The notes under the pieces are model-generated. The model saw nothing but the letters and a program-made list of their open reading frames with translations. It was not told the DNA's origin and searched no databases. Below are positions 1 to 64,000 of a DNA stretch of 64,000 bases, in pieces (position 1 is the first letter of the stretch; each line of letters starts with the position of its first letter). Location of the stretch: positions 124,001 to 188,000 of the forward strand of contig CAMVNQ010000006.1 of assembly GCA_947168885.1 (NCBI GenBank), given 5' to 3'. The position numbers and the translations under genes were made by a program. The stretch is from an uncultured Clostridia bacterium (GTDB lineage Bacteria; Bacillota; Clostridia; Oscillospirales; Ruminococcaceae).

Positions 1-572
1 GCGAGGGCTTCCTTGTCCAGAAGCAGGATGAATCCGGCGGTTTCTGGTATGTAACAGCCTCGGATTCCCACGCCTTTGTTCAGGTCTGGATCGACGGCTA
101 CGGCTGGACAACGTTTGACCCGACGAGCAACGTAAGGGACGACGGGTATTTTGATGTGACATTCGTTTATGTCGGTGTCGGCGCGGCTGTTATATTCATC
201 ATAGGTGCGCTGGTCGTTCTTCTGCGTCCGGGATTTGAAGAGTCACGCTTCGTGAGCCGCATGAAGAAGACCCGTGGAACCATGCAGTACAGCATGATAT
301 ACAGAAAAATAAACGGTATGGTGAATGCGTACTGCGAAAGCAGGGAGAATATGCTCACGCCTTTCGGCACCGCAGATAAATGCAGAGAATTGTTCGGTTT
401 TGATATATCCGGTTTTGTTATGGAGTACGAGAATGCGGTCTATGGCGGAAAAGGCGATGAACAGGCGGATAATTCCGATATTTATACCGGATTTGTATCT
501 GCGTACAAAAAAGCCCGCAGGGAAGAAAGGAAGAATTTGAAAAGATGGGGATATTCTCCGCGGAAGAAGTGA
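1..572 (+). CDS. Transglutaminase-like membrane protein, C-terminal part
   Basis: The reading frame is open from the window edge (first full codon at base 3), so the 5' part is missing. The visible start reads SHAFVQVWIDGYGWTTFDPT, the His...GYGW...DPT end of a transglutaminase-like core domain with its catalytic His and Asp. The Cys part lies outside the window. One membrane segment follows (VGVGAAVIFIIGALVVLL), then a basic cytoplasmic tail of about 110 residues. This arrangement resembles TgpA-like membrane transglutaminases, which usually have several N-terminal membrane helices, an exported catalytic domain and a cytoplasmic tail. Substrate is unknown. The end overlaps birA by 28 bases, suggesting coupled translation. 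Confidence 0.75.
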   Translation, partial: EGFLVQKQDESGGFWYVTASDSHAFVQVWIDGYGWTTFDPTSNVRDDGYFDVTFVYVGVGAAVIFIIGALVVLLRPGFEESRFVSRMKKTRGTMQYSMIYRKINGMVNAYCESRENMLTPFGTADKCRELFGFDISGFVMEYENAVYGGKGDEQADNSDIYTGFVSAYKKARREERKNLKRWGYSPRKK

Positions 573-1330
573 CCGCGCTGATCGGTGAAAAACTTCGCGG
601 CCGCATCAGCTTAAAGACCGCCGAAATAACCGGCTCAACCAATGACGACATAAAAGCGCTCGCGGCAGGCGGTTCTCCCGAAGGAACGGTGATGATAGCG
701 GGCGAGCAGACCGCGGGAAAAGGGCGGCTCGGACGGAGTTTCTATTCACCGAAAGATGCGGGGCTGTATATGAGCGTCCTGCTGCGCCCGAAAATCGGCA
801 CAGCCGACGCCCTTGCGATAACGACTGCTGCCGGAGCATCGGTCGCCGGTGCGCTTGACGCGGTTTGCGGTACGAATTCGGGTATCAAATGGGTGAATGA
901 CATATATATTGGTGCGCGCAAGGTCTGCGGGATACTTACCGAGGCGTCGCTTGCGCCGGACGGAAGCATCAGATACGCTGTACTCGGTATCGGAGTCAAT
1001 GTCACCGACCGCGGATTTCCCGATGACATAAAGAACAAGGCGGGAGCAGTGGGCGCAGACCTTTCTCTGAGACCCGCGATAGCCGCGAAGATACTTGATT
1101 GCTTTTTCGCGTATTATGACAGTTTTCCCTCGAAAGAATACATGGACGAATACAGAAAGCGCTCTGTACTTACCGGAAAGACGATAGAGTATGAACAAAA
1201 CGGTGTGAAGCACACCGCGTTCGTTGAGGGGATTGATGATGATGCGCATCTTATCGTCCGCAGTCCCGACGGGAATCTGAAGTATCTTTCGTCGGGAGAA
1301 GTGAACATAGTGATGAACAGTAGGCAGTGA
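545..1330 (+). CDS. birA: Biotin--[acetyl-CoA-carboxylase] ligase, without HTH domain
   Basis: This 261-residue cytoplasmic enzyme makes biotinyl-5'-AMP and transfers biotin to the lysine of biotin carboxyl carrier proteins. The biotinyl-AMP loop GKGRLGRSFYSP is visible near residues 58-69, as are the KWVNDIYIG segment around 115-123 and a short C-terminal BPL domain ending in LKYLSSGEVNIV. The protein starts directly with the catalytic domain. The winged-helix DNA-binding domain of bifunctional BirA repressors is absent, so it should not regulate biotin genes by itself. bioY and bioB follow after an intervening repeat, which supports a role in biotin supply. Confidence 0.93.
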   Translation: MGIFSAEEVTALIGEKLRGRISLKTAEITGSTNDDIKALAAGGSPEGTVMIAGEQTAGKGRLGRSFYSPKDAGLYMSVLLRPKIGTADALAITTAAGASVAGALDAVCGTNSGIKWVNDIYIGARKVCGILTEASLAPDGSIRYAVLGIGVNVTDRGFPDDIKNKAGAVGADLSLRPAIAAKILDCFFAYYDSFPSKEYMDEYRKRSVLTGKTIEYEQNGVKHTAFVEGIDDDAHLIVRSPDGNLKYLSSGEVNIVMNSRQ

Positions 1331-1358
1331 ACGTCTGTGGTACTGATCGCGATGTATA

Positions 1359-1582
1359 TATAGGGAACCTCTAAAAACCCATTTGAGAGAAAAAGAACTG
1401 CTTGCACCAACTGCTTCGTCAAGTCTCCTCACCTTGCGTGGTCTCCCCGGCAGCGGGGAGGTGTCGAGCTTGCGAGACAGAGGGGCTGACCGACAGACCA
1501 GCAAGCTTTCGGAGCCTTTCCTTGCATTTGGCGCAATCATCTCATTTTCTCTATTCAAAGCGGTTTTTAGAGGTACCCTATA
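1359..1582. repeat. MITE-like element with terminal inverted repeats
   Basis: The left end TATAGGGAACCTCTAAAAAC is matched in reverse complement by the right end ending ACCTCTAAAAACC/ACCCTATA at 1562-1582, with one internal mismatch. The element is about 224 bp and has no complete gene. Its ends begin and finish with TATA, compatible with insertion at TA like Tc1/mariner-IS630 relatives (inference). Inside is a GC-rich palindromic stretch (CTCCCCGGCAGCGGGGAG, about 1438-1460). It fills the gap between birA and bioY. A solo copy of one end lies at 13803-13821. Confidence 0.7.
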
Positions 1583-1607
1583 GGTTTTTTTTCAGAAGGA
1601 GAAGAAA

Positions 1608-2153
1608 ATGGAAACAAATAAAAAGACAACCATAAAAACAGTACAGATTGTGATGTGCGCACTTTTCGCGGCAATAATTGCTGTTTCTGCGCAGGTAACG
1701 CTCCCGCTGCCGACGCAGGTGCCGATAACTCTGCATACATTCGGTGTTGCGCTGTGCGCGGCGGTAGGCGGCTCGCTTACGGGAACCGTGTCAACAGCGG
1801 TATATGTGCTCCTCGGTGCGGTCGGAGTTCCCGTTTTCGCTTCTATGCGCGGCGGGTTTGATGTTCTTCTCGGACCTACCGGCGGATTTCTTTTCGGCTT
1901 CATAGTTATGGCGTTCTTCTGCGGCATAAAGGCAAAGCATCTTTGGTCACGCACCGGATTTTCGCTTATCGGTCTTGTGGTCTGCTATCTATGCGGCGCG
2001 GTTCAGTATGCACTTCTGATGCAGAAGGATATGATAACGAGCATCACTCTCGTTGTTCTGCCGTTCATGCTGAAGGATGTGCTCAGCATTATTGCTGCGC
2101 AGTACATGGCTATACCGATCAGAAAGGCTCTTGCAAATCTGATACACGAATAA
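1608..2153 (+). CDS. bioY: Biotin ECF transporter substrate-binding component BioY
   Basis: This 181-residue, roughly six-helix membrane protein is the S component that captures biotin and works with shared ECF A/A'/T proteins. Those are not in this window. Family hallmarks are an N-terminal helix, VTLPLPTQVPITLHTFGV near residues 29-46, a GGSLTGT turn and GGFDVLLGPTGGFLFGF near 82-98, which match the BioY signature. A clear ribosome site (AGAAGGAGAAGAAA) precedes the ATG. The stop lies one base before the GTG of bioB, so the two genes form an operon. Confidence 0.95.
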   Translation: METNKKTTIKTVQIVMCALFAAIIAVSAQVTLPLPTQVPITLHTFGVALCAAVGGSLTGTVSTAVYVLLGAVGVPVFASMRGGFDVLLGPTGGFLFGFIVMAFFCGIKAKHLWSRTGFSLIGLVVCYLCGAVQYALLMQKDMITSITLVVLPFMLKDVLSIIAAQYMAIPIRKALANLIHE

Positions 2154-2154
2154 G

Positions 2155-3120
2155 GTGATGAAATTGGATATTTATGCTCTTGCACAAGAAATTATAAACG
2201 GGCGCCGGCTCGGACGAGAAGATGATATGACCGTTCTCACGGACGCGCCGACAGACGATCTCTGCAATTGCGCTGACAGCATCAGAAAAGCCCTCTGCGG
2301 AGACAAGGCTGATCTGTGCAGCATTATAAACGGACGAAGCGGACGCTGTCCGGAAAACTGTAAATTCTGTGCCCAGTCCGTTCATAATCACACCGGGATA
2401 GACGAGTACGGTTTTCTCGATGAGGAAACAATACTTGCCGAGTGCAGGCATAACGCGGAGCGCGGCGTACATCGGTTCTCTATCGTTACCGCGGGAAGAA
2501 CGCTCTCCGACAGCGACTTTGAGAAAGCTGTGAGCGCTTATAAGCGTATGAGTGCCGGGTGTGACATAAAGCTCTGTGCTTCTCACGGACTTCTTACGGA
2601 AGAGCAGTTCATACGTCTGCGGGAAAGCGGAGTAACGAACTATCACTGTAATATCGAGACTTCACGCCGCTATTTTCCTGAAATATGCACGACCCATACC
2701 TTCGATGACAAGATCGCGTGTATAAAACGGGCGCAGAAGTGTGGACTGAACGTCTGCTCCGGAGGTATTATCGGCATGGGCGAGACCTGGGGTGACAGGG
2801 TGGATATGGCGCTCACTCTCGCTGAGCTCGGCATCCGTTCGGTTCCGATAAATGCCCTGCGGCCGATAAAAGGAACTGCTCTCGAAAATATCGAACCCCT
2901 CATAGAGGAGACTATTCTCCGTACAGCGGCGATATTCAGATTCATACTTCCGGAAGCGTACATAAGACTTGCCGCAGGCAGGATAATTATGGAAAACTCG
3001 GGTGAGCGTGCTTTTCGTTCAGGTGTTAACGCCGCAATAACCGGCGATATGCTGACGACTTCCGGAAACAATATACAAACCGATACAGAAATGCTTGTAA
3101 AGCTCGGATACAGGATATGA
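2155..3120 (+). CDS. bioB: Biotin synthase (radical SAM)
   Basis: This 321-residue enzyme inserts sulfur into dethiobiotin to make biotin. The radical-SAM cluster motif CPENCKFCAQS (CxxxCxxC) sits near residues 65-75. IIGMGETWGDRVDMALTLAEL and the PINALRPIKGT segment typical of BioB follow. The first possible start is GTG at 2155, with an in-frame ATG at 2158. Both are only a few bases from the bioY stop, so translation is probably coupled. With birA and bioY beside it, the cell can salvage biotin and carry out the last biosynthetic step. The other bio genes are not here. Confidence 0.92.
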   Translation: MMKLDIYALAQEIINGRRLGREDDMTVLTDAPTDDLCNCADSIRKALCGDKADLCSIINGRSGRCPENCKFCAQSVHNHTGIDEYGFLDEETILAECRHNAERGVHRFSIVTAGRTLSDSDFEKAVSAYKRMSAGCDIKLCASHGLLTEEQFIRLRESGVTNYHCNIETSRRYFPEICTTHTFDDKIACIKRAQKCGLNVCSGGIIGMGETWGDRVDMALTLAELGIRSVPINALRPIKGTALENIEPLIEETILRTAAIFRFILPEAYIRLAAGRIIMENSGERAFRSGVNAAITGDMLTTSGNNIQTDTEMLVKLGYRI

Positions 3121-3140
3121 ACGTTAAGCGAGGTAACCCA

Positions 3141-4106
3141 ATGAAGAAAATCAGCGCTGTCATATTGACCATGGTGATGATTTTTTCACTTTGTATCACC
3201 GCACACGCATTCGATGCCAATGACTATGATTACGGCGGAGGCGGCGACTGGGACTGGGGCGGAAGTGACTGGGACTGGGGAGATGACGACGACGATTATT
3301 CCTACGGCGGCGGCTACAGTTCGTGGGACGATGATGATGATGACTATAGTTCGGGCAGCAGCGGAGATATGACGTGGGAAGAAATGCTCATTACGATCAT
3401 CGTGGTCGTCGCAGCGCTTGGTATAGGAGGATTCTGGGCTTCCAAACCTGCTAAGAAGGGTAAGAATACACAATCATATAATAACGCAAACAGATCAAGG
3501 CCTAAAAACGTTCCGAACAGGAATGTGGAGATACGCGACGCGGTTCGCAAGTTCGACCCGTCATTCAGCGCCGACGAAATGGTCTCGTATGCTACCGATA
3601 CGTTCGTCAGGGTGCAGAATGCATGGTGTGCACGCGACCTTGAACCTGTGCGCGGTCTTATGCACAACAATCTGTATAATACTACAAAGAAGCAGGTGCA
3701 GTCGAAGATCGACCAGCATGTCACCTATCATTATGAGAATATTACGATAAGCAACGCGTATCTCACAAGCTATGTCCGTGACAGCGAGTTTGAATATGTT
3801 ACGGCGTATCTCAACGTGAAGTACATCGATTATCAGACCAACGACGACACAGGCGAGATAATAAAGGGCGACAAAACGACGATGTGGCATCTGCGCTATC
3901 TTATGAAGTTTATGCGAAGCACGTCCGGTACAGGCTCGTCCGAAGCACCTAAATTCTGTCCGAACTGTGGTGCTCCGCTCGATATAGCAAGCTCCGGCAA
4001 GTGTGAATACTGCGGAAGCACAGTCACGAGCACAAGCTTTGACTGGCTGCTGTCCGACTTCACCACCGTCCGGAATGACACGAAAGATGACGGGATAAGA
4101 GTATAG
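3141..4106 (+). CDS. Tim44-like domain protein with acidic repeats and zinc ribbon
   Basis: The ATG at 3141 is preferred over an in-frame ATG at 3117 because GAGG stands seven bases upstream and it begins a signal peptide ([20 protein letters not shown]...AHA). A low-complexity Asp/Gly/Trp/Tyr-rich stretch follows (about residues 20-70, with runs of five or six Asp), then one membrane helix ([18 protein letters not shown]). A domain of about 150 residues then resembles bacterial Tim44-like proteins ([20 protein letters not shown]). The C-terminus carries a four-Cys zinc ribbon, CPNCGAPL...CEYCGS. With a cleaved signal and one helix, the Tim44 and ribbon parts should be cytoplasmic. Function is not established for bacterial homologues. 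Confidence 0.7.
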
Positions 4107-4134
4107 TTCCGTCTTTCAGCGAAAGGAAAACCGT

Positions 4135-5625
4135 ATGAAATACATTATGGCGATAGATCAGGGAACAACTTCGTCCCGTGCAGTGATATTTGACTCCAGC
4201 GCCGAAGTCGTTTCCGTGGCACAACGCGAGTTCACACAGCTTTATCCGCAGACAGGCTGGGTCGAGCACGACCCCGACGAGATCATCTCGACACAGATCG
4301 CCGTATGCCGCGAAGCTGTCCAGCAGGCGGGGCTTGATGTCGCGGATATTGCGGCGATTGGCATAACCAATCAGCGTGAAACCACGATAGTCTGGGACAA
4401 GAACACCGGCCGTCCCGTATATAACGCGATAGTGTGGCAGTGCCGCCGCACAGCGCCCCTTTGCGAGTCTCTTGAAAAGCAGGGGCTCGGTGATATGATA
4501 TGCGAAAAGACGGGACTTCTTATAGATCCTTATTTCAGCGCGGGTAAGATAAAGTGGATACTCGATAACGTTGACGGCGTAAGAGAGCGTGCAGAAAAAG
4601 GCGAGCTTCTGTTCGGAACGATAGACTGCTGGCTTATGTGGAAGCTTTCCGACGGAAAGGCGCATGTCACCGATATATCCAATGCGTCGAGAACGATGCT
4701 GTTCAATATACATACTCTCGAATGGGACGGCGATCTTCTTGAACTGTTCGGGATACCGCGCTCTATGATGCCGGAGGTGACGGATTCGTCTGGGAAGATA
4801 TGCGAGACCGCACCGGAGATATTCGGACGCAGCATACCGATAACCGGCTGTGCGGGCGACCAGCAGTCTGCGCTCTTCGGTCAGCGCTGCTTTGAAAAGG
4901 GCGACGTAAAGAACACATACGGCACCGGAGCATTCCTTCTTATGAATACGGGAGAAACTCCCGCTGTTTCGACAGGCGGACTTCTTACCACGATAGCGTG
5001 GCGCATCGGCGGCAAGACGAAGTACGCGCTCGAAGGCTCGGTGTTCATCGCGGGCGCGGTTATCAAGTGGCTTCGTGACGAACTTGAGATGATAGATACA
5101 GCCGCGGAAACGGAATGGCTTGCGAAGAGTGTTCCCGATAACGGCGGGGTGTATCTTGTGCCCGCGTTCGTAGGGCTTGGCGCACCGTACTGGGACAGCG
5201 GAGCAAGGGGCACGATTACGGGACTTACCCGCGGCACAGGCAAACGTTATATAGTCCGTGCGGCCCTTGAATCGATAGCATACCAGACCTGCGACGTGCT
5301 TGCGGCTATGGAGAAGGACACGGGGCGGCTCGGCTCGGTAAAGGCCGACGGCGGCGCGAGCGCAAACAACTTTCTTATGCAGTTTCAGGCAGACGTTTCG
5401 GGAAGGGAAGTCATCCGGCCGAGAAACGTAGAAAGCACAGCACTTGGCGCGTGCTTCCTCGCGGGACTTGGCTGCGGCATTTTTGAGAGCATGGACGCGA
5501 TAAAGAAGCTTGGCTCTGCACCGGAAGAGTTCATGCCTAAGATGTCGGAAAGCGGGAGAACGAAGCTGCTTGATGAATGGCACGACGCGGTAAGACGTAC
5601 AATGAGCGCAGCTGCTAAACAATAA
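4135..5625 (+). CDS. glpK: Glycerol kinase
   Basis: A 496-residue FGGY kinase, the standard length, that phosphorylates glycerol to sn-glycerol-3-phosphate. The ATP/phosphate motif [13 protein letters not shown] is at residues 7-19. [21 protein letters not shown], the [12 protein letters not shown] loop, [13 protein letters not shown] and [13 protein letters not shown] all match GlpK. The ribosome site is GCGAAAGGAAAACC. No glycerol facilitator or glycerol-3-phosphate dehydrogenase adjoins it, so it stands alone between unrelated genes. A hairpin follows its stop codon. Confidence 0.96.
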
Positions 5626-5628
5626 CAT

Positions 5629-5685
5629 ATCCCCCCTACAGCGCATATAATGTGAAAAAAAACATTACTGCGTTATGAGGGGGAT
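5629..5685 (+). terminator. Stem-loop between glpK and asnB, overlapping the asnB ribosome site
   Basis: ATCCCCC (5629-5635) pairs with GGGGGAT (5679-5685). Inner partial pairing (AATG with CATT, GCGCA with TGCGT) encloses an A-rich loop, and TTTTCT follows. It could terminate glpK mRNA. Because the right arm contains the purine-rich asnB ribosome site, it could also mask asnB translation. Confidence 0.45.
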
Positions 5686-5691
5686 TTTCTT

Positions 5692-7524
5692 ATGTGTGGA
5701 ATAGCGGGTTTTGTAGATAAGACGGATAGTCTTGAAGATTACGGGAATACAATCGCGGCGATGAGTGAGAGTATAGCTCACCGCGGTCCGGACGCAAAAG
5801 GAGAATACTATGACCGCGGCTGTCGGCTTGCGCACAGGCGTCTGAGTGTCATCGATCCGGAAAACGGATCGCAGCCCATGACCTACGGCGTGTTTACGAT
5901 AGTCTATAACGGCGAGCTGTATAATACCGGTGAGCTGCGCGCCGCTCTGAAAAATATCGGACATACGTTCGATACATCGAGCGACACAGAGGTGCTTCTC
6001 AAAGCCTTCGCCGAGTGGGGCGACAAGTGCCTTGAACGCCTTAACGGTATATACGCTTTCGCGGTATGGAACAGGGAATCGCGAAAGCTTTTTCTCGCAC
6101 GCGACAGAGCCGGAGTAAAGCCTCTGTTTTTCTCGGAGTACGATACGGGACTTGTCTTCGCGTCAGAGATAAAGGCGCTTTTCAGGCATCCGAATGTAAA
6201 GCCGGAGCTCGATGAGGAGGGTGCGGCTGCGTTGATGCTGCTCGGACCCGCGAGAAAAGGCGGTCACGGTGTATTCAAGGGAATAGAGGAGCTGCGCCCG
6301 GGCGAGTGCGCTGTTTACGACGAAAACGGGCTAAAAAAGCGGGTGTACTGGCGGCTCACAGCCGCGCCGCACACCGAAACACTTGATGAGACAGCCGAAC
6401 ATCTCGGCTTTCTGATAAAGGACAGCATCGAGCGCCAGCTCGTAAGTGACGTTCCGCTCTGCACATTCCTTTCCGGCGGACTGGATTCGAGTCTTATAAG
6501 CGCTGTCGCCGCGCGGAAATACGCTGACGCGGGTAAACGACTGTCCACATTCTCGATAGATTATAAGGACAACCGGAAGAATTTCGTTGCGTCGGATTTC
6601 CAGCCGGACGAGGACGCGCCGTGGATAGTGAAGATGAGCGATTTCATCGGTTCAGAGCACACCAACGTCATTATCGACTCGCCTGCTCTTGCGGAAGCGC
6701 TCGATCCGTCGATGACCGCGCGCGACCTTCCGGGAATGGCGGACGTTGACAGCTCCCTGTATCTGTTCTGCGGAGAGGTGAAAAAGCGCTTTACTGTCGC
6801 AGTCAGCGGTGAATGCGCGGACGAGATCTTCGGAGGATACCCGTGGTATCACAAACCGGAACTGTTATTTGCCGACGGCTTTCCGTGGGCGAGATCGGCA
6901 AAGAAACGCGCGGGACTGCTCCGGGCAGATATTGCCTCAAAAATATCGCCGCTTGAATATGTGAAGAACGCTGCTGACGAAACAGTGCGCGGTTTGTCGT
7001 TCCTTGACTGTGATACCGATGAGGAAAAGGCGCGCAGACGTATGTTCGTGCTGAATTTCTACTGGTTCATGCAGACACTTCTTGACCGGAAAGACCGCTG
7101 TTCCATGGCGCACGGACTTGAAGTCCGCGTTCCGTTCTGCGACCACATGATTGCCGGCTATGCATATAACATACCGTGGGAGATGAAGTCGTTCGGCGGC
7201 CGCGAAAAGGGGCTTGTACGCAGGATCTCCGAAAAATATCTGCCGAAAGACGTTGCATGGCGGAAGAAATCGCCATATCCGAAAACCCACAACCCGAGCT
7301 ACGCAAAGATAGTCTTTGAACGCTTCGTAAGCCTTATGAGCGAGCGCGGGTGCAGACTTCCCGTGCTTCTTGAACGAAAGAGCATCGACGAGCTGATCGC
7401 GACAGAGGGCAGGAGCTTTTCGGAGAACTGGTACGGTCAGCTTATGACGACCCCGCAGATGTTCGCTTATCTTATACAGCTTGAAATGTGGCTTCGTACC
7501 TATGAGCCGGAAATACTTTTCTGA
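5692..7524 (+). CDS. asnB: Asparagine synthase (glutamine-hydrolysing)
   Basis: A 610-residue AsnB-type enzyme that converts aspartate, glutamine and ATP to asparagine. The N-terminal glutaminase domain starts MCGIAGF with the catalytic Cys2 and includes HRGPDAKGEYYD and YNGELYNTGELR. The synthetase domain has the pyrophosphate loop LSGGLDSSLIS near residue 260 and SGECADEIFGGYPWYHKPE near 380. The start is fixed by the required N-terminal Cys. It is monocistronic. A short ATP-independent operator was not seen, but the hairpin over its ribosome site may matter for expression. Confidence 0.95.
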   Translation: MCGIAGFVDKTDSLEDYGNTIAAMSESIAHRGPDAKGEYYDRGCRLAHRRLSVIDPENGSQPMTYGVFTIVYNGELYNTGELRAALKNIGHTFDTSSDTEVLLKAFAEWGDKCLERLNGIYAFAVWNRESRKLFLARDRAGVKPLFFSEYDTGLVFASEIKALFRHPNVKPELDEEGAAALMLLGPARKGGHGVFKGIEELRPGECAVYDENGLKKRVYWRLTAAPHTETLDETAEHLGFLIKDSIERQLVSDVPLCTFLSGGLDSSLISAVAARKYADAGKRLSTFSIDYKDNRKNFVASDFQPDEDAPWIVKMSDFIGSEHTNVIIDSPALAEALDPSMTARDLPGMADVDSSLYLFCGEVKKRFTVAVSGECADEIFGGYPWYHKPELLFADGFPWARSAKKRAGLLRADIASKISPLEYVKNAADETVRGLSFLDCDTDEEKARRRMFVLNFYWFMQTLLDRKDRCSMAHGLEVRVPFCDHMIAGYAYNIPWEMKSFGGREKGLVRRISEKYLPKDVAWRKKSPYPKTHNPSYAKIVFERFVSLMSERGCRLPVLLERKSIDELIATEGRSFSENWYGQLMTTPQMFAYLIQLEMWLRTYEPEILF

Positions 7525-7535
7525 GAAAAAAGCAA

Positions 7536-7578
7536 CTCCCCGTGCGGGGAGCCACCCTAATTTGTGCGTGCAGCACAA
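7536..7578. terminator. Two tandem hairpins after asnB
   Basis: CTCCCC-GTGC-GGGGAG (7536-7551) is followed by TTGTGC-GTGCA-GCACAA (7562-7578) and then AAAAG. They lie between the asnB stop and the transposase remnant transcribed from the other strand. They may end asnB transcripts or be part of the insertion's flank. No long U run follows either stem. Confidence 0.4.
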
Positions 7579-7600
7579 AAAGCCCCTATGGCAACATGAA

Positions 7601-8290
7601 TCAAGCAACGAACTGGCTTCGCAACTCAAGCGGAGTCAGTTTTGTTTTTAGCTGGATACGCTGATGATTGTAAAAGTAGATATAATCATCAATGAACTGT
7701 CCCGCTTCTGCAAAAGATTTGATCTTTGTCCGGTAAATGCACTCTGTTCTGAGAATAGAGAATATTTTTCTGCCAAAGCATTGTCATATGGTTTCCCACG
7801 TCTTTTCATTGACGGGATAATGTTGTATGATTGAATCAGCTTAAAATACCCGTGTGAAGTGTATTGAAAGTCTTGGTCGCTGTGGAGTTGCAGCTCCCCG
7901 GTGACTTTTTCCTTTCTCTTGGCAGCTCTAATAGTATTCAGAACGAGATTGATGTTCTGAACGGTCGATGTTTTGTAAGCTGCGATACTACTGTCATACA
8001 GGTCTCTGATAACTGAAAGATAGAGAAATCCCTGTGAAGTCTTTATGTATGAAATATCGGTCACCCACTTCTGATTTGGCCTGTCAGCGTGGAAATCTCT
8101 GTTAAGAAGATTATCGTATCTGTGAAGAGCCTGACTGTAATTGCAGTATCTTCTTCTCCTGACAACAGAAAGAAGGCTATACTTGTTTATCTGTTCAGGA
8201 AGTTTTCTGCCTTTATCTGAAGCCGTTGCATATAGTGCTTTATAAGTATTCCCATTTTGTCGGCTTCCAGTGATCATTTGTTTAATAATG
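7601..8290 (-). mobile_element. Degenerate IS3-family transposase (OrfB) remnant
   Basis: On the minus strand an rve-type integrase core is recognisable: LLNRDFHADRPNQKWVTDIS with the first catalytic Asp, LQLHSDQDFQY with the second, and GKPYDNALAE with the catalytic Glu. After that Glu the frame breaks. At about 7753-7757 a run of five A bases stands where six are needed. The correct C-terminus (ending in KTKLTPLELRSQ) continues in the next frame to a stop at 7601. The N-terminal part is also damaged, because the part before residue 60 of the open frame has no IS3 similarity. OrfA is absent. It is therefore an inactive fragment, not a working insertion sequence. Confidence 0.8.
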
Positions 8291-8302
8291 CGAGTAAGCC
8301 AC

Positions 8303-8331
8303 TTTACAACAATGAAGATATGTGATATAAT
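8303..8331 (+). promoter_or_regulatory. Candidate promoter for the ACT-MBL gene
   Basis: TTTACA (8303-8308), a 17-base spacer and a perfect TATAAT (8326-8331) lie 80 bases upstream of the ATG at 8411, at the edge of the transposase remnant. Confidence 0.6.
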
Positions 8332-8410
8332 TGTTTTAGTAACTAATTGGAGATTCGAGCAGGAGACAATCTGATTATATTTCATTGTTCGGAAAGGAAA
8401 ACGAGCTGCA

Positions 8411-9856
8411 ATGAGGAAAACATATATCACAACAATGCCTGATCATATAGGAGCATTCTTGAAGGCAAGCGAATGTTTCGCTTCCTTGGGAATAAACATT
8501 ACCCGCGTGAGCTATAACAAAGCGATCGATTCCCACACGCTGTTTATTGATGCCGACGGTGATCCTGAGCAGTTGAGTAAAGCAGATGACAAGCTGAAAA
8601 AGATCGGGTATTTATTAACCGAAAAGAACGAAAACAACATTGTGCTTCTGGAATTCATGATCAGGGATACCCCGGGCAGTGTAACGGATATTCTGAAACT
8701 GATCAATCAGTTCCGCCTGAATATTTCCTATATCAGTTCTCAGGAAAACGGAACGAACTATCAGGCGTTTAAAATGGGCCTTTTTATAGAAAACGACAGC
8801 GTACTGAAGGAATTTCTCAGTGAAGCACAGGAACTTTGTCCTGTCCGCGTCCTTGACTACAATCACTCCAACAGGGTGTTTGATAATACTATCTTCTATC
8901 AGTCGTTTGTTTCCGGATTGATGCAGATGATGCACCTTTCTGAAGACAAACGAAACGATCTGCTTATAAACGCCAATATGGTCATGCAGATGCTTGATGA
9001 AAAAGGTCTGTCTCCTTTCAAGATCTTTGAAAGCATAAGCCGGTTCGCCGAACTCCTGTCGATGTGCCGCGGTGAAGCATTCCTTCCGCGGATAACCCGG
9101 CATTCGGTCACGGAAAACACGGAGATCATCCTGATCGAACCGCCCTGCGGAAGCAACACGGCAATTATACGCAGCTGCGGAGAAACATTGTTCGTGGACT
9201 GCGGATATGCATTGTATCGTGAAGAAATGGTGAAGCTGTTTCGCAGCCTGATCCCGGATTATGATAAGATGACTAAACGGATCTTCGTTACCCATGCGGA
9301 TGTAGATCACTGTGGTCTGCTGCCTCTGTTTGACGAGATACTGACCAGCCGTAAGACAAAGGATTGTCTGGAACTGGAACACAGAGGATGTAACGGATAC
9401 AGAGAACAGAATCCGCTGCATAAGCCATATGTCAGTATCTGCAAGGCGCTGACATTCTATCGCCCGCCGGAACCGGACAAGGTCGTAGTTATGTGGGATA
9501 CACCGAACGAGCAGGAAGAACCTTTGGCTCAGATGGGATTCTTTGATTTTGGAGAATTACATTTTGAAGCGTATCAGGGTAAAGGCGGTCACTTGCCCGG
9601 AGAAACCGTCCTGATAGATTATACACATCACCTGACATTTACGGGAGATATTTATGTAAATATACGGGGGATGACGCGGGAACAGTATGCTTATAATCAA
9701 TATGCACCTGTATTGATGACTTCTGTCGATACAGATCCTGAACTATGCGCGGCTGAACGAAACGCAATATTTCAGCGCCTCGGTGCCGGAGATTGGAAGA
9801 TCTTTGGCGCTCACGGCATGATGAAAGAATATAGTCTGAGTATCGCTCAGACCTGA
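8411..9856 (+). CDS. ACT-ACT-metallo-beta-lactamase fold protein
   Basis: This 481-residue protein has two N-terminal ACT-like domains (about residues 3-72 and 77-147, each with the DxxG turn: MPDHIGAF and IRDTPGSV). A helical linker follows to about 225, then a metallo-beta-lactamase fold. The metal motif THADVDHCG is at 294-302. Further candidate ligands are GHLPGE and TGDIYV, and a final FGAHG. ACT domains usually bind amino acids and adjust enzyme activity, and the MBL domain suggests a metal-dependent hydrolase or oxidoreductase. Substrate is unknown. There is no signal peptide, so it should be cytoplasmic. It has its own promoter and a good ribosome site (GGAAAGGAAAACGAG). Decayed DNA on both sides suggests recent acquisition or rearrangement. 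Confidence 0.75.
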   Translation: MRKTYITTMPDHIGAFLKASECFASLGINITRVSYNKAIDSHTLFIDADGDPEQLSKADDKLKKIGYLLTEKNENNIVLLEFMIRDTPGSVTDILKLINQFRLNISYISSQENGTNYQAFKMGLFIENDSVLKEFLSEAQELCPVRVLDYNHSNRVFDNTIFYQSFVSGLMQMMHLSEDKRNDLLINANMVMQMLDEKGLSPFKIFESISRFAELLSMCRGEAFLPRITRHSVTENTEIILIEPPCGSNTAIIRSCGETLFVDCGYALYREEMVKLFRSLIPDYDKMTKRIFVTHADVDHCGLLPLFDEILTSRKTKDCLELEHRGCNGYREQNPLHKPYVSICKALTFYRPPEPDKVVVMWDTPNEQEEPLAQMGFFDFGELHFEAYQGKGGHLPGETVLIDYTHHLTFTGDIYVNIRGMTREQYAYNQYAPVLMTSVDTDPELCAAERNAIFQRLGAGDWKIFGAHGMMKEYSLSIAQT

Positions 9857-9878
9857 TATTGAATAATATCATCACAGC

Positions 9879-10241
9879 TTAACTGTTCATCTGTGAAATA
9901 TAGGGTATATAATGCCATAACAGTTTTGCCAACAGTGTTTGGAGACAAATACCCGGATAGGCGCTGCCGGAAACTTGTACATCATTTACGAATACATTGG
10001 TCCTTCCGGTTCCCGGCGCAATATCCATAGAGTACTTTTGATTTTTATTGACAATGTGACAAAAAAATGCTATAATACGGCATATACCCATCGGCTGCCA
10101 TAGCGTCAGTTTTTGTCCGTGATACCGGAATGATGCAAAAAGTGCTTTCGGAGTTTTACTGCGGACGCACTTCTTGATGAGCAAACGATAATTACCGAAG
10201 TTATTGGTAACAGCCCCTGCGCTTATGATCCCGGTTACCAT
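9879..10241 (-). pseudogene. Probable remnant of a lipoate-protein ligase (LplA-like)
   Basis: In the stretch between the ACT-MBL gene and the TRAP operon the minus strand reads ISAGAVTNNFGNY, resembling the ISGGGAVYHDLGNLNY motif of lipoate ligases. About 64 residues on it reads GRTNVFVNDVQVSGSAY, resembling the GRNDLLV...KVSGSAY motif, followed by LQTLLAKLLWHYI, which may correspond to HHGTLLxxxxLxxLxxYL. The N-terminal third and the C-terminal domain are missing, and the linker does not look conserved. I read it as a decayed fragment. It could be coincidence. Confidence 0.45.
10048..10076 (+). promoter_or_regulatory. Perfect-consensus promoter upstream of the TRAP operon
   Basis: TTGACA (10048-10053), a 17-base spacer and TATAAT (10071-10076). 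It points at dctP but lies about 300 bases before the start codon, so the mRNA would have a long leader running antisense through the lipoate-ligase remnant. Confidence 0.7.
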
Positions 10242-10387
10242 ATTCCGGGAGCTTCACGCGCAGATACTTCCGACAAAAATGTCATGCACGGGACGCGCGG
10301 AGCCTGATCGGCGTTTCCCTGATTTTTCCGCCTGATACCGGCTGCACCGGTATGAGAAAGGCGATACAGCACAGAGAGGTGGTAAAT

Positions 10388-11410
10388 GTGAGAAAACACA
10401 TCTTTTCTGTCATCGGAGCATTGCTGATGGCAGGTCTATGCGCAATGGTGGTACTAAGTCTTACCGCGGGAATGCGAGACGGACCCAAGGTACTGACCTA
10501 TGCGGAAATGAACAATCTCGAAGGGACGGTACCCGGAGAAATGGCGAAAGCGTTCAAGGAAAAGACCGAAGAGCTTTCCGGCGGTACCCTCATTATAGAT
10601 ATCCAGGCAAACGGCGTTCTCGGCAGCGAAGACCAGCTGATAGACAATCTTCTCGGCGGAGGAAATATCACGGACTTTACGCGTATATCCGCTTCTGCAC
10701 TCACGCAGTACGGATGCAGTAAAGCGGCACTGCTGAGCATTCCGTACACCTTTGAGAGCGACGAGCATTTTTACAGATTCGCGGAAAGCGAACTTGCACA
10801 GGAAATACTGCTTGAACCGCGCGAACTCGGACTGCCGCTGAGAGGTCTGTGCTATGCGCACGAGGGTTTCCGCAACTTCTTCTTCAAAAGGGAAGTGCGT
10901 GGTATTGAAGACATTAAAAGTATGAAGCTTCGTGTCTCCTCTGACCCCGTAATGACCGGAATGGTAAATGATTTTGGCGCATACGCCACTCCGGTTGCGT
11001 TCACAGAACTGTACAGCGCACTGAGCAGCGGTGTCGTGGACGGTGCCGAACAGCCTACGGCGAATTACCTTTCCAACGCCTTTCCGGAAGTCGCTCCGAA
11101 CCTTTTGCTCGACGAGCACACTCTCGGAGTTGTACAGATAGTAATGGCCGAATACCGCTGGGCACAGCTGAGCGAGCAGGAGCAGGATTGGATAATGGAA
11201 GCAGCGCAGTATGCTTCCCAGGTCGCAAGCGCGAAAGTGGATGAGATACTTCGGACTACCTTTGCAACATTGCGCGAAAAGGGCGTGAACATCGTGGATG
11301 TCGAGGACAAGACCCCGTGGAAGCAAGCCTGTCAGCCTACCATTGATGAACACATCAGAAATGACCGTGAGCTGTATCAGAAAATACTTGATATGGGTGA
11401 GGAGGGGTAA
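10388..11410 (+). CDS. dctP: TRAP transporter solute-binding protein (DctP family)
   Basis: The protein binds an organic acid outside the membrane and delivers it to the DctQM permease. A GTG start at 10388 follows AGAGAGGTGG at the right distance and gives a 340-residue product. An in-frame ATG at 10352 would add 12 residues with no ribosome site. The N-terminus is a signal or anchor helix (IFSVIGALLMAGLCAMVVLSLTAG). DctP features follow: the family segment beginning MAKAFKEKTEELSGGTLIID, then GVLGSEDQLIDNLLGG, MKLRVSSDPVMTGM, and the GVVDGAEQPTANYL stretch, where the family's substrate-binding Arg and Asn residues sit nearby. An adjacent KDG kinase gene suggests uronate or a similar sugar acid as substrate (inference). 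Confidence 0.92.
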   Translation: MRKHIFSVIGALLMAGLCAMVVLSLTAGMRDGPKVLTYAEMNNLEGTVPGEMAKAFKEKTEELSGGTLIIDIQANGVLGSEDQLIDNLLGGGNITDFTRISASALTQYGCSKAALLSIPYTFESDEHFYRFAESELAQEILLEPRELGLPLRGLCYAHEGFRNFFFKREVRGIEDIKSMKLRVSSDPVMTGMVNDFGAYATPVAFTELYSALSSGVVDGAEQPTANYLSNAFPEVAPNLLLDEHTLGVVQIVMAEYRWAQLSEQEQDWIMEAAQYASQVASAKVDEILRTTFATLREKGVNIVDVEDKTPWKQACQPTIDEHIRNDRELYQKILDMGEEG

Positions 11411-11414
11411 ACAG

Positions 11415-11960
11415 ATGCCTGTGGTTCTTCAAAAGCTGAAAGTACTGAAACCGGTCTACGATATCACTTATAAAGTCATCCTGTTTCTCTGCAAGCTGCT
11501 GCTCATAGGCGATATTATTATCACCGTATGGGCTGTCGCAGGGCGGTATATACCTTTTATAAGCGATCCGAGCTGGAGCGAAGAGCTTGTGCTGACATTT
11601 ATGGTTTATATGGCAGTGCTGTCTGCCGCGCTCGCGATCCGTAAACGCGGACACATACGTATGACAGCGTTCGATATGTATATGTCAAAGACAGCGCTGA
11701 AAATATCCGATCTCGTCGCCGATACGGCAGTGCTCATATTCGGTGCCGTGCTGCTGATATATGGGATAAAGCTTTGCGCTTCACCCCTTTCTGAGCTCGG
11801 CAGATATATCTCACTGCCCGGACTCAGCAAATTCTGGCAGTATATGTCTATCCCGACAGCAGGTGTCGGAATGGTGATATTCGAGCTGGAACAGGTGTTC
11901 CTGAGAATTGAAGCCTTTTTTGAAAAAGATGATAAAGAAGTCAAAAAGATGGAGGAATGA
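11415..11960 (+). CDS. dctQ: TRAP transporter small permease (DctQ)
   Basis: A 181-residue four-helix membrane protein that links the binding protein to the large permease. The ATG at 11415 follows GGTGAGGAGGGGTAAACAG, a strong ribosome site four bases after the dctP stop. A longer frame exists upstream inside dctP but is not needed. Hallmarks are DPSWSEELVLTFMVYMAVL and AIRKRGHIRMTAFDMY, typical of DctQ. Its stop overlaps the dctM start (ATGA). Confidence 0.93.
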   Translation: MPVVLQKLKVLKPVYDITYKVILFLCKLLLIGDIIITVWAVAGRYIPFISDPSWSEELVLTFMVYMAVLSAALAIRKRGHIRMTAFDMYMSKTALKISDLVADTAVLIFGAVLLIYGIKLCASPLSELGRYISLPGLSKFWQYMSIPTAGVGMVIFELEQVFLRIEAFFEKDDKEVKKMEE

Positions 11961-13261
11961 ATATGGATGCAGAGACCTTATCTACCGTCATACTGCTCGG
12001 CAGCTTTCTTATAATGATCCTGCTGCGATTCCCGATAGCATACGCCGTCGGCATATCCACCGCACTGTGTCTCGTATCTATGGGACAGAGCCTTGTTTCC
12101 CTCCCTCAGCTTATGGTAAAGGGCGTATGGTCGTTCTCGCTTATGGCAGTGCCGTTTTTCATAACCATGGGTGTACTTATGGGCACCGGCGGCATCTCCG
12201 ACAAGCTGATAGCCCTTGCAAACTCACTGGTCGGGTGGATGCGCGGCGGTCTTGCGCAGGTTAATATTGTCGCATCGTATTTCTTCGGCGGTATATCCGG
12301 TTCGGCCGCTGCTGATACAGCCTCGCTCGGCTCGATACTGATACCGATGATGGTCGATGAGGGCTATGACGCGGATTTCTCCACCGCAGTCACGATCACT
12401 TCGTCCTGCGAGGGATTGCTGGTCCCGCCGAGCCACAATATGGTGATATACGCCACAGCAGTAGGCGGACTGAGTGTGGGCGCACTGTTCATGGCGGGTT
12501 ATCTTCCCGGAGCTCTTCTCGCTATCGCGCTTATGGTCGGTTCGTACATACTGGCTGTGAAACGCCATTACCCCAAGGGCGATAGATTCTCGATAAAGAA
12601 TTTTGTAAAGCAGCTCGGAAAGTCGATATGGGCACTGCTCGCAGTGCTTATCGTTATAATCGGCGTTGTCGGCGGAGTTTTCACCGCGACTGAATCGGCT
12701 GCGATCGCTGTCGTTTACTCGCTTTTCGTTTCGGTATTCGTCTATAAGGGGATGAACTGGAAGGGAGTATGGAAAAGTCTGGAAAAGTGCATTGATACGC
12801 TGTCTATCGTGCTGATACTGATAGCGGTAAGCTCCGCATTCGGTGCCTGCCTTACACTTCTTCACGTTCCGGACAAGGCTGCGGCTCTTATCACGGGCGT
12901 GTCCGATAATCCGGTGATAGTGATACTGCTTCTGAACCTTATACTTCTCGTTCTCGGAATGATAATGGATATGGCACCTATAATACTGATAGCAACGCCT
13001 ATTCTGCTGCCGGTCGCAACAAGTGTCGGGCTGCACCCGATACAGTTCGGCATTATGATGATACTCAACTGCGGCATCGGTCTTCTCACCCCACCCGTAG
13101 GAACCGTGCTGTACATCGGCTCCGCGGTGGCAAAACGCCCTATGGAAAAGGTCGTCAAGGCTACGCTGCCGTTCTATCTGTGCATGATAGGCGCGCTGCT
13201 GCTTATCTCGTTCGTGCCGCAGATAAGCCTGTGGCTCCCGGAACTGACCGGGTCGATGTGA
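11957..13261 (+). CDS. dctM: TRAP transporter large permease (DctM)
   Basis: A 434-residue integral membrane protein of about twelve helices, the ion-coupled channel subunit of a TRAP importer. Family segments are LPQLMVKGVWSFSLMAVPFF, the SYFFGGISGSAAADTASLGS signature near residues 108-127, LVPPSHNMVIYA, and near the C-terminus MIMDMAPIILIATPILLPVA and GLLTPPVGTVLYIGSAV. The start overlaps the dctQ stop by four bases. The three TRAP genes form a compact operon with the small gene at 13266. Confidence 0.95.
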   Translation: MNMDAETLSTVILLGSFLIMILLRFPIAYAVGISTALCLVSMGQSLVSLPQLMVKGVWSFSLMAVPFFITMGVLMGTGGISDKLIALANSLVGWMRGGLAQVNIVASYFFGGISGSAAADTASLGSILIPMMVDEGYDADFSTAVTITSSCEGLLVPPSHNMVIYATAVGGLSVGALFMAGYLPGALLAIALMVGSYILAVKRHYPKGDRFSIKNFVKQLGKSIWALLAVLIVIIGVVGGVFTATESAAIAVVYSLFVSVFVYKGMNWKGVWKSLEKCIDTLSIVLILIAVSSAFGACLTLLHVPDKAAALITGVSDNPVIVILLLNLILLVLGMIMDMAPIILIATPILLPVATSVGLHPIQFGIMMILNCGIGLLTPPVGTVLYIGSAVAKRPMEKVVKATLPFYLCMIGALLLISFVPQISLWLPELTGSM

Positions 13262-13265
13262 CGTT

Positions 13266-13796
13266 ATGAAAGACGACAGAGCCGTGACCGTTGATGTTTC
13301 GCTCGACACGAAAACATTCAGGAATTTTGCGTTGTTTGATACTTTCAGGCTGAAAAAGCGCTGGATAAGGCCGGCAGTATTCTGCGGGATAATGTCGGCA
13401 TTTGCACTTGCCGCGCTGTTGGCGGGAAATGAGCAGTCGGGACTGATCGCGGGAGTTTTGTTTGCGGTAGGCATAGGGCTTCCGGCAGTGTATTTCATAT
13501 CGTTTCTCGATCAGATAAATTCTCAGGCAAAGAAAATGCACCTGTCTGCAAAACGAAAGGTATATACCGTGACCGTTGACAGCAGCGGGGTAACGGTCGA
13601 GCATCACCTGCAAAAAGGCGAAACGCTGCATCTGAATTGGTCTGACATAGCGGGTGCGTACCGCAGGCGCAGATGTATTTATCTGTATGCCGATAATAAC
13701 AGGGCTTTTCTTCTGCCGAACGGGCAGGCTGACGCGGATGACAGCGAATTGTGGGATCGTATTTCCGAACACGTTTCCGATATAAAGAGAAAATGA
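13266..13796 (+). CDS. YcxB-like membrane protein
   Basis: A 176-residue protein that starts four bases after dctM stops. It has two membrane helices (about residues 37-55 and 60-80) in a beta-rich fold ending in a PH-like segment (VDSSGVTVEHHLQKGETLHL, then a WSDIAGAYRRRRCIYLYAD strand pair). That is the pattern of the YcxB-like C-terminal domain family, whose function is not known. Cotranscription with the TRAP genes is likely from spacing, but a functional link is not shown. Confidence 0.65.
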   Translation: MKDDRAVTVDVSLDTKTFRNFALFDTFRLKKRWIRPAVFCGIMSAFALAALLAGNEQSGLIAGVLFAVGIGLPAVYFISFLDQINSQAKKMHLSAKRKVYTVTVDSSGVTVEHHLQKGETLHLNWSDIAGAYRRRRCIYLYADNNRAFLLPNGQADADDSELWDRISEHVSDIKRK

Positions 13797-13802
13797 TCCG
13801 TA

Positions 13803-13821
13803 TTTTAGAGGTGCCCTATAG
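13803..13821. repeat. Solo end of the MITE-like repeat
   Basis: TTTTAGAGGTGCCCTATAG matches the right end of the 1359-1582 element with one difference. It begins six bases after the stop of the YcxB-like gene. No partner end was found nearby, so it is a remnant or half element. Confidence 0.55.
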
Positions 13822-13929
13822 CATACACGGCGCAGATCGCAGAGACACATATAAGCGTCTGCCCGCATTATCCCGCTGTATGCGCCTGTACGGCGTTGTT
13901 AAGCAGACCTCTCGGTGCTTGTCAGTGAG

Positions 13930-13992
13930 TCGTTTACCTGAAAAAGACAATAAACGAAAAGTGATATTGTATTCATTCACAGTACCACTTTT
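13930..13992 (+). terminator. Possible terminator region between the TRAP operon and the AraC gene
   Basis: TCGTTTA (13930-13936) pairs with TAAACGA (13951-13957). Then AAAAGTG (13957-13963) can pair with CACTTTT (13986-13992), followed by TTAATT. The stems are short and the loops long. Genes converge here, so a terminator is expected. The rest of 13822-14045 shows nothing recognisable. Confidence 0.35.
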
Positions 13993-14045
13993 TTAATTCC
14001 ACGGCGATGATCCGTAATATGCGCGTCCGAACAGCGGAATACCGT

Positions 14046-14849
14046 TCAGTGAATCCGGAATTCTTTTGGCGGTTTACCGGTAAGCTTGACAAACGTCTTG
14101 TAGAAATTGGAATAAGTGGAGAAACCGCACTGTTCGTACACATCGCTTGTCCGAAATCCTTTGTCGAGCAGGTCTTTCGCCATATTTATCTTCTTCATAA
14201 GTATATACTGATGAACAGATGTGCCTGTGTATTCCTTGAATCTGTGTGACAGATAATACTTTGAAACATGAAATTCTCCGGAGAGCTCGTCAAGAGAGGG
14301 TGCACCGGCAATGTCATGATTTATCCGCGAGATCACTCGGCTTATAAGGTCCTCGGTCTCGGACGGTTTAGCCGGTGCCGATTCGAGCGCCTCAAGCATA
14401 CTGTTCAGCAGCATAGTAATACAGCTTTCGCATACGCTGCGTGAGTGTTTTCCGTTTTCGCCGTCCGCCTTGGTAAGTATCTCAAACAACTTGTTTATAA
14501 AGTAAACGCCGTTTCTGCCGAAAGATATGAGACTCGTGTTTTTTTCTTCAAGCAGCGAGGTGACATCTTCTGTAAGCTTCTGTATCCCTTCGTTTCCCGA
14601 AATACATTCAGGATAAAGCCACAGTACATAACGGTCGTAAAGGCTCCCTTCTTTAATAATTGTACGGTGGACTTTTCCGGGAGGGATAACAATGACATCA
14701 CCCTTTGAAACAGAGCAGATCTCATTCTCAATATAATATGTGACATTCCCGCTTGCAAGGAGATATATTTCGTAGAAGTAATGACTGTGAAAAGCATATC
14801 TCATAGGAGATTTGTCTATTTTGTGAGCTAAATCGAATAAATTTTCCAT
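14046..14849 (-). CDS. AraC-family transcriptional regulator with cupin sensor domain
   Basis: The protein is 267 residues if it starts at the ATG at 14849. The N-terminal half is an AraC-type cupin (HSHYFYEIYLLASGNVTYYI, then GDVIVIPPGKVHR). The C-terminal about 100 residues hold two HTH motifs (LDELSGEFHVSKYYLSHRFK and TSDVYEQCGFSTYSNFYKTF). It should bind a sugar or sugar acid and control neighbouring genes. It faces a KDG kinase gene and backs onto a TRAP operon, so uronate catabolism is the likely target. The promoter places the transcription start at or next to the ATG, and no ribosome site precedes it, so the mRNA may be leaderless. An upstream in-frame ATG at 14885 would lie inside the promoter. 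Confidence 0.9.
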   Translation of the reverse strand: MENLFDLAHKIDKSPMRYAFHSHYFYEIYLLASGNVTYYIENEICSVSKGDVIVIPPGKVHRTIIKEGSLYDRYVLWLYPECISGNEGIQKLTEDVTSLLEEKNTSLISFGRNGVYFINKLFEILTKADGENGKHSRSVCESCITMLLNSMLEALESAPAKPSETEDLISRVISRINHDIAGAPSLDELSGEFHVSKYYLSHRFKEYTGTSVHQYILMKKINMAKDLLDKGFRTSDVYEQCGFSTYSNFYKTFVKLTGKPPKEFRIH

Positions 14850-14856
14850 ATTTTCT

Positions 14857-14885
14857 ATTATACAGCAAATTTTGAAATATTTCAA
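14857..14885 (-). promoter_or_regulatory. AraC gene promoter with a palindrome over the -35 box
   Basis: On the minus strand TTGAAA (14880-14885), a 17-base spacer and TATAAT (14857-14862) lie seven bases before the ATG. The perfect palindrome TTGAAATATTTCAA (14872-14885) covers the -35 box, a natural place for autoregulation. Confidence 0.65.
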
Positions 14886-14931
14886 TACCTAAATGGCAAT
14901 TTTTGATATTTTAATCTTACCGTTAATATGT

Positions 14932-14984
14932 TATAATTCAAAAAAAGATACAAAACTTTTGTATTAGTGCAAAAAAATTGTATC
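14932..14984 (+). promoter_or_regulatory. -10 box and operator-like palindromes before kdgK
   Basis: TATAAT at 14932-14937 reads toward the kinase gene. Just downstream is a perfect palindrome, ATACAAAACTTTTGTAT (14948-14964), centred about 12 bases past the expected start site. GATACAA (14947-14953) is repeated inverted as TTGTATC (14978-14984). The position suggests a repressor site. No good -35 box is visible at 17 bases, so an activator such as the divergent AraC protein may be needed. Confidence 0.55.
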
Positions 14985-15106
14985 ATATGACTATTGCCGG
15001 CAGTCCTGCCATGATCCCGGTACCGTCTGTTCGGGGCGTTGACAGCAATATCCGGCAACAGACCGGAAATGCTGTACGAAGCATCATTTGCTGAGGAGGA
15101 CGGGTT

Positions 15107-16192
15107 ATGGAATACAGAGATCCGCTTCTTCCGGAGCGTTCGGATCATAGATTCCTCGCGGTTGGAGAGATAATGCTCCGTCTGACACCGCCGAATTATG
15201 AAAAAATACGGGTAACGAATGCTTTTGAAGCGAGTTACGGCGGAAGTGAGGCCAATATCGCTCTTGCGCTTGCCAATCTTGGAGTTGACAGCACGTTCTT
15301 TACCGTAGTGCCGAATAACAGCCTTGGCAAAAGCGCGGTGAGAATGCTCAGGAGCAACGACGTGCACTGTACCCCGGTAATACTCAGCACTCCGGAGGAA
15401 ACGCCTACCCACCGTCTGGGAACGTATTATCTTGAAGCGGGTTTCGGGATACGGGCGAGCAAGGTCACGTATGATCGCAAGCACAGCGCGATAAACGAAT
15501 ATGATTTTTCTAAGGTAGATCTTGACGGACTGCTCTCCGGGTTCACCTGGCTGCATCTCAGCGGCATCACACCGGCACTTGGAGATAATTGTCGGAAGAT
15601 GATACGCGACCTTATTATAAAAGCGAAAGAAAAAGGGCTCACGGTGAGCTTTGACGGCAATTTCAGGAGTTCGCTCTGGTCATGGGAGGAAGCAAGAGAC
15701 TTCTGTACAGCCTGTCTTCCGTACGTCGATGTGCTTCTCGGAATAGAACCGTATCATCTGTGGAGAAACGAGAATGACCACACACTCGGCGATATAAAGG
15801 ACGGGATACCGCTTCAGCCGTCATACGAGCAGCAGGACGAGATATTCCGGGCTTTTGTGGAGAGATACCCGAACATAAAGTGCATAGCACGGCACGTCCG
15901 TTATGCGCACAGCGGCAGTGAAAACAGTCTGAAGGCGTTTATATGGTATCAGGATCACACGTTTGAGAGCAAGCTGTTTACATTCAACATTCTCGACCGT
16001 GTGGGCGGCGGAGATGCTTTCGCCTCCGGATTGATATACGCGATAATGCACAGCTACAAGCCTATGGATACCGTAAATTTCGCAGTTGCAAGCAGCGTTC
16101 TGAAACATACTATCCACGGGGATGCAAATATTACCGATGATGAACAGGCTATACGCAGCCTGATGAATATGGATTACGATATAAAGCGATAA
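15107..16192 (+). CDS. kdgK: PfkB-family 2-keto-3-deoxygluconate kinase
   Basis: A 361-residue ribokinase-type enzyme expected to phosphorylate 2-keto-3-deoxygluconate to KDPG. Family motifs are GEIMLRLTPPNYEKI near residue 22, the YGGSEANIALALANLG substrate region, and the ATP/anion-hole motif DRVGGGDAFASGLIYA near 300 with the catalytic Asp. It closely resembles the second kinase at 34548, which shares GEIMLRL, GGxEAN and the final H(T/I)I.GD.N segment. Two such kinases in one locus may serve different inducers or substrates. The ribosome site is GAGGAGGACGGG. The HIT and pectinesterase genes follow at close spacing. Confidence 0.85.
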   Translation: MEYRDPLLPERSDHRFLAVGEIMLRLTPPNYEKIRVTNAFEASYGGSEANIALALANLGVDSTFFTVVPNNSLGKSAVRMLRSNDVHCTPVILSTPEETPTHRLGTYYLEAGFGIRASKVTYDRKHSAINEYDFSKVDLDGLLSGFTWLHLSGITPALGDNCRKMIRDLIIKAKEKGLTVSFDGNFRSSLWSWEEARDFCTACLPYVDVLLGIEPYHLWRNENDHTLGDIKDGIPLQPSYEQQDEIFRAFVERYPNIKCIARHVRYAHSGSENSLKAFIWYQDHTFESKLFTFNILDRVGGGDAFASGLIYAIMHSYKPMDTVNFAVASSVLKHTIHGDANITDDEQAIRSLMNMDYDIKR

Positions 16193-16206
16193 CGGGAGGC
16201 GATAAT

Positions 16207-16647
16207 ATGAAAGACAATAATTGCGCTTACTGTATGCGTGGAGAACTTCTCGACAAGTTCGGTATTTATGTGTGTGACCTGAGTGTCAGCACGCTTATCC
16301 TGTTCAGAGAACAGAGTCATCCGGGACGCTGCATTGTAGCGTACAAGGATCATGTAAGCGAGATCGTGGATATCTCCGATGACGAACGAAATGCCTTCTT
16401 TGATGATGTGAACCGCGCCGCCGTAGCGATCCATGCAGTGTTCGGACCCGATAAGCTGAACTACGGAGCTTATGGTGATACAGGCTGCCACCTTCATGTA
16501 CATCTTGTACCGAAGTACCGGGACGGATTTGAGTGGGGCGGAGTATTTGAGATGAATCCCGGTAAAGTGACTCTTACGGAAGCGGAATATGCCGAAATGG
16601 CGGAAAAGCTGAAGAAGGCACTTGAGCGGAAGGATAACACAGAATAA
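16207..16647 (+). CDS. HIT-family nucleotide-binding protein
   Basis: A 146-residue cytoplasmic protein with the histidine triad motif HLHVHLVP near residues 97-104 and an N-terminal CAYCMRG that may hold zinc. HIT proteins hydrolyse or transfer nucleoside phosphates such as AMP-amines or dinucleotides. The exact substrate cannot be told from sequence. It sits between kdgK and a pectinesterase gene, 14 bases after the first and touching the second, so it is clearly in the pectin operon. Its part in that pathway is not obvious. Confidence 0.88.
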   Translation: MKDNNCAYCMRGELLDKFGIYVCDLSVSTLILFREQSHPGRCIVAYKDHVSEIVDISDDERNAFFDDVNRAAVAIHAVFGPDKLNYGAYGDTGCHLHVHLVPKYRDGFEWGGVFEMNPGKVTLTEAEYAEMAEKLKKALERKDNTE

Positions 16648-17559
16648 ATGACTGAAACAGTAAATGTAACTCCGACAGACAGTCTCGCCGGAGTTCTCGG
16701 CACCGTTGATCCGGGCACGCGCATAGTGCTTGCTCCCGGGACCTATCGCGAAAAGATAGAAATATATGTTCCCGGTATCGAGATCGTGGGCGATCCTACG
16801 CATGATACGCGCATTGTCTGGGGTGATTACGCAAGAAAGCTTGACGAGAGCGGTGTTGAATATAACACTTTCCGTACATATACGGTTGCTGTTCTTGCGC
16901 CGGAGGTTACTTTCCGGAATATAACGGTTGAAAATGATGCGATGAATCCTGAATCAAAAGGTCAGGAAGTCGCACTTACAGTATGTGCGGACGGTTTTAC
17001 GGCAGAGAGCTGCCGGTTCCTTTCAACACAGGATACCGTTTTCTGCGGACCTCTCCCACCGGATCTTATCGAGAGATACGACGGCTTTCTGAAAGACCCG
17101 CTTCGTGCGGGCGGTGAGATGCGACAGATATTCAGAGAGTGCCTTATTTCCGGAAATGTGGATTTCATATTCGGCTGCGGAAGCACTCTGTTTGAGAAGT
17201 GTGAGATACGCTCGGTATATGATGTGCGGGGACACGGCTATACTGCGGCTCCGGCGCACACAAAGGAGCAGGATATAGGATTTGTGTTCAGCGCCTGCCG
17301 CTTCACCTGCGAGGAGACTGTTGCGGACGAGTTGATATTTCTTGCCCGCCCGTGGCGTGACTTCGGAAAATGCAGTTTTATTGACTGTGAATATGGAAGA
17401 CATATCACGCGGGAAGGTTTTGACAAGTGGAACGATACCGAACGTGACAAGACCGCCCGTTTTGCGGAGTACGGAAATATACCGTCCGGCAGGGTTGAAT
17501 GGGCTCGTACAATGACCGACGATGAAAAGGAAAAGCTTTTGTACTTTTTTAAAAGATAA
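16648..17559 (+). CDS. Pectin methylesterase, CE8, cytoplasmic
   Basis: A 303-residue right-handed beta-helix carbohydrate esterase that removes methyl groups from galacturonate residues. CE8 signatures are STQDTVFCG near residue 130 (first catalytic Asp region after the Gln), GNVDFIFGCGSTLFEKCEI near 170 with the second catalytic Asp, and LARPWRDFGKCSFID near 232 with the Arg-Trp pair. The ATG follows the HIT stop directly, and GGAAGGA lies 14 bases upstream. There is no signal peptide, unlike secreted plant and pathogen enzymes. It should therefore act on methylated oligogalacturonides after import. Confidence 0.9.
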   Translation: MTETVNVTPTDSLAGVLGTVDPGTRIVLAPGTYREKIEIYVPGIEIVGDPTHDTRIVWGDYARKLDESGVEYNTFRTYTVAVLAPEVTFRNITVENDAMNPESKGQEVALTVCADGFTAESCRFLSTQDTVFCGPLPPDLIERYDGFLKDPLRAGGEMRQIFRECLISGNVDFIFGCGSTLFEKCEIRSVYDVRGHGYTAAPAHTKEQDIGFVFSACRFTCEETVADELIFLARPWRDFGKCSFIDCEYGRHITREGFDKWNDTERDKTARFAEYGNIPSGRVEWARTMTDDEKEKLLYFFKR

Positions 17560-17732
17560 ATTGGTTTTATAGCAAATAATGAAAAAACACGATCGCCGCT
17601 ATAATATCGGATCTCGTTGATAAATGCGGCATTAGTCGGTAAAACGATTTCATGTGGTGTTATCGTTAACACAGCTTTTACAAAACGGATGTACCGGGTC
17701 AGATATCAGGTACATGAAAGCAGGGTATTCAG

Positions 17733-18962
17733 ATGTCGTTCAATATAATAACCGAGGCGCGAAGATGCCTTAACTGTAAGAACCCGATGTGCGTGAAGGG
17801 CTGCCCGATAAGTACACAGATCCCGAGCGTGATAAAAACATTCCTGGACGGCGATATAGACAAAGCGGGATTCATGCTCTTCGAAAACAATCCGCTCAGC
17901 ATGATATGCTCTCTTATCTGCAACCATGATAATCAGTGCGAAGGTCACTGTGTTCTCGGAAAAAAGAGCACGCCGGTACATTTCAGCAGTATAGAGAACT
18001 ATATAAGCGATACATACTTTGATAAACTCGATTTCGGGGAAATTGAGAAGAAAGGCAAACATGTAGGTGTTATCGGCGGAGGTCCGGCAGGTATCACGAT
18101 CGCGATACTGCTTGCTCGCAAGGGCTATGATATAACAATTTTCGAGTCGCGGGAAAAGATAGGCGGCGTACTTCGATACGGAATACCCGAATTCAGACTT
18201 CCGAAGTCGATGATAGAAAGATATAAGAAACTTCTTCTTTCTCTCGGGATAAAGATCCGTCCGAATACAGCGATAGGCATAACGATAACGGTCGATGACC
18301 TTTTCCGTGACGGATACAGAGCGGTGTTCATAGGCACAGGCGTATGGAGACCGAATACTCTGCACATCAAGGGCGAAAGCCTCGGAAATGTGCATTTCGC
18401 CATCAATTATCTGACAAATCCGGATGTATATACTCTCGGCGAAAGTCTGAATGTCATAGGCGCCGGCAACTCCGCTATGGACGTTGCGAGAACAGCTCTG
18501 AGACACGGCTGCAAGCGAGTCACCGTTTTCTCGCGTTCCGAGACCATGGCGGCGGCTCTGAGTGAGATCGAATACGCAAAATATGACGGCGTTGAGTTCG
18601 TTACGGGAGTGGAGCCTGTTGAGATAACCGAGGACGGTACGGTGTTTGTAAATTGCGTAAAGAACGAGGACGGAAAGAGAGTACGGATCGAGGGCACAGA
18701 AAAGTTCTATCCTGCGGAATCCACTATCATAGCAGTTTCACAAGGACCCAAGAACAGGATAGTTTCAAGCACTACCGGACTTGATATAACCGATAAGGGA
18801 CTTTTAGTCACCAATACTTTCGGAGAAACGACCCGTGACGGTATTTTTGCTGCCGGAGACGTTGTACTTGGTGCAAGAACCGTAGTCGAGGCCGTCAACT
18901 ACTCAAAGCAGGTCGCAAATACAATGGACGAGTACCTGCGCAGTCTTGACGACAAAAGGTAA
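17733..18962 (+). CDS. GltD-like NAD(P)-dependent oxidoreductase with Fe-S domain
   Basis: A 409-residue protein of the glutamate synthase small-subunit family. The N-terminal Fe-S domain reads CLNCKNPMCVKGCPI (residues 13-27), then CSLICNHDNQCEGHC near 57-71. A dinucleotide-binding motif VGVIGGGPAGITIAILLARK follows near 112. A second Rossmann motif, VIGAGNSAMDVART, is near 240, and the C-terminal FAD motif GIFAAGDVVLGARTVVEAV is near 370. Such proteins pass electrons from NAD(P)H to a partner, usually GltB, but no GltB-like gene is here. The 173-base gap upstream holds a TATAAT (17600) with no clear -35 box and a small hairpin (17657-17672). Partner and substrate are unknown. Confidence 0.85.
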   Translation: MSFNIITEARRCLNCKNPMCVKGCPISTQIPSVIKTFLDGDIDKAGFMLFENNPLSMICSLICNHDNQCEGHCVLGKKSTPVHFSSIENYISDTYFDKLDFGEIEKKGKHVGVIGGGPAGITIAILLARKGYDITIFESREKIGGVLRYGIPEFRLPKSMIERYKKLLLSLGIKIRPNTAIGITITVDDLFRDGYRAVFIGTGVWRPNTLHIKGESLGNVHFAINYLTNPDVYTLGESLNVIGAGNSAMDVARTALRHGCKRVTVFSRSETMAAALSEIEYAKYDGVEFVTGVEPVEITEDGTVFVNCVKNEDGKRVRIEGTEKFYPAESTIIAVSQGPKNRIVSSTTGLDITDKGLLVTNTFGETTRDGIFAAGDVVLGARTVVEAVNYSKQVANTMDEYLRSLDDKR

Positions 18963-18974
18963 TGGGAAGATACA

Positions 18975-19592
18975 ATGCAACTGTCATTTAAACAATACAG
19001 AACAATAGATCTTATAATACTTCTTATCTTGCTGGTGGCTGCGGAGGCTTTAACAGCAGTCGCGGCAAAATACTGGTTCACAAGTGAGATATACGTTCTT
19101 TCCCCAACGGTCGCTGTCTTATGCATAGTTATGATGCGCTGGGGCGCATTTGCCGCTGTACACGCGGCTGCCGCAGGCGTTGCGCTATGCATTGTGACAG
19201 GGGCTGCACCCGGACAGTTCGCGGTCTATTGCATCGGAAACTGCTTTGCACTGCTTGGTCTGCTTTGGTTCAGGTTCCTCGGTAAGGACAAGGTCAGGGC
19301 TAAGGTGCTGACAACAGCACTTTACACAGTTACGGTGTTCTGCGCGGTGCAGATAGGACGTTGGATCGTGGGACTTTTCCTCGGCGGCTCGCTCAGCGAC
19401 ATAGGGGGTCTGTTTGCAGGAGACTCGCTCTCCCTGGTCTTTGCGATAATAGTAGTTCAGCTTACAAGACGGCTTGACGGGGTTTTTGAGGATCAGAAGA
19501 CATATTTGCTTCGTACTGAATCCGATCGCAGGAAAAAAGAGGCTATGGATCCCGGCGATACCGAATACGGCGAGGAAGCCGGACATTATTGA
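18975..19592 (+). CDS. Multi-helix membrane protein, possibly ECF S-component-like
   Basis: I do not recognise this 205-residue protein firmly. It has five or six hydrophobic helices (about residues 11-30, 40-57, 60-78, 84-100, 113-138 and 150-167) and a charged, acidic tail. The LSPTVAVLCIVMMRWGAFAA segment and small-residue-rich helices recall substrate-binding components of ECF vitamin transporters, but no family signature is certain. It starts 12 bases after the GltD-like gene, so the two probably work together. A good ribosome site (GGGAAGA) precedes the ATG. Confidence 0.55.
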   Translation: MQLSFKQYRTIDLIILLILLVAAEALTAVAAKYWFTSEIYVLSPTVAVLCIVMMRWGAFAAVHAAAAGVALCIVTGAAPGQFAVYCIGNCFALLGLLWFRFLGKDKVRAKVLTTALYTVTVFCAVQIGRWIVGLFLGGSLSDIGGLFAGDSLSLVFAIIVVQLTRRLDGVFEDQKTYLLRTESDRRKKEAMDPGDTEYGEEAGHY

Positions 19593-19637
19593 TAACAGGT
19601 ATTACTCATCGAATACAAAACAAGGAGGATCTTCCGT

Positions 19638-20702
19638 ATGAGTGCAAAAGTTACCGATTTTCTTATCTTTGACGAAGAAAGCGGCACTTACGTTGAAAAC
19701 CCTGAACAGGTGGTCAGGGACGATGTCGAAAAGCATCACTGGCTTAATGTACTGAAAACGATCCTGAAAGACTGGCGGCTTTATCTTATGCTCGTGCCTA
19801 TGATCGTTGTATTCCTGCTGTGGCGCTACTTCCCGATGTATGAGCTTCTCGGAAGCTTCAAGCTCACAGAGGATGCAAAAGCAGTCGCAGATCAGTATTA
19901 CTCGGGTTTCTCGTATTTCAGAACGCTTCTTACCGGACTTGGGAATGTTGAACTTTCGGCACAGTTCTGGCGCGCATTCAGAAATACATTCCTGCTCAGC
20001 TTCTACGGTCTTGTGTTCGGATTTCCTGTGCCGATCATAATCGCGCTGTTCTTTAACGAGATACGCTCGAATATCGCTAGAAGCATCTATCAGGTGCTTA
20101 CATATCTCCCGAAGTTTATGTCAACAGTCGTTATGACTTCGCTCGTACTGATGCTCGTCAAGCAGGGTTCCGATACATCGGGAATGCAGCCCGGCGTTAT
20201 CTCACAGCTTCTTGCAAATCTTGGACTTATATCAAATGAAACGGCTTATGCCGGTATGCTGAACAATCCGTCATTCTTCAGGGCTATATATCAGATCAGC
20301 GGTATCTGGGAGAGTGCGGGCTACGACAGTATAGTATTCTTCGCCGCGGTGATAGCTATCTCACCGACGAGCTATGAAGCAGCGCAGATAGACGGTGCGG
20401 GAAAAATGGCTCAGATGAAATATGTTGTTCTGCCGGCTATCCTTTCGACCATAGTCATAATGCTTATAACGAGGATAGGTTCACTGCTGAATATCGGATA
20501 CGAAAAAGTCCTGCTGCTTTACAACCCGAACACCTATGTCACAGCGGATGTCGTTTCCACGTTCGCACAGAGAAACGGTATCGCCGGATCACTGAAAGGC
20601 CTTGCGTCGGCGGCCGAGATGATGAACAACATCATCGGAATGCTATTGGTCATCGGCGCGAATACGATCGCCAAGAAAGCGTCGGATACGTCACTATATT
20701 AA
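19638..20702 (+). CDS. Carbohydrate ABC transporter permease, LplB type
   Basis: A 354-residue membrane subunit of a CUT1 sugar importer. After a cytoplasmic N-terminus of about 50 residues come six helices. The conserved cytoplasmic EAA loop reads SYEAAQIDGAGKMAQMKYVVLP near residue 252, the contact for the ATPase. YFPMYELLGSFK and the GIWESAGYDSIVFFAAV region match the LplB/YteP group that imports pectin-derived oligosaccharides in Bacillus relatives. GGAGG stands upstream of the ATG. It pairs with the next permease, 18 bases downstream. Confidence 0.92.
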   Translation: MSAKVTDFLIFDEESGTYVENPEQVVRDDVEKHHWLNVLKTILKDWRLYLMLVPMIVVFLLWRYFPMYELLGSFKLTEDAKAVADQYYSGFSYFRTLLTGLGNVELSAQFWRAFRNTFLLSFYGLVFGFPVPIIIALFFNEIRSNIARSIYQVLTYLPKFMSTVVMTSLVLMLVKQGSDTSGMQPGVISQLLANLGLISNETAYAGMLNNPSFFRAIYQISGIWESAGYDSIVFFAAVIAISPTSYEAAQIDGAGKMAQMKYVVLPAILSTIVIMLITRIGSLLNIGYEKVLLLYNPNTYVTADVVSTFAQRNGIAGSLKGLASAAEMMNNIIGMLLVIGANTIAKKASDTSLY

Positions 20703-20720
20703 AGGTAAAGAGGTTGCTCT

Positions 20721-21617
20721 ATGAAAAGAAGACTTGAGGTTTCGGAGCTTATCTTCAAGGTAATAAGCTATCTGCTTCTTACCATGTTTGCGATAGGCTG
20801 TCTATATCCGTTCATCTATACGATATCATCGGCAATAAGCGGATATGAGGAGGTAAGAGACTCCACGATTATCCTGCTTCCGAAGAATATTCAGTTTGAC
20901 GCGTTCAGGGACGTGTTCAATGACAATGTTTTCTGGAACTCATATACAAACACACTTTTCCTTACTTTCTATGGTACTATATGGGAAATGTTACTGTCCG
21001 TTTTCGGCGCATACGCTCTCTCAAAGAAGCGTCTGATGTTCCGCAAGGGGTTCAACTTCTTCCTCGTTTTCACAATGTGGTTCAGCGCCGGCATGGTGCC
21101 TCAGTACCTGAACTATCTTGCAACAAAGCGTGCGTTCCAGGGCATTGGAATCATGGACGACAAGTGGCTCGTAGTTATCGCTATGGGTATGCAGGCTATG
21201 AACATCATTCTCCTGCGTAACTCATTCGAGAGTGTACCGTCGGAGATAGAAGAAGCTGCGATAGTGGACGGTGCAACGGAGATGCAGGTACTCCGGAGGG
21301 TTTACCTGCCGATGAGCAAATCGATACTTGCTACTGTGGCGCTGTTCTTCGGAATATCGCGCTGGAACGGATACTTCTGGGCGAGACAGATGATCTCCAA
21401 CACGAACGAACAGCCGCTTCAGGTTTATCTGAGACTGCGACTTGAAGAATACTCCGACCCGGAGCTTACGACGAACTGGCAGATGAGCCACAGTTATGCG
21501 CCGGACTCGGTGATCTACGCACTCATTGTGTGCTCGATAATACCGATACTTGTTATCTACCCGTTCATACAGAAGTATTTCGCCAAGGGCGTGAATATGG
21601 GCGGTGTAAAAGAATGA
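20721..21617 (+). CDS. Carbohydrate ABC transporter permease, LplC type
   Basis: A 298-residue six-helix permease, partner of the preceding LplB-like protein. It has YPFIYTISSAISG near the N-terminus, and AYALSKKRLMFRKGFNFFLVF and WFSAGMVPQYLN typical of LplC/YtcP proteins. The EAA loop reads EIEEAAIVDGATEMQVLRRV near residues 174-193, followed by YLPMSKSILAT. An LplBC pair without a fused ATPase depends on a separate MsmK-type ATPase; two are present downstream (25306 and 37317). The end is KYFAKGVNMGGVKE, a family ending. Confidence 0.93.
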   Translation: MKRRLEVSELIFKVISYLLLTMFAIGCLYPFIYTISSAISGYEEVRDSTIILLPKNIQFDAFRDVFNDNVFWNSYTNTLFLTFYGTIWEMLLSVFGAYALSKKRLMFRKGFNFFLVFTMWFSAGMVPQYLNYLATKRAFQGIGIMDDKWLVVIAMGMQAMNIILLRNSFESVPSEIEEAAIVDGATEMQVLRRVYLPMSKSILATVALFFGISRWNGYFWARQMISNTNEQPLQVYLRLRLEEYSDPELTTNWQMSHSYAPDSVIYALIVCSIIPILVIYPFIQKYFAKGVNMGGVKE

Positions 21618-21731
21618 TCGCGATGTCGGACGCAGGGCTTCATGCGCTCTGCGGTTGATATATAAAGGACTTTCCGGGAAGTGAGAAATCCCGACAAAGT
21701 AAAACGTAAATATATCCAAAGGAGGATACAA

Positions 21732-23987
21732 ATGAAGACAAAGAAGATAACGGCATTGATCCTTTCAACGGTGCTTGCATCGACCGCTATGCTTTCCGGA
21801 TGCGGTGGCGGAACAACATCGGGCGGCAGCGGTGACAGCGGAAATGCCGCAACTACCACAACAGCCGGTACGACAAAGTCAGGAGAGACCAACGGTGATG
21901 CCGGTACACAGCCGGCCGAGACCAAGGAACAGCCTACAGAAACACTTACTGCCGATGCACTCACATACGCACCCGGCACGGTACTTCGTACAGCCTGCGG
22001 CTACAACAGTGACAAGACAGGTATGAGCTTCACGGCAGACCTTGCAGGTGAAGGCATTACCCTTGCCGACGGTAAGACCTATAACTCCGGCGACCTTAAG
22101 CCCACATGGCAGGAAGTAGAGAAGATACTTGAGATCAAGATCGAAGATAAGTATCAGGGCAACAACGCAACCAATGAGTACCAGTACTGGGATGCACAGC
22201 TCGATCAGGTCGATATGCTCAGCGGTACAGCTACGCTCCTTTCCGAGAACGGACAGCAGGGCAAGCTTGTCAACATAGCAGAACATCTCGATGAAATGCC
22301 TAACTTCAAGGCTTATCTCGAAGCTAACCCGATCGTTCGCCTTTCCATTACCGGTGCGGCAGCAGGCCCGAACGCAGGCGCTATCTATTTCTCTCCCTAC
22401 TTCGACGGTGTTGACGATATTGAGCGTATGCCCCTTATGAGAACCGACTGGGTAGAGAAGCTTCTCAACGGTTCCGGCGAATTTGCGGCTGACAAGTGCA
22501 ACTTTACCGCAACTCCCGCTTACACACCTTTCATGCCCACTTCCGGCAGCATCGACATTGAAGTTGTAAAGGCTGACGGTTCCGCACTCGAAACAATCAA
22601 GAAGAATTATGATGCTTACGGCAATATCGTTGACAAGATGAACGCTGTCGGCGCTATGGACGGTGTTTCTGCTGTCAATATGCTCCGTGAGTATATCGAC
22701 AAGACATACGACGGATACTATGGCGAAAACAGAGCTGACCTCTTCATCGGTCAGAACGCTGCATGGGATGTTGATGAGCTCGTAGCACTTCTCCGCTGCG
22801 TAGTTGCCAACCCCCAGACACTCAACGGTACAGAAAGCGTACAGGGTCTCCACAGCCGTGAGGACAACAACAACCAGAGACGTGTTGATATGTTCCGTTT
22901 CGCAGGTTCGCTCTTCGGTGTACGTGGTCTTGAATCCAGACTCGACTACCTCTATGTAGGCACAGACGGCGACCTCCACGATGCACGTAACGAGACTGCT
23001 ACATATGAAGCTCTCTCCAAGATGCACGACATGGTAACAGAAGGCCTTATTTCTCAGGCATTCGTTAATGCAGAAGAAGTCAAGACAGAAAAGTACCTCG
23101 CTGATGACAGTGGTTTCATGCACTATGACTACAACCAGACACAGACCGCTTACAACGCTACTGTTCTTGATACTGCAAACGGCGAAAAGTACATGGCAGT
23201 TATGGTTCCTGTTTCCCGTTGGAATGACGGTACAGAGAAGTATATGAGATTTACAGAGTCCTGGCGTTCTGTCAAGACAGACGGTTGGGCAATCTCCATT
23301 GCCGGCGTTGGCGGCAATACCGATAAGCTCAATGCTTGTCTCAAGCTCATCGACTATGCTTACAGCCCCGACGGTCAGGTCCTCATGTCCTACGGCCCCG
23401 ATGCTTTCGTTAAGCATGACGATGCAGGCAATGTTGTAACATTCGACTTTAACGGCAGACAGTGGCCGGTTATTTCCGATAAGTCCTACGAAGATCTCTG
23501 GGCACTCCAGAACGGTAACTACACAAACTATGCACGTTACTACATCGGTTCTACACTCAGCTTCGTAAAGAGCCAGGCGTTCGAGTATCAGTGCACACAT
23601 GAAGTCGGCAAGGAAGGCGCAGGTCATATCTCCAGAGCTATCGCTCTCGGTTCTATAAAGCACCCTGCACTTGCGATCGCTGACAACTCATGGTACACAT
23701 CTGTTCCTGCTGTACTTCCGCAGGAAGTTGCAGAGGCGAACGCTATAAATGAGCTTACACAGCTCAGCGCTTCCGGTATGTTCGGTGCTGCAAAGGATCA
23801 GATGAACCTTCTTGTTGACATCATAAGCAAGGGCTTCACAGGTGAAGCCGGCGCAGATGCAGCCGCAACAGCGGACAAGATCTCCAAGTCTGTCGCAGAC
23901 GGCGGCTGGGGCGGTTCAACTTACCTCGCACGCAGAAACGAAGCATGGAAGAGACTGCTCATGTTCTACAAGAGCATCAACGGCTGA
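21732..23987 (+). CDS. Large carbohydrate-binding lipoprotein of the LplBC importer
   Basis: The ATG at 21732 after AAAGGAGGATACAA is the start, and earlier in-frame codons lack a ribosome site. The product has 751 residues. Its lipoprotein signal ends STAMLSGCGGG with the acylated Cys at residue 22. A Thr/Gly/Ser-rich linker follows to about residue 65. The remainder should be a solute-binding fold of the CUT1 type. This is much longer than the common 430-550 residues. Codon choice is markedly more uniform than in neighbours (mostly CTC, AAG, GCA, TCC), suggesting very strong expression. Position after the two permeases marks it as the binding protein, with oligogalacturonides as likely ligand (inference). 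Confidence 0.88.
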   Translation: MKTKKITALILSTVLASTAMLSGCGGGTTSGGSGDSGNAATTTTAGTTKSGETNGDAGTQPAETKEQPTETLTADALTYAPGTVLRTACGYNSDKTGMSFTADLAGEGITLADGKTYNSGDLKPTWQEVEKILEIKIEDKYQGNNATNEYQYWDAQLDQVDMLSGTATLLSENGQQGKLVNIAEHLDEMPNFKAYLEANPIVRLSITGAAAGPNAGAIYFSPYFDGVDDIERMPLMRTDWVEKLLNGSGEFAADKCNFTATPAYTPFMPTSGSIDIEVVKADGSALETIKKNYDAYGNIVDKMNAVGAMDGVSAVNMLREYIDKTYDGYYGENRADLFIGQNAAWDVDELVALLRCVVANPQTLNGTESVQGLHSREDNNNQRRVDMFRFAGSLFGVRGLESRLDYLYVGTDGDLHDARNETATYEALSKMHDMVTEGLISQAFVNAEEVKTEKYLADDSGFMHYDYNQTQTAYNATVLDTANGEKYMAVMVPVSRWNDGTEKYMRFTESWRSVKTDGWAISIAGVGGNTDKLNACLKLIDYAYSPDGQVLMSYGPDAFVKHDDAGNVVTFDFNGRQWPVISDKSYEDLWALQNGNYTNYARYYIGSTLSFVKSQAFEYQCTHEVGKEGAGHISRAIALGSIKHPALAIADNSWYTSVPAVLPQEVAEANAINELTQLSASGMFGAAKDQMNLLVDIISKGFTGEAGADAAATADKISKSVADGGWGGSTYLARRNEAWKRLLMFYKSING

Positions 23988-24009
23988 TTAACAGTCTGAT
24001 AATAATCCT

Positions 24010-24162
24010 GACCCGTTTCCGACGGGTCGGGATATAACAAGAAAACATTTCCCCCTGGAGTAATATCGGTATTATTGTCGGGGAAGGACGACCTTCCCCG
24101 CGTAATACCGGATCCCGGTCAGAGTACAGATGTCAGTTATCTGTATTCTGACGGAGATCCGG
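24010..24162 (+). promoter_or_regulatory. Cluster of strong, partly exclusive RNA hairpins
   Basis: Between the binding-protein gene and the next gene lie GACCCGT/ACGGGTC (24010-24028); a long stem CGGTATTA...GGGGAAGG-ACGA-CCTTCCCC...TAATACCG (24067-24110); and CCGGATC...GTCAGAGTACAGAT / ATCTGTATTCTGAC...GATCCGG (24108-24162). A fourth stem, CCCC...TAATA-TCGG-TATTA...GGGG (about 24050-24083), uses bases of the second, so the two cannot form together. No U run follows. Likely roles are 3'-end protection of the abundant binding-protein mRNA or attenuation of the genes downstream. Confidence 0.6.
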
Positions 24163-24201
24163 CTGAGAATAAAACATTTTATATATAAAGGAAGGCTGCT
24201 T

Positions 24202-24807
24202 ATGTATAAAAAACAAATGCTAATGCAAAAAATCGTGTGTATGATGACGCTCATAGCTTCCGCACTTGTATTCGTAAGCTCTCTCGGGCTTTCCACCGAT
24301 CTGTATGATGCGCTCTCCAAAACGATACTCTATCCGGACTATGACCTTGAATACACTTCGGTCACGGGTTCGAGAGTGTACTATGATATGTTCGGGTTCA
24401 ACTCGGCATTTACAGTTGTCGGCATAGTACTGATCCTTGTGAACGTTCTGTTGTTTCTTACCAACACGCATTCACGCAGAAAATACTACATCGGCAACTA
24501 CATAGCTACCGGTCTTTCCGTTGCTGCCGCTATAGGCGTTTCTGCATGGTGCATACCGCAGATCGCTGATTATAAATCACAGTTTCAGAACAATGTTGAT
24601 TTTGAGCAGCTCAAAGCGTTTTCAAAAGACTGGGGTACATTATATATAGGGCCGGAAGATACATTCTGGTTCGATATATGTTTCGTTGTGTTCGGAATAT
24701 TGCTGCTGTGTGCTGCGTTGCTTGTTCTCAACTGCATTTTCAAGGTCAAGGTTATGAAAGCTGAACAGCGTGCTATCGGTAGCGGAAAGGAAGTGCAAAA
24801 TGGCTGA
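24202..24807 (+). CDS. Four-helix membrane protein of unknown function (first of four)
   Basis: The ATG at 24202 follows AAAGGAAGGC, and a longer in-frame start at 24130 lies inside the hairpin region. The 201-residue product has four membrane helices (about residues 9-30, 67-88, 97-119 and 157-182). A mostly polar loop with many Tyr and Asp lies between helices 1 and 2, and a 35-residue loop between 3 and 4. No family motif is recognised. It lies between the transporter's binding-protein gene and its ATPase, and overlaps the next gene by eight bases, so it probably belongs to the importer or its control. Confidence 0.75.
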   Translation: MYKKQMLMQKIVCMMTLIASALVFVSSLGLSTDLYDALSKTILYPDYDLEYTSVTGSRVYYDMFGFNSAFTVVGIVLILVNVLLFLTNTHSRRKYYIGNYIATGLSVAAAIGVSAWCIPQIADYKSQFQNNVDFEQLKAFSKDWGTLYIGPEDTFWFDICFVVFGILLLCAALLVLNCIFKVKVMKAEQRAIGSGKEVQNG

Positions 24808-25303
24808 GATGAAAGTGGAAACGATCAGAAAGGATCGGCTTAGATTTACAAAGAATAAGCTTTTCGCAAATCTGATCATTCTTTCAATCGTTATGAACGC
24901 TCTGTATTTTGTCAACATTTACAGAACTGATGTCGGCAACTATTACTACAGTCTCATGATAGGCGCTTCCGTTGTTTATAACCTTGTATTCATGCTCGTT
25001 GCATTTCTTGCGTCTGAGGGCGTGAAGAACTACAAGATCGGGTATGGTTACGCGGCTATCGTACTTGGGCTTCTTCAGGCAGGAAGAATCTTTTACCTGC
25101 CCATGAATGCACTTAATACGCCTAATCCCAAGGTAGGTGCCGAGAACACGACGGTAATGACGGGCGGTCAGTTCTCTTTCGTAGCGATTTGTCTTGGCAT
25201 ATCTGCGGTACTGCTCATTGTTGCGGGCGTTACGGGCATCATGAAAACAATGACGCTCAACAGCTACCGTGCCGAGCTTGAAAAAAACAGTAAGAGGGAT
25301 TAA
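24800..25303 (+). CDS. Four-helix membrane protein of unknown function (second of four)
   Basis: The ATG at 24800 lies just inside the preceding gene with GGAAGTGCAAA upstream. It gives 167 residues with a basic cytoplasmic N-terminus (RKDRLRFTKNK) and helices at about 20-41, 48-70, 79-100 and 126-148. The loop before the last helix is NPKVGAENTTVMTGGQFS. No motif is recognised. It ends two bases before the ATPase gene starts. The tight spacing suggests that this protein, the one before it and the ATPase are made together. Confidence 0.75.
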   Translation: MAEMKVETIRKDRLRFTKNKLFANLIILSIVMNALYFVNIYRTDVGNYYYSLMIGASVVYNLVFMLVAFLASEGVKNYKIGYGYAAIVLGLLQAGRIFYLPMNALNTPNPKVGAENTTVMTGGQFSFVAICLGISAVLLIVAGVTGIMKTMTLNSYRAELEKNSKRD

Positions 25304-25305
25304 CC

Positions 25306-26364
25306 ATGAGCGATCTTAAACTAAAACATCTCGAAAAGGTTTATGACAATAAAGTCAAGGCTGTTCATGATTTCAACCTTGATGTAAAAGACGGCGAGCT
25401 TATTGTTCTTGTCGGACCGTCCGGCTGCGGAAAATCAACGACTCTGCGTATGGTAGCGGGACTTGAGGATATATCTTCCGGAAGTCTTATCATTGACGGA
25501 AAAGATGTCACAAAAATGCCGCCGAAAGACCGCGATATAGCCATGGTATTCCAGAACTACGCTCTGTACGGCCACATGACGATATATGAGAACATGGCGT
25601 TTTCCATGATGCTCCGTAAAGAAGATAAGAACGTGATACATCAGAAGGTCCTTGCCGCGGCGGAGATACTCGATCTTACAAGCCAGCTCAACAAGAAACC
25701 GAGCCAGCTTTCCGGCGGTCAGCGGCAGAGAGTCGCAATGGGTCGTGCTATTGTCCGTACCCCAAAGGTATTTCTGTTCGACGAACCTCTCTCTAACCTT
25801 GACGCAAAACTCAGAAGTGCTACACGTCGCGAGATATTACTGCTTCATAAGCGCCTGAATGCGACGATGCTGTATGTAACTCACGATCAGACCGAGGCTC
25901 TGACTCTTGCGGACAGGATAGTATGTATGTCTATGGGTCATGTTCAGCAGATAGGGACACCGCTCGAACTCTATGATAATCCTGCAAACCTGTTTGTGGC
26001 AAGCTTTATCGGACTTCCGCCGATGAATCTGTTCGATGTGGAGATCCGTAACGGTAAGGCTGTATGCGCAGACTTTGAAGTCGATCTTTCCGAAGAAGAT
26101 AAAGAGATCCTTTTACCGTATGAGGGAAAGACGGTGACTATGGGTGTTCGTCCGGAAAATGTGACGGAAGGCGGACATATCGGAGTAGATGTGTTCTCAA
26201 ATGAGAACCTGGGATATAATACACTTGTTAACGGTACAGCGGGCAAGCACAAGATAACCTGTAAATTCCGTGACTGGTGTACATACAAAGCGGGCGATAA
26301 AGTCATGGTCTCCTTCACGAAGAAGCACTTCTTTGACAAGGATACGACCAAAGCCATAAGATAA
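25306..26364 (+). CDS. Sugar ABC transporter ATPase, MsmK/UgpC type (first copy)
   Basis: A 352-residue nucleotide-binding subunit. Walker A GPSGCGKST (about 39-47), Q-loop VFQNYALY, signature LSGGQRQRVAMGRAIVR, Walker B VFLFDEPLSNLD and the switch His in YVTHDQTEAL are all intact. The C-terminal domain from about 240 has the OB-fold regulatory segment of MalK-like proteins (TMGVRPENV). It should power the LplBC permeases encoded upstream. Compared with the second copy at 37317, its OB-fold part is clearly different in sequence, so the two may serve different permeases or respond to different signals. It sits in the middle of four membrane-protein genes. Confidence 0.94.
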   Translation: MSDLKLKHLEKVYDNKVKAVHDFNLDVKDGELIVLVGPSGCGKSTTLRMVAGLEDISSGSLIIDGKDVTKMPPKDRDIAMVFQNYALYGHMTIYENMAFSMMLRKEDKNVIHQKVLAAAEILDLTSQLNKKPSQLSGGQRQRVAMGRAIVRTPKVFLFDEPLSNLDAKLRSATRREILLLHKRLNATMLYVTHDQTEALTLADRIVCMSMGHVQQIGTPLELYDNPANLFVASFIGLPPMNLFDVEIRNGKAVCADFEVDLSEEDKEILLPYEGKTVTMGVRPENVTEGGHIGVDVFSNENLGYNTLVNGTAGKHKITCKFRDWCTYKAGDKVMVSFTKKHFFDKDTTKAIR

Positions 26365-26380
26365 CAAGGGAGAAATACAG

Positions 26381-26959
26381 ATGGCAGATCAGAAGACAAA
26401 AAAACAAGGACGCGGCATCAGGGAAGTGTTCCGTAAATACATGGTCGCCCTAAAGCGCTCGCCTCAGTCTATACCGCTTGCGACGCTTATCGTCGCGTTC
26501 CTTATGTATTCTCTTAACCTTTCCTCCATAGCAAATACTACCGCGAGGATCAACGGTGCAAATATGGGACAGTGTGAGTTTGTGGCTATGCTGTTTTCGA
26601 TACTTGCGTTTGTAGTGTTCCTCAGAGCATTCTCCAAGCGCAAAAAAGCAAACAAGGTCATGTTAGGCCTGCTCGGCGGTATGCTCGCACTGCTTATATT
26701 CGTTGATGTGGTTTATATCACTCGTATTATAAGTGCCACCACACGTTCGGAAAACAAGATAATCATTGATGAAAGTTCAAGATACATAAGTACGGCTCAG
26801 AATGTGGTCACGCTGCATGTAGTGTTCATAGGAGTAACAGCGCTGCTGCTCATAACGCTTCCGCTTTACTCGAAAGCTATCAGGAAAATAAAGACTTCTA
26901 TCGATGTCGAGGGCAACGGGAATATGGCTGCTATCGATATAGATGACGACGACCGGTGA
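26381..26959 (+). CDS. Four-helix membrane protein of unknown function (third of four)
   Basis: A 192-residue protein with a strongly basic N-terminal 30 residues, helices at about 32-50, 63-82, 93-115 and 140-162, and an acidic C-terminus ending DIDDDDR. RAFSKRKKANKVMLG separates helices 2 and 3. No known motif is seen. It starts 16 bases after the ATPase gene with a GGGAGAAATA ribosome site and ends three bases before the next gene. The N-terminal RGIREVFRKYMVALKRSPQS looks like an amphipathic cytoplasmic segment near the membrane. Confidence 0.72.
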   Translation: MADQKTKKQGRGIREVFRKYMVALKRSPQSIPLATLIVAFLMYSLNLSSIANTTARINGANMGQCEFVAMLFSILAFVVFLRAFSKRKKANKVMLGLLGGMLALLIFVDVVYITRIISATTRSENKIIIDESSRYISTAQNVVTLHVVFIGVTALLLITLPLYSKAIRKIKTSIDVEGNGNMAAIDIDDDDR

Positions 26960-26962
26960 TAT

Positions 26963-27610
26963 ATGGCTAATAAGAAGAAAAAGCAGATTTCAGAGCCGGC
27001 GGAACGATCGGCAGCTGATTATTACAACCTTAAGACTGATGCTGTAGAGCGCCTTGTCAATGCAGAAAACGCTCCCGAAGTATCGGAGGCAGAGATCAAC
27101 AGATACAGATCGAAAAAGAAGATCCGTATCCCCGCGTGGCTGAAGATAATATTTGTAAAATTCTGGTTCGCTGGTGCGGTGTGCTATTTCTTCCTGTGGG
27201 GACTCGGAATGTACTTGCAGGGTATTGAACTTATGCTGGTGCTGGCGATCGGACTCGGTGTGGTGACCGATGTTCTGACGAACAGGTTCCTGCGGCGGTT
27301 CGAGCCTACGGAAGGTGCTTATGATAAGTGGATGATGGTGACGACGAGAAAGTTCTGGTCGATATTTCTCAACGTTCTCTATGCCGGAGTCCTTTTGTAC
27401 TGTGTGTTCCGTACATACTACGGGATTAATGTGCTGATGGGTGTTAATCCTGATGTCGGACACACGGAAGAAGAGGGTATGCTCGGTGTCGAACCTATAC
27501 TTTTCGGACTGTTTTACCTTGGGTTCGATATGCTGCTTATACTTATGAAAAACACTTTGATAAAGATATTCCGCGATGCCGAGAAAAAAGTTAACGGCAG
27601 CGGGAAATAA
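26963..27610 (+). CDS. Four-helix membrane protein of unknown function (fourth of four)
   Basis: A 215-residue protein with about 55 polar N-terminal residues (KKKKQ..., then an acidic stretch), then helices at about 60-83, 86-107, 132-152 and 176-196. An invariant-looking KWMMVTTRKFWSIFLNVLYA lies between helices 2 and 3. The first part of the membrane domain reads PAWLKIIFVKFWFAGAVCYF. No family is recognised. It follows the third membrane gene by three bases and precedes the GH28 gene by 12. All four of these genes encode four-helix proteins but share no obvious sequence, so they may form a hetero-oligomer. Confidence 0.72.
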   Translation: MANKKKKQISEPAERSAADYYNLKTDAVERLVNAENAPEVSEAEINRYRSKKKIRIPAWLKIIFVKFWFAGAVCYFFLWGLGMYLQGIELMLVLAIGLGVVTDVLTNRFLRRFEPTEGAYDKWMMVTTRKFWSIFLNVLYAGVLLYCVFRTYYGINVLMGVNPDVGHTEEEGMLGVEPILFGLFYLGFDMLLILMKNTLIKIFRDAEKKVNGSGK

Positions 27611-27622
27611 TATGGAGATAAA

Positions 27623-29164
27623 ATGATAAAGACACTGTTTACAGGCTCTGTGAGCGCCTGCTTTGAGCTCGATAACGACAGCGCTTATCGCTGTGATAAT
27701 GAATATTCAGTCAGGCTCGACGGAGCGACGCTTTTCACTTCGGATACCAACGTTTTTTCACTTTTCGGACTGAAGCCGGACAGAGAATATACTGTAAGCG
27801 TTTCAGATCATGGTGAGATCAGATTCCGGACTATGCCTGAGGCCTGTGCGGTGAATGTCAGAGATTTCGGAGCAGTCGGCGACGGTATGACTGACGATAC
27901 ACAAAGCATACAGACGGCCGTTAACTGTCTGCCGCCGGGCGGAAGACTCTGCTTTCCGGAGGGGGTGTATCTGACCGCCCCCATTACGCTAAAAAGTCAC
28001 ATAACGATAGATGTTTCGGAAAATGCCGTGCTGCTTGGCTGCACGGATACTTCAAAGTATCCGGTGATACCCGGGACTGCGCCTGACACCGAGACCGGCG
28101 AAGAAGTGCATTTCGGTGCATGGGAAGGCAATGCGGTGCCAATGCACCAGTCGCTTATTTTCGCTGAGTACGCCGAGGACATACAGATCGTAGGCAGAGG
28201 AAAGATAGACGGAAATGCGCAGAACAGTGAATGGTGGATAAATGTTAAGGAACGTCAGATCGCACGTCCGAGACTGATGTTTTTCAACCGCTGCAAGAAC
28301 ATAACGATACATGGCATAACAGCGCAGAATTCTGCGTCGTGGCAGTTCCACCCGTATTTTTCGCAGGATCTCAGGTTTTTCGATATTTTGGTAAACGCGC
28401 CAAAGGACAGCCCGAATACCGATGCGCTTGACCCGGAAGCCTGTGACAATGTTGAGATCATCGGCTGCCGTTTCAGTGTCGGCGATGATTGTATTGCAAT
28501 AAAATCGGGAAAGATAGAGCTCGGAAAAAAATTCAGGAAGCCTGCCGATCATCATACGATCCGCAACTGTCTCATGCAGAACGGACATGGTGCCGTAACG
28601 CTCGGCAGCGAAATGGCCGGCGGTGTTAAAAACCTCACTGTTGACAGATGCGTATTCAGCCGGACAGACCGCGGACTTCGCATAAAGACCCGCCGCGGAC
28701 GAGGAAAATACGCGGTGATCGACGGTGTGACTTTCGAGAATATCCTGATGGACGGTGTTATGACCCCGATCGTTATGAATATGTGGTACAACTGCTGTGA
28801 CCCGGACAGATATTCGGAGTACAATACGACACGCGAAAAGCTTCCGGTTGACGACAGAACACCCTATCTCGGCAAGTTCACATTCCGCAATATGAAGTGC
28901 CTCAACTGCCACGTTGCAGCCTGCTACTGTGACGGTCTGCCAGAAATGCCGATAGATGAGATAACCGTTGAAAACATAGATTTCACCTATGACCCGGACG
29001 CGAAAGAGGGCGTTCCCGCGATGAAGAACAACGCCGTTAAGATGCGAAGGGCAGGAATGTATTTCGATAATGTCAGAAAGCTTACCGTAAGGAACGTAAG
29101 TGTTGACGGCTGTGACGGAGAAGAGCTTGAAACGCATAATGTCGGCGAGCTCATCAAGGAGTAA
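27623..29164 (+). CDS. GH28 polygalacturonase, intracellular
   Basis: A 513-residue glycoside hydrolase that cleaves alpha-1,4-galacturonan. After an N-terminal beta-sandwich-like part (1-70) comes the beta-helix domain, starting NVRDFGAVGDGMTDDTQSIQ near residue 78. Catalytic motifs are NTDALD (265-270, with the catalytic Asp), GDDC (287-290), GHG (321-323) and RIKT (353-356). The N-terminus MIKTLFTGSVSACFELDNDS has no signal peptide, so it should hydrolyse imported oligogalacturonides, probably as an exo-enzyme. The stop is two bases before the GH105 start, in the same operon. Confidence 0.95.
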   Translation: MIKTLFTGSVSACFELDNDSAYRCDNEYSVRLDGATLFTSDTNVFSLFGLKPDREYTVSVSDHGEIRFRTMPEACAVNVRDFGAVGDGMTDDTQSIQTAVNCLPPGGRLCFPEGVYLTAPITLKSHITIDVSENAVLLGCTDTSKYPVIPGTAPDTETGEEVHFGAWEGNAVPMHQSLIFAEYAEDIQIVGRGKIDGNAQNSEWWINVKERQIARPRLMFFNRCKNITIHGITAQNSASWQFHPYFSQDLRFFDILVNAPKDSPNTDALDPEACDNVEIIGCRFSVGDDCIAIKSGKIELGKKFRKPADHHTIRNCLMQNGHGAVTLGSEMAGGVKNLTVDRCVFSRTDRGLRIKTRRGRGKYAVIDGVTFENILMDGVMTPIVMNMWYNCCDPDRYSEYNTTREKLPVDDRTPYLGKFTFRNMKCLNCHVAACYCDGLPEMPIDEITVENIDFTYDPDAKEGVPAMKNNAVKMRRAGMYFDNVRKLTVRNVSVDGCDGEELETHNVGELIKE

Positions 29165-29166
29165 AA

Positions 29167-30312
29167 ATGTACGAAAAGTATAAGGATATCGACAGATATA
29201 TTGAGAGACTGCTTGACGGCTCCACTCCCGACAAGCCGCTGTGGAATATAGAAAAGATAATTGAAGGAAAACCGCCTGCGTGGAACTACATAGACGGCTG
29301 TATAATCACCGCACTTCTTGAAGTTGCAAAGATCACCGGCAAAAATAAGTATTATGATTTTGCGGAAAGCTTCATCGACTGGTATGTCCGTGAGGACGGT
29401 ACCATCGTCGGCTATTCGCAGGAAAAATACAATCTCGATGATGTGAACGAAGGGCGCGTACTGTTCGATCTGTATAATGCGACAGGCAAGGAAAAATACA
29501 GAAAAGCGATAGAGCTCCTGCGTGAACAGCTTGAAAAGCAGCCCCGCACAAACACCGGAAATTTCTGGCATAAACAGATATATCCGAACCAGATATGGCT
29601 TGACGGTCTGTATATGGCGCAGGTATTTTATCTTAGGTATCAGCAGGAGTTCGGAAACGGTGACTGTTCCGATACAATGGATCAGATACGAAATGCAAGA
29701 CGGTTGATGTTCGATGAAAAAAAGAAGCTCTACTATCATGGATGTGACTGCTCTAAAACAGCGTTCTGGGCTGATAAGCAGACAGGCTGCTCGAAGAACT
29801 TCTGGCTGCGTTCAATAGGCTGGTTTACTGTGACTCTTGCAGACATCATAGGTTATATAAATAATGACTCCGACAGGAAAGAGCTTATCGCTCTGTTCCG
29901 CGAGATCATAGACGGTATCGCTCAGTATGCAGACCCGCAGACGGGTATGTATTATCAGGTAGTTGACTGCGGCAGACGCGAGGGTAATTACCTTGAAACC
30001 AGCGGCAGCAGTATGATCGCTTATGCAATGATGAAGGGCGCAAGACTCGGTGTTCTCGACAGTAAGTATTCTGATATCGGACATCGGACTTTTGACGGCA
30101 TTTGTAACAAATATCTGAAGATAAGCGAAAGCGGAGAGCTCGCTCTTGGCGGAATCTGCCTTGTGGCCGGTCTCGGACCGGAGAACAACAGGCGCCGTGA
30201 CGGAACGTATGAATACTACATCTCAGAACCCGTGGTCGAAAATGACGCAAAGGGTGTTGCTCCGTTCCTGCTGTGCTACACAGAGGTAATGAGGAGAGTT
30301 CAGCAGAAATAA
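29167..30312 (+). CDS. GH105 unsaturated rhamnogalacturonyl/galacturonyl hydrolase
   Basis: A 381-residue (alpha/alpha)6-barrel enzyme of the YteR/YesR family. It removes the unsaturated galacturonate left at the non-reducing end by pectate or rhamnogalacturonan lyases, giving the substrate for KduI after ring opening. Key segments are YNLDDVNEGRVLFDLYNATG (Asp near residue 93), WHKQIYPNQIWLDGLYMAQV (catalytic Asp near 147), and WLRSIGWFTVTLADI. There is no signal peptide, so it is cytoplasmic. No lyase gene is in the window, so its unsaturated substrate must come from enzymes encoded elsewhere or from other species. Confidence 0.94.
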   Translation: MYEKYKDIDRYIERLLDGSTPDKPLWNIEKIIEGKPPAWNYIDGCIITALLEVAKITGKNKYYDFAESFIDWYVREDGTIVGYSQEKYNLDDVNEGRVLFDLYNATGKEKYRKAIELLREQLEKQPRTNTGNFWHKQIYPNQIWLDGLYMAQVFYLRYQQEFGNGDCSDTMDQIRNARRLMFDEKKKLYYHGCDCSKTAFWADKQTGCSKNFWLRSIGWFTVTLADIIGYINNDSDRKELIALFREIIDGIAQYADPQTGMYYQVVDCGRREGNYLETSGSSMIAYAMMKGARLGVLDSKYSDIGHRTFDGICNKYLKISESGELALGGICLVAGLGPENNRRRDGTYEYYISEPVVENDAKGVAPFLLCYTEVMRRVQQK

Positions 30313-30331
30313 AGGATTTACACAAACTATC

Positions 30332-31729
30332 ATGAAAAAAGTTAAAATCGCTTATATCGGCGGCGGATCAAAGGCATGGGCAAGAGTTTTTATGACGGAT
30401 CTTGCGCTTGCTGATGATCTGGGAGGAGAGATCGCTCTGTATGACATCGATATTCCCGCCGCACAGCTTAATAAACAGATAGGAGCACGTATAAACGAAG
30501 CTCCCGAAACGATAACCAGATGGGATTATAACGTTTACGAAGCTCTTGGGGATGCGCTTGACGGTGCGGATTTCGTGGTATGCTCGATACTTCCGGGAAC
30601 ATTCGACGAAATGGCGGCTGATGTTCATTTCCCCGAAGAATACGGCATATACCAGTCCGTAGGTGATACCGTAGGTCCGGGCGGTGTGTTGCGAGCTATG
30701 AGAACAGTCCCGATCTATGAGTATTTTGCCCGTGAGATAAAGGCTCACTGCCCCGGTGCATGGGTGCTTAATCTTACAAATCCTATGACGGCGTGCACTA
30801 AGACGCTGTATGATGTATTTCCGGAGATAAAGGCTTTCGGCTGCTGTCATGAGGTTTTCCATGCACAGGAATTCCTCTGCTGCGTTGCAAAGGAAATGCT
30901 CGGTGTCGAAAGACCTCACCGCAGCGAAATTAAGATAGATGCCTGCGGTGTCAATCACTTCACATGGATTACGGAAGCGGAGTACAACGGCACGGATATG
31001 CTCGGGATACTGCCTGAGTTTATAGACAGGTTCTATGAGACCGGCTACTGTGAGCGTGAAGGAGTTGCTCCCGGCGATTTCCGCGGTGATCCGTTCCTTT
31101 ACGGAAACAAAGTAAAAATGGATCTTTTCCGACGTTTCGGCGTTCTTGCCGCCGCAGGCGACAGACATCTTGCGGAGTTTATGGACAGATCATGGTATAT
31201 AAAAAATGAAGAATGCGCCGAAAGCTGGCTCTTCCACCTTACTTCGGTAGATTACCGGAAAAAAGATATGAGGGAGAAGATCGAACGTTCACACAGGCTT
31301 GCTGACGGCAGCGAGAAAATTGAGGTAAAGCATAGCGACGAAGAGTGCGTTGAGCTTATAAAAGCTCTGGCCGGAGTCATTCCACCGCGCATATCAAACG
31401 CCAATGTAATAAATGTCGGACAGATGCCCGATCTTCCTTTCGGTTCGGTCGTAGAGACAAACTGTGTTTTCTCACAGAACAGCCTCAAGCCGATCACTGC
31501 GAAGAGACTTCCGCGTGACGTGAACGCACTTGTTCTCAGAAACGCGATCAATATAGAAAATACTTACTATGGCATAAAAGAACGTAGTTTTGACAGGATA
31601 TTCGAGGCGTTCATGAACCAGCCGTTATGCAGCGGACTTTCGCTTGAAGACGGCCGCGCTTTGTTCAGGCGAATGGCGAAGGCGACCGGGGAATACCTTA
31701 AAGACTATTATCCCATGGAGAAACTTTAA
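30332..31729 (+). CDS. GH4 glycosidase, probable alpha-galacturonidase (LplD-like)
   Basis: A 465-residue NAD- and metal-dependent GH4 enzyme. The Rossmann motif is IAYIGGGSKAWARVFMTDLA at residues 6-25. Metal and active-site signatures are NLTNPMTACTK near 149, FGCCHEVFH near 169 (the Cys-His metal pair) and ACGVNHFTWITEA near 208. GH4 includes alpha-glucosidases, alpha-galactosidases and the LplD-type alpha-galacturonidase. The pectin setting, next to GH28 and GH105 genes, favours galacturonidase, releasing single galacturonates for UxaC. Cytoplasmic, as expected for an enzyme that needs NAD. Confidence 0.88.
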   Translation: MKKVKIAYIGGGSKAWARVFMTDLALADDLGGEIALYDIDIPAAQLNKQIGARINEAPETITRWDYNVYEALGDALDGADFVVCSILPGTFDEMAADVHFPEEYGIYQSVGDTVGPGGVLRAMRTVPIYEYFAREIKAHCPGAWVLNLTNPMTACTKTLYDVFPEIKAFGCCHEVFHAQEFLCCVAKEMLGVERPHRSEIKIDACGVNHFTWITEAEYNGTDMLGILPEFIDRFYETGYCEREGVAPGDFRGDPFLYGNKVKMDLFRRFGVLAAAGDRHLAEFMDRSWYIKNEECAESWLFHLTSVDYRKKDMREKIERSHRLADGSEKIEVKHSDEECVELIKALAGVIPPRISNANVINVGQMPDLPFGSVVETNCVFSQNSLKPITAKRLPRDVNALVLRNAINIENTYYGIKERSFDRIFEAFMNQPLCSGLSLEDGRALFRRMAKATGEYLKDYYPMEKL

Positions 31730-31730
31730 A

Positions 31731-32729
31731 GTGGGAGACGCGTTTTTATTTGCTGCGAACGCCGTATTGCCTATCGTATTGTTGATAGCGCTCGGCTACT
31801 TCATAAAGCGTATCGGGCTTTTGAGCAAGAGTTTTTTCGATGCAGGAAACAAGCTGCTGTTCAGAGTTCTTCTGCCGGTGATGCTTTTCTGCAATGTCTA
31901 TAAGATCGAACGCCTTTCAGAAGTCAACCCCTTATTTGTCATATATGGTATAGGTGCGGTCGTAGTGGTTTTTCTGCTTGCGATCCCGATATGCTGCTGG
32001 TTTACAAAGTACAGCGGTAAGCGCGGCGTGCTTATACAGGGAATATTCCGTTCAAACTACGCCATAATCGGAATACCGCTTGCGGAGTCGCTTTTCGGCG
32101 CTGCCGGTGCCGGTGCGGCGGGAGTTATGTCGGCATTCTGCGTACCGGTTTTCAACATACTCGGTGTTATCTCACTGACTCTTTTCAATGGAAGCCCCGA
32201 AAAGAAAAAGGCAGATGTCGGTAAGATCTTACTCGGTATAGTGAAGAATCCGCTTATTATCGGTACAGTCGCAGGGCTTCTTGTCCTGTTTGTGCGCGGA
32301 TTGTTTGAGCAATTCGATCTGAGTTTCAGACTAAGCGATGTAACTGTGCTGTTCAAGGTGCTTGAAAGTATAAAGGCTTGCTGCACACCGTTTGCGCTGA
32401 TAGTTCTTGGCGGACGGTTTGAGTTTTCGGCAGTGGCAAGACTTCGAAAAGAGATAATATTCGGTACTGTGATGAGAAATGTTGCAGTTCCGGTCATAGG
32501 ACTTTCGGCCGCGTATCTTCTGATGCAGCCCCTCGGTTTATCCGGCGAGCATTTCGCAACGTATATCGGGGTGTTTGCAACGCCGGTAGCTGTTTCATCC
32601 GCTATAATGGCGAAGGAGATGGGCGGTGACGATGACCTTGCAGGTCAGCTCGTTGTCTGGACGAGTATTTGCAGCACGGTCACGATATTTGTTTATGTAA
32701 CGGTCCTGAAAATGCTCGGTATTTTTTGA
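31731..32729 (+). CDS. AEC-family transporter
   Basis: Start taken as GTG at 31731, one base after the GH4 stop, because GGAG stands eight bases upstream. An in-frame ATG at 31644 would overlap GH4 by 86 bases. The 332-residue product has about ten helices arranged as in the auxin efflux carrier family (VLPIVLLIALGYFIKRIGLL at the N-terminus, FRSNYAIIGIPLAESLFG in the middle, ATPVAVSSAIMAKEMGGD near the end). Such carriers move organic acids. In this place it could export or import a uronate or a catabolic acid. Direction and substrate are unknown. Confidence 0.85.
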   Translation: MGDAFLFAANAVLPIVLLIALGYFIKRIGLLSKSFFDAGNKLLFRVLLPVMLFCNVYKIERLSEVNPLFVIYGIGAVVVVFLLAIPICCWFTKYSGKRGVLIQGIFRSNYAIIGIPLAESLFGAAGAGAAGVMSAFCVPVFNILGVISLTLFNGSPEKKKADVGKILLGIVKNPLIIGTVAGLLVLFVRGLFEQFDLSFRLSDVTVLFKVLESIKACCTPFALIVLGGRFEFSAVARLRKEIIFGTVMRNVAVPVIGLSAAYLLMQPLGLSGEHFATYIGVFATPVAVSSAIMAKEMGGDDDLAGQLVVWTSICSTVTIFVYVTVLKMLGIF

Positions 32730-32775
32730 GCGTATATCAACCGAATAATTTTTCCGGAAAAATGGAGGTAATAAT

Positions 32776-33531
32776 ATGATTCTGGATCAATTCAGCTTAA
32801 AAGGCAAGGTCGCGGTAGTTACCGGCAGCAATACCGGACTCGGACAGGGAATAAGCAAGGCTTTCGTTGAAGCGGGAGCCAAAGTGCTCGGTGTTTCAAG
32901 ATCTCCCAGCGACGATACGCAGAAGATGCTTGGCGAGGAGAACTTTGTTTACATCACAGCCGATCTTTCCTCTCTCGATCCTGTCGAGACTATTATCAAC
33001 ACAGCTGTTGAGAAGTTCGGCAGACTTGATATACTTGTCAACAATGCAGGTATAATCAAGCGCGAGGACAGTATAGATTTCTCGGTAGAAAACTGGGATG
33101 TCGTAATGAACACAAACTGCCGGACACTTTTCTTCCTTTCACAGGCTGCCGCAAAGCAGTTCATGAAGCAGAAGAGCGGCGGAAAGATAATCCAGATAGC
33201 GAGTATGCTCTCGTACCAGGGCGGTATAAGAGTTCCGAGCTACACCGCAAGCAAATCCGCAGTAAAGGGAATTACGATGACAATGGCCAACGAGTGGGCG
33301 AAATACGGCATCAACGTAAACGCTATTGCTCCGGGATATATGGCGACAAACAATACAGAAGCTCTGCGCAATGACGAGAAGAGAAGTGCGGATATTCTTG
33401 AAAGAATACCGGCCGGTCGCTGGGGCACACCCGATGACCTTATGGGTGCGGCGGTATTCCTTGCTTCCTCGGCAAGTGACTATGTGAACGGTTTTACACT
33501 GGCTGTTGACGGCGGCTGGTTAGCCAGATAA
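32776..33531 (+). CDS. kduD: 2-dehydro-3-deoxy-D-gluconate 5-dehydrogenase (SDR)
   Basis: A 251-residue short-chain dehydrogenase that reduces 2,5-diketo-3-deoxygluconate (DKII) to 2-keto-3-deoxygluconate. NAD(P) motif VTGSNTGLGQGISKAF near residue 15, NNAGI near 89, catalytic Ser in IASMLS and YTASKSAVKG (Tyr and Lys) near 156. The LNQFSLKGKVAVVTG-like N-terminus (here MILDQFSLKGKVAVVTG) and the NTEALRNDEKRSADILERIP segment are characteristic of KduD. A GGAGGTAATAAT ribosome site precedes the ATG. It acts right after KduI (36432) in the same locus. Confidence 0.93.
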   Translation: MILDQFSLKGKVAVVTGSNTGLGQGISKAFVEAGAKVLGVSRSPSDDTQKMLGEENFVYITADLSSLDPVETIINTAVEKFGRLDILVNNAGIIKREDSIDFSVENWDVVMNTNCRTLFFLSQAAAKQFMKQKSGGKIIQIASMLSYQGGIRVPSYTASKSAVKGITMTMANEWAKYGINVNAIAPGYMATNNTEALRNDEKRSADILERIPAGRWGTPDDLMGAAVFLASSASDYVNGFTLAVDGGWLAR

Positions 33532-33561
33532 ATCAGAAATATTCGGAAGGACAAAACTGAA

Positions 33562-34533
33562 ATGGACAACAAAAAATTTCTTGAACAGCTTGAATGTACA
33601 GGTATAGTTCCGGTAATCAAGCTTGAGAACACAGCAGATGCTGTAAATCTTGCAAAAGCTCTTTACGACGGCGGTATCAGATGTGCAGAAGTGACATTCC
33701 GCGCAGAGGGAGCCGATAAGGTCATTGCGGATATGGCAAAAGCGTATCCGGATATGCTTGTCGGAGCCGGTACCGTACTTACTACCGAACAGTGCGACCG
33801 TGCTATTGCTGCCGGTGCAAAATTCTGCGTAGCGCCTGGTCTCAACCCGACAGTCGTAAAGCACTGCCTCGACAAGGGCGTGCCCTTTACTCCGGGTGTT
33901 GCAAACGGCTCGCAGATAGAGCAGGCAATGGAACTCGGACTTGATTTTGTAAAATTCTTCCCCGCAGAGCAGGCGGGCGGACTGCCTTACATCAAGGCAA
34001 TATCCGCGCCCTATTCGTCGATGAAGTTTATGCCTACAGGCGGCGTCAACGAGAATAACCTCAACACTTACCTTTCATTCAAAAAGATCGTATGCTGCGG
34101 CGGAAGCTGGATAGTTCCGGATAAACTCGTAAAGGCGGGCAAGTGGGAAGAGATCACGGCGCTTTGCCGTTCTGCGGTGAACAAGATGCTCGATTTCCAG
34201 ATGGTACATATCGGTATCAACTGTGATAACGAGAACGAAGCAGGCGATGTTTCCTCGAAGTTTGAAAAAATGTTCGGCTGGACACAGAAGATCGGCAACA
34301 GCAGCATTTTTGCAGGATCGTTCATAGAGTGCATGAAGTCCCCGTTCAAGGGCACAAAGGGACATATCGCTGTATCCACGATAAATGTGAACAGAGCGGT
34401 ATATCAGCTTAAGTTACAGGGTATAGAAGCGGATATGTCCTCTGCAAAATACGATGCCGACGGCAGAATGACAGTTGTCTATCTCAAGGACGAAATAGGC
34501 GGATTTGCTGTTCACCTTGTAGAAAAGAAATAA
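33562..34533 (+). CDS. eda: KDPG aldolase fused to a C-terminal VOC-like domain
   Basis: A 323-residue protein. Residues 1-208 are a bifunctional KDPG/KHG aldolase, splitting KDPG into pyruvate and glyceraldehyde-3-phosphate: catalytic Glu43 in AEVTFR, GAGTVLT at 69-75, the Schiff-base Lys131 in DFVKFFPAE, and PTGGV at 158-162. Residues about 211-323 are an extra domain resembling the glyoxalase/VOC superfamily (FQMVHIGINCDNENEAGDVS, MFGW, HIAVSTINVNRAVYQLKLQG, then GGFAVHLVEK). Ordinary Eda proteins end near residue 210. Whether the added domain binds metal is not clear. A single His and Glu pattern is incomplete. Confidence 0.9.
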   Translation: MDNKKFLEQLECTGIVPVIKLENTADAVNLAKALYDGGIRCAEVTFRAEGADKVIADMAKAYPDMLVGAGTVLTTEQCDRAIAAGAKFCVAPGLNPTVVKHCLDKGVPFTPGVANGSQIEQAMELGLDFVKFFPAEQAGGLPYIKAISAPYSSMKFMPTGGVNENNLNTYLSFKKIVCCGGSWIVPDKLVKAGKWEEITALCRSAVNKMLDFQMVHIGINCDNENEAGDVSSKFEKMFGWTQKIGNSSIFAGSFIECMKSPFKGTKGHIAVSTINVNRAVYQLKLQGIEADMSSAKYDADGRMTVVYLKDEIGGFAVHLVEKK

Positions 34534-34547
34534 AAGGAGAAACAAAA

Positions 34548-35579
34548 ATGGCTAAAATAGTGACAATGGGCGAGATAATGCTCAGACTTTCTACCCCGAA
34601 TAATGAGAAGATCATTCAGGCAGACGAATTTGACATCAACTATGGAGGCGGCGAGGCAAATGTTGCCGTATCGCTTGCTAATTACGGGCACGAGGCTGAA
34701 TTCGTGACCGCAGTACCGGATAACCCGATCGGCGCAGCTGCAGTTGCAGCGCTTCGCAAGTATAATGTAAAGACCGATCATATCGCAAAATGCGGAGAGA
34801 GACTCGGCATATACTTCCTTGAAACAGGCGCTTCACTCAGAGCATCGAATGTTGTCTATGACCGCGCGCATTCCTCTATATCTACCGCCGACGCTTCCAA
34901 GTTTGATTTTGACGACATATTCAAGGATGCCGACTGGTTCCATTTCACAGGTATCACTCCCGCGATATCCGACCTTGCTGCGGAGGTAACAGAGGTTGCC
35001 CTGAAAGCCGCAAAAAAGCATAATGTAACGGTTTCATGCGACCTTAACTTCCGTAAGAAGCTTTGGTCTTCCGAAAAGGCACAGAAGGTAATGACAAATC
35101 TTATGCAGTACGTTGATGTGTGCATCGGAAACGAGGAAGACGCCGAAAAGGTACTCGGCTTCAAGCCGGGCAATACCGATGTTACAAAGGGCGAACTGGA
35201 GCTCTCTGGCTATGTTGATATCTTCAACCGCATGATAGATAAGTTCGGATTCAAATATGTGATCTCTTCTCTCCGTGAGAGTCATTCCGCTTCCAACAAT
35301 GACTGGTCTGCGTGCATTATGGACGGAGCGACAAGAGAATTCTATCATTCAAGAAAATACAACATCAATCCTATCGTTGACCGCGTTGGCGGAGGCGATT
35401 CATTTGCAGGCGGTCTTATCTGCGGCCTCAATGACGGCAAGGACTTCAAGGCAGCACTTGAATTTGCTGTAGCTGCTTCCGCGCTCAAACACACAATTCC
35501 CGGAGACTTCAACCTTGTTACCCGTGCAGATGTCGAAACGCTTGCGGGCGGTGACGCTTCCGGCCGCGTTCAGAGATGA
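34548..35579 (+). CDS. kdgK: PfkB-family 2-keto-3-deoxygluconate kinase (second copy)
   Basis: A 343-residue ribokinase-fold enzyme making KDPG, the substrate of the aldolase encoded just upstream. Motifs are MGEIMLRLSTPNNEKI near residue 6, YGGGEANVAVSLANYGHEAE near 31, and DRVGGGDSFAGGLICGL near 277. It shares its overall plan with the first copy at 15107 but lacks that protein's N-terminal 15-residue extension. Its clean AAAAGGAGAAACAAAA ribosome site and place beside eda, kduD and kduI make it the main KDG kinase of the operon. The stop overlaps the next start. Confidence 0.92.
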   Translation: MAKIVTMGEIMLRLSTPNNEKIIQADEFDINYGGGEANVAVSLANYGHEAEFVTAVPDNPIGAAAVAALRKYNVKTDHIAKCGERLGIYFLETGASLRASNVVYDRAHSSISTADASKFDFDDIFKDADWFHFTGITPAISDLAAEVTEVALKAAKKHNVTVSCDLNFRKKLWSSEKAQKVMTNLMQYVDVCIGNEEDAEKVLGFKPGNTDVTKGELELSGYVDIFNRMIDKFGFKYVISSLRESHSASNNDWSACIMDGATREFYHSRKYNINPIVDRVGGGDSFAGGLICGLNDGKDFKAALEFAVAASALKHTIPGDFNLVTRADVETLAGGDASGRVQR

Positions 35580-36412
35580 TGAAGCTTTTTATCCGTGCGC
35601 ATGACCTTGGCGTAAAAGGCGAGGAGAACATTACCGCGAAGCTTGACGAATATGATATCGACGGCGTTCAGCTTGTGACATACAAATGTCTTGACGGGAT
35701 ATCATACACAGCCGGTTCCGTCACGGCGGAAAGAGCGGCATCGTTCAGAAACGCGTTTGAGAAAGCCGGGAAAACGGTCGCACTCATCGGTGCTTATTTC
35801 AATCCCGTCCATCCCGATGAAAACAAGATAAAAAACGGCATTGCGGTATTCAAGGATCATATCGCGCTGGCAAAAGAGTTCGGCTGTGACAGGGTCGGTT
35901 CGGAGACCGGTTCCTATAACGGTGACAAGTGGACTTATCATCCGCAGAACCGTACCGAGGAAGCTCTTGACCGTGTAGTGGGCACGTTCTCGGATCTTGC
36001 GGATCGCGCAAAGGATTATGGCGTCAACGTATGTATGGAAGGCGCATTTGGTCATGTATGCTGGAATGTCCGGACGCTGGATAAAGCAGTAAAGCGCATC
36101 GGCAGAAGCAATATCCGCTTTATCTTTGACCTGTACAACTACCTCGACGGGTCGAATGTGAAGACAATGTACGACATACTTGCGGAAGGTTTACAGACTT
36201 TCGGTGACAGGATATGTGTTTTTCACATCAAGGACTGTGTTATAAACGATGACGGTTCGCTGAAACAGGTCGGTGTAGGCAAGGGAATATTTGACTATGG
36301 CAGGATAATTCCTGAGATACGGAAGGTTTGTCCCAATGCTGACCTTGTTCTTGAAGGAACGACGGGTGACGATATAGCACCTGCGGTAAGTCATCTGAAA
36401 AAGTTCATATAG
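35576..36412 (+). CDS. TIM-barrel sugar isomerase/epimerase-like protein
   Basis: A 278-residue protein of the xylose-isomerase-like/AP endonuclease 2 superfamily. Candidate metal ligands are the Glu in GSETGSYNG and CMEGAFGHVC (near residue 147), the Asp in FIFDLYNYLDG, the His in VFHIKDCVIN (near 214) and the Glu in LVLEGTTGDD near the end. Such barrels isomerise or epimerise sugars or sugar acids. Its place between kdgK and kduI, overlapping kdgK by four bases, points to a uronate or keto-sugar substrate. The precise reaction is not known, and no named family fits from sequence alone. Confidence 0.8.
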   Translation: MMKLFIRAHDLGVKGEENITAKLDEYDIDGVQLVTYKCLDGISYTAGSVTAERAASFRNAFEKAGKTVALIGAYFNPVHPDENKIKNGIAVFKDHIALAKEFGCDRVGSETGSYNGDKWTYHPQNRTEEALDRVVGTFSDLADRAKDYGVNVCMEGAFGHVCWNVRTLDKAVKRIGRSNIRFIFDLYNYLDGSNVKTMYDILAEGLQTFGDRICVFHIKDCVINDDGSLKQVGVGKGIFDYGRIIPEIRKVCPNADLVLEGTTGDDIAPAVSHLKKFI

Positions 36413-36431
36413 TTTAAAGGAGACGATAATA

Positions 36432-37268
36432 ATGAAGTTTGATATCAGATATGCGAATCATCCCGATGATTCGAGATACTACGACACGGAGAAGCTCCGT
36501 AAGAATTATCTTATCGAAAAAGTATTCGTTAAGGACGAGATAGCGCTTACATACTCGCATCAGGACAGAATGATAGCAGGAGGAGCAATGCCGGTTGACG
36601 GAGAGCTCAGACTTGGTATCACGAAGGAGCTCGGAACAGATTATTTTCTCGAAAGAAGAGAAATGGGTCTTATAAATGTAGGCGGAAAGGGAACAGTGGT
36701 TCTTGACGGCAAGGAGTACACTCTTAACTACAAGGACGGTATGTACATCGGAATGGGAACAAAAGAAGTTGTTTTCCGCTCTGACGATCCCGCAAAGCCG
36801 GCAAAGTTCTATCTCAATTCCAGCCCTGCACACAAAACCTATCCTATAGTTTACATCACAAAGGATAAGGCTAACCACAGACCTCTCGGAAGCGGCGAGA
36901 ATATGAACAAGCGCGTTGTAAACCAGTATATCCACCCTGCGGTATGCGAATCCTGCTCTCTTCAGATGGGTATGACCGAGCTCGATAAGTGCAATTCGTG
37001 GAACACAATGCCTTCTCACACTCATGAGAGAAGAATGGAAGTTTACTTCTACTTCGAGCTTGAAGGCGACAATGTAGTATTCCACTTCATGGGTCAGCCG
37101 CAGGAGACACGCCACATAATCATGCACAATGAGCAGGCGGTCATCAGCCCGAGCTGGTCTATTCACAGCGGTACGGCAACAAGCAATTATACATTCATCT
37201 GGGGTATGTGCGGTGAAAACCAGACATACGATGATATGGACAATATAAGCAATCTCGACCTTAAGTGA
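36432..37268 (+). CDS. kduI: 4-deoxy-L-threo-5-hexosulose-uronate ketol-isomerase
   Basis: A 278-residue cupin-type enzyme converting the open form of unsaturated galacturonate (DKI) to DKII, the substrate of KduD. Family segments are DIRYANHPDDSRYYDTEKLR at the start, FLERREMGLINVGGKG near residue 75, and the zinc-binding run WNTMPSHTHERRMEVYFYFE near 190, with His pair and Glu; a further His is in the MGQPQETRHIIMHNEQAVIS stretch. The ending IWGMCGENQTYDDMD is typical. AAAGGAGACGATAATA precedes the ATG. Confidence 0.96.
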   Translation: MKFDIRYANHPDDSRYYDTEKLRKNYLIEKVFVKDEIALTYSHQDRMIAGGAMPVDGELRLGITKELGTDYFLERREMGLINVGGKGTVVLDGKEYTLNYKDGMYIGMGTKEVVFRSDDPAKPAKFYLNSSPAHKTYPIVYITKDKANHRPLGSGENMNKRVVNQYIHPAVCESCSLQMGMTELDKCNSWNTMPSHTHERRMEVYFYFELEGDNVVFHFMGQPQETRHIIMHNEQAVISPSWSIHSGTATSNYTFIWGMCGENQTYDDMDNISNLDLK

Positions 37269-37316
37269 AAAATAAAAGGTCGCTGAATACTTACAGAAAA
37301 GTGTGGGCTTGAAGTT

Positions 37317-38423
37317 ATGGCATATTTAACATTACGCGGTATCAATAAGATCTACCCAAACGGCTATCATGCCGTACATGATTTCAATATGGAGATCGAA
37401 AAGGGCGAGTTCATCGTTTTCGTCGGCTCATCGGGCTGCGGTAAATCCACTACTCTCCGAATGATCGCCGGACTTGAAAATATCAGTAAAGGCGAGTTCT
37501 ATATTGACGGCGAAAAAGCGAACGATAAGGGTCCGCGTGAGCGCGGTGTGGCAATGGTATTCCAGAGCTATGCACTTTATCCTCACATGACGGTGTACGA
37601 TAACCTCGCTTTCGGACTTACACTCCAGGGTGTTGACGATGATGTTATAGAACAGAGAGTACAGTCAACTGCGAAAATACTCGGTCTTACGGACTATCTC
37701 GAAAGACTTCCGAGAGAGCTTTCCGGCGGTCAGCGTCAGAGAGTCGCAGTAGGGCGCGCAATAATCCGTAAAGTCGATATATTCCTTATGGATGAGCCGC
37801 TCTCCAATCTTGATGCGAAGCAGCGTGTAACGATGCGCTCCGAAATAACACAGATCCATCGTGAGACCGGTGCAACCACCATATATGTTACACATGACCA
37901 GACCGAAGCTATGACAATGGCAGACAGGATAGTCGTTATGAAAGACGGCTATATCCAGCAGATAGGCACACCGTATGAGCTTTATTTCAATCCGGTCAAT
38001 ATGTTCGTAGCAGGATTTATCGGAGAACCGCCGATGAATTTCATCGAGACCACGATCCGGAACGGCAGACTTGATCTGAAAGAAAACAAGATCGACCTCG
38101 GTGCAGTTGCCGATCAGTCTGTGCTGGATCAGTATGATGGTCAGAAAGTGATATTCGGATTCCGTCCCGAGGCGGTAAAAGTCGTGATAGGCGGTGAGAC
38201 TGTAAGCAAGGCGTACCATGTGCACTGCTTTACCAATCTCGTAGAGTTGCTCGGTGACAATACAAACGTTTACGTCAACTTTGACGGTGTAAACAGCATA
38301 TTGAAAGTAGATCCCCACCAATCTCCCGATGTGGGATCCGACTTTGAGTTCGCTATACCTTTTGACAGCGTATATCTGTTTGACAAGAATACCGAAAAGC
38401 GTATAAAACTCAGAAAAGAATAG
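37317..38423 (+). CDS. Sugar ABC transporter ATPase, MsmK/UgpC type (second copy)
   Basis: A 368-residue ATPase subunit for CUT1 importers. Walker A GSSGCGKST near residue 39, Q-loop VFQSYALYPHMTVYDNLAFG, signature LSGGQRQRVAVGRAI, Walker B IFLMDEPLSNLD, switch YVTHDQTEAM. The C-terminal OB-fold contains VIFGFRPEAVKV. It is not next to permease genes, which fits an ATPase shared among several importers. The region before the ATG has only a weak ribosome site (GAAG at three bases). It differs from the copy at 25306, so redundancy is only partial. Confidence 0.93.
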   Translation: MAYLTLRGINKIYPNGYHAVHDFNMEIEKGEFIVFVGSSGCGKSTTLRMIAGLENISKGEFYIDGEKANDKGPRERGVAMVFQSYALYPHMTVYDNLAFGLTLQGVDDDVIEQRVQSTAKILGLTDYLERLPRELSGGQRQRVAVGRAIIRKVDIFLMDEPLSNLDAKQRVTMRSEITQIHRETGATTIYVTHDQTEAMTMADRIVVMKDGYIQQIGTPYELYFNPVNMFVAGFIGEPPMNFIETTIRNGRLDLKENKIDLGAVADQSVLDQYDGQKVIFGFRPEAVKVVIGGETVSKAYHVHCFTNLVELLGDNTNVYVNFDGVNSILKVDPHQSPDVGSDFEFAIPFDSVYLFDKNTEKRIKLRKE

Positions 38424-38429
38424 TTTGTA

Positions 38430-38476
38430 CTGCTGTATTTTCTTCTCTGCCGGGTGCATGGTATAAAATACAGCAG
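38430..38476 (+). promoter_or_regulatory. Perfect 12-bp stem-loop before uxaB
   Basis: CTGCTGTATTTT (38430-38441) and AAAATACAGCAG (38465-38476) enclose a 23-base loop between the ATPase gene and uxaB. No U run follows, so it is more likely an mRNA processing or stability element, or an operator, than a terminator. Confidence 0.5.
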
Positions 38477-38503
38477 ACAATTGCAAGACAAAGGATAAAA
38501 ACC

Positions 38504-39937
38504 ATGAATGATCTTAACAGAACCACTCACCCCGCCAAAGACAGACCGATAAAAGTTTTGCAGTTTGGTGAGGGAAATTTCCTGCGCGCCTTTGTTGACT
38601 GGATATTACAGGATCTGAACGATAAAGGCGTTATAAATGCGAATGTTGCATTAGTTCAGCCTACACCCGGAGGACGGGTACGCGACCTTGAAAAGCAGGA
38701 CGGACTTTACACTGTTTGTCTCGAAGGCTTAGAGAACGGCGAAAAGGTGCAGAGCCGTCAGGTCATTGATGTCCTGAGTGATTTTATCAATCCCTATACC
38801 GAATACAGCAAGTTTCTTGATTATGCGAAGAACCCGGAACTTGAGATCGTTGTCTCCAACACGACAGAAGCGGGAATTGCGCTCGACAGCACGGATACAG
38901 ATTTTTCTGAGTGCCCGAAGAGTTTCCCCGGAAAGCTGCTTGCGTTTCTGAAAGCGAGATACGACCATTTCAGCGGTGACGTATCAAAGGGAATGGCGAT
39001 AGTTCCGTGTGAACTTATCGATCACAACGGCGATGAATTGAAACGGATACTTGCCGAACTTGCAAAGATAAACGGAATGGATGAGAGCTTCATAAGCTGG
39101 CTCACCACTGCAAACCACTTCACCAACACGCTTGTTGACAGAATAGTTCCTGGTTATCCGAAGGACAAGGCAGCTCAGATATGCGAAGAAGAGGGTTACA
39201 ATGATACAAGTATCGTCAAGGGTGAAGTATTTCACCTTTGGGTGCTTCAGAATGAACCTTTCGTATATGAAAAGCTTCCCGCAGACAAATCCGGACTCAA
39301 TGTCATATTTGCAGACGATATAACCCCCTACAAGCAGCGCAAGGTAAAGATACTTAACGGTTCACATACATCAATGGTACCGATAGCTTATCTCTGCGGC
39401 ATAGATACTGTTCGCGAAGCGGTGACCGACGCTGATGTGGGCAAATTCATCACAGAGCTTGCGAACGATGAAATAAAGCCGACAATAGACCTTCCCGCTG
39501 ATGAAATGAACTCTTTTGTGAACAGCGTGGCAGATCGTTTTATGAACCCGTTCATACGTCACGAGCTTATGTCGATAGCGCTTAATTCCACAACGAAATT
39601 CAGAACGCGCCTGCTGCCGTCTTACAACGATTATCGTGCGAAGTTCGGAAAATCCCCGAAGCACATACTGTTTGCGTTTGCGGCACTTGTAGTGTTCTTC
39701 CGCGGCAAGCGGGGCGATGAGGATATTGAGATAAAGGACGACCAGGAATACCTTGATTTCTGGAAGGAAGTATGGCAGCTTTCCTCTGCTGCGGAAATAG
39801 CAAAAAAAGCGCTTTCTGCGGCTGATATCTGGCAGCAGGATCTTGATGAGGACAGCAATGCGGAACTTGTTGCCGGATATATCGGTGATATGCTGAATGA
39901 CGGTATGAGGACTGCACTTAAGAGATTTTTAGGATAA
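38504..39937 (+). CDS. uxaB: Tagaturonate reductase (altronate oxidoreductase)
   Basis: A 477-residue member of the polyol-specific long-chain dehydrogenase family, reducing tagaturonate to altronate with NADH. The N-terminal nucleotide-binding segment is KVLQFGEGNFLRAFVDWILQ near residue 14. ETIEVSNTTEAGI-like sequence (here VSNTTEAGIALDS) is near 113. The KVKILNGSHTSMVPIAYLCG segment near 280 holds the catalytic Lys and His. It is upstream of uxaA and uxaC with short gaps. The order of the pathway is UxaC, then UxaB, then UxaA, leading to 2-keto-3-deoxygluconate. Confidence 0.94.
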   Translation: MNDLNRTTHPAKDRPIKVLQFGEGNFLRAFVDWILQDLNDKGVINANVALVQPTPGGRVRDLEKQDGLYTVCLEGLENGEKVQSRQVIDVLSDFINPYTEYSKFLDYAKNPELEIVVSNTTEAGIALDSTDTDFSECPKSFPGKLLAFLKARYDHFSGDVSKGMAIVPCELIDHNGDELKRILAELAKINGMDESFISWLTTANHFTNTLVDRIVPGYPKDKAAQICEEEGYNDTSIVKGEVFHLWVLQNEPFVYEKLPADKSGLNVIFADDITPYKQRKVKILNGSHTSMVPIAYLCGIDTVREAVTDADVGKFITELANDEIKPTIDLPADEMNSFVNSVADRFMNPFIRHELMSIALNSTTKFRTRLLPSYNDYRAKFGKSPKHILFAFAALVVFFRGKRGDEDIEIKDDQEYLDFWKEVWQLSSAAEIAKKALSAADIWQQDLDEDSNAELVAGYIGDMLNDGMRTALKRFLG

Positions 39938-39943
39938 AGATAT

Positions 39944-41422
39944 ATGAAAAAAAGCATTGTCATTTCTCCCGGTGACTCGGTGGGAGTTGCTCTCGCAGCG
40001 CTGAAAAAGGGTGAACAGGCTGACGGCGTCACGCTTGTCGAGGATATAGACAGAGGGCATAAATTTGCGCTGAAAGAGATCAGATCCGGCGAGAACGTCA
40101 TAAAATACGGTGAGGTCATCGGCAGAGCACTCTGTGATATTGCACCGGGTGAGCATATCCACACACATAATATGAAAACCTGTCTCGAAGGTACGCTTGA
40201 GTATTCTTACAACAAGCGTGATATTGCTTTGGCATCACCCGGAATATCACGCACCGTGAATGTCTTTGAGCGTAAAAACGGCGAAGTCGGTATCCGCAAC
40301 GAGCTTTGGGTGATACCGACGGTAGGCTGTGTAAATGCACAGGCGAAGGCTATCGTTAATTCGTTCAGGAAAAAGTACGGGGAGCCTGCCGGTATCGACG
40401 GCTGTTTTACTTTCACACACCCCTACGGCTGCTCACAGATAGGCGAGGATCACGAGCGCACAAAGCTGCTGCTCCAGAGAATGGTGAAGCATCCGAACTG
40501 CGGAGGAGTCCTTGTACTTGGACTTGGCTGTGAGAACAACCGCATGGATGTATTCCGTGAGACGCTCGGTAAGTATGACGAGAGCCGTACAAGATTTCTT
40601 GTGGCACAGGACGTTCCCGATGAGATCGCTGAGGGTGTGAAGCTGCTTGGCGAGCTGTATGAGAATGCCAGAAACGACAAACGTGTGCCTAAAGATATAA
40701 GCTGCCTTAAAGTAGGACTCAAATGCGGCGGCTCGGACGGTCTTTCGGGAATAACCGCAAACCCGCTTGTAGGAAGGTTTTCCGATTATATTGCGTCGGT
40801 TGGCGGTACTACAGTGCTGACAGAAGTACCGGAGATGTTCGGCGCGGAGCAGCTTCTTATGAACCGAGCAAAGGACGAACAGACATTCGGAAAGGTCGTT
40901 GATCTGATCAACGGATTTAAAGAGTATTATCAGAAAAACGGTCAGCCCGTTTATGAAAATCCGTCACCGGGAAACAAGGCCGGCGGTATCACGACTCTTG
41001 AAGACAAGTCGCTCGGCTGTACACAGAAGTCCGGAACACGCGAGGTATGTGATGTTCTGTTTGACGGCGACAGCCTGACGTCGCACGGGCTTAACCTTCT
41101 GAACGGACCGGGAAACGATATGGTAGCAGTGACAAATCTCGCCTGTGCGGGATGTCATCTCGTGCTGTTCACAACAGGACGAGGTACGCCGTTCGGAGGA
41201 TTCGTTCCGACGATCAAGATATCTACAAATACCGATCTTTGGGAAAGAAAACCGAATTGGATAGATTTCAATGCCGGAAGTATTGTTGAGGGAGACTCGT
41301 TCGGGAAAAAGCTTGAGGAACTTACCGATCTCGTGGCAGAGGTGGCCAACGGGAGAATGACAGTGAACGAACGTTACGATTCCCGCGAAATAGCACTGTT
41401 CAAAACAGGTGTAACATTATAA
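39944..41422 (+). CDS. uxaA: Altronate dehydratase
   Basis: A 492-residue enzyme that dehydrates altronate to 2-keto-3-deoxygluconate. The N-terminal about 90 residues form the SAF domain (VISPGDSVGVALAALKKGEQ, then GEHIHTHNM). The main domain has NGEVGIRNELWVIPTVGCVN, FTHPYGCSQIGEDHERT, KCGGSDGLSGITANP and the cysteine-rich LACAGCHLVLFTTGRGTPFG, which is typical of this iron-dependent family. It begins six bases after uxaB stops, using AGGATAAAG as ribosome site. Confidence 0.96.
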   Translation: MKKSIVISPGDSVGVALAALKKGEQADGVTLVEDIDRGHKFALKEIRSGENVIKYGEVIGRALCDIAPGEHIHTHNMKTCLEGTLEYSYNKRDIALASPGISRTVNVFERKNGEVGIRNELWVIPTVGCVNAQAKAIVNSFRKKYGEPAGIDGCFTFTHPYGCSQIGEDHERTKLLLQRMVKHPNCGGVLVLGLGCENNRMDVFRETLGKYDESRTRFLVAQDVPDEIAEGVKLLGELYENARNDKRVPKDISCLKVGLKCGGSDGLSGITANPLVGRFSDYIASVGGTTVLTEVPEMFGAEQLLMNRAKDEQTFGKVVDLINGFKEYYQKNGQPVYENPSPGNKAGGITTLEDKSLGCTQKSGTREVCDVLFDGDSLTSHGLNLLNGPGNDMVAVTNLACAGCHLVLFTTGRGTPFGGFVPTIKISTNTDLWERKPNWIDFNAGSIVEGDSFGKKLEELTDLVAEVANGRMTVNERYDSREIALFKTGVTL

Positions 41423-41437
41423 CACAAGGAGCACAAC

Positions 41438-42832
41438 ATGAAGAACTTTATGGATAAGGACTTTGTCCTCAAAAATCAGACAGCAGTAACTCTTTACGAA
41501 AATTATGCGAAGGATATGCCGATCTTCGACTTTCACTGTCATCTTCCGGTAGAGGAGATATACAATGACAGAAAGTTCGGCTCGATAACCGAATGCTGGC
41601 TTGGCGGAGATCACTACAAGTGGAGACTTATGCGTGAAATGGGCATCGACGAGAGTTACATGACCGGCGATAAGGACGATTACGAGAAGTTCCTGAAATA
41701 TGCGGAAGTAATTCCATACGCTATCGGAAATCCGATACTTCATTGGACGCATATGGAACTGAAGCGTTATTTCGGTATAGATGAAGTTCTTTCTCCAAAG
41801 ACCGCAAAAGAGATCTTCGATAAGTGCAACGAAAAGTTACAGACGCTTACCGCGAGAAAAATGATCACAATGAGCGGCGTAAAAAAGCTGTTCACGACCG
41901 ATGACCCGATAGATGATCTGCATTACCATAAGCTGCTGAAAGACGACAAGACATTTGATGTAGAAGTTTATCCCGCTTTCCGTCCCGATAAGGCGATAAA
42001 CATAGAGCTTCCGACCTATGTTCCTTATATCGGCAAGCTTGCTGAAGCAGCGGGAACGGAGATAAACGGCATTGACAGCCTGTGTGATGCTCTTACCGCA
42101 CGTATTGAATATTTTGACAGTGTCGGCTGCGTGTGCTCGGATCACGCTCTCGATGTTGTGATGTTCATGCCCGCAGACAGGGACACCGTGGACGGAATCG
42201 TCAAGAAAGCGCTTGCAGGTGAGAACCTGACCCGCGAGGAGATCGAACAGTACAAGGGGTATATACTTGTCCACCTCGGAAAACAGTACGCTCGTCTGCA
42301 TTGGGTACAGCAGTACCATATCGGCGCACTTCGCAACAACTCCAGAAGATATATGAGTATGCTTGGTCCCGATACCGGATTTGATGCGATAGAGGATCAG
42401 ACTTTCGCAAAGAAACTTGCACTTCTGCTCGATACACTTGACAGCACCGATGAGCTGCCGAAAACAATTCTTTACTGCCTCAACCCGCGCGATAACGAAG
42501 TCCTTGCGGCTATGATAAACTGCTTCCAGCACGCGGGTGTTGTCGGCAAGATGCAGTTCGGCTCGGCATGGTGGTTCAACGACCAGAAGGACGGTATGGA
42601 ACGCCAGCTTATGGCTCTTTCGCAGCTCGGACTTGTATCGAAGTTCGTGGGTATGCTGACCGACAGCCGCAGCTTCCTGTCCTATACCCGTCACGACTAT
42701 TTCAGAAGGATACTCTGCAATATGTTCGGTACGCTCATCGAAGAAGGCGAATATCCGGACGACGTGGAGTTTGCAGGGCAGATAGTTAAGGATATCTGCT
42801 ATAACAATGCGGTGAATTATTTCGCCAAGTAG
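41438..42832 (+). CDS. uxaC: Glucuronate/galacturonate isomerase
   Basis: A 464-residue TIM-barrel isomerase converting galacturonate to tagaturonate (and glucuronate to fructuronate). The zinc-binding IFDFHCHLPVEEIYNDRKFG near residue 28 opens the domain. FTTDDPIDDLHYHKLL near 152, LHWVQQYHIGALRNNSRRYM near 285 and GMLTDSRSFLSYTRHDYFRR near 405 are conserved UxaC stretches. No fructuronate reductase or mannonate dehydratase (UxuA/B) is in the window, so the galacturonate branch is the one supported. A GGAGCACAAC ribosome site precedes the ATG. Confidence 0.96.
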   Translation: MKNFMDKDFVLKNQTAVTLYENYAKDMPIFDFHCHLPVEEIYNDRKFGSITECWLGGDHYKWRLMREMGIDESYMTGDKDDYEKFLKYAEVIPYAIGNPILHWTHMELKRYFGIDEVLSPKTAKEIFDKCNEKLQTLTARKMITMSGVKKLFTTDDPIDDLHYHKLLKDDKTFDVEVYPAFRPDKAINIELPTYVPYIGKLAEAAGTEINGIDSLCDALTARIEYFDSVGCVCSDHALDVVMFMPADRDTVDGIVKKALAGENLTREEIEQYKGYILVHLGKQYARLHWVQQYHIGALRNNSRRYMSMLGPDTGFDAIEDQTFAKKLALLLDTLDSTDELPKTILYCLNPRDNEVLAAMINCFQHAGVVGKMQFGSAWWFNDQKDGMERQLMALSQLGLVSKFVGMLTDSRSFLSYTRHDYFRRILCNMFGTLIEEGEYPDDVEFAGQIVKDICYNNAVNYFAK

Positions 42833-42844
42833 TATATGATCATC

Positions 42845-42876
42845 TCGCCTGACCTGTGTAAAAACGGGTCGGGCGA
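42845..42876 (+). terminator. Hairpin after uxaC
   Basis: TCGCCTGACCTGT (42845-42857) pairs completely, with two G-U pairs, with ACGGGTCGGGCGA (42864-42876). The sequence AAGCCGCTTTTATT follows. It probably ends the uxaBAC transcript wholly or in part before the chemoreceptor gene. Confidence 0.65.
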
Positions 42877-42914
42877 AAGCCGCTTTTATTAATTGGATTT
42901 TTTCGGAGGAAAAT

Positions 42915-44861
42915 ATGTTCAAAAAGCTGGGTTTTCAGATCGTTTTTATCACCACTATATGTATTGCGGCAGTCATTACGCTGCTTATCACTGTCACTCT
43001 TTTTTCAATGCGCGCATATAACGACAGCATCATGCTCGAAAGAGCAGTTGTCGGTATGCAGGTGCTTGAAAACCAGGTACAGTCGGAGATAGATAAGCTT
43101 CACGACGCATACAAAAGTATGATAAAGGACGAGGGTGTTACAGTGTTCCTTCCATCTGCCGGAAAAAATCGTGATGTGTTTGATGCTGCGCTGAATGATG
43201 CGTTCGGAGGAAACAAGGATTTCTATCTGGTCGTTGCAGACAGCACCGGAAACATCACCTACAAATCCGACACCTACCCCCTCAGCTCCTTCGATTACAG
43301 CCAGGTGGCAAACGGAAAGGTGATAAAGGGCGTTGCGAGATGTGATGATGAGATCGTGGCAATATATGCAGATACAGCTAAACTTTACGGCGAAACTTAT
43401 GTTATCTGCCTCGGATTCACTATGGGCGCTACGGACTGGCTTGACGACGTAATGAAAATATCCAACTGTGATGCCACTGTATGGAACCGGAACATAAGAT
43501 ATGCTACCACGCTCAAGCGCGACAACGGTGAACGCGCCACAGGAACCGACCTTAACGAAGATGTTCAGGAGGCAGTGCTGAAAAAGGAAGGCAAGTATGA
43601 GGGTCAGCACGATGTCGTAGACAGGCATTATTATGTTTCGTATCAGACAATGAAGGACTACGACGGCAACATTATCGGAGCATACTGGGCGGGTTCAAAC
43701 GCTTCCGCGGCCGACGGAGAGTTTATGGTCGTAACGGCGATAGCGGTAATAATCGGTGTATTGGGCGCTGTAGGAATCGCGGCGTTTATATTCGTGTTCT
43801 GTCTGAAGCGCGTTACAAAGCCTTTGAAGAGTGCCGAAGAATATGCCTCCGAAATGCGTGCCGGTCAGCTTGATACAACAAACGTCACATATAAGTTCGC
43901 TGATGACGAAGTCGGACAGTTCGTTGAGATCCTTCGCGGCGCGAAGCGCAGTATGTGTGATGTTGTGGGTGATTCATCACGAATACTCGCGGCGATGGCG
44001 GACGGCGACTTTACTCAGGCTCCCTCGGTAGATTATCCCGGACTTTTTGAGGACATTAAGAAGAACCTGATTAAGATAGAGGACGATCTCGGGAATACGC
44101 TCAGCAGTATGAACGTTTCGTCAGATGAAGTGCTCTCAGGTTCAAATCAGATGGCGGAGGGCTCACAGTCCCTTGCAGACGGTACAACGAGACAGGCTTC
44201 CGCTATACAGGAGATCTCGGCGACGATCGCGGAAGTGTCATCTCAGATAGCTGCTACCGCCGAGAATGCCGCACATGCCGGTGATCTTTCCGCTCAGACG
44301 CAGGATAAGGTCAATCAGCAGGATCAGCAGATACAGAGCATGGTATCGGCAATGAACGAGATAAGTGATACTTCAAGAGAGATCGAAAAGATAATCAAGG
44401 CTATAGAGGATATATCGTTCCAGACTAATATACTCGCATTGAACGCGGCGGTGGAAGCGGCACGCGCCGGCGATGCGGGAAAAGGCTTCGCGGTGGTTGC
44501 CGATGAGGTTCGCAATCTTGCAAACAAATCCGCCGAAGCAGCAAAAAGCACATCATCGCTCATCACCGCTTCTATTGATGCGGTAGGAAAGGGAAGTGCG
44601 ATAGCTTCCGCAACGGCTGAGTCGATGAAAGAGGTCAAGACAATATCTTCCGAAACTGCGGGACTGATAACTCAGATAGCCCGTGCGAGTGCCGAGCAGA
44701 ACAGCTCCATTCAGCAGATCACTTCGGGTGTCGAGCAGATAGCACAGGTCATTCAGACAAACTCTGCGACGGCAGAGGAGACCGCAGCATCATGCGAGCA
44801 ACTTTCCGGACAGTCGAAGCTGCTTAAGGATCAGGTTTCGAGATTCAGGATCAACAGGTGA
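42915..44861 (+). CDS. Methyl-accepting chemotaxis protein
   Basis: A 648-residue transmembrane chemoreceptor. Helix 1 is at about 8-30, an extracellular sensor of about 240 residues (Cache-like, with [20 protein letters not shown] and [20 protein letters not shown]) follows, then helix 2 at about 273-299 and a HAMP domain to about 355. The long signalling domain contains the hairpin tip [20 protein letters not shown], then [20 protein letters not shown]. The sensor should detect a small molecule. Its position right after uxaC suggests a pectin-derived acid (inference). Chemotaxis partners CheA and CheW are not in this window. Confidence 0.94.
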
Positions 44862-45658
44862 TCAATACAAATATGAAGGTAATAGATTTTCACACGCATC
44901 CGTATATTTCCTCCGATGAGTTCATGTGCTTCTATCCGGAATGCTTTGAGCCGTCACCGGAACAGCTAAGGAATGATGCGGAAAGGGCAGGAATATCGCA
45001 TATCTGCGGGAGCGTTCTGCTGAAACGTCCTTATACCGCGGAGGAAGGCTTTTCGTACATAAAGGAGTGCAACGACAAGGCTCTTGCGCTGAAAGATAAG
45101 CTCGGAGATTTCTACACGCCCGGATTTCATATACATCCGTATTTCGTGGAAGAGTCGGTCGCAGAGATCGAAAGAATGGCGGACAGCGGGATCCGGCTGA
45201 TAGGGGAGCTTGTGCCGTATATGCACTGGTGGAGTGATTATGCAAACGCGGGTCTGCACACCATACTCGAAGCTGCGGAGCAGTACGGAATGACTGTAAG
45301 CTTCCATACTATGAAGGACGAGCAGAAGCAGATGACGGAGATGATCGCGGCGCATCCGAAGCTTGATTTCGTTGCGGCGCATCCGAATGATAAGGAATTG
45401 TTCCTGCTTCATATAGAGAGACTGAAAAAATATGAGAATTTCCGGCTTGATCTTTCGGGAACAGGAATTTTCAGATACGGCCTTGTTGCCTATGGTACAA
45501 GAAAGGTCGGCGCAGAAAAATTTATTTTCGGGACAGATTACCCAATATGCAATCCGAGAATGTATGTTCAGGCGATATTACAGGAACCGATCACCGAAAC
45601 GGACATGGAGAACATACTGTTTAAAAATGCGGCTGAATTGCTTGATCTCGAAGTCTGA
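44858..45658 (+). CDS. Amidohydrolase-type metal-dependent hydrolase
   Basis: A TIM-barrel amidohydrolase, 266 residues from a GTG at 44858 that has AGGA seven bases upstream and overlaps the chemoreceptor stop. A downstream ATG at 44873 ([13 protein letters not shown]) is an alternative. The metal motif HxH is in IDFHTHP, a further His is in [13 protein letters not shown] and FVAAHPN, and FGTDYP near residue 228 has the conserved Asp. The family cleaves C-N, C-O or C-C bonds, and its substrate here is unknown. Translational coupling to the chemoreceptor suggests a shared ligand or pathway. Confidence 0.82.
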
Positions 45659-45795
45659 TATAATACAGTTCATATATTTAAGCGGATAATGATGTAATTT
45701 TCACTTCTGCCGTCGGTCTGACAGAGAAACTGCCCGCGGCGGTCATCATATTCATGTAAAACTATATATTCTGAAAATAAGGTAGGATCTGAAAT

Positions 45796-46857
45796 ATGTA
45801 TAAGATAGAACAGCTTATTAGGTATAAATATTTTGCGGAAAAGATAGAGAAAAACGGATTGGATCACATAACAGATCCGCTTACGGGACTGATATCAAGA
45901 CCATATATACTTGGTTTTGCCAAGTCGCTTATCGCCGATAATACACCGTTCTCTCTCGTTATGCTGGATCTTGATAATTTCAAATTCATAAACGATACCT
46001 ATGGACACAGCACCGGAGACGAGGTGCTTCGTAGTGTATCGGACAGCCTTATCAATTACATCGACGGATTTGGAGTTGCCGGACGTCTGGGCGGCGACGA
46101 GTTTCTGTTCATTGATCTCAGGGACATAAAGTACGACGAAAAGAAAGCTTTTTTCACTGAGCTCTATACCGACGGACAAGTCCTTCGCAGAAATTATGAA
46201 CTTACCGAGTGCAATCCTTTCATTACGGGAACATTAGGCTGTGCGACATTCCCCGACAATACGACCGATTACGATGAGCTTTTCTTGATGATAGACAAGA
46301 CCCTTTACCGCGGTAAGAACAAGGGCAGAAACTGCTATATCATATATGTTGAAGAGAAGCATAAGAATATAGAGATAAAAAGACTTGCGGGTCACGGTAT
46401 CTGTACGATGATGCAGTCTATAACAAGGCAATGCGAGCTTGTTCCGGGTGCGGATAACAAGTTTCACGCGGTGATCCCTCTTCTTATGGACGAACTCGGT
46501 ATAACAGACCTTTACTATACGGATAAACATGGCATGATGCACTCCGTACTAAGAAAGGACTTCATAGAAGATGTGAGTGATATTGAGGAAATTACAAAGG
46601 ATGATATTTATTACACGAATAACATCCACGAAGTTAAGGAACGCACTCCGTTATTCTATAATGTGCTGATCAAGCATGAAATGGAAACGGTGCTTGTGAC
46701 GAGAATAGGATTTAAGGACGAAACCGACGGCTATCTTATATGTGCAGAACAGAGAAGCCACCGTATCTGGCAGGAGGATGAATGTGCACTGATCTATTTC
46801 CTCGCAAAGCTTATAGCTGTAGGAAAGCGGCTTGACGGAGACAAGATCACCGGCTGA
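45796..46857 (+). CDS. GGDEF protein with C-terminal GAF-like domain
   Basis: A 353-residue cytoplasmic protein. A diguanylate cyclase domain runs from about 28 to 185 (LTDPLTGLISRPYILGFAKS, MLDLDNFKFINDTYGHSTGD, and intact LGGDEF near residue 98). No RxxD inhibitory site five residues before GGDEF was seen (GVAGRLGGDEF). A domain of about 150 residues follows with GAF-like features (MDELGITDLYYTDKHGM, then DGYLICAEQRSHRIWQEDEC). This order, with the cyclase first and the sensor last, is reversed from usual. It should make c-di-GMP in response to a cytoplasmic signal. The 137-base region upstream shows nothing clear. Confidence 0.85.
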   Translation: MYKIEQLIRYKYFAEKIEKNGLDHITDPLTGLISRPYILGFAKSLIADNTPFSLVMLDLDNFKFINDTYGHSTGDEVLRSVSDSLINYIDGFGVAGRLGGDEFLFIDLRDIKYDEKKAFFTELYTDGQVLRRNYELTECNPFITGTLGCATFPDNTTDYDELFLMIDKTLYRGKNKGRNCYIIYVEEKHKNIEIKRLAGHGICTMMQSITRQCELVPGADNKFHAVIPLLMDELGITDLYYTDKHGMMHSVLRKDFIEDVSDIEEITKDDIYYTNNIHEVKERTPLFYNVLIKHEMETVLVTRIGFKDETDGYLICAEQRSHRIWQEDECALIYFLAKLIAVGKRLDGDKITG

Positions 46858-46950
46858 CATCTTGCTGAGTCTTTCTGCGCATAAGCCTGCAAACGAATAT
46901 CTGAAATCGAGTATATGTTTTCTGAATAAATAACATTCATGTTGAAAAAA

Positions 46951-46981
46951 AGAGCAGTTCCGGATATTCCGGAACTGCTCT
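46951..46981. terminator. Strong bidirectional terminator between convergent genes
   Basis: AGAGCAGTTCCGGA (46951-46964), TAT loop, TCCGGAACTGCTCT (46968-46981): a perfect 14-bp stem. Seven A bases precede it and TTATCGTT follows, so it can stop the GGDEF gene on one strand and fbp on the other. Confidence 0.85.
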
Positions 46982-47086
46982 TATCGTTATAATAGCCGTG
47001 TCATCACAAAACGGAGTTGTCGGCGTGGCTTTATACGTAAATCGGTGGTGATACGACCATATTCGGAACAGTAACAGCTCCGAGTG

Positions 47087-49021
47087 CTATTTCTCCTGAT
47101 GCTCCTTTATTTTTCCGGAACGATACGCGTCGAGCAGCATACGAAGGTCGTTTATCTGCTCAAGAAGCTCTCTGCCCTTGTCGGTGTCGGAGATGTTCGC
47201 GCGGCGTTCGAGCCGTTCAACAAGATGTATCTTCGGTGTGTGCTCGCTTTCGCCGGGAATGAAAGGGTAGTGCTCCGCGAGGTTGAGACTGTGTGAGTCG
47301 AAGATAAGCGTATAGCCTGCAATACCTGTGGTGTTCTGATATGCCTTTGAGATGCCGCCGTCTATGACGAACAGCCGGCCGTCTGCCTTGACGGGGTGTT
47401 CGCCGTATTTTATTTTTACAGGAACATGACCGTTGATGATATGTCCTTTTTCCACATCGTCAACGAAAAGCCGAAGCAGCCGCTTGCAGACGTCGGCTTT
47501 TTCCGAGAACGTGTAATACGCGTTGTAGTGTTCGGTGTGAAGCTCTTTGTCGTCAAGGAAATACCGCTCGAAAAACGCCATTTTGTCCTTGCCGTAAAGG
47601 GGAGATTTTGCGCCGCACCAGAGGTACAGCATATAGTCGCGTGCATAGTCCTTCTCTACGCCGTGGTGCAGGAAATACGCCTGTCTTGCGATCTCATCGA
47701 GCTTGTCGAGCAGCTCCTTTCCGCTGTATTCCGAGCCGTCTATCCACAGGCTTTGCAATGTGCCGTTCTCGTCGAGAGGCAGACAGCCGTGAAATAGCAC
47801 GTTCCCGTTGCAGACCTTGTACATTGAGCCGTGCGCATACAGAAAACGTATGTGCCGGTGCAGCTTCTCACTGTGGCGGAATGTTGCGGAAAGCACCGAC
47901 ATAAGTTCTTTTTCGCCCGCCGAGAGTTCCAGCGGGTCTGACTTGTCAACTGTCGGGAAACGGGTATCTTTAAGCTTGTGCAGCCTGCCGTTTATCTCGA
48001 TTGTGCCGCTGTCGAAATCTACGTGCTTGAACATTACGCGGTCGCGCATTTCCCACTCGGGGTATTTCTCCATAAGCTGACCTTCGAGTTTGAGCTGTAT
48101 CACGGTTATTGCCTTGTGCATCTTCGCAACAAGTTTCGTGTCAACAGGGTCATAAATATTGTCGTCAAGCGTGCTCGGCATAAACAGTGCGCAGTCGTCG
48201 TCCTTGTATGTTTCTGCGGCAAATACCGCGAGCGCACGGAGGTTAAGCCCATAACCGTCCTCTAAAATATCGAAATTGTTGTAGCGCATTGAGATGCGTA
48301 TAACATTTGCTATAAGCGCCTGATTTCCGGCTGCCGCGCCCATCCACGAAATGTCGTGGTTGCCCCATTGAATATCGATGTCATGGAACTTCATCAGCTC
48401 GTCCATTATTATATCGGCACGGGGTCCGCGGTCATAGATGTCTCCTATGATGTGCAGAACGTCAATGGACAGCGCTTGTATCGTCTTACAAAGTGCCTCG
48501 ATGAAGTTTTCGGCAATATTGGTATTGAGTATTGTTTTGATTATTTCGTCGTAGTAGAAATCCTTGTTTACGTCGTCGGTGACATTCAGCAGCTCATCAA
48601 GTATGTATCCCATGTCTGCCGGAACACGTTTGCGGACGCGTGATCGGGTATATTTTGCCGATACAGCTTCAAGCACGATGATGAGCCGATATATGGTTAT
48701 TCTTCGCCATTCGTCGTTAAGTTCCTCCGATGCCGCGAGATGTTTCAGCTCTTTCTCCGGGTAGTATATAAGCGTTGCAAGGCGCTCGCGCTCGGCATTT
48801 GGAACAGTCTTGCCGAGCACCATATCGATCTTGTCCTTTATCTTGCCTGAAGCGCTGCGAAGCATATGCAGGAATGCCTCATACTCGCCGTGCATATCGC
48901 TGAAGAAGTATTCGGTGCCTTTTGGAAGGCTACGTATTGCGGAAAGATTTATGATTTCAGCGGCAGCGCTCTCTATTGTGGGGTATTCCTTCGCGAGCAT
49001 TGTAAAGTATTTTTCATCCAT
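47087..49021 (-). CDS. fbp: Fructose-1,6-bisphosphatase class III
   Basis: A 644-residue gluconeogenic phosphatase of the type restricted to Firmicutes, unrelated in fold to class I. The metallophosphoesterase motif pieces are FFSDMHGEYEAF near residue 41 (DxH), VLHIIGDIYDRGPRADIIMD near 195 (GDxxDRG), IQWGNHDISWMGAAAGNQAL near 217 (GNHD) and GHIINGHVPVKI near 520. The downstream LVERL and a C-terminal Glu/Lys/Arg-rich coil complete the usual length. It begins 15 bases after the decayed LacI gene ends, suggesting past cotranscription. GAGAGGATAGAACC precedes the ATG. Confidence 0.96.
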   Translation of the reverse strand: MDEKYFTMLAKEYPTIESAAAEIINLSAIRSLPKGTEYFFSDMHGEYEAFLHMLRSASGKIKDKIDMVLGKTVPNAERERLATLIYYPEKELKHLAASEELNDEWRRITIYRLIIVLEAVSAKYTRSRVRKRVPADMGYILDELLNVTDDVNKDFYYDEIIKTILNTNIAENFIEALCKTIQALSIDVLHIIGDIYDRGPRADIIMDELMKFHDIDIQWGNHDISWMGAAAGNQALIANVIRISMRYNNFDILEDGYGLNLRALAVFAAETYKDDDCALFMPSTLDDNIYDPVDTKLVAKMHKAITVIQLKLEGQLMEKYPEWEMRDRVMFKHVDFDSGTIEINGRLHKLKDTRFPTVDKSDPLELSAGEKELMSVLSATFRHSEKLHRHIRFLYAHGSMYKVCNGNVLFHGCLPLDENGTLQSLWIDGSEYSGKELLDKLDEIARQAYFLHHGVEKDYARDYMLYLWCGAKSPLYGKDKMAFFERYFLDDKELHTEHYNAYYTFSEKADVCKRLLRLFVDDVEKGHIINGHVPVKIKYGEHPVKADGRLFVIDGGISKAYQNTTGIAGYTLIFDSHSLNLAEHYPFIPGESEHTPKIHLVERLERRANISDTDKGRELLEQINDLRMLLDAYRSGKIKEHQEK

Positions 49022-49036
49022 GGTTCTATCCTCTCA

Positions 49037-50051
49037 TTATGTTGACGAACGCGGGACTATGCTTGATGTTATATGTATTATCTGATTTGACTGTGACGGG
49101 TTTGCGAGCCTTTCAAACAGGAGCGAAACTATCCTTCGGCCTATCACCATTTTATTTACGTTCACAGAGGTAAGCGGCGGTTCTGTGCGTTTTGAATCCG
49201 GAATATTGTCGTACCCGATGATCTTTACTTCGTCGGGTATTTTTACGTTCATTGTATTTAGTGCATTTATAAGGTTTATTGCTATTGAGTCATTAGCCGC
49301 CACAAAACAGTCCGGAAGTCCGGGCAATGAATCAAGTGCTTCCTCAAGCGCGGCGGTATCATAAGGCTTTGTATCGCTGTATGTGATAGAATACTGAAGA
49401 TCGACCGGAAGTCCCGCAAGGAACATAGCCTCACGCATACCTGTGAACCGTTCATAGAATGAAGTGCAGTGAAGATAGTCTCCAACAAATCCGAAGGTCC
49501 TGCAGCCTTTTTTTGTATCAGATGCAGGCAGAAGTTCTGTATCGTGTCCATGTTTTCGGGGAGTATAAGGTCATAATGTCCCTTTAGCGTGAAGCTGTTG
49601 ACAGGAAAATCCATAAATACGAGCGGTTTTCCGGTAGCGGAAAGTTTTTCGATATACTCTGTATCAAAAAACTCTATACAGATAATCCCGTCAACAGTAT
49701 AATCATCAAGATAGCGCATGAACTTCTTGAAAGACGTGGGGTCTGTTATGCGGATCTGAACAAGCTCAACGTCATAATCCACAAGGCTGCTCTCGATTCC
49801 TTTAAGTATTTACGAGTGATAATTTATGCTCATAAGCAGGCGGGAAGAGAGTATGACAAATCTTTTCTGTTCAAGGGAGATATTGGTAGTCGCAGCTATT
49901 TATAGCTCTTATATCCCATTTCCACGGCGGCGTTTATAACAGCGTTGCGCGTTTTTATCGGAACGTGCTTGCCGTTCAGGGCTTTTGATACTGTATTTCT
50001 CGACATATTGAGCGCATTTGCAATGTCCTGTATAGTTACAGACTTTTTCAT
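49037..50051 (-). pseudogene. Decayed LacI-family transcriptional repressor
   Basis: The minus-strand ATG at 50051 starts MKKSVTIQDIANALNMSRNT, VSKALNGKHVPIKTRNAVIN, a clean LacI HTH and hinge. The frame then stops at 49896-49898. The regulator continues in another frame (AATTNISLEQKRFVILSSRL) until an in-frame TAA at 49810-49812, resumes as ILKGIESSLVDYDVE, and is shifted again at 49509-49515, where seven A bases stand for the expected eight. The C-terminal ligand-binding part (SLPGLPDCFVAANDSIAINL) runs to 49037. With two shifts and one nonsense codon, this is probably a real pseudogene, though some shifts could be assembly errors. It faces the GH32 genes it likely controlled. Confidence 0.85.
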
Positions 50052-50077
50052 GTATAAGCACCTTCTGACTTATTTAA

Positions 50078-50106
50078 ATTATACCGTCATATTCGCAAAT
50101 TGTCAA
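50078..50106 (-). promoter_or_regulatory. Promoter of the LacI pseudogene
   Basis: On the minus strand TTGACA (50101-50106), a 17-base spacer and TATAAT (50078-50083), both perfect, lie 27 bases before the LacI ATG, with AGAAGGTG as ribosome site. Confidence 0.75.
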
Positions 50107-50132
50107 GCAAATGCACAAAATGCACAATTATT

Positions 50133-50150
50133 TTTACACAAGTGTGCAAA
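50133..50150. promoter_or_regulatory. LacI-type operator candidate
   Basis: TTTACACA-AG-TGTGCAAA is palindromic with one mismatch. GTTGTACAAC (50160-50169) is a second, perfect palindrome beside it. Both lie between the two divergent promoters, where a LacI-family repressor would bind. Confidence 0.55.
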
Positions 50151-50183
50151 TGCATAAATGTTGTACAACTTTGTGGTTCTCTA

Positions 50184-50212
50184 TTGACTGCTGTTAGTTT
50201 TTGTTGTATGAT
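50184..50212 (+). promoter_or_regulatory. Promoter of the GH32-fructokinase operon
   Basis: TTGACT (50184-50189), a 17-base spacer and TATGAT (50207-50212) read toward GH32. The expected transcript starts near 50219, about 44 bases before the first ATG. Confidence 0.7.
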
Positions 50213-50262
50213 TTATACAGAAAAGGTTTCGTGGTACTCTATAAATATTCAGGAGGTTCACT

Positions 50263-50467
50263 ATGAAAAACGAAACTACTTATGCTGCTGCACCCGATAA
50301 AAGCACTTGAGGTGATAGTGCCTTTGCTTGGTGGAGCTGTTCTGGCGCTGGCATTTCCTCCTTCGGCAATAGTACTGCCTGCCGGAGTGATGCTTGCGTG
50401 CAGTTTTCCGCTTGAAAAGGTGTTTTTGCAGCACATGAGAGAAGAAGACAGAGTAAAATTAATGTGA
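50263..50467 (+). pseudogene. Small single-helix membrane protein, frameshifted
   Basis: An excellent ribosome site (CAGGAGGTTCACT) precedes an ATG at 50263, but the frame ends after 15 codons (MKNETTYAAAPDKST). From 50293 the next frame continues as IKALEVIVPLLGGAVLALAF, PPSAIVLPAGVMLACSFPLE, and ends KVFLQHMREEDRVKLM at 50467. Removing one C from CCC at 50293-50295 would restore a 67-residue protein with one hydrophobic segment. Alternatively a separate 61-residue product starts at 50282. Its stop overlaps the ribosome site of the GH32 gene. Function is unknown. Confidence 0.5.
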
Positions 50468-50474
50468 GGTAAAT

Positions 50475-51965
50475 ATGACAAGCAAAAAACTATTGTTTGC
50501 AAGAACGTATGAAAAAGAAGCGGGTGAAAAGATACCCTCCGGACAGCGTCCCGTGCTTCACCTTTCCCCGTACACAGGGTGGACGAATGACCCCAACGGT
50601 TTCTCGTACTACGGTGGGAAATACCACCTGTTCTATCAGTATAACCCGTTCAGCACATACTGGGATTCCATGCACTGGGGACACGCGGTAAGTGACGATA
50701 TGCTGCATTGGGAGTACCTGCCTGCGGCAATGGCTCCGGATACCGACATCGATTCGTTTGGCTGCTTTTCCGGAAGTGCGGTGACAATGAAGGACGGCAG
50801 ACAGCTCCTTATGTACACCGGTGTACGCAAAGAAAACAACGGCGGGCAGGGTGAGATACAGACTCAGTGTATAGCGACCGGTGACGGACTGGACTATGAA
50901 AAGTATGAGTTTAACCCCGTGCTTGACGGGAACGATCTGCCGAATGGACTGAGCAGGAATGACTTCCGCGACCCGAAGATATGGCAGGAAGCTGACGGCA
51001 GCTACAAATGTGTGGCAGGCACCTGTAACAGTGACAGACTCGGCAGGATACTGATGTTCAGCAGTCCCGACGGCTTCAGCTGGAAATTCGAGAGTGTTCT
51101 CGCCGAAAACGACGGAACTTTCGGGCTTATGTGGGAATGTCCGGATTATTTTACTCTTGACGGAAAGAGCGTTCTTATCACAAGCCCTCAGGATATGCTT
51201 CCGCAGGGTTTTGAATATCACAATGGAAACGGTACGCTGTGCCTGATCGGAACATACGATGATAAAGAAAAGAAATTCCACCGCGAGAAAGACCAGTCGG
51301 TCGATTATGGCATCGACTTCTATGCGCCGCAGACTGCACTTGCTCCGGACGGCAGACGCATCATGATAGGCTGGCTTCAGAACTGGGACACCTGCTCGCT
51401 TATAGACCGAAAAGATATGAGGTGGTTCGGACAGATGAGCATTCCGCGGGAATTATCTATCAGGAACGGAAGGCTGTACCAGACTCCCGTGCGCGAGCTC
51501 GAACTTTGCAGAAGCGGTAGGGTGGAGTACAATGGCGTTACCGTGAACGGCGATCTGTCGCTTACCGGAATAAACGGAAGAGTAGCGGATATAGAGCTTG
51601 TACTGCGCCCGAAAGATCCCGAAAACATATATCAGAAATTCACGGTAAGGTTTGCGCAGAATGACAGATATTACACATCACTTAGCTTCCGGCCCGCGGA
51701 ATCGGTGGTAAAGATAGACCGCAAGTTCTCCGGTCCGCGCAGAGCGTATGTACACCAGCGCCGCTGCCATATACCAGAAAGCCGCGGAGAAGTAAAGCTT
51801 CGTCTGATCCTTGATCGTTACAGTGCGGAGGTATTTATCAACGACGGTGAATACACTATGAGCTGCACTATCCTTACAGATACTTCGGCTGACATGATAA
51901 GCTTCCATTCGGTCGGAGAGGCGGTTATGGACATCACCAAATACGACCTTGCGTCCGAGGAGTGA
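50475..51965 (+). CDS. GH32 beta-fructofuranosidase (sucrose/fructo-oligosaccharide hydrolase)
   Basis: A 496-residue five-bladed propeller enzyme with a C-terminal beta-sandwich. The nucleophile motif is GWTNDPNG (Asp near residue 38), then FRDPK near 167 and WECPDYF near 227 with the acid/base Glu. YAPQTALAPDGRRIMIGWLQ near 278 is typical of GH32. There is no signal peptide, so it hydrolyses imported sucrose or fructo-oligosaccharide. No fructose transporter is beside it. Fructokinase follows after four bases, completing conversion to fructose-6-phosphate. GAGGTAAAT is the ribosome site. Confidence 0.94.
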   Translation: MTSKKLLFARTYEKEAGEKIPSGQRPVLHLSPYTGWTNDPNGFSYYGGKYHLFYQYNPFSTYWDSMHWGHAVSDDMLHWEYLPAAMAPDTDIDSFGCFSGSAVTMKDGRQLLMYTGVRKENNGGQGEIQTQCIATGDGLDYEKYEFNPVLDGNDLPNGLSRNDFRDPKIWQEADGSYKCVAGTCNSDRLGRILMFSSPDGFSWKFESVLAENDGTFGLMWECPDYFTLDGKSVLITSPQDMLPQGFEYHNGNGTLCLIGTYDDKEKKFHREKDQSVDYGIDFYAPQTALAPDGRRIMIGWLQNWDTCSLIDRKDMRWFGQMSIPRELSIRNGRLYQTPVRELELCRSGRVEYNGVTVNGDLSLTGINGRVADIELVLRPKDPENIYQKFTVRFAQNDRYYTSLSFRPAESVVKIDRKFSGPRRAYVHQRRCHIPESRGEVKLRLILDRYSAEVFINDGEYTMSCTILTDTSADMISFHSVGEAVMDITKYDLASEE

Positions 51966-51969
51966 GAAT

Positions 51970-52938
51970 ATGAAAAGATATGATGTTACAGCGCTTGGAG
52001 AGCTTCTTATAGATTTTACGGAAAGTGGAGTAAGCAGTCGGGGTAATCCCATACTTGAAGCAAATCCCGGAGGAGCACCGTGCAACGTTCTTGCGATGTT
52101 GAGCAAACTCGGTAAAAAGACTGCGTTTATCGGCAAAGTCGGAAACGACAATTTCGGAAGAATGCTTGCAAAGACAGTCAAGGATACAGGAACTGACATT
52201 TCCGGACTTGTATATGACGATGCAGTCCCGACTACGCTAGCGTTTGTGCATACATCGGATGACGGCGAGCGGGAATTCAGCTTTTACCGCCACCCGGGTG
52301 CAGATATGATGCTGAAAAGGACAGATCTGCGGTACGAACTTCTGACGAAGACGAGGGTATTCCATTTCGGGTCACTGTCGCTTACGCATCCTGACCCGCG
52401 CGAAGCTACACGGTACGCAGTTGAGACTGCCAAAAATGCCGGTGCGCTTATATCGTTCGATCCTAATCTGCGCGAACCGCTCTGGGACAGTCTGGAAAAT
52501 GCCCGTGAGCAGATAGAATACGGATTGTCTGTTTGCGATATTCTTAAGATCTCCGATAACGAGCTTGAGTTTACGGCAGGTACAAACGACTACGACAAGG
52601 GTGTGGCGTATCTGAGAGAGAAATACAAAATCCCGCTTATCTTTCTTACACTCGGAAAGGACGGAAGCAGGGCATATTTCAAAGATATCCGGGTTGAAGA
52701 AGCTGCATCGGACAAGATAAAGCCGATAGAAAAGACCGGTGCCGGAGATACATTCTGCGGCTGTGCGCTCAGTCTTGTGCTCGATCACGGACTTGACGGA
52801 TTGAATGAGCAGACCCTCTCAGATATTCTTAGATTTGCGAATGCCGGAGCATCGATCATTACCGCGAGGAAGGGTGCATTAAAGGTTATGCCCGGGAGGG
52901 AAGAGATCTCTTCTTTGTGCGGATCTGATATTTCCTGA
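51970..52938 (+). CDS. Fructokinase (PfkB family)
   Basis: A 322-residue ribokinase-fold sugar kinase. The start is ATG 51970, after GAGGAGTGAGAAT. It has YDVTALGELLIDFTESGVSS near the N-terminus, NPGGAPCNVLAMLSKLGKKT near 30 (substrate side), and KTGAGDTFCGCALSLVL near 257 with the anion hole and catalytic Asp. These match ScrK-like fructokinases. Fructose released by the adjacent GH32 enzyme is the probable substrate. It is followed by a terminator, closing the operon. Confidence 0.92.
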   Translation: MKRYDVTALGELLIDFTESGVSSRGNPILEANPGGAPCNVLAMLSKLGKKTAFIGKVGNDNFGRMLAKTVKDTGTDISGLVYDDAVPTTLAFVHTSDDGEREFSFYRHPGADMMLKRTDLRYELLTKTRVFHFGSLSLTHPDPREATRYAVETAKNAGALISFDPNLREPLWDSLENAREQIEYGLSVCDILKISDNELEFTAGTNDYDKGVAYLREKYKIPLIFLTLGKDGSRAYFKDIRVEEAASDKIKPIEKTGAGDTFCGCALSLVLDHGLDGLNEQTLSDILRFANAGASIITARKGALKVMPGREEISSLCGSDIS

Positions 52939-52964
52939 AACATACGACTCCGATTAATAATGGC

Positions 52965-53006
52965 AAAATCCCTGTAAAACAGCGTCTCTGCCTTACGGGG
53001 ATTTTT
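52965..53006 (+). terminator. Terminator of the GH32-fructokinase operon
   Basis: AAAATCCC (52965-52972) plus GTAA pairs with TTAC plus GGGGATTTT (52993-53004), ending in a T run. It lies 26 bases after the fructokinase stop. Confidence 0.75.
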
Positions 53007-53060
53007 ATTATCTGTATTATCGTAGGCATCGCTGAAGAATATCCACACCACAAGCTGAAA

Positions 53061-53228
53061 ATGGTACGCTGTAACCGGAAGTTTCGTTTAATGTTGTATG
53101 GTAAAACGGTATGCTTACCGACAATACCGCAGATCCCGGAACAAGTCCGAGCAAATGAAATACGGGCGTTTTTCTATGATATTCACAAAGATTTCTCTGA
53201 AGTCTGTATAAACATCCGAGTTATTTGA
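53061..53228 (+). other. Possible small orphan coding fragment
   Basis: A frame from ATG 53061 to TGA 53228 (55 codons, ending EIRAFFYDIHKDFSEVCINI, RVI) stops exactly one base before a perfect terminator hairpin. There is no convincing ribosome site and no family is recognised. It may be the 3' end of a decayed gene or a small RNA. Confidence 0.25.
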
Positions 53229-53270
53229 CAATCAATTTCTGTGTCAGGAGCGCAGAAATTGATTGTTTTA
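53229..53270 (+). terminator. Strong hairpin terminator with no clear upstream gene
   Basis: CAATCAATTTCTG (53229-53241), an 11-base loop and CAGAAATTGATTG (53253-53265) form a perfect 13-bp stem, followed by TTTTATTATT. It implies a transcript coming from 53007-53228, where no well-supported gene exists. Confidence 0.7.
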
Positions 53271-53673
53271 TTATTGCATGAATTGAACTCTTTTTGTTTT
53301 TCTCTTGTTTTTTTGAGTTATCTGTGCTAAAATTAAAGTGCTGCATAGATCAAAAGAATGATTTCTGGATTTTTTTCTGACTGGTTTATCACAACCGTTT
53401 AGTATTGTTTGACAACATCTTTTCCGGCAATAAAACGATGCATGATCGGATCAATATTACGGATGATTTATATATCAAAAAACGGCAATAAAGCTCATTC
53501 CACCGATGATACATGGGCTGTGATAACATTGCGATGTGTGACTGATACGAAGCGCTTAACGGAATGCAATAAACAGACCCGATGAGTTGACAGGGGGAAT
53601 CACATCCGGATATGACAGGCTTTAATTCTGAGTAATTCAAAAAGGAGAAAGTGCTGTAAGGCAATTAAAAACG
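53271..53673 (+). other. Long region before the purine permease gene
   Basis: About 400 bases without a gene. It is A+T-rich at first (T-runs near 53290-53312, TAAAAT at 53330, TTGACA near 53408), so a promoter is probably here. I looked for a purine riboswitch core (the conserved TATA/GGxxTGG/CCxxG loops) and did not find it. The last 20 bases carry AAAAGGAGAAA, but 24 bases before the ATG, which is far for a ribosome site. No other feature was recognised. Confidence 0.4.
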
Positions 53674-55035
53674 ATGTTTGAAAAAATATTTAAACTGAAA
53701 CAGAACAAAACAAGTGTAAAAACCGAGATTGCAGCGGGAATCACCACGTTTATGACCATGGCATACATTCTTGCTGTAAACCCGAGCATACTGTCCTCCG
53801 CAGGGATGGATCCGACTGCGGTAATGCTCGCGACCTGCATAGCCTCATTCATCGGCTGCATCTGCATGGGACTTATGGCAAATCTCCCGTTTGCTTTGTC
53901 TGCGGGGATGGGAATAAACGCATTTATGGCGTATACCGTTGTCATTGGCTACGGATATACATGGCAGACAGCACTTCTCGCAGTATTAATAGAAGGCATA
54001 ATCTTTATAATCCTCTCGCTTACAAATGTTCGTGAAGCCATTTTTGACAGCATACCGCTGTCCCTGAAGCACGGAGTTTCGGTCGGACTCGGTATATTCA
54101 TCGCATTTATCGGTTTGCAGAATGCCGGTATAGTCGTAGGCTCGTCCAACCTTATCTCGATCACCAGTTTCCGTACGGATTTCAATACTTCCGGAATATG
54201 CGCCGTGCTTGCAGTAATAGGCACCCTGCTTACCGCGGTGCTTTATATAAAAAATGTCAAAGGTTCTATACTTGTCGGTATCATCGGCACATGGGTCCTC
54301 GGTATTATATGCCAGCTTACAGGACTTTACGTCCCGGCACCGGAAGCGAAATTCTTCTCGCTTATCCCGTCTTTCTCCATGACCGATTTCTCCAGGCTCG
54401 GCGAGACCTTAGGTCAGTGCTTCAGCGTTGATTTCGACAGCGTAGGCATCTTCAACTTCATCATAGTTATATTCTCGTTTCTGTTCGTCGATATCTTTGA
54501 TACACTCGGTACACTCATAGGTGTTGCTACAAAGGCTGATATGCTTGACGAAAAAGGAAGGCTCCCCGGCATACGTCCGGCACTTCTTTCCGATGCCATA
54601 GCGACCACTGCCGGTGCGGTACTCGGGACATCCACAACCACCACATTCGTTGAATCTGCTGCCGGAGTAGGCGCGGGCGGAAGAACCGGTCTTACCGCAG
54701 TAGTGACAGGAATCCTGTTTCTCATTTCGACCTTGCTCTCACCTTTATTCACTGCGATACCGTCATTTGCGACGGCTCCCGCACTGATCTTTGTTGGATT
54801 CCTTATGTTCACGACTATCACAAAGATCAGGTTCACCGATGATACATTCACCGAAACGGTTCCCGCTTATCTCTGTATGATCGGCATACCGTTGTTCTAC
54901 AGCATCTCTGAGGGTATTGCGCTCGGAATAATCTCCTACGTTGTTATCAACCTGATATGCGGTAAGGCAAAGAAGATCAACCCGATAATGTATGTGCTTG
55001 CCGTCCTGTTTATTCTGAAGTATATTTTCCTTTGA
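53674..55035 (+). CDS. Purine permease, AzgA/PbuG-type NCS2
   Basis: A 453-residue membrane protein of about 12-14 helices importing adenine, guanine or hypoxanthine. EIAAGITTFMTMAYILAVNP near residue 18, LPFALSAGMGINAFMAYTVV near 70, FVDIFDTLGTLIGVATKADM near 270 and the TSTTTTFVESAAGVGAGGRT signature near 310 fit the AzgA/PbuG group. Adenine deaminase, encoded 18 bases downstream, would act on the imported base, so adenine is the favoured substrate. The ATG has only a distant AAGG. Confidence 0.94.
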   Translation: MFEKIFKLKQNKTSVKTEIAAGITTFMTMAYILAVNPSILSSAGMDPTAVMLATCIASFIGCICMGLMANLPFALSAGMGINAFMAYTVVIGYGYTWQTALLAVLIEGIIFIILSLTNVREAIFDSIPLSLKHGVSVGLGIFIAFIGLQNAGIVVGSSNLISITSFRTDFNTSGICAVLAVIGTLLTAVLYIKNVKGSILVGIIGTWVLGIICQLTGLYVPAPEAKFFSLIPSFSMTDFSRLGETLGQCFSVDFDSVGIFNFIIVIFSFLFVDIFDTLGTLIGVATKADMLDEKGRLPGIRPALLSDAIATTAGAVLGTSTTTTFVESAAGVGAGGRTGLTAVVTGILFLISTLLSPLFTAIPSFATAPALIFVGFLMFTTITKIRFTDDTFTETVPAYLCMIGIPLFYSISEGIALGIISYVVINLICGKAKKINPIMYVLAVLFILKYIFL

Positions 55036-55053
55036 TAAGGGGAGAGATTATTA

Positions 55054-56739
55054 ATGAAAACTCTATTGAAGAACGGCTCGGTCGTTAATGTGTTCACAGG
55101 TGAGATCATACACGAAAATGTACTTATTGGCGACGGTATCATTCTCGGTACGGGAGACTATACTGATGCGGACGAGGTTAAGGATATCTCCGGCTGTACA
55201 GTCTGCCCGGGGCTCATAGACGGGCATATCCACATTGAGAGCACAATGCTTGCACCTGCGGAGTTTGCGCGTGCGGTGCTCCCACACGGAACTACTGCGG
55301 TAGTTGCTGACCCGCATGAGATAGCGAATGTATGCGGTACAAAAGGGATAGACTTCATGCTCGCGATGAGTGAGGGCCTTCCCGTGACCGTATATATAAA
55401 CATACCGTCGTGTGTACCTGCGATGCCGCTTGATGAGTCGGGAGCCGAGATACTTGCCGCTGATATGATTACGTATTTCAGAAATCCGCGCGTACTCGGG
55501 CTTGCCGAGATGATGAATTACCCCGGAGTGCTTGCGGGGGATCCCAAAGTATTTGATAAAATAAAAGCCGCGAAGTCAGCGGGGAAGATCATTGATGGGC
55601 ATGCTCCGCTGGTGACGGGGCACGACATCGATAAGTATATCGCGGCGGGTATAAGCACCGACCATGAGTGTACATCTGCCGGCGAAGCAGCCGAGCGTAT
55701 ACGCAAGGGACAGTGGCTCATGATACGGGAAGGCACTGCCGCCCGGAATCTTGAAGCGCTGCTGCCCATGTTCGACGAGCCGTTCTGCCGCAGAAGCCTG
55801 CTTGTAACGGATGACCGGCACTCTGCGGATATACTGCGTGACGGTCATATCGACAACATCATCAGGCGTGCGGTGAAAGCCGGAAAGAGCGCCGTAACCG
55901 CAATACAGACCGCTACGATTAATGCTGCTCAGTGTTTCGGCCTCAAAGGTGTCGGAGCAGTGGCTCCCGGATACCGCGCAGATCTGCTGATACTCAACGA
56001 CCTTGACAGTGTTGCTGTACGTGATGTTTACTGCGGCGGAAAACCTGCTGTGGTAAACGGCATCTGTCAGCCGTTCGTTGAGCCGTCATACAGAACTCCG
56101 GAATGGAGCTCCATACTTGATTCGTTCTACCTGAAGCCGCTGTCAGCCGGTGATCTGTATATCGAACCGGAAGGACAGACTTGCCGCGTGATAGGGGTAA
56201 TCCCGGGCGAGCTGCTGACCGAGGAGCTGTTAATGGATCTCGATCTCCGGAAAAACAACGGCATAGATATTGAAAGAGATGTTTTAAAGCTCGCGGTCAT
56301 CGAACGGCATAAAAATACCGGACACCGCGGTATCGGGTATATAAAGGGCATAGGTCTGAAACGCGGAGCTATCGCGGCTTCGGTCTCTCATGATTCGCAC
56401 AATCTGATAGTGATAGGTACGAACGACGAGGATATGGCGTTTGCCGCGAACCGTGTGCGTGAGCTGAAAGGCGGCAGCGTCGCAGTTGACAGCGGAAACG
56501 TTATTGCAGAGCTCCCTCTTCCGATCGCGGGACTTATGAGCGACAAGGATGCGAAGACGACTGCGGAACTGAACGATACGCTCAATGAGGCGGTACGGCA
56601 TATGGGCGTTCCGGAAAATATCTCGCCGTTTATGAATATGGCGTTTGTTTCGCTTACAGTTATCCCGCATATCAAGATGACTACACACGGCCTCGTTGAT
56701 GTGCGGACTCAGAAGATCATTCCGTTATTTGTACAATAA
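55054..56739 (+). CDS. ade: Adenine deaminase
   Basis: A 561-residue amidohydrolase converting adenine to hypoxanthine and ammonia. Motifs are GLIDGHIHIESTMLAPAEFA near residue 52 (metal HxH), ADPHEIANVCGTKGIDFM near 86, IDGHAPLVTGHDIDKYIAAG near 178, STDHECTSAGEAAERI near 200, and LVTDDRHSADILRDGHID near 246. The C-terminal domain includes HDSHNLIVIGTNDEDMAFAA. This is the Ade type found in Bacillus. GGGGAGAGATTATTA precedes the ATG. A strong terminator follows. Confidence 0.96.
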   Translation: MKTLLKNGSVVNVFTGEIIHENVLIGDGIILGTGDYTDADEVKDISGCTVCPGLIDGHIHIESTMLAPAEFARAVLPHGTTAVVADPHEIANVCGTKGIDFMLAMSEGLPVTVYINIPSCVPAMPLDESGAEILAADMITYFRNPRVLGLAEMMNYPGVLAGDPKVFDKIKAAKSAGKIIDGHAPLVTGHDIDKYIAAGISTDHECTSAGEAAERIRKGQWLMIREGTAARNLEALLPMFDEPFCRRSLLVTDDRHSADILRDGHIDNIIRRAVKAGKSAVTAIQTATINAAQCFGLKGVGAVAPGYRADLLILNDLDSVAVRDVYCGGKPAVVNGICQPFVEPSYRTPEWSSILDSFYLKPLSAGDLYIEPEGQTCRVIGVIPGELLTEELLMDLDLRKNNGIDIERDVLKLAVIERHKNTGHRGIGYIKGIGLKRGAIAASVSHDSHNLIVIGTNDEDMAFAANRVRELKGGSVAVDSGNVIAELPLPIAGLMSDKDAKTTAELNDTLNEAVRHMGVPENISPFMNMAFVSLTVIPHIKMTTHGLVDVRTQKIIPLFVQ

Positions 56740-56740
56740 A

Positions 56741-56773
56741 GGCTATACCGCACAAAGAGTGTGCGGTATAGCC
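56741..56773 (+). terminator. Terminator after ade
   Basis: GGCTATACCGCACA (56741-56754), AAGAG loop and TGTGCGGTATAGCC (56760-56773): a perfect 14-bp stem immediately after the stop codon, followed by TTATAAATT. Confidence 0.85.
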
Positions 56774-56838
56774 TTATAAATTACTTGCAAGTACCTTATG
56801 CTTTTTTAACTGTTTCCGTGAAGGCCGTCATTACACTG

Positions 56839-56867
56839 TTGACATTCATAGCTTCTTCTGCTATAAT
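56839..56867 (+). promoter_or_regulatory. Perfect-consensus promoter of the polysaccharide genes
   Basis: TTGACA (56839-56844), a 17-base spacer and TATAAT (56862-56867) lie 68 bases before the ATG of the XRE/dehydrogenase gene. Confidence 0.8.
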
Positions 56868-56934
56868 AAAATCATAAGAAACAAAGGGATTGTGTTACTG
56901 ACAGCAACAACGAGATAGACGGAGGTAGATTTGT

Positions 56935-58425
56935 ATGAAGCATCTTTCATTAGAAAAACTGTCCTGTACAGTGGTTAGTAAGAGAAAAGCACTGAAGCTT
57001 TCGCAGAGCGGTCTTGCTGAAAAGACCGGTATCAACCGTTCATTGCTGTCCAGACTGGAAGCTCTCGATTACACGCCCTCTGTGGATCAGCTTTTGGCGC
57101 TCTCGGAGGTTCTGGAGTTCGACTACAGAGATGTGATTGCTGATGACACTGTTGAACAGAAAAGCGCAGAGCGCAAGAAGATAGCCGTTGCAGGAATGGG
57201 ATATGTGGGGCTTTCCCTCGCCGTACTGCTCTCCCAGCACAATGACGTGACTGCTGTGGATATCGTACCCGAAAAAGTTGAAAAGCTTAACAACTGGCAG
57301 TCTCCCATTCAGGATGACTTTATCGAGCAGTATCTCGCAGAGCATGATGAGCGTCATCTTTCCCTCACAGCTACCACGGACGGCGAAAGTGCGTACAAGG
57401 ATGCGGATTATATCATCATTGCTGCTCCTACCAATTATGACACCAAGACAAATTTCTTTGACTGCTCCGCCGTTGAAACTGTTCTGGAGCTTATCAAGGC
57501 GACCACAAAGCAGAAGAAGCAACCTGCAATAATTATCAAGTCCACAATTCCGGTCGGCTACACAGCGCAGGTTCGTGAAAAGGTCGGCATGGACAACATC
57601 ATCTTCAGCCCGGAATTTCTGAGAGAATCCAAGGCTCTCTATGATAATCTCTACCCAAGCCGTATCATAATCGGCTCTGACGAGAAGAACATGAAGGCGG
57701 CGGAGACGTTTGCTGAATTGCTCCAGAATGGTGCAATCAAGACAAATATACCTGTTCTTTTCATGCCTACAACTGAAGCTGAAGCTGTGAAGCTGTTCGC
57801 CAATACATATCTCGCACTCCGCGTTTCTTTTTTCAACGAGCTGGACACCTATGCAGAGGTAAAGGGCTTGAATACAGCGGATATCATTCGTGGTGTCTGC
57901 CTTGATCCACGTGTGGGAGACTACTACAACAACCCGTCTTTTGGTTATGGCGGCTACTGCCTGCCGAAGGATACAAAGCAGCTTATTGCGAATTATCAGA
58001 ACGTTCCTCAGAACATTATATCTGCTATCGTTGAGTCCAACCGCACAAGAAAGGACTTCATTGCAGACAGGATCCTTGAGATCGCAGGCATATACGGCAG
58101 CAGCGCTTCTTATTCTGCCGAGCAGGAAAGCAAACAGAAGGAAATCATTGTGGGTGTGTACCGCCTGACAATGAAAAGCCACAGCGACAACTTCCGCCAA
58201 TCCTCCATTCAGGGTGTTATGAAGCGTATTAAGGCAAAGGGCGCAACCCTTATCATTTATGAGCCGACGCTTGAAAACGGCAGCACTTTCTTTGGTTCAC
58301 TCGTTGTGAACGATCTGAAGAAGTTCAAGAAGAAGTGCGGATGCATCGTTGCCAACCGCTACGATCCTGTCCTTGACGATGTGGCAGAGAAAGTATATAC
58401 AAGAGACCTGTTCCGGAGGGATTGA
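56935..58425 (+). CDS. UDP-glucose 6-dehydrogenase-type enzyme with N-terminal XRE HTH domain
   Basis: A 496-residue fusion. Residues 8-68 form an XRE-type helix-turn-helix ([20 protein letters not shown], then [30 protein letters not shown]). From residue 82 comes a full nucleotide-sugar dehydrogenase: NAD motif [25 protein letters not shown] near 203, [20 protein letters not shown] near 224, and the catalytic Cys342 in [11 protein letters not shown]. It should oxidise UDP-glucose (or a related UDP-hexose) to the uronate, feeding the epimerase encoded six bases on. UDP-glucose dehydrogenases normally lack HTH domains and are about 390-440 residues. The added domain suggests self-regulation by substrate or NAD state (inference). 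GACGGAGGTAGATTTGT precedes the ATG. Confidence 0.88.
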
Positions 58426-58430
58426 AAAAC

Positions 58431-59498
58431 ATGAGCAAGGTGAAAATCGACCTGAACGGTAAAAGTATTCTTGTTACGGGATCGCCCGGATTTATCGGCG
58501 CAAATCTGGTGCTGAGGCTGTTGAAAGAGATGAACAGCGGTACAGTCGTATCTCTCGACAACATGAACGACTACTACGATCCGAAGCTGAAGGAGTACCG
58601 CCTTTCGCTTATCGAAAAAAGCGCCGAAGCCTCACCCGTTAAGCATATCTTTGTAAAGGGCTCTATTGCTGACAAGGCGCTGATCGATAAACTGTTCGCG
58701 GAATACCGCTTCGACATTGTGGTTAACCTTGCGGCACAGGCGGGTGTACGATATTCGATCGACCACCCGGATGTGTACATCGAGTCAAACATCATCGGCT
58801 TCTATAATATCCTTGAAGCCTGCCGGAACAATCCGGTGGAGCATCTGGTATATGCGTCATCCTCTTCCGTCTATGGCGAAAACAGGAAGGTCCCATTCAG
58901 CACAGAGGACAAGGCTGATAATCCTGTCTCTCTTTACGCAGCTACGAAGAAAAGCAACGAGCTTCTCGCTCATTCTTACTCCAAACTCTACAATATTCCG
59001 TCCACAGGCCTGCGCTTCTTTACAGTTTACGGTCCTGCCGGAAGGCCGGATATGTTTTACTTCTCTGCGACCGACATACTGGCTGATTCCGGTACTGTCA
59101 AAATATTCAACTACGGTAACTGCAAGCGTGACTTCACCTACATTGACGATATTGTTGAGGGAGTTTGCAGAGTTATGCAGGGTGCACCGGAAAAGGCGAA
59201 CGGGGAGGACGGACTTCCGCTTCCGCCTTATGCTGTGTACAACATAGGCGGCGGCGTTCCCGAAAACTTGCTTGACTATATCAGGACATTGCAGGAAGAG
59301 CTTGTGAACGCCGGTGTTCTCCCTGCTGACTATGACTTTGAAGGTCATCGTGAACTTGTTGGTATGCAGCCAGGGGATGTTCCTGTTACCTATGCGGATA
59401 CAAAGGAGCTTGAAGACGATTACGGATTTCGCCCGAAAACCGGCATCCGTGAAGGATTAAGAAAATTTGCTCAATGGTACGCTGAATACTATAAATAA
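58431..59498 (+). CDS. UDP-glucuronate 4-epimerase-type NAD-dependent epimerase
   Basis: A 355-residue short-chain epimerase. ATG 58431 is preferred over a TTG at 58422 because GGAGGG lies 11 bases upstream of the ATG. Motifs are VTGSPGFIGANLVLRLLKEM near residue 15, ASSSSVYGENRKVPFS near 142 and YAATKKSNELLAHSYSKLYN near 167 (catalytic Tyr and Lys), then LRFFTVYGPAGRPDMFYFSA. That last string marks the UDP-glucuronate epimerase group. It would turn UDP-glucuronate into UDP-galacturonate for an exopolysaccharide. It directly follows the dehydrogenase that supplies its substrate. Confidence 0.9.
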   Translation: MSKVKIDLNGKSILVTGSPGFIGANLVLRLLKEMNSGTVVSLDNMNDYYDPKLKEYRLSLIEKSAEASPVKHIFVKGSIADKALIDKLFAEYRFDIVVNLAAQAGVRYSIDHPDVYIESNIIGFYNILEACRNNPVEHLVYASSSSVYGENRKVPFSTEDKADNPVSLYAATKKSNELLAHSYSKLYNIPSTGLRFFTVYGPAGRPDMFYFSATDILADSGTVKIFNYGNCKRDFTYIDDIVEGVCRVMQGAPEKANGEDGLPLPPYAVYNIGGGVPENLLDYIRTLQEELVNAGVLPADYDFEGHRELVGMQPGDVPVTYADTKELEDDYGFRPKTGIREGLRKFAQWYAEYYK

Positions 59499-59540
59499 TG
59501 TATCCTCAATAACTGCCTTTTGTCAGTTATTGAGGATACA
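59499..59540 (+). terminator. Long perfect hairpin after the epimerase gene
   Basis: TGTATCCTCAATAACTG (59499-59515) pairs perfectly with CAGTTATTGAGGATACA (59524-59540) over an eight-base loop, starting one base after the stop codon. No U run follows, so it may work as a terminator, processing or stability element. Confidence 0.6.
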
Positions 59541-59766
59541 TTCCTTGATGTCGAGCTCATTCCGCTCTACGTGCTGATGAGCATATATTGAATAGCGCCT
59601 CCCCACTTGCTAAGTTTCAATAAGGCATAGATAAAAACTGTCGGTTGAATGTATAGTGTGGGGGTTACGCAGTTTTTCACTCTCGATCACGAAGCGGTAA
59701 CGGGTTCAGGCGAGCTGACAGAGCAGACCCGTCCCGGACTTCCGATCAGCGGTCAGTTCGGCTGCT
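59541..59766. other. Short region with possible coding remnants
   Basis: The + strand can be read as DVELIPLYVLMSIY and, later, FTLDHEAVTGSGELTEQTRP, GLPISGQFGCFMRSDYEQ, which runs into the end of the sugar transferase on the other strand. I do not recognise either. They could be decayed gene pieces. No promoter or tRNA was seen. Confidence 0.25.
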
Positions 59767-60420
59767 TCATGCGTTCAGATTATGAACAATGAACTTCAAT
59801 GTTAAAAGTATGATCTTTAAATCAACAATTAAAGATCTCTCCCTGATATATTTTCTGTCAAGTTCAATCTGTTCCTGTATGCTTAGACTGTTCTTTCCGC
59901 CAATCTGCCAGTAGCAGGAAAGCCCCGGCTTGACAAGGAGACGATCGCTCGGCAGGAGCTTCTCCTCACTCTCGATGAACGGGCGCGGTCCAATGATCGC
60001 CATGTCACCCTTCAGAATATTGATAAGCTGCGGAAGCTCATCTATGGAGGTTTTTCTCAGAATACGACCGACCCGTGTGATTCTGGGATCATTCTCGACT
60101 TTGAAGTTTGCGCCTTGATCAATATTTTGCGACATGAGCTGCGCTTTCAATTCTTCCGCGTTGACACACATTGACCGGAACTTATAGAGCACGAACTTGC
60201 GTCCGTTCTTACCGATTCTGATTTGTTTGAAAATCACAGGCCCCGGGTCATCTATGTATATCGCGATCATCGAAATCAGAAATACAGGTGATAGTATGAT
60301 CAAAGCCAATAGCGAGCATAAGATATCAAGCAACCGCTTGATGAACTCATACACAGGTTTGCGCTTGAATCCTATGGCGTCTGCATCCGTCTGATTATCT
60401 TTTTCTCTAACGATGCCCAA
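59767..60420 (-). CDS. Undecaprenyl-phosphate sugar phosphotransferase (polyprenyl sugar transferase)
   Basis: A 217-residue bacterial sugar transferase of the WbaP/WcaJ/PssY type that loads the first sugar-phosphate onto undecaprenyl phosphate in exopolysaccharide assembly. One hydrophobic stretch (residues 27-52) anchors the enzyme. The catalytic domain has KQIRIGKNGRKFVLYKFRSM near 65, RITRVGRILRKTSIDELPQL near 113 and DMAIIGPRPFIESEE near 140. The ending YWQIGGKNSLSIQEQIELDR is family-typical. This is the short form without an N-terminal multi-helix domain. The start codon is TTG, preceded by GAAGGAGGGG. It runs opposite to its neighbours. Confidence 0.93.
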   Translation of the reverse strand: MGIVREKDNQTDADAIGFKRKPVYEFIKRLLDILCSLLALIILSPVFLISMIAIYIDDPGPVIFKQIRIGKNGRKFVLYKFRSMCVNAEELKAQLMSQNIDQGANFKVENDPRITRVGRILRKTSIDELPQLINILKGDMAIIGPRPFIESEEKLLPSDRLLVKPGLSCYWQIGGKNSLSIQEQIELDRKYIRERSLIVDLKIILLTLKFIVHNLNA

Positions 60421-60479
60421 GAAATACTACCCCTCCTTCGTGGCGCTTATGGATTGATAAACACCATCTGTTTTGATTC

Positions 60480-60509
60480 AGTATACCAAAAAACCATGTA
60501 AAATGTCAA
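60480..60509 (-). promoter_or_regulatory. Promoter of the sugar transferase gene
   Basis: On the minus strand TTGACA (60504-60509), an 18-base spacer and TATACT (60480-60485) precede the TTG start at 60420. Confidence 0.65.
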
Positions 60510-60611
60510 GACCTTTCGGAATGGATATGTAATTTTTTAGCGGCTGACAGTTTCCTGTCAACCGCTTGCACCGTTACAATAAAGTTTTTTGCGGTTTTTG
60601 GCTCAAAATGG

Positions 60612-60640
60612 TGGACAAATCGCGCAAAGTGTGTTATAAT
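60612..60640 (+). promoter_or_regulatory. Promoter of the GT4 gene
   Basis: TGGACA (60612-60617), a 17-base spacer and TATAAT (60635-60640) lie 42 bases upstream of the ATG at 60683. Confidence 0.7.
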
Positions 60641-60682
60641 AACTCTATACTATGTTGTGCGTTCAGCAAAGGTGAAAGAACG

Positions 60683-61819
60683 ATGAATGATTCGGGAGAA
60701 GGCCTGAACATAGCAATGTTCGGCCATAAAAGGATTCCGTCACGGGAAGGCGGAGTTGAGATCGTTGTGGCTGAATTGTCCACACGGATGGTCACTCTGG
60801 GACATAGCGTCACCTGCTTTAACCGTTCCGGGCATCATGTGAGCGGTCGGGATTACGATGAAAAAAGGGCAGATGAATACAATGGAGTGCGGCTCAAGAC
60901 TGTGTGGACCATCGATAAAAAGGGACTGGCGGCCGCAACATCCTCATTCGCAGCGGCAATCCATGCTGCCTTCGGCAGGTATGATGTCGTTCATATCCAC
61001 GCCGAAGGACCGGCTTTTATGTGCTGGCTGCCGAAGCTGTTCGGAAAACGGATCGTTGTCACGGTGCACGGTCTTGACTGGGCAAGAAAAAAATGGGGAA
61101 AATTTGCTTCCTGGTATATCAGAACGGGCGAAAAAAATGCGGTAAGGTATGCAGATAAGATCGTAGTTCTGAGTAAGGAGATGCAGGAATATTTTTTGAA
61201 AACTTATGGCCGGGATACTGTTTATATTCCCAATGGCGTGAATAAACCGGAAAAAAAAGACGCAGCTGAAATTGAAAAACTCTGGGGACTTCACAAAGAC
61301 AGCTATGTATTGTTTTTGGGACGGCTTGTGCCGGAAAAGGGAGTTCATTATCTGCTGGAAGCATGGAAAAGCATTACGACAGAAAAGAAGCTTGTGATAA
61401 CGGGCGGCAGCTCTGACACAATGGATTATATCAGAACTCTGAAGGAAAAGGCCGGCGACGACGTCCTTTTTACCGGCTTTCAACAAGGGAGGGCGCTGGA
61501 GGAACTGTACAGCAACGCTTATGTGTATGTTATGCCAAGCGATCTGGAGGGTATGCCGCTCAGTCTTATGGAAGCTATGAGTTATGGTAATTGCTGTCTG
61601 GTATCCGGCATAGAAGAGTGCACACAGGTGACCGGCGATCATGCCGTTGTTTTTGAGAAGGGGAATATCCGGGATCTGAAAGAGAAACTGCAGGATCTGA
61701 TCGATCATCCGGACGAGGTTAAAAGGCTTCGGGATACGGCATCGGAATATGTTTGCGAAAAATATAATTGGAACGATGTTGTAAAAAGAACACTAGACTT
61801 ATATCACGAAACCGGATAG
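60683..61819 (+). CDS. Glycosyltransferase family 4 protein
   Basis: A 378-residue GT-B fold transferase, with the ATG at 60683 chosen because it has AAAGGTGAAAGAACG upstream and lies downstream of the promoter. Longer in-frame starts lie within or before the promoter. The N-terminal part reads MFGHKRIPSREGGVEIVVAE (typical for rhamnosyl-type GT4 with a DUF1972-like start). The C-terminal donor domain has LFLGRLVPEKGVHYLLEAW near 245 and SDLEGMPLSLMEAMSYGNCC near 308 (EX7E pattern). It should add one sugar to a lipid-linked repeat unit. Donor sugar unknown. Confidence 0.92.
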   Translation: MNDSGEGLNIAMFGHKRIPSREGGVEIVVAELSTRMVTLGHSVTCFNRSGHHVSGRDYDEKRADEYNGVRLKTVWTIDKKGLAAATSSFAAAIHAAFGRYDVVHIHAEGPAFMCWLPKLFGKRIVVTVHGLDWARKKWGKFASWYIRTGEKNAVRYADKIVVLSKEMQEYFLKTYGRDTVYIPNGVNKPEKKDAAEIEKLWGLHKDSYVLFLGRLVPEKGVHYLLEAWKSITTEKKLVITGGSSDTMDYIRTLKEKAGDDVLFTGFQQGRALEELYSNAYVYVMPSDLEGMPLSLMEAMSYGNCCLVSGIEECTQVTGDHAVVFEKGNIRDLKEKLQDLIDHPDEVKRLRDTASEYVCEKYNWNDVVKRTLDLYHETG

Positions 61820-61966
61820 GCGTTTATCAGAATTCAGAAAAATACTGGAAATTCCGAACGGACGGAGGAAGGCTCTCCCCACCAAAAAAACAAACCGCCG
61901 CGATCTCAGAACAGAATTCCGATTCGTGAAAAACAACAAGAATGAGAATTTCGTGCAAATTAGCAC

Positions 61967-61995
61967 TTGCATTTCAAAATAAAATGCATTATAAT
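61967..61995 (+). promoter_or_regulatory. Promoter within an inverted repeat before the Wzy-like gene
   Basis: TTGCAT (61967-61972), a 17-base spacer and TATAAT (61990-61995). The arms TGCATTT (61968-61974) and AAATGCA (61982-61988) are inverted repeats across the spacer, an operator-like arrangement. Confidence 0.6.
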
Positions 61996-62033
61996 GAAGT
62001 TGTCAGAATAACACGCTGATACGAGGCGCTGAA

Positions 62034-62246
62034 ATGAATTTGGTAATATTTGAGAATTCAAACGGTCTTATGAGCAGAATCACACAGAGAACAAAAGGCA
62101 AGGCTTTCTCTGCTGCAATTATAGACCGTCAGTTGTATGATGCCGAAGGAAGATCCAATCGTCCGCAGCGTGCGACATTCGGGACGACCGTGGATCGTGA
62201 GGTGAACCGGATATGGCGTGGTACTCCCAGGGGAAGTTACAGTTGA
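62034..62246 (+). CDS. Small hypothetical protein
   Basis: A 70-residue frame with a fair ribosome site (GAGGCGCTGAA), starting 39 bases after the -10 box and overlapping the next gene by 34 bases. The product is basic (MNLVIFENSNGLMSRITQRT at the start) and has no membrane helix or recognised domain. It could be a translated leader that couples to the polymerase gene, or a small gene. Its codon use does not look distinctive. Confidence 0.4.
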   Translation: MNLVIFENSNGLMSRITQRTKGKAFSAAIIDRQLYDAEGRSNRPQRATFGTTVDREVNRIWRGTPRGSYS

Positions 62247-63568
62247 GCGACACACAATACGAGGAACCTAAAAAAGGGCTTTTCTATTATCTGATCGTTA
62301 TAGCCTACATTCTCCTGGTAGCGTTTGCATTTTTGGTGTCCACAGAAAGAAAGGCGATCATACCGCTCTTCCCTACGATATTCCGGCATGTTTGCGACGT
62401 CGGAGTGATCGCCCTTTCAGTGTTATATTTTCTTGTCACCGCCATAAAGTCGCGCATTCATGTAGCGCTTGATCTGGCATGGTTATGGTCAATTCCTTAT
62501 ATTGGCATAGCGATGATCTCGCTCCTGATCTGGATCCTCAATCAGACGGATCTGAACTATATCATACGAGGGTTGAATTCGGTCGGCAGTGCCGAATTGA
62601 CCGCTCTGGCTGTTGCCTGTGCAATATGGACATTCGGCAAAAAAGTGGTTGATTATACCTTCTATGGTGCAGTGATAGCCGTTGTACTTGTTGTCGTACA
62701 GGTAATTCTGGATTATGGATTCGCAGAGTTTGGCCAGCAATACATGACGCTTTTGATTACCTTTACAGGGAAAACCGGTCCGGCAATGAAGTACATGGAA
62801 TTCCACGACCTTGCGCAGGGACTCGGAATTTTCCTGATGTATTATACGTGGACGTTGAAAAAAAATCTGCGCAATGTTCTGCTTTTTGTGGCATCGTTTG
62901 TATGCTTTTCACTGAGCCTGAAACGAATTGTAGTAATAGCGCTCATTGCAGGGCTTATGATAGGATGGTTCATCAATAAGCTCTTATTCAAAAAAAGATG
63001 GTATTTTTTGATCGCTTTTGAAGTGGCTTTGTTTTTGGGGGCGTTTGCTTATCTGTTCCTCATAAAGCAGGGATATTACGGAACAGTGATGAACTGGCTT
63101 GGGATCAACACGATGAGCCGCGATGCCATCTATACGTATTATGCTGATTTCTTTGAATTGTCACCCGATTACCTCGGCCGAGGGTTGAGATTCATTTACA
63201 CCCATACCAGTGAAACGACCGATGTGATTGAAGTATCAAAAAATGTCGTGATTGCAGTTCATAATGCACACAATGAATACATAACCTATTTTATCGAACT
63301 TGGTTTCTTTGGGTTTATCTTCTGGCTGTTGAGCAACAGCTGGATCAAACTCAACGGCATCCGCAGGAGATATGGCTGGGAAGCCATGACTTTTACGATG
63401 ATGGTCGTTGCGTATTGCTTTATTACTTATTTAACTGATAATACATATTTTTATTACTCCATTAATTATGTTGGCTTCGTCACCAGCGGTGCGGCTGTGA
63501 TTTCAAGCAGGAAGGCGGCAGTATATGAACAAAATATTGGAAACAGATGGTTGCACCGTGATGAATGA
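62213..63568 (+). CDS. Wzy/O-antigen-ligase-like membrane polymerase
   Basis: A 451-residue membrane protein with about eleven helices and one large exported loop near residues 300-355 (WLGINTMSRDAIYTYYADFF, SPDYLGRGLRFIYTHT, and HNAHNEYITYFIELGFFGFI). The long loop followed by HNEY and a final group of helices is the plan of O-antigen polymerases and ligases. It would join repeat units at the outer face of the membrane. The ATG has GAGGTGA upstream. A TTG at 62243 is a possible alternative. Confidence 0.8.
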   Translation: MAWYSQGKLQLSDTQYEEPKKGLFYYLIVIAYILLVAFAFLVSTERKAIIPLFPTIFRHVCDVGVIALSVLYFLVTAIKSRIHVALDLAWLWSIPYIGIAMISLLIWILNQTDLNYIIRGLNSVGSAELTALAVACAIWTFGKKVVDYTFYGAVIAVVLVVVQVILDYGFAEFGQQYMTLLITFTGKTGPAMKYMEFHDLAQGLGIFLMYYTWTLKKNLRNVLLFVASFVCFSLSLKRIVVIALIAGLMIGWFINKLLFKKRWYFLIAFEVALFLGAFAYLFLIKQGYYGTVMNWLGINTMSRDAIYTYYADFFELSPDYLGRGLRFIYTHTSETTDVIEVSKNVVIAVHNAHNEYITYFIELGFFGFIFWLLSNSWIKLNGIRRRYGWEAMTFTMMVVAYCFITYLTDNTYFYYSINYVGFVTSGAAVISSRKAAVYEQNIGNRWLHRDE

Positions 63569-63593
63569 AGTGAAAGGAGAGAGTGAAACAGCA

Positions 63594-64000
63594 TGAAAAA
63601 TCTGGCTACACGTGTAGTTTTCGTGTTACGAAAGTATTTTTTGTGGATCCTGATATTTTCGATCGTTATGTTGCTGGCATCCTGCCTCTGGTCGTATAGG
63701 GAAAGCCCGCGATCAGCTTCGGTGGTGCTGACCTTTACATATCCTAATGCATCAGAGGGTCTTTTCCCGAACGGATCTTATTTTAATGCATACGATATTT
63801 TCACCGATGATATCGTAGAAACCGGCATCCGCAATGCCGGCCTGGAAGAAATGGTCCAAACAGGGAAGCTCGCCGATGAAATCAGCATCCTTCCCCGCAG
63901 TAACGCATCCTTGCTTACCACGCAGTTTGTTGTCACCTACAATGCAAGACGGGGTGAACAACTCGGTGCAGTAAGTGCTGAGGGTCTGCTGCATTCGATC
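63594..64000 (+). CDS. Wzz-like chain-length/polysaccharide co-polymerase, 5' part
   Basis: The gene is cut by the window end after 135 codons. It starts MKNLATRVVFVLRKYFLWIL, with one membrane helix to about residue 32 containing a Cys (LLASCLWSYRES), then an exported domain. VVLTFTYPNASEGLFPNGSY and FNAYDIFTDDIVETGIRNAG are typical of Wzz-type proteins, whose domain starts just after the first helix. It would set polymer length with the preceding Wzy-like protein, 25 bases upstream. GAAAGGAGAGAGTG is the ribosome site. Confidence 0.7.

Follow-up and report, generated by a model that had tools for sequence, protein, structure and literature searches.

Background

Type I ABC importers are described in PMC7658222 as a binding protein together with a pair of membrane domains and a pair of ATPases, and the alginate importer is given in PMC5717064 as AlgM1-AlgM2/AlgS-AlgS plus AlgQ2. 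This picture of the type I importer would change if five further membrane proteins belonged to a conserved set. The cassette described below, which lies in the 64,000-nucleotide stretch of DNA that was analysed (the window), suggests that pectin fragments are taken up by an enlarged import machinery. No description of this system was found in the open-licence PubMed Central literature on pectin importers and on S components with sugar transporters.

The cassette and its importer core

Nine genes, all on the + strand, make up the cassette in the order S5-lplB-lplC-SBP-M1-M2-ATPase-M3-M4. The first, S5 (18975-19592), encodes a membrane protein of 205 residues and is followed by genes for an LplB-type permease (19638-20702), an LplC-type permease (20721-21617) and a large solute-binding lipoprotein of 751 residues (SBP, 21732-23987). 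M1 to M4, four-helix membrane proteins, are encoded on both sides of the MalK/UgpC-type ATPase (25306-26364) within this galacturonan operon. Alignment places the core closest to AlgM1M2SS/AlgQ2, an alginate importer of solved structure. The closest solved relative of LplB is AlgM1, to which it aligns at 3.6e-63; the AlgM comparison is that of LplB with AlgM1, and both permeases match BPD_transp_1 above cut-off. The ATPase, with ABC_tran and OB_MalK above cut-off, aligns to AlgS at 7e-101. The closest solved relatives of the SBP are AlgQ2 and AlgQ1, with a phmmer value of 1.1e-8 for AlgQ2 that comes best from residues 387-560, the remainder being mostly unmatched by sequence.

The operon partners named in an earlier sequence-only reading of this DNA, LplBC, the lipoprotein and the pectin hydrolases, are all present. 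Genes for a GH28 polygalacturonase-type enzyme (27623-29164), a GH88/GH105-type unsaturated uronyl hydrolase (29167-30312) and a GH4 enzyme (30332-31729) lie downstream of M4 and a pectinesterase gene (16648-17559) lies upstream of S5, again all on the + strand; the GH28 and GH88/GH105 enzymes and the pectinesterase have no hydrophobic N-terminal segment. In relatives, too, a GH28 gene often comes after M4. Transport of uronic-acid oligosaccharides is a putative function read from the gene neighbourhood alone, and, because the pectinesterase and the GH28 enzyme are without visible export signal, the substrate is probably methyl-esterified oligogalacturonides. The same reading had listed the four membrane genes correctly but had overlooked both S5 and a second MalK/UgpC-type ATPase (37317-38423, + strand).

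The Q loop of the cassette ATPase reads FQNYALYG instead of ending in YP, and the proline is missing in all 75 readable copies among the best 80 of 287 loci. The cassette ATPases form one group in the tree (97/92, long branch), so the change may be a single historical event and not a repeated functional link. The second ATPase has an ordinary Q loop (YP).

Accessory membrane proteins

M1 (24202-24807, 201 residues), M2 (24800-25303, 167 residues), M3 (26381-26959, 192 residues) and M4 (26963-27610, 215 residues, about 60 of them in an N-terminal tail) were confirmed as open reading frames on the + strand. The mechanical frames of M1 and M2 begin further upstream, at 24130 and 24770, respectively; comparison with relatives favours 24202 and 24800 as starts. 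The close spacing around the ATPase that had been noted from the sequence also held: M1 and M2 share 8 bases, and the gaps are 2 bases between M2 and the ATPase, 16 between the ATPase and M3, 3 between M3 and M4 and 12 between M4 and the GH28 gene. A segment scan found four hydrophobic segments in each of the four window proteins and, among the best 80 of 287 loci, in 65 of 74 orthologs of M1, 65 of 75 of M2, 62 of 72 of M3 and 64 of 75 of M4; the remaining orthologs have three or five by the same scan.

As the sequence-only reading had it, the four proteins carry no recognised motif, every Pfam and NCBIfam model staying under its threshold with the window copies; in wider sets the Pfam matches were weak and scattered. 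DUF2569, DUF6057 and, on M1, ECF_trnsprt were rejected as identities: they too stayed under threshold with the window copies, and they matched only 6 of 38, 11 of 34 and 1 of 38 members, respectively. The low mutual similarity was borne out as well: none of the six pairings of their profiles gave a positive result for shared ancestry, either at first or after the alignments had been widened, within the sensitivity of profile comparison on shallow alignments (Neff 1.9-3.6). VIA-align matches of M3 to TARP and Cav gamma were likewise discounted, since they tied with designed bundles. A read-through model of M3-M4 (pTM 0.69) is no more than suggestive; no ABC membrane domain was among its matches listed, in a search that tested mainly M3.

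The SBP-M1 intergenic stretch (23988-24201, + strand) contains three strong hairpins, with a folding energy of -90.8 kcal/mol (z -8.2 against 200 shuffles, window only). Its median length is 138 nt in 72 loci among the best 80 of 287. Compared with shuffled sequence, promoter-like sites were less frequent (13 vs 20.4) and terminator-like sites more numerous (23 vs 13.4).

Gene order and distribution

Loci were chosen through an M3 search as the best 80 of 287 relatives. The cassette order is intact in all 80, 59 of them complete and 21 cut at contig ends, and the M1 and M2 genes overlap in 58 of 75. The cultured Ruminococcus albus 8 is among the carriers (L084). The accessory genes adjoin the importer on every contig whose length allows a judgement, and they also lie beside it in stretches from related genomes; the outcome that would have spoken against a link, membrane genes mostly away from LplBC and ATPase genes, did not occur in either set. 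In three of the loci one core gene is split between two frames (SBP in L085, lplC in L087 and lplB in L132).

Among 99 related genomes, SBP and M4 were found in the identical 19, and M4 only where the cassette SBP is present. The nine genes exist as a set, keep a stable order, co-occur with the core and are under purifying selection; being conserved, the accessory set is more than a chance arrangement. A stable gene order can equally stem from co-regulation or joint transfer.

The class sample gave 4 of 341 genomes and the phylum sample the window genome only (1 of 398). For M3, 19 genomes of the order sample had matches at E<=0.1, of which 8 were accepted as real and 11 counted as chance, among these a match in G328 (1.3e-4, inside a 977-residue frame); for M1, 7 of 13 genomes were accepted and for M4, 8 of 16. 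A genome of another order has all nine genes, the accessory proteins at about 30% identity. Genome G333 contains a second, divergent cassette, which adjoins a gene for a heparinase/alginate-lyase-type enzyme and has four small membrane proteins in the M1-M4 slots, the third of them without sequence kinship to M3. S5 is absent from it and so is not a general requirement of the M1-M4 type. Genome G176 is a possible exception to the cassette rule: a truncated contig carries an ATPase end, M3, M4 and GH28, and searches of this genome turned up neither M1 nor M2.

Proposed mechanism and alternatives

We favour, with a probability of roughly 60%, the reading that the nine genes encode one importer, in which M1-M4, joined by S5 in pectin-type cassettes, are obligate accessory subunits with a docking or coupling role. 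LplB, LplC, an ATPase dimer and the large lipoprotein would form an AlgM1M2SS/AlgQ-type core for uronic-acid oligosaccharides, and M1-M4, plus S5 in pectin-type cassettes, would assemble around LplBC in the membrane. The M proteins and S5 would most likely hold the large SBP outside through the extracytoplasmic loops that the positive-inside rule predicts. Inside, the accessory tails and the conserved S5 tail may contact the ATPase or the coupling region, and long or charged chains could thereby be handed on without release. We infer the physical assembly, the topology and the docking and coupling role. An extra membrane complex for the importer had already been proposed from the sequence; its dedication to the importer is backed by linkage and by the 99-genome pattern, whereas its number of members was too low, pectin-type cassettes having five.

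A second transporter driven by the cassette ATPase, offered in the same reading, is less likely. In one such arrangement, M1-M2-ATPase-M3-M4 would be a separate ATP-driven membrane machine and LplBC would use the ATPase at 37317. The ATPase does sit exactly between two pairs of membrane genes, its Q loop is unusual while that of the second ATPase is ordinary, a strong hairpin element parts the SBP from M1, and M1-M2 seem swapped as a block in one comparison. We nevertheless consider this unlikely: in the 99 genomes M4 does not occur apart from the cassette SBP, a second ATPase lies within the fetched flank in just 30 of the 80 best loci (of 287), and around the second G333 cassette the fetched sequence holds no ATPase but its own. 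Quite improbable, in our view, is a role of the membrane proteins outside the transporter, as sensors, as regulators or as anchors (of the cytosolic pectin enzymes, for instance). Such roles are feasible for small four-helix proteins, and the generic bundle fold of M3 is no argument for transport; yet the proteins are retained in G333, where the neighbouring enzymes are different, the gene order about the ATPase is constant in the 80 loci, the window proteins have no sensor or regulator domain at cut-off, and signalling-family matches in the wider sets are few and weak.

The remaining alternative concerns S5, whose fold is predicted to be that of an ECF-transporter S component. It could be an ordinary vitamin-type S component that serves the cell's shared ECF module and is merely co-transcribed. 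An EcfT/CbiQ homologue was found in all 13 cassette genomes tested, which fits this possibility and removes a missing EcfT as an argument against it. However, S5 leads all 59 complete cassettes among the best 80 of 287, and AxxxA, which in helix 1 of S components is an EcfT-binding mark, occurs within the first 38 residues in only 28 of 61 rows. S5 also changes quickly, its median identity to the window copy being 50% (LplB, 82%) in the best 80 of 287 loci, yet its best-conserved stretch is residues 161-185, at and past the end of the S fold, and an added C-terminal helix carries the conserved motif R-x2-DG-x2-EDQ-x2-YL-x-R. This alternative is accordingly considered very unlikely.

If the nine genes do encode one importer, they may represent a new ABC importer architecture, a wider proposal that we put forward tentatively and at somewhat less than even odds. 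An AlgM1M2-type core would function solely within an assembly of nine or more gene products. Four mutually unrelated four-helix subunits and one subunit whose S-component fold was taken over from ECF transporters would adapt it to the import of long charged polysaccharide fragments, of at least two uronans, in Gram-positive gut bacteria. The predicted S-component fold of S5 would link two importer classes treated as separate, and the cassette gives a handle on how gut Clostridia may take in pectin fragments of a size that calls for intracellular esterase and polygalacturonase.

Comparison with known systems

AlgM1M2SS-AlgQ2 of Sphingomonas sp. A1 (PDB 4tqu, 4xtc) would share its substrate class, uronic acid, with the importer proposed here. 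In contrast to it, the cassette encodes five more membrane proteins, its SBP exceeds the solved AlgQ2 chains (492 and 516 residues) by some 240-260 residues, and its ATPase is without the Q-loop proline that AlgS keeps. DUF624/YesL proteins are small membrane proteins near LplBC operons, and M1-M4 are likewise encoded alongside an LplBC-type importer; no DUF624 profile was present among the Pfam matches listed for M1-M4 and S5, and a DUF624/YesL identity for M1-M4 was rejected. The likeness of M3 to the four-helix channel auxiliaries TARP, Cav gamma and CD20 may reflect just a common helix arrangement, talin and designed bundles scoring about equally against it. The predicted fold of S5 is that of the ECF S components ThiT, RibU, PanT, FolT and BioY, but, unlike these, S5 has no match to a Pfam S-component family in any of the 13 members scanned. 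Unlike ECF systems, the cassette has no EcfT or EcfA gene, and S5 differs from their S components in being tied strictly to a sugar-type importer and in carrying the extra conserved C-terminal helix.

Gene content of the cassette and its surroundings

Nine adjacent genes occupy positions 18975-27610 of the window on the + strand: S5, coding for a membrane protein with a predicted ECF S-component fold, lplB and lplC (permeases), SBP (a 751-residue solute-binding lipoprotein), M1, M2, a MalK-type ATPase gene, M3 and M4. This cassette is surrounded by a galacturonan-breakdown island encoding pectinesterase, GH28, GH88/GH105, GH4, a short-chain dehydrogenase, KDPG aldolase, a KduI-type isomerase, a mannitol-dehydrogenase family enzyme, altronate dehydratase and uronate isomerase. 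The pectinesterase and GH28 of the window are devoid of a hydrophobic N-terminal segment, which suggests that methyl-esterified oligomers are taken into the cell whole. The KDPG aldolase (33562-34533), in which the Pfam domain covers residues 10-201 of 323, carries approximately 120 residues beyond it, and its full length can be aligned with many relatives. A TRAP-type binding protein gene followed by two frames (10352-13261) and a chemoreceptor gene downstream of the uronate genes (42915-44861) suggest additional uronate uptake and sensing in the same island.

Conservation of the gene order

A profile search with M3, limited to one genome per species, identified 287 relatives, and the best 80 loci of this M3-selected sample were read. 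The order about which the sequence-only reading had asked is indeed kept in relatives: 59 of the 80 loci contain all nine genes in unchanged order, and the other 21 are cut by the contig, the missing genes lying beyond an end situated within 1.5 kb. Carriers of these loci include Ruminococcus albus 8 as well as assemblies with the labels Oscillospiraceae, Lachnospiraceae and Gemmiger. An M1-M2 overlap is present in 58 of 75 loci, and one core gene is broken over two frames in 3 of the 80.

The joint occurrence of the genes was also examined in genome samples. M4 was found in 19 of 99 related genomes and SBP in the identical 19, 18 of which also contain LplB (73-100% identity); the contig of the 19th, G052, begins within SBP. 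The next LplB homologues (40% identity), those of G089 and G065, lie in operons that contain no M genes. Among the 295 genomes of the order sample, 7 have M1; M3 and M4 were detected in these 7 and additionally in G176, in whose genome neither M1 nor M2 was found. The G176 contig (L062, G176:C91; 4.3 kb) carries the end of an ATPase gene, divergent M3-M4, GH28 and a second SBP-like gene, and is a possible exception to joint occurrence. The class sample (341 genomes) added one genome, G914, with all nine genes in order, followed by GH28 and GH105. Its identity to the window is 30-33% for S5 and M1-M3, 57% for LplB, 55% for LplC and 72% for the ATPase.

When the window was compared with two relatives, dN/dS was 0.05-0.11 for S5 and M1-M4 and 0.01-0.04 for LplB, LplC and the ATPase. 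Against one relative locus, L063, the dS of M1 and M2 (24202-25303) reached 2.0 and 1.6, near saturation, i.e. ~2.5 to 4.5 times the values of the other seven cassette genes (0.45-0.65). As dS was high only in M1 and M2, this comparison suggests that the two genes were swapped as a block by recombination; the contrast was absent in the second comparison, with locus L089. In the window, the SBP-M1 gap (23988-24201) contains three strong hairpins (-90.8 kcal/mol, z -8.2). Their position resembles that of internal terminators reported for ABC-importer operons of Clostridia (PMC9045158), and by analogy they may raise the amount of SBP above that of M1-M4 and the ATPase.

The four small membrane proteins

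The sequence-only reading had described M1-M4 as proteins with four hydrophobic segments each, no recognised motif and little kinship. The segments were found in all four, no curated family was matched by the window proteins, and mutual profile comparisons were negative. All four N-terminal tails are basic, as are the C-terminal tails of M1, M2 and M4, that of M3 being mixed; the middle loop of M2 is neutral and those of M1, M3 and M4 are basic. By the positive-inside rule, these charges fit a topology in which the N and C termini are cytosolic and two loops are extracytoplasmic.

M3 and M4 are in the same frame and separated by only one TGA, which allowed the two to be modelled together as a read-through product. 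The model (mean pLDDT 85, pTM 0.69) shows two helical proteins with a loose joint at 183-209 and is compatible with M3 and M4 being packed against each other. A structure search with it, by which M4 was barely covered, identified M3 as a generic four-helix bundle. At locus L060 (8906-9853, genome G207), the M3 frame encodes 316 residues with an extra N-terminal hydrophobic domain, a possible case of M3 being naturally fused with another membrane part.

A second cassette beside other polysaccharide enzymes

The M4 profile detected another site in genome G333 (E 1.8e-10), where lplB, lplC and the gene of a large binding protein are followed by an ATPase gene flanked on either side by two genes for small membrane proteins. 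Downstream lie a DUF4962-domain enzyme and an enzyme with heparinase II/III and alginate-lyase domains. When all 139 frames of this stretch were searched, the profiles of M1, M2 and M4 selected the frame at the corresponding position (3.2e-4, 6.4e-4 and 1.9e-13, respectively); the third small protein was not selected by the M3 profile and is assigned as the M3 counterpart solely by its place and hydrophobicity. No S5 was found among these frames; S5 was observed exclusively in the remaining cassettes, most of which are of the pectin type. Because the second cassette keeps the slots beside heparinase/alginate-lyase-type enzymes, the M1-M2-ATPase-M3-M4 arrangement is not bound to pectin. Of 48 MalK-type ATPases listed for seven genomes, 7 belong to the main cassette, 1 to the second cassette of G333 and 40 lie elsewhere; flanks were read for 26 of these 40, and no case was found in which the ATPase gene is bracketed by two pairs of four-helix genes.

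The Q loop of the cassette ATPase

At the position where other family members carry the proline of the FQxYALYP motif, G, N, S or A is found in the cassette ATPase, and none of the 75 readable copies contains proline. It is also missing in the ATPases of G914 and of the second G333 cassette. Proline is found in 30 of the 33 other ATPases of the same loci (3 fall outside the pattern), in all 22 pattern-matching ATPases outside L196 among loci L191-L213, and in five solved relatives. In a 43-row tree, the ATPases of the cassette fall into a single group (97/92), the G333 copy sitting on a long branch, and the change at the proline position may thus have been a single event. In MalK, this region contacts the coupling helices of the permeases. 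A second MalK-type ATPase gene, with an ordinary Q loop, is located near the cassette in the window (37317-38423) and in 30 of the 80 loci within the fetched flank. This enzyme may act for other importers, or it may form pairs with the ATPase of the cassette.

Comparison with known importers

As the gene set is so stable, the simplest account is a single machine, composed of an AlgM1M2-type importer core and obligate accessory membrane subunits. The accessory proteins would hold the large binding protein and link it to the ATPase. No description of such a system was found in the open-licence literature searched (PubMed Central). The nearest solved relative of the core is the alginate importer, LplB matching AlgM1 (3.6e-63) and SBP matching AlgQ2 (1.1e-8), with AlgS as the third-ranked solved match of the cassette ATPase (7e-101). 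According to its description, the alginate importer is composed of AlgM1-AlgM2/AlgS-AlgS with AlgQ2 (PMC5717064).
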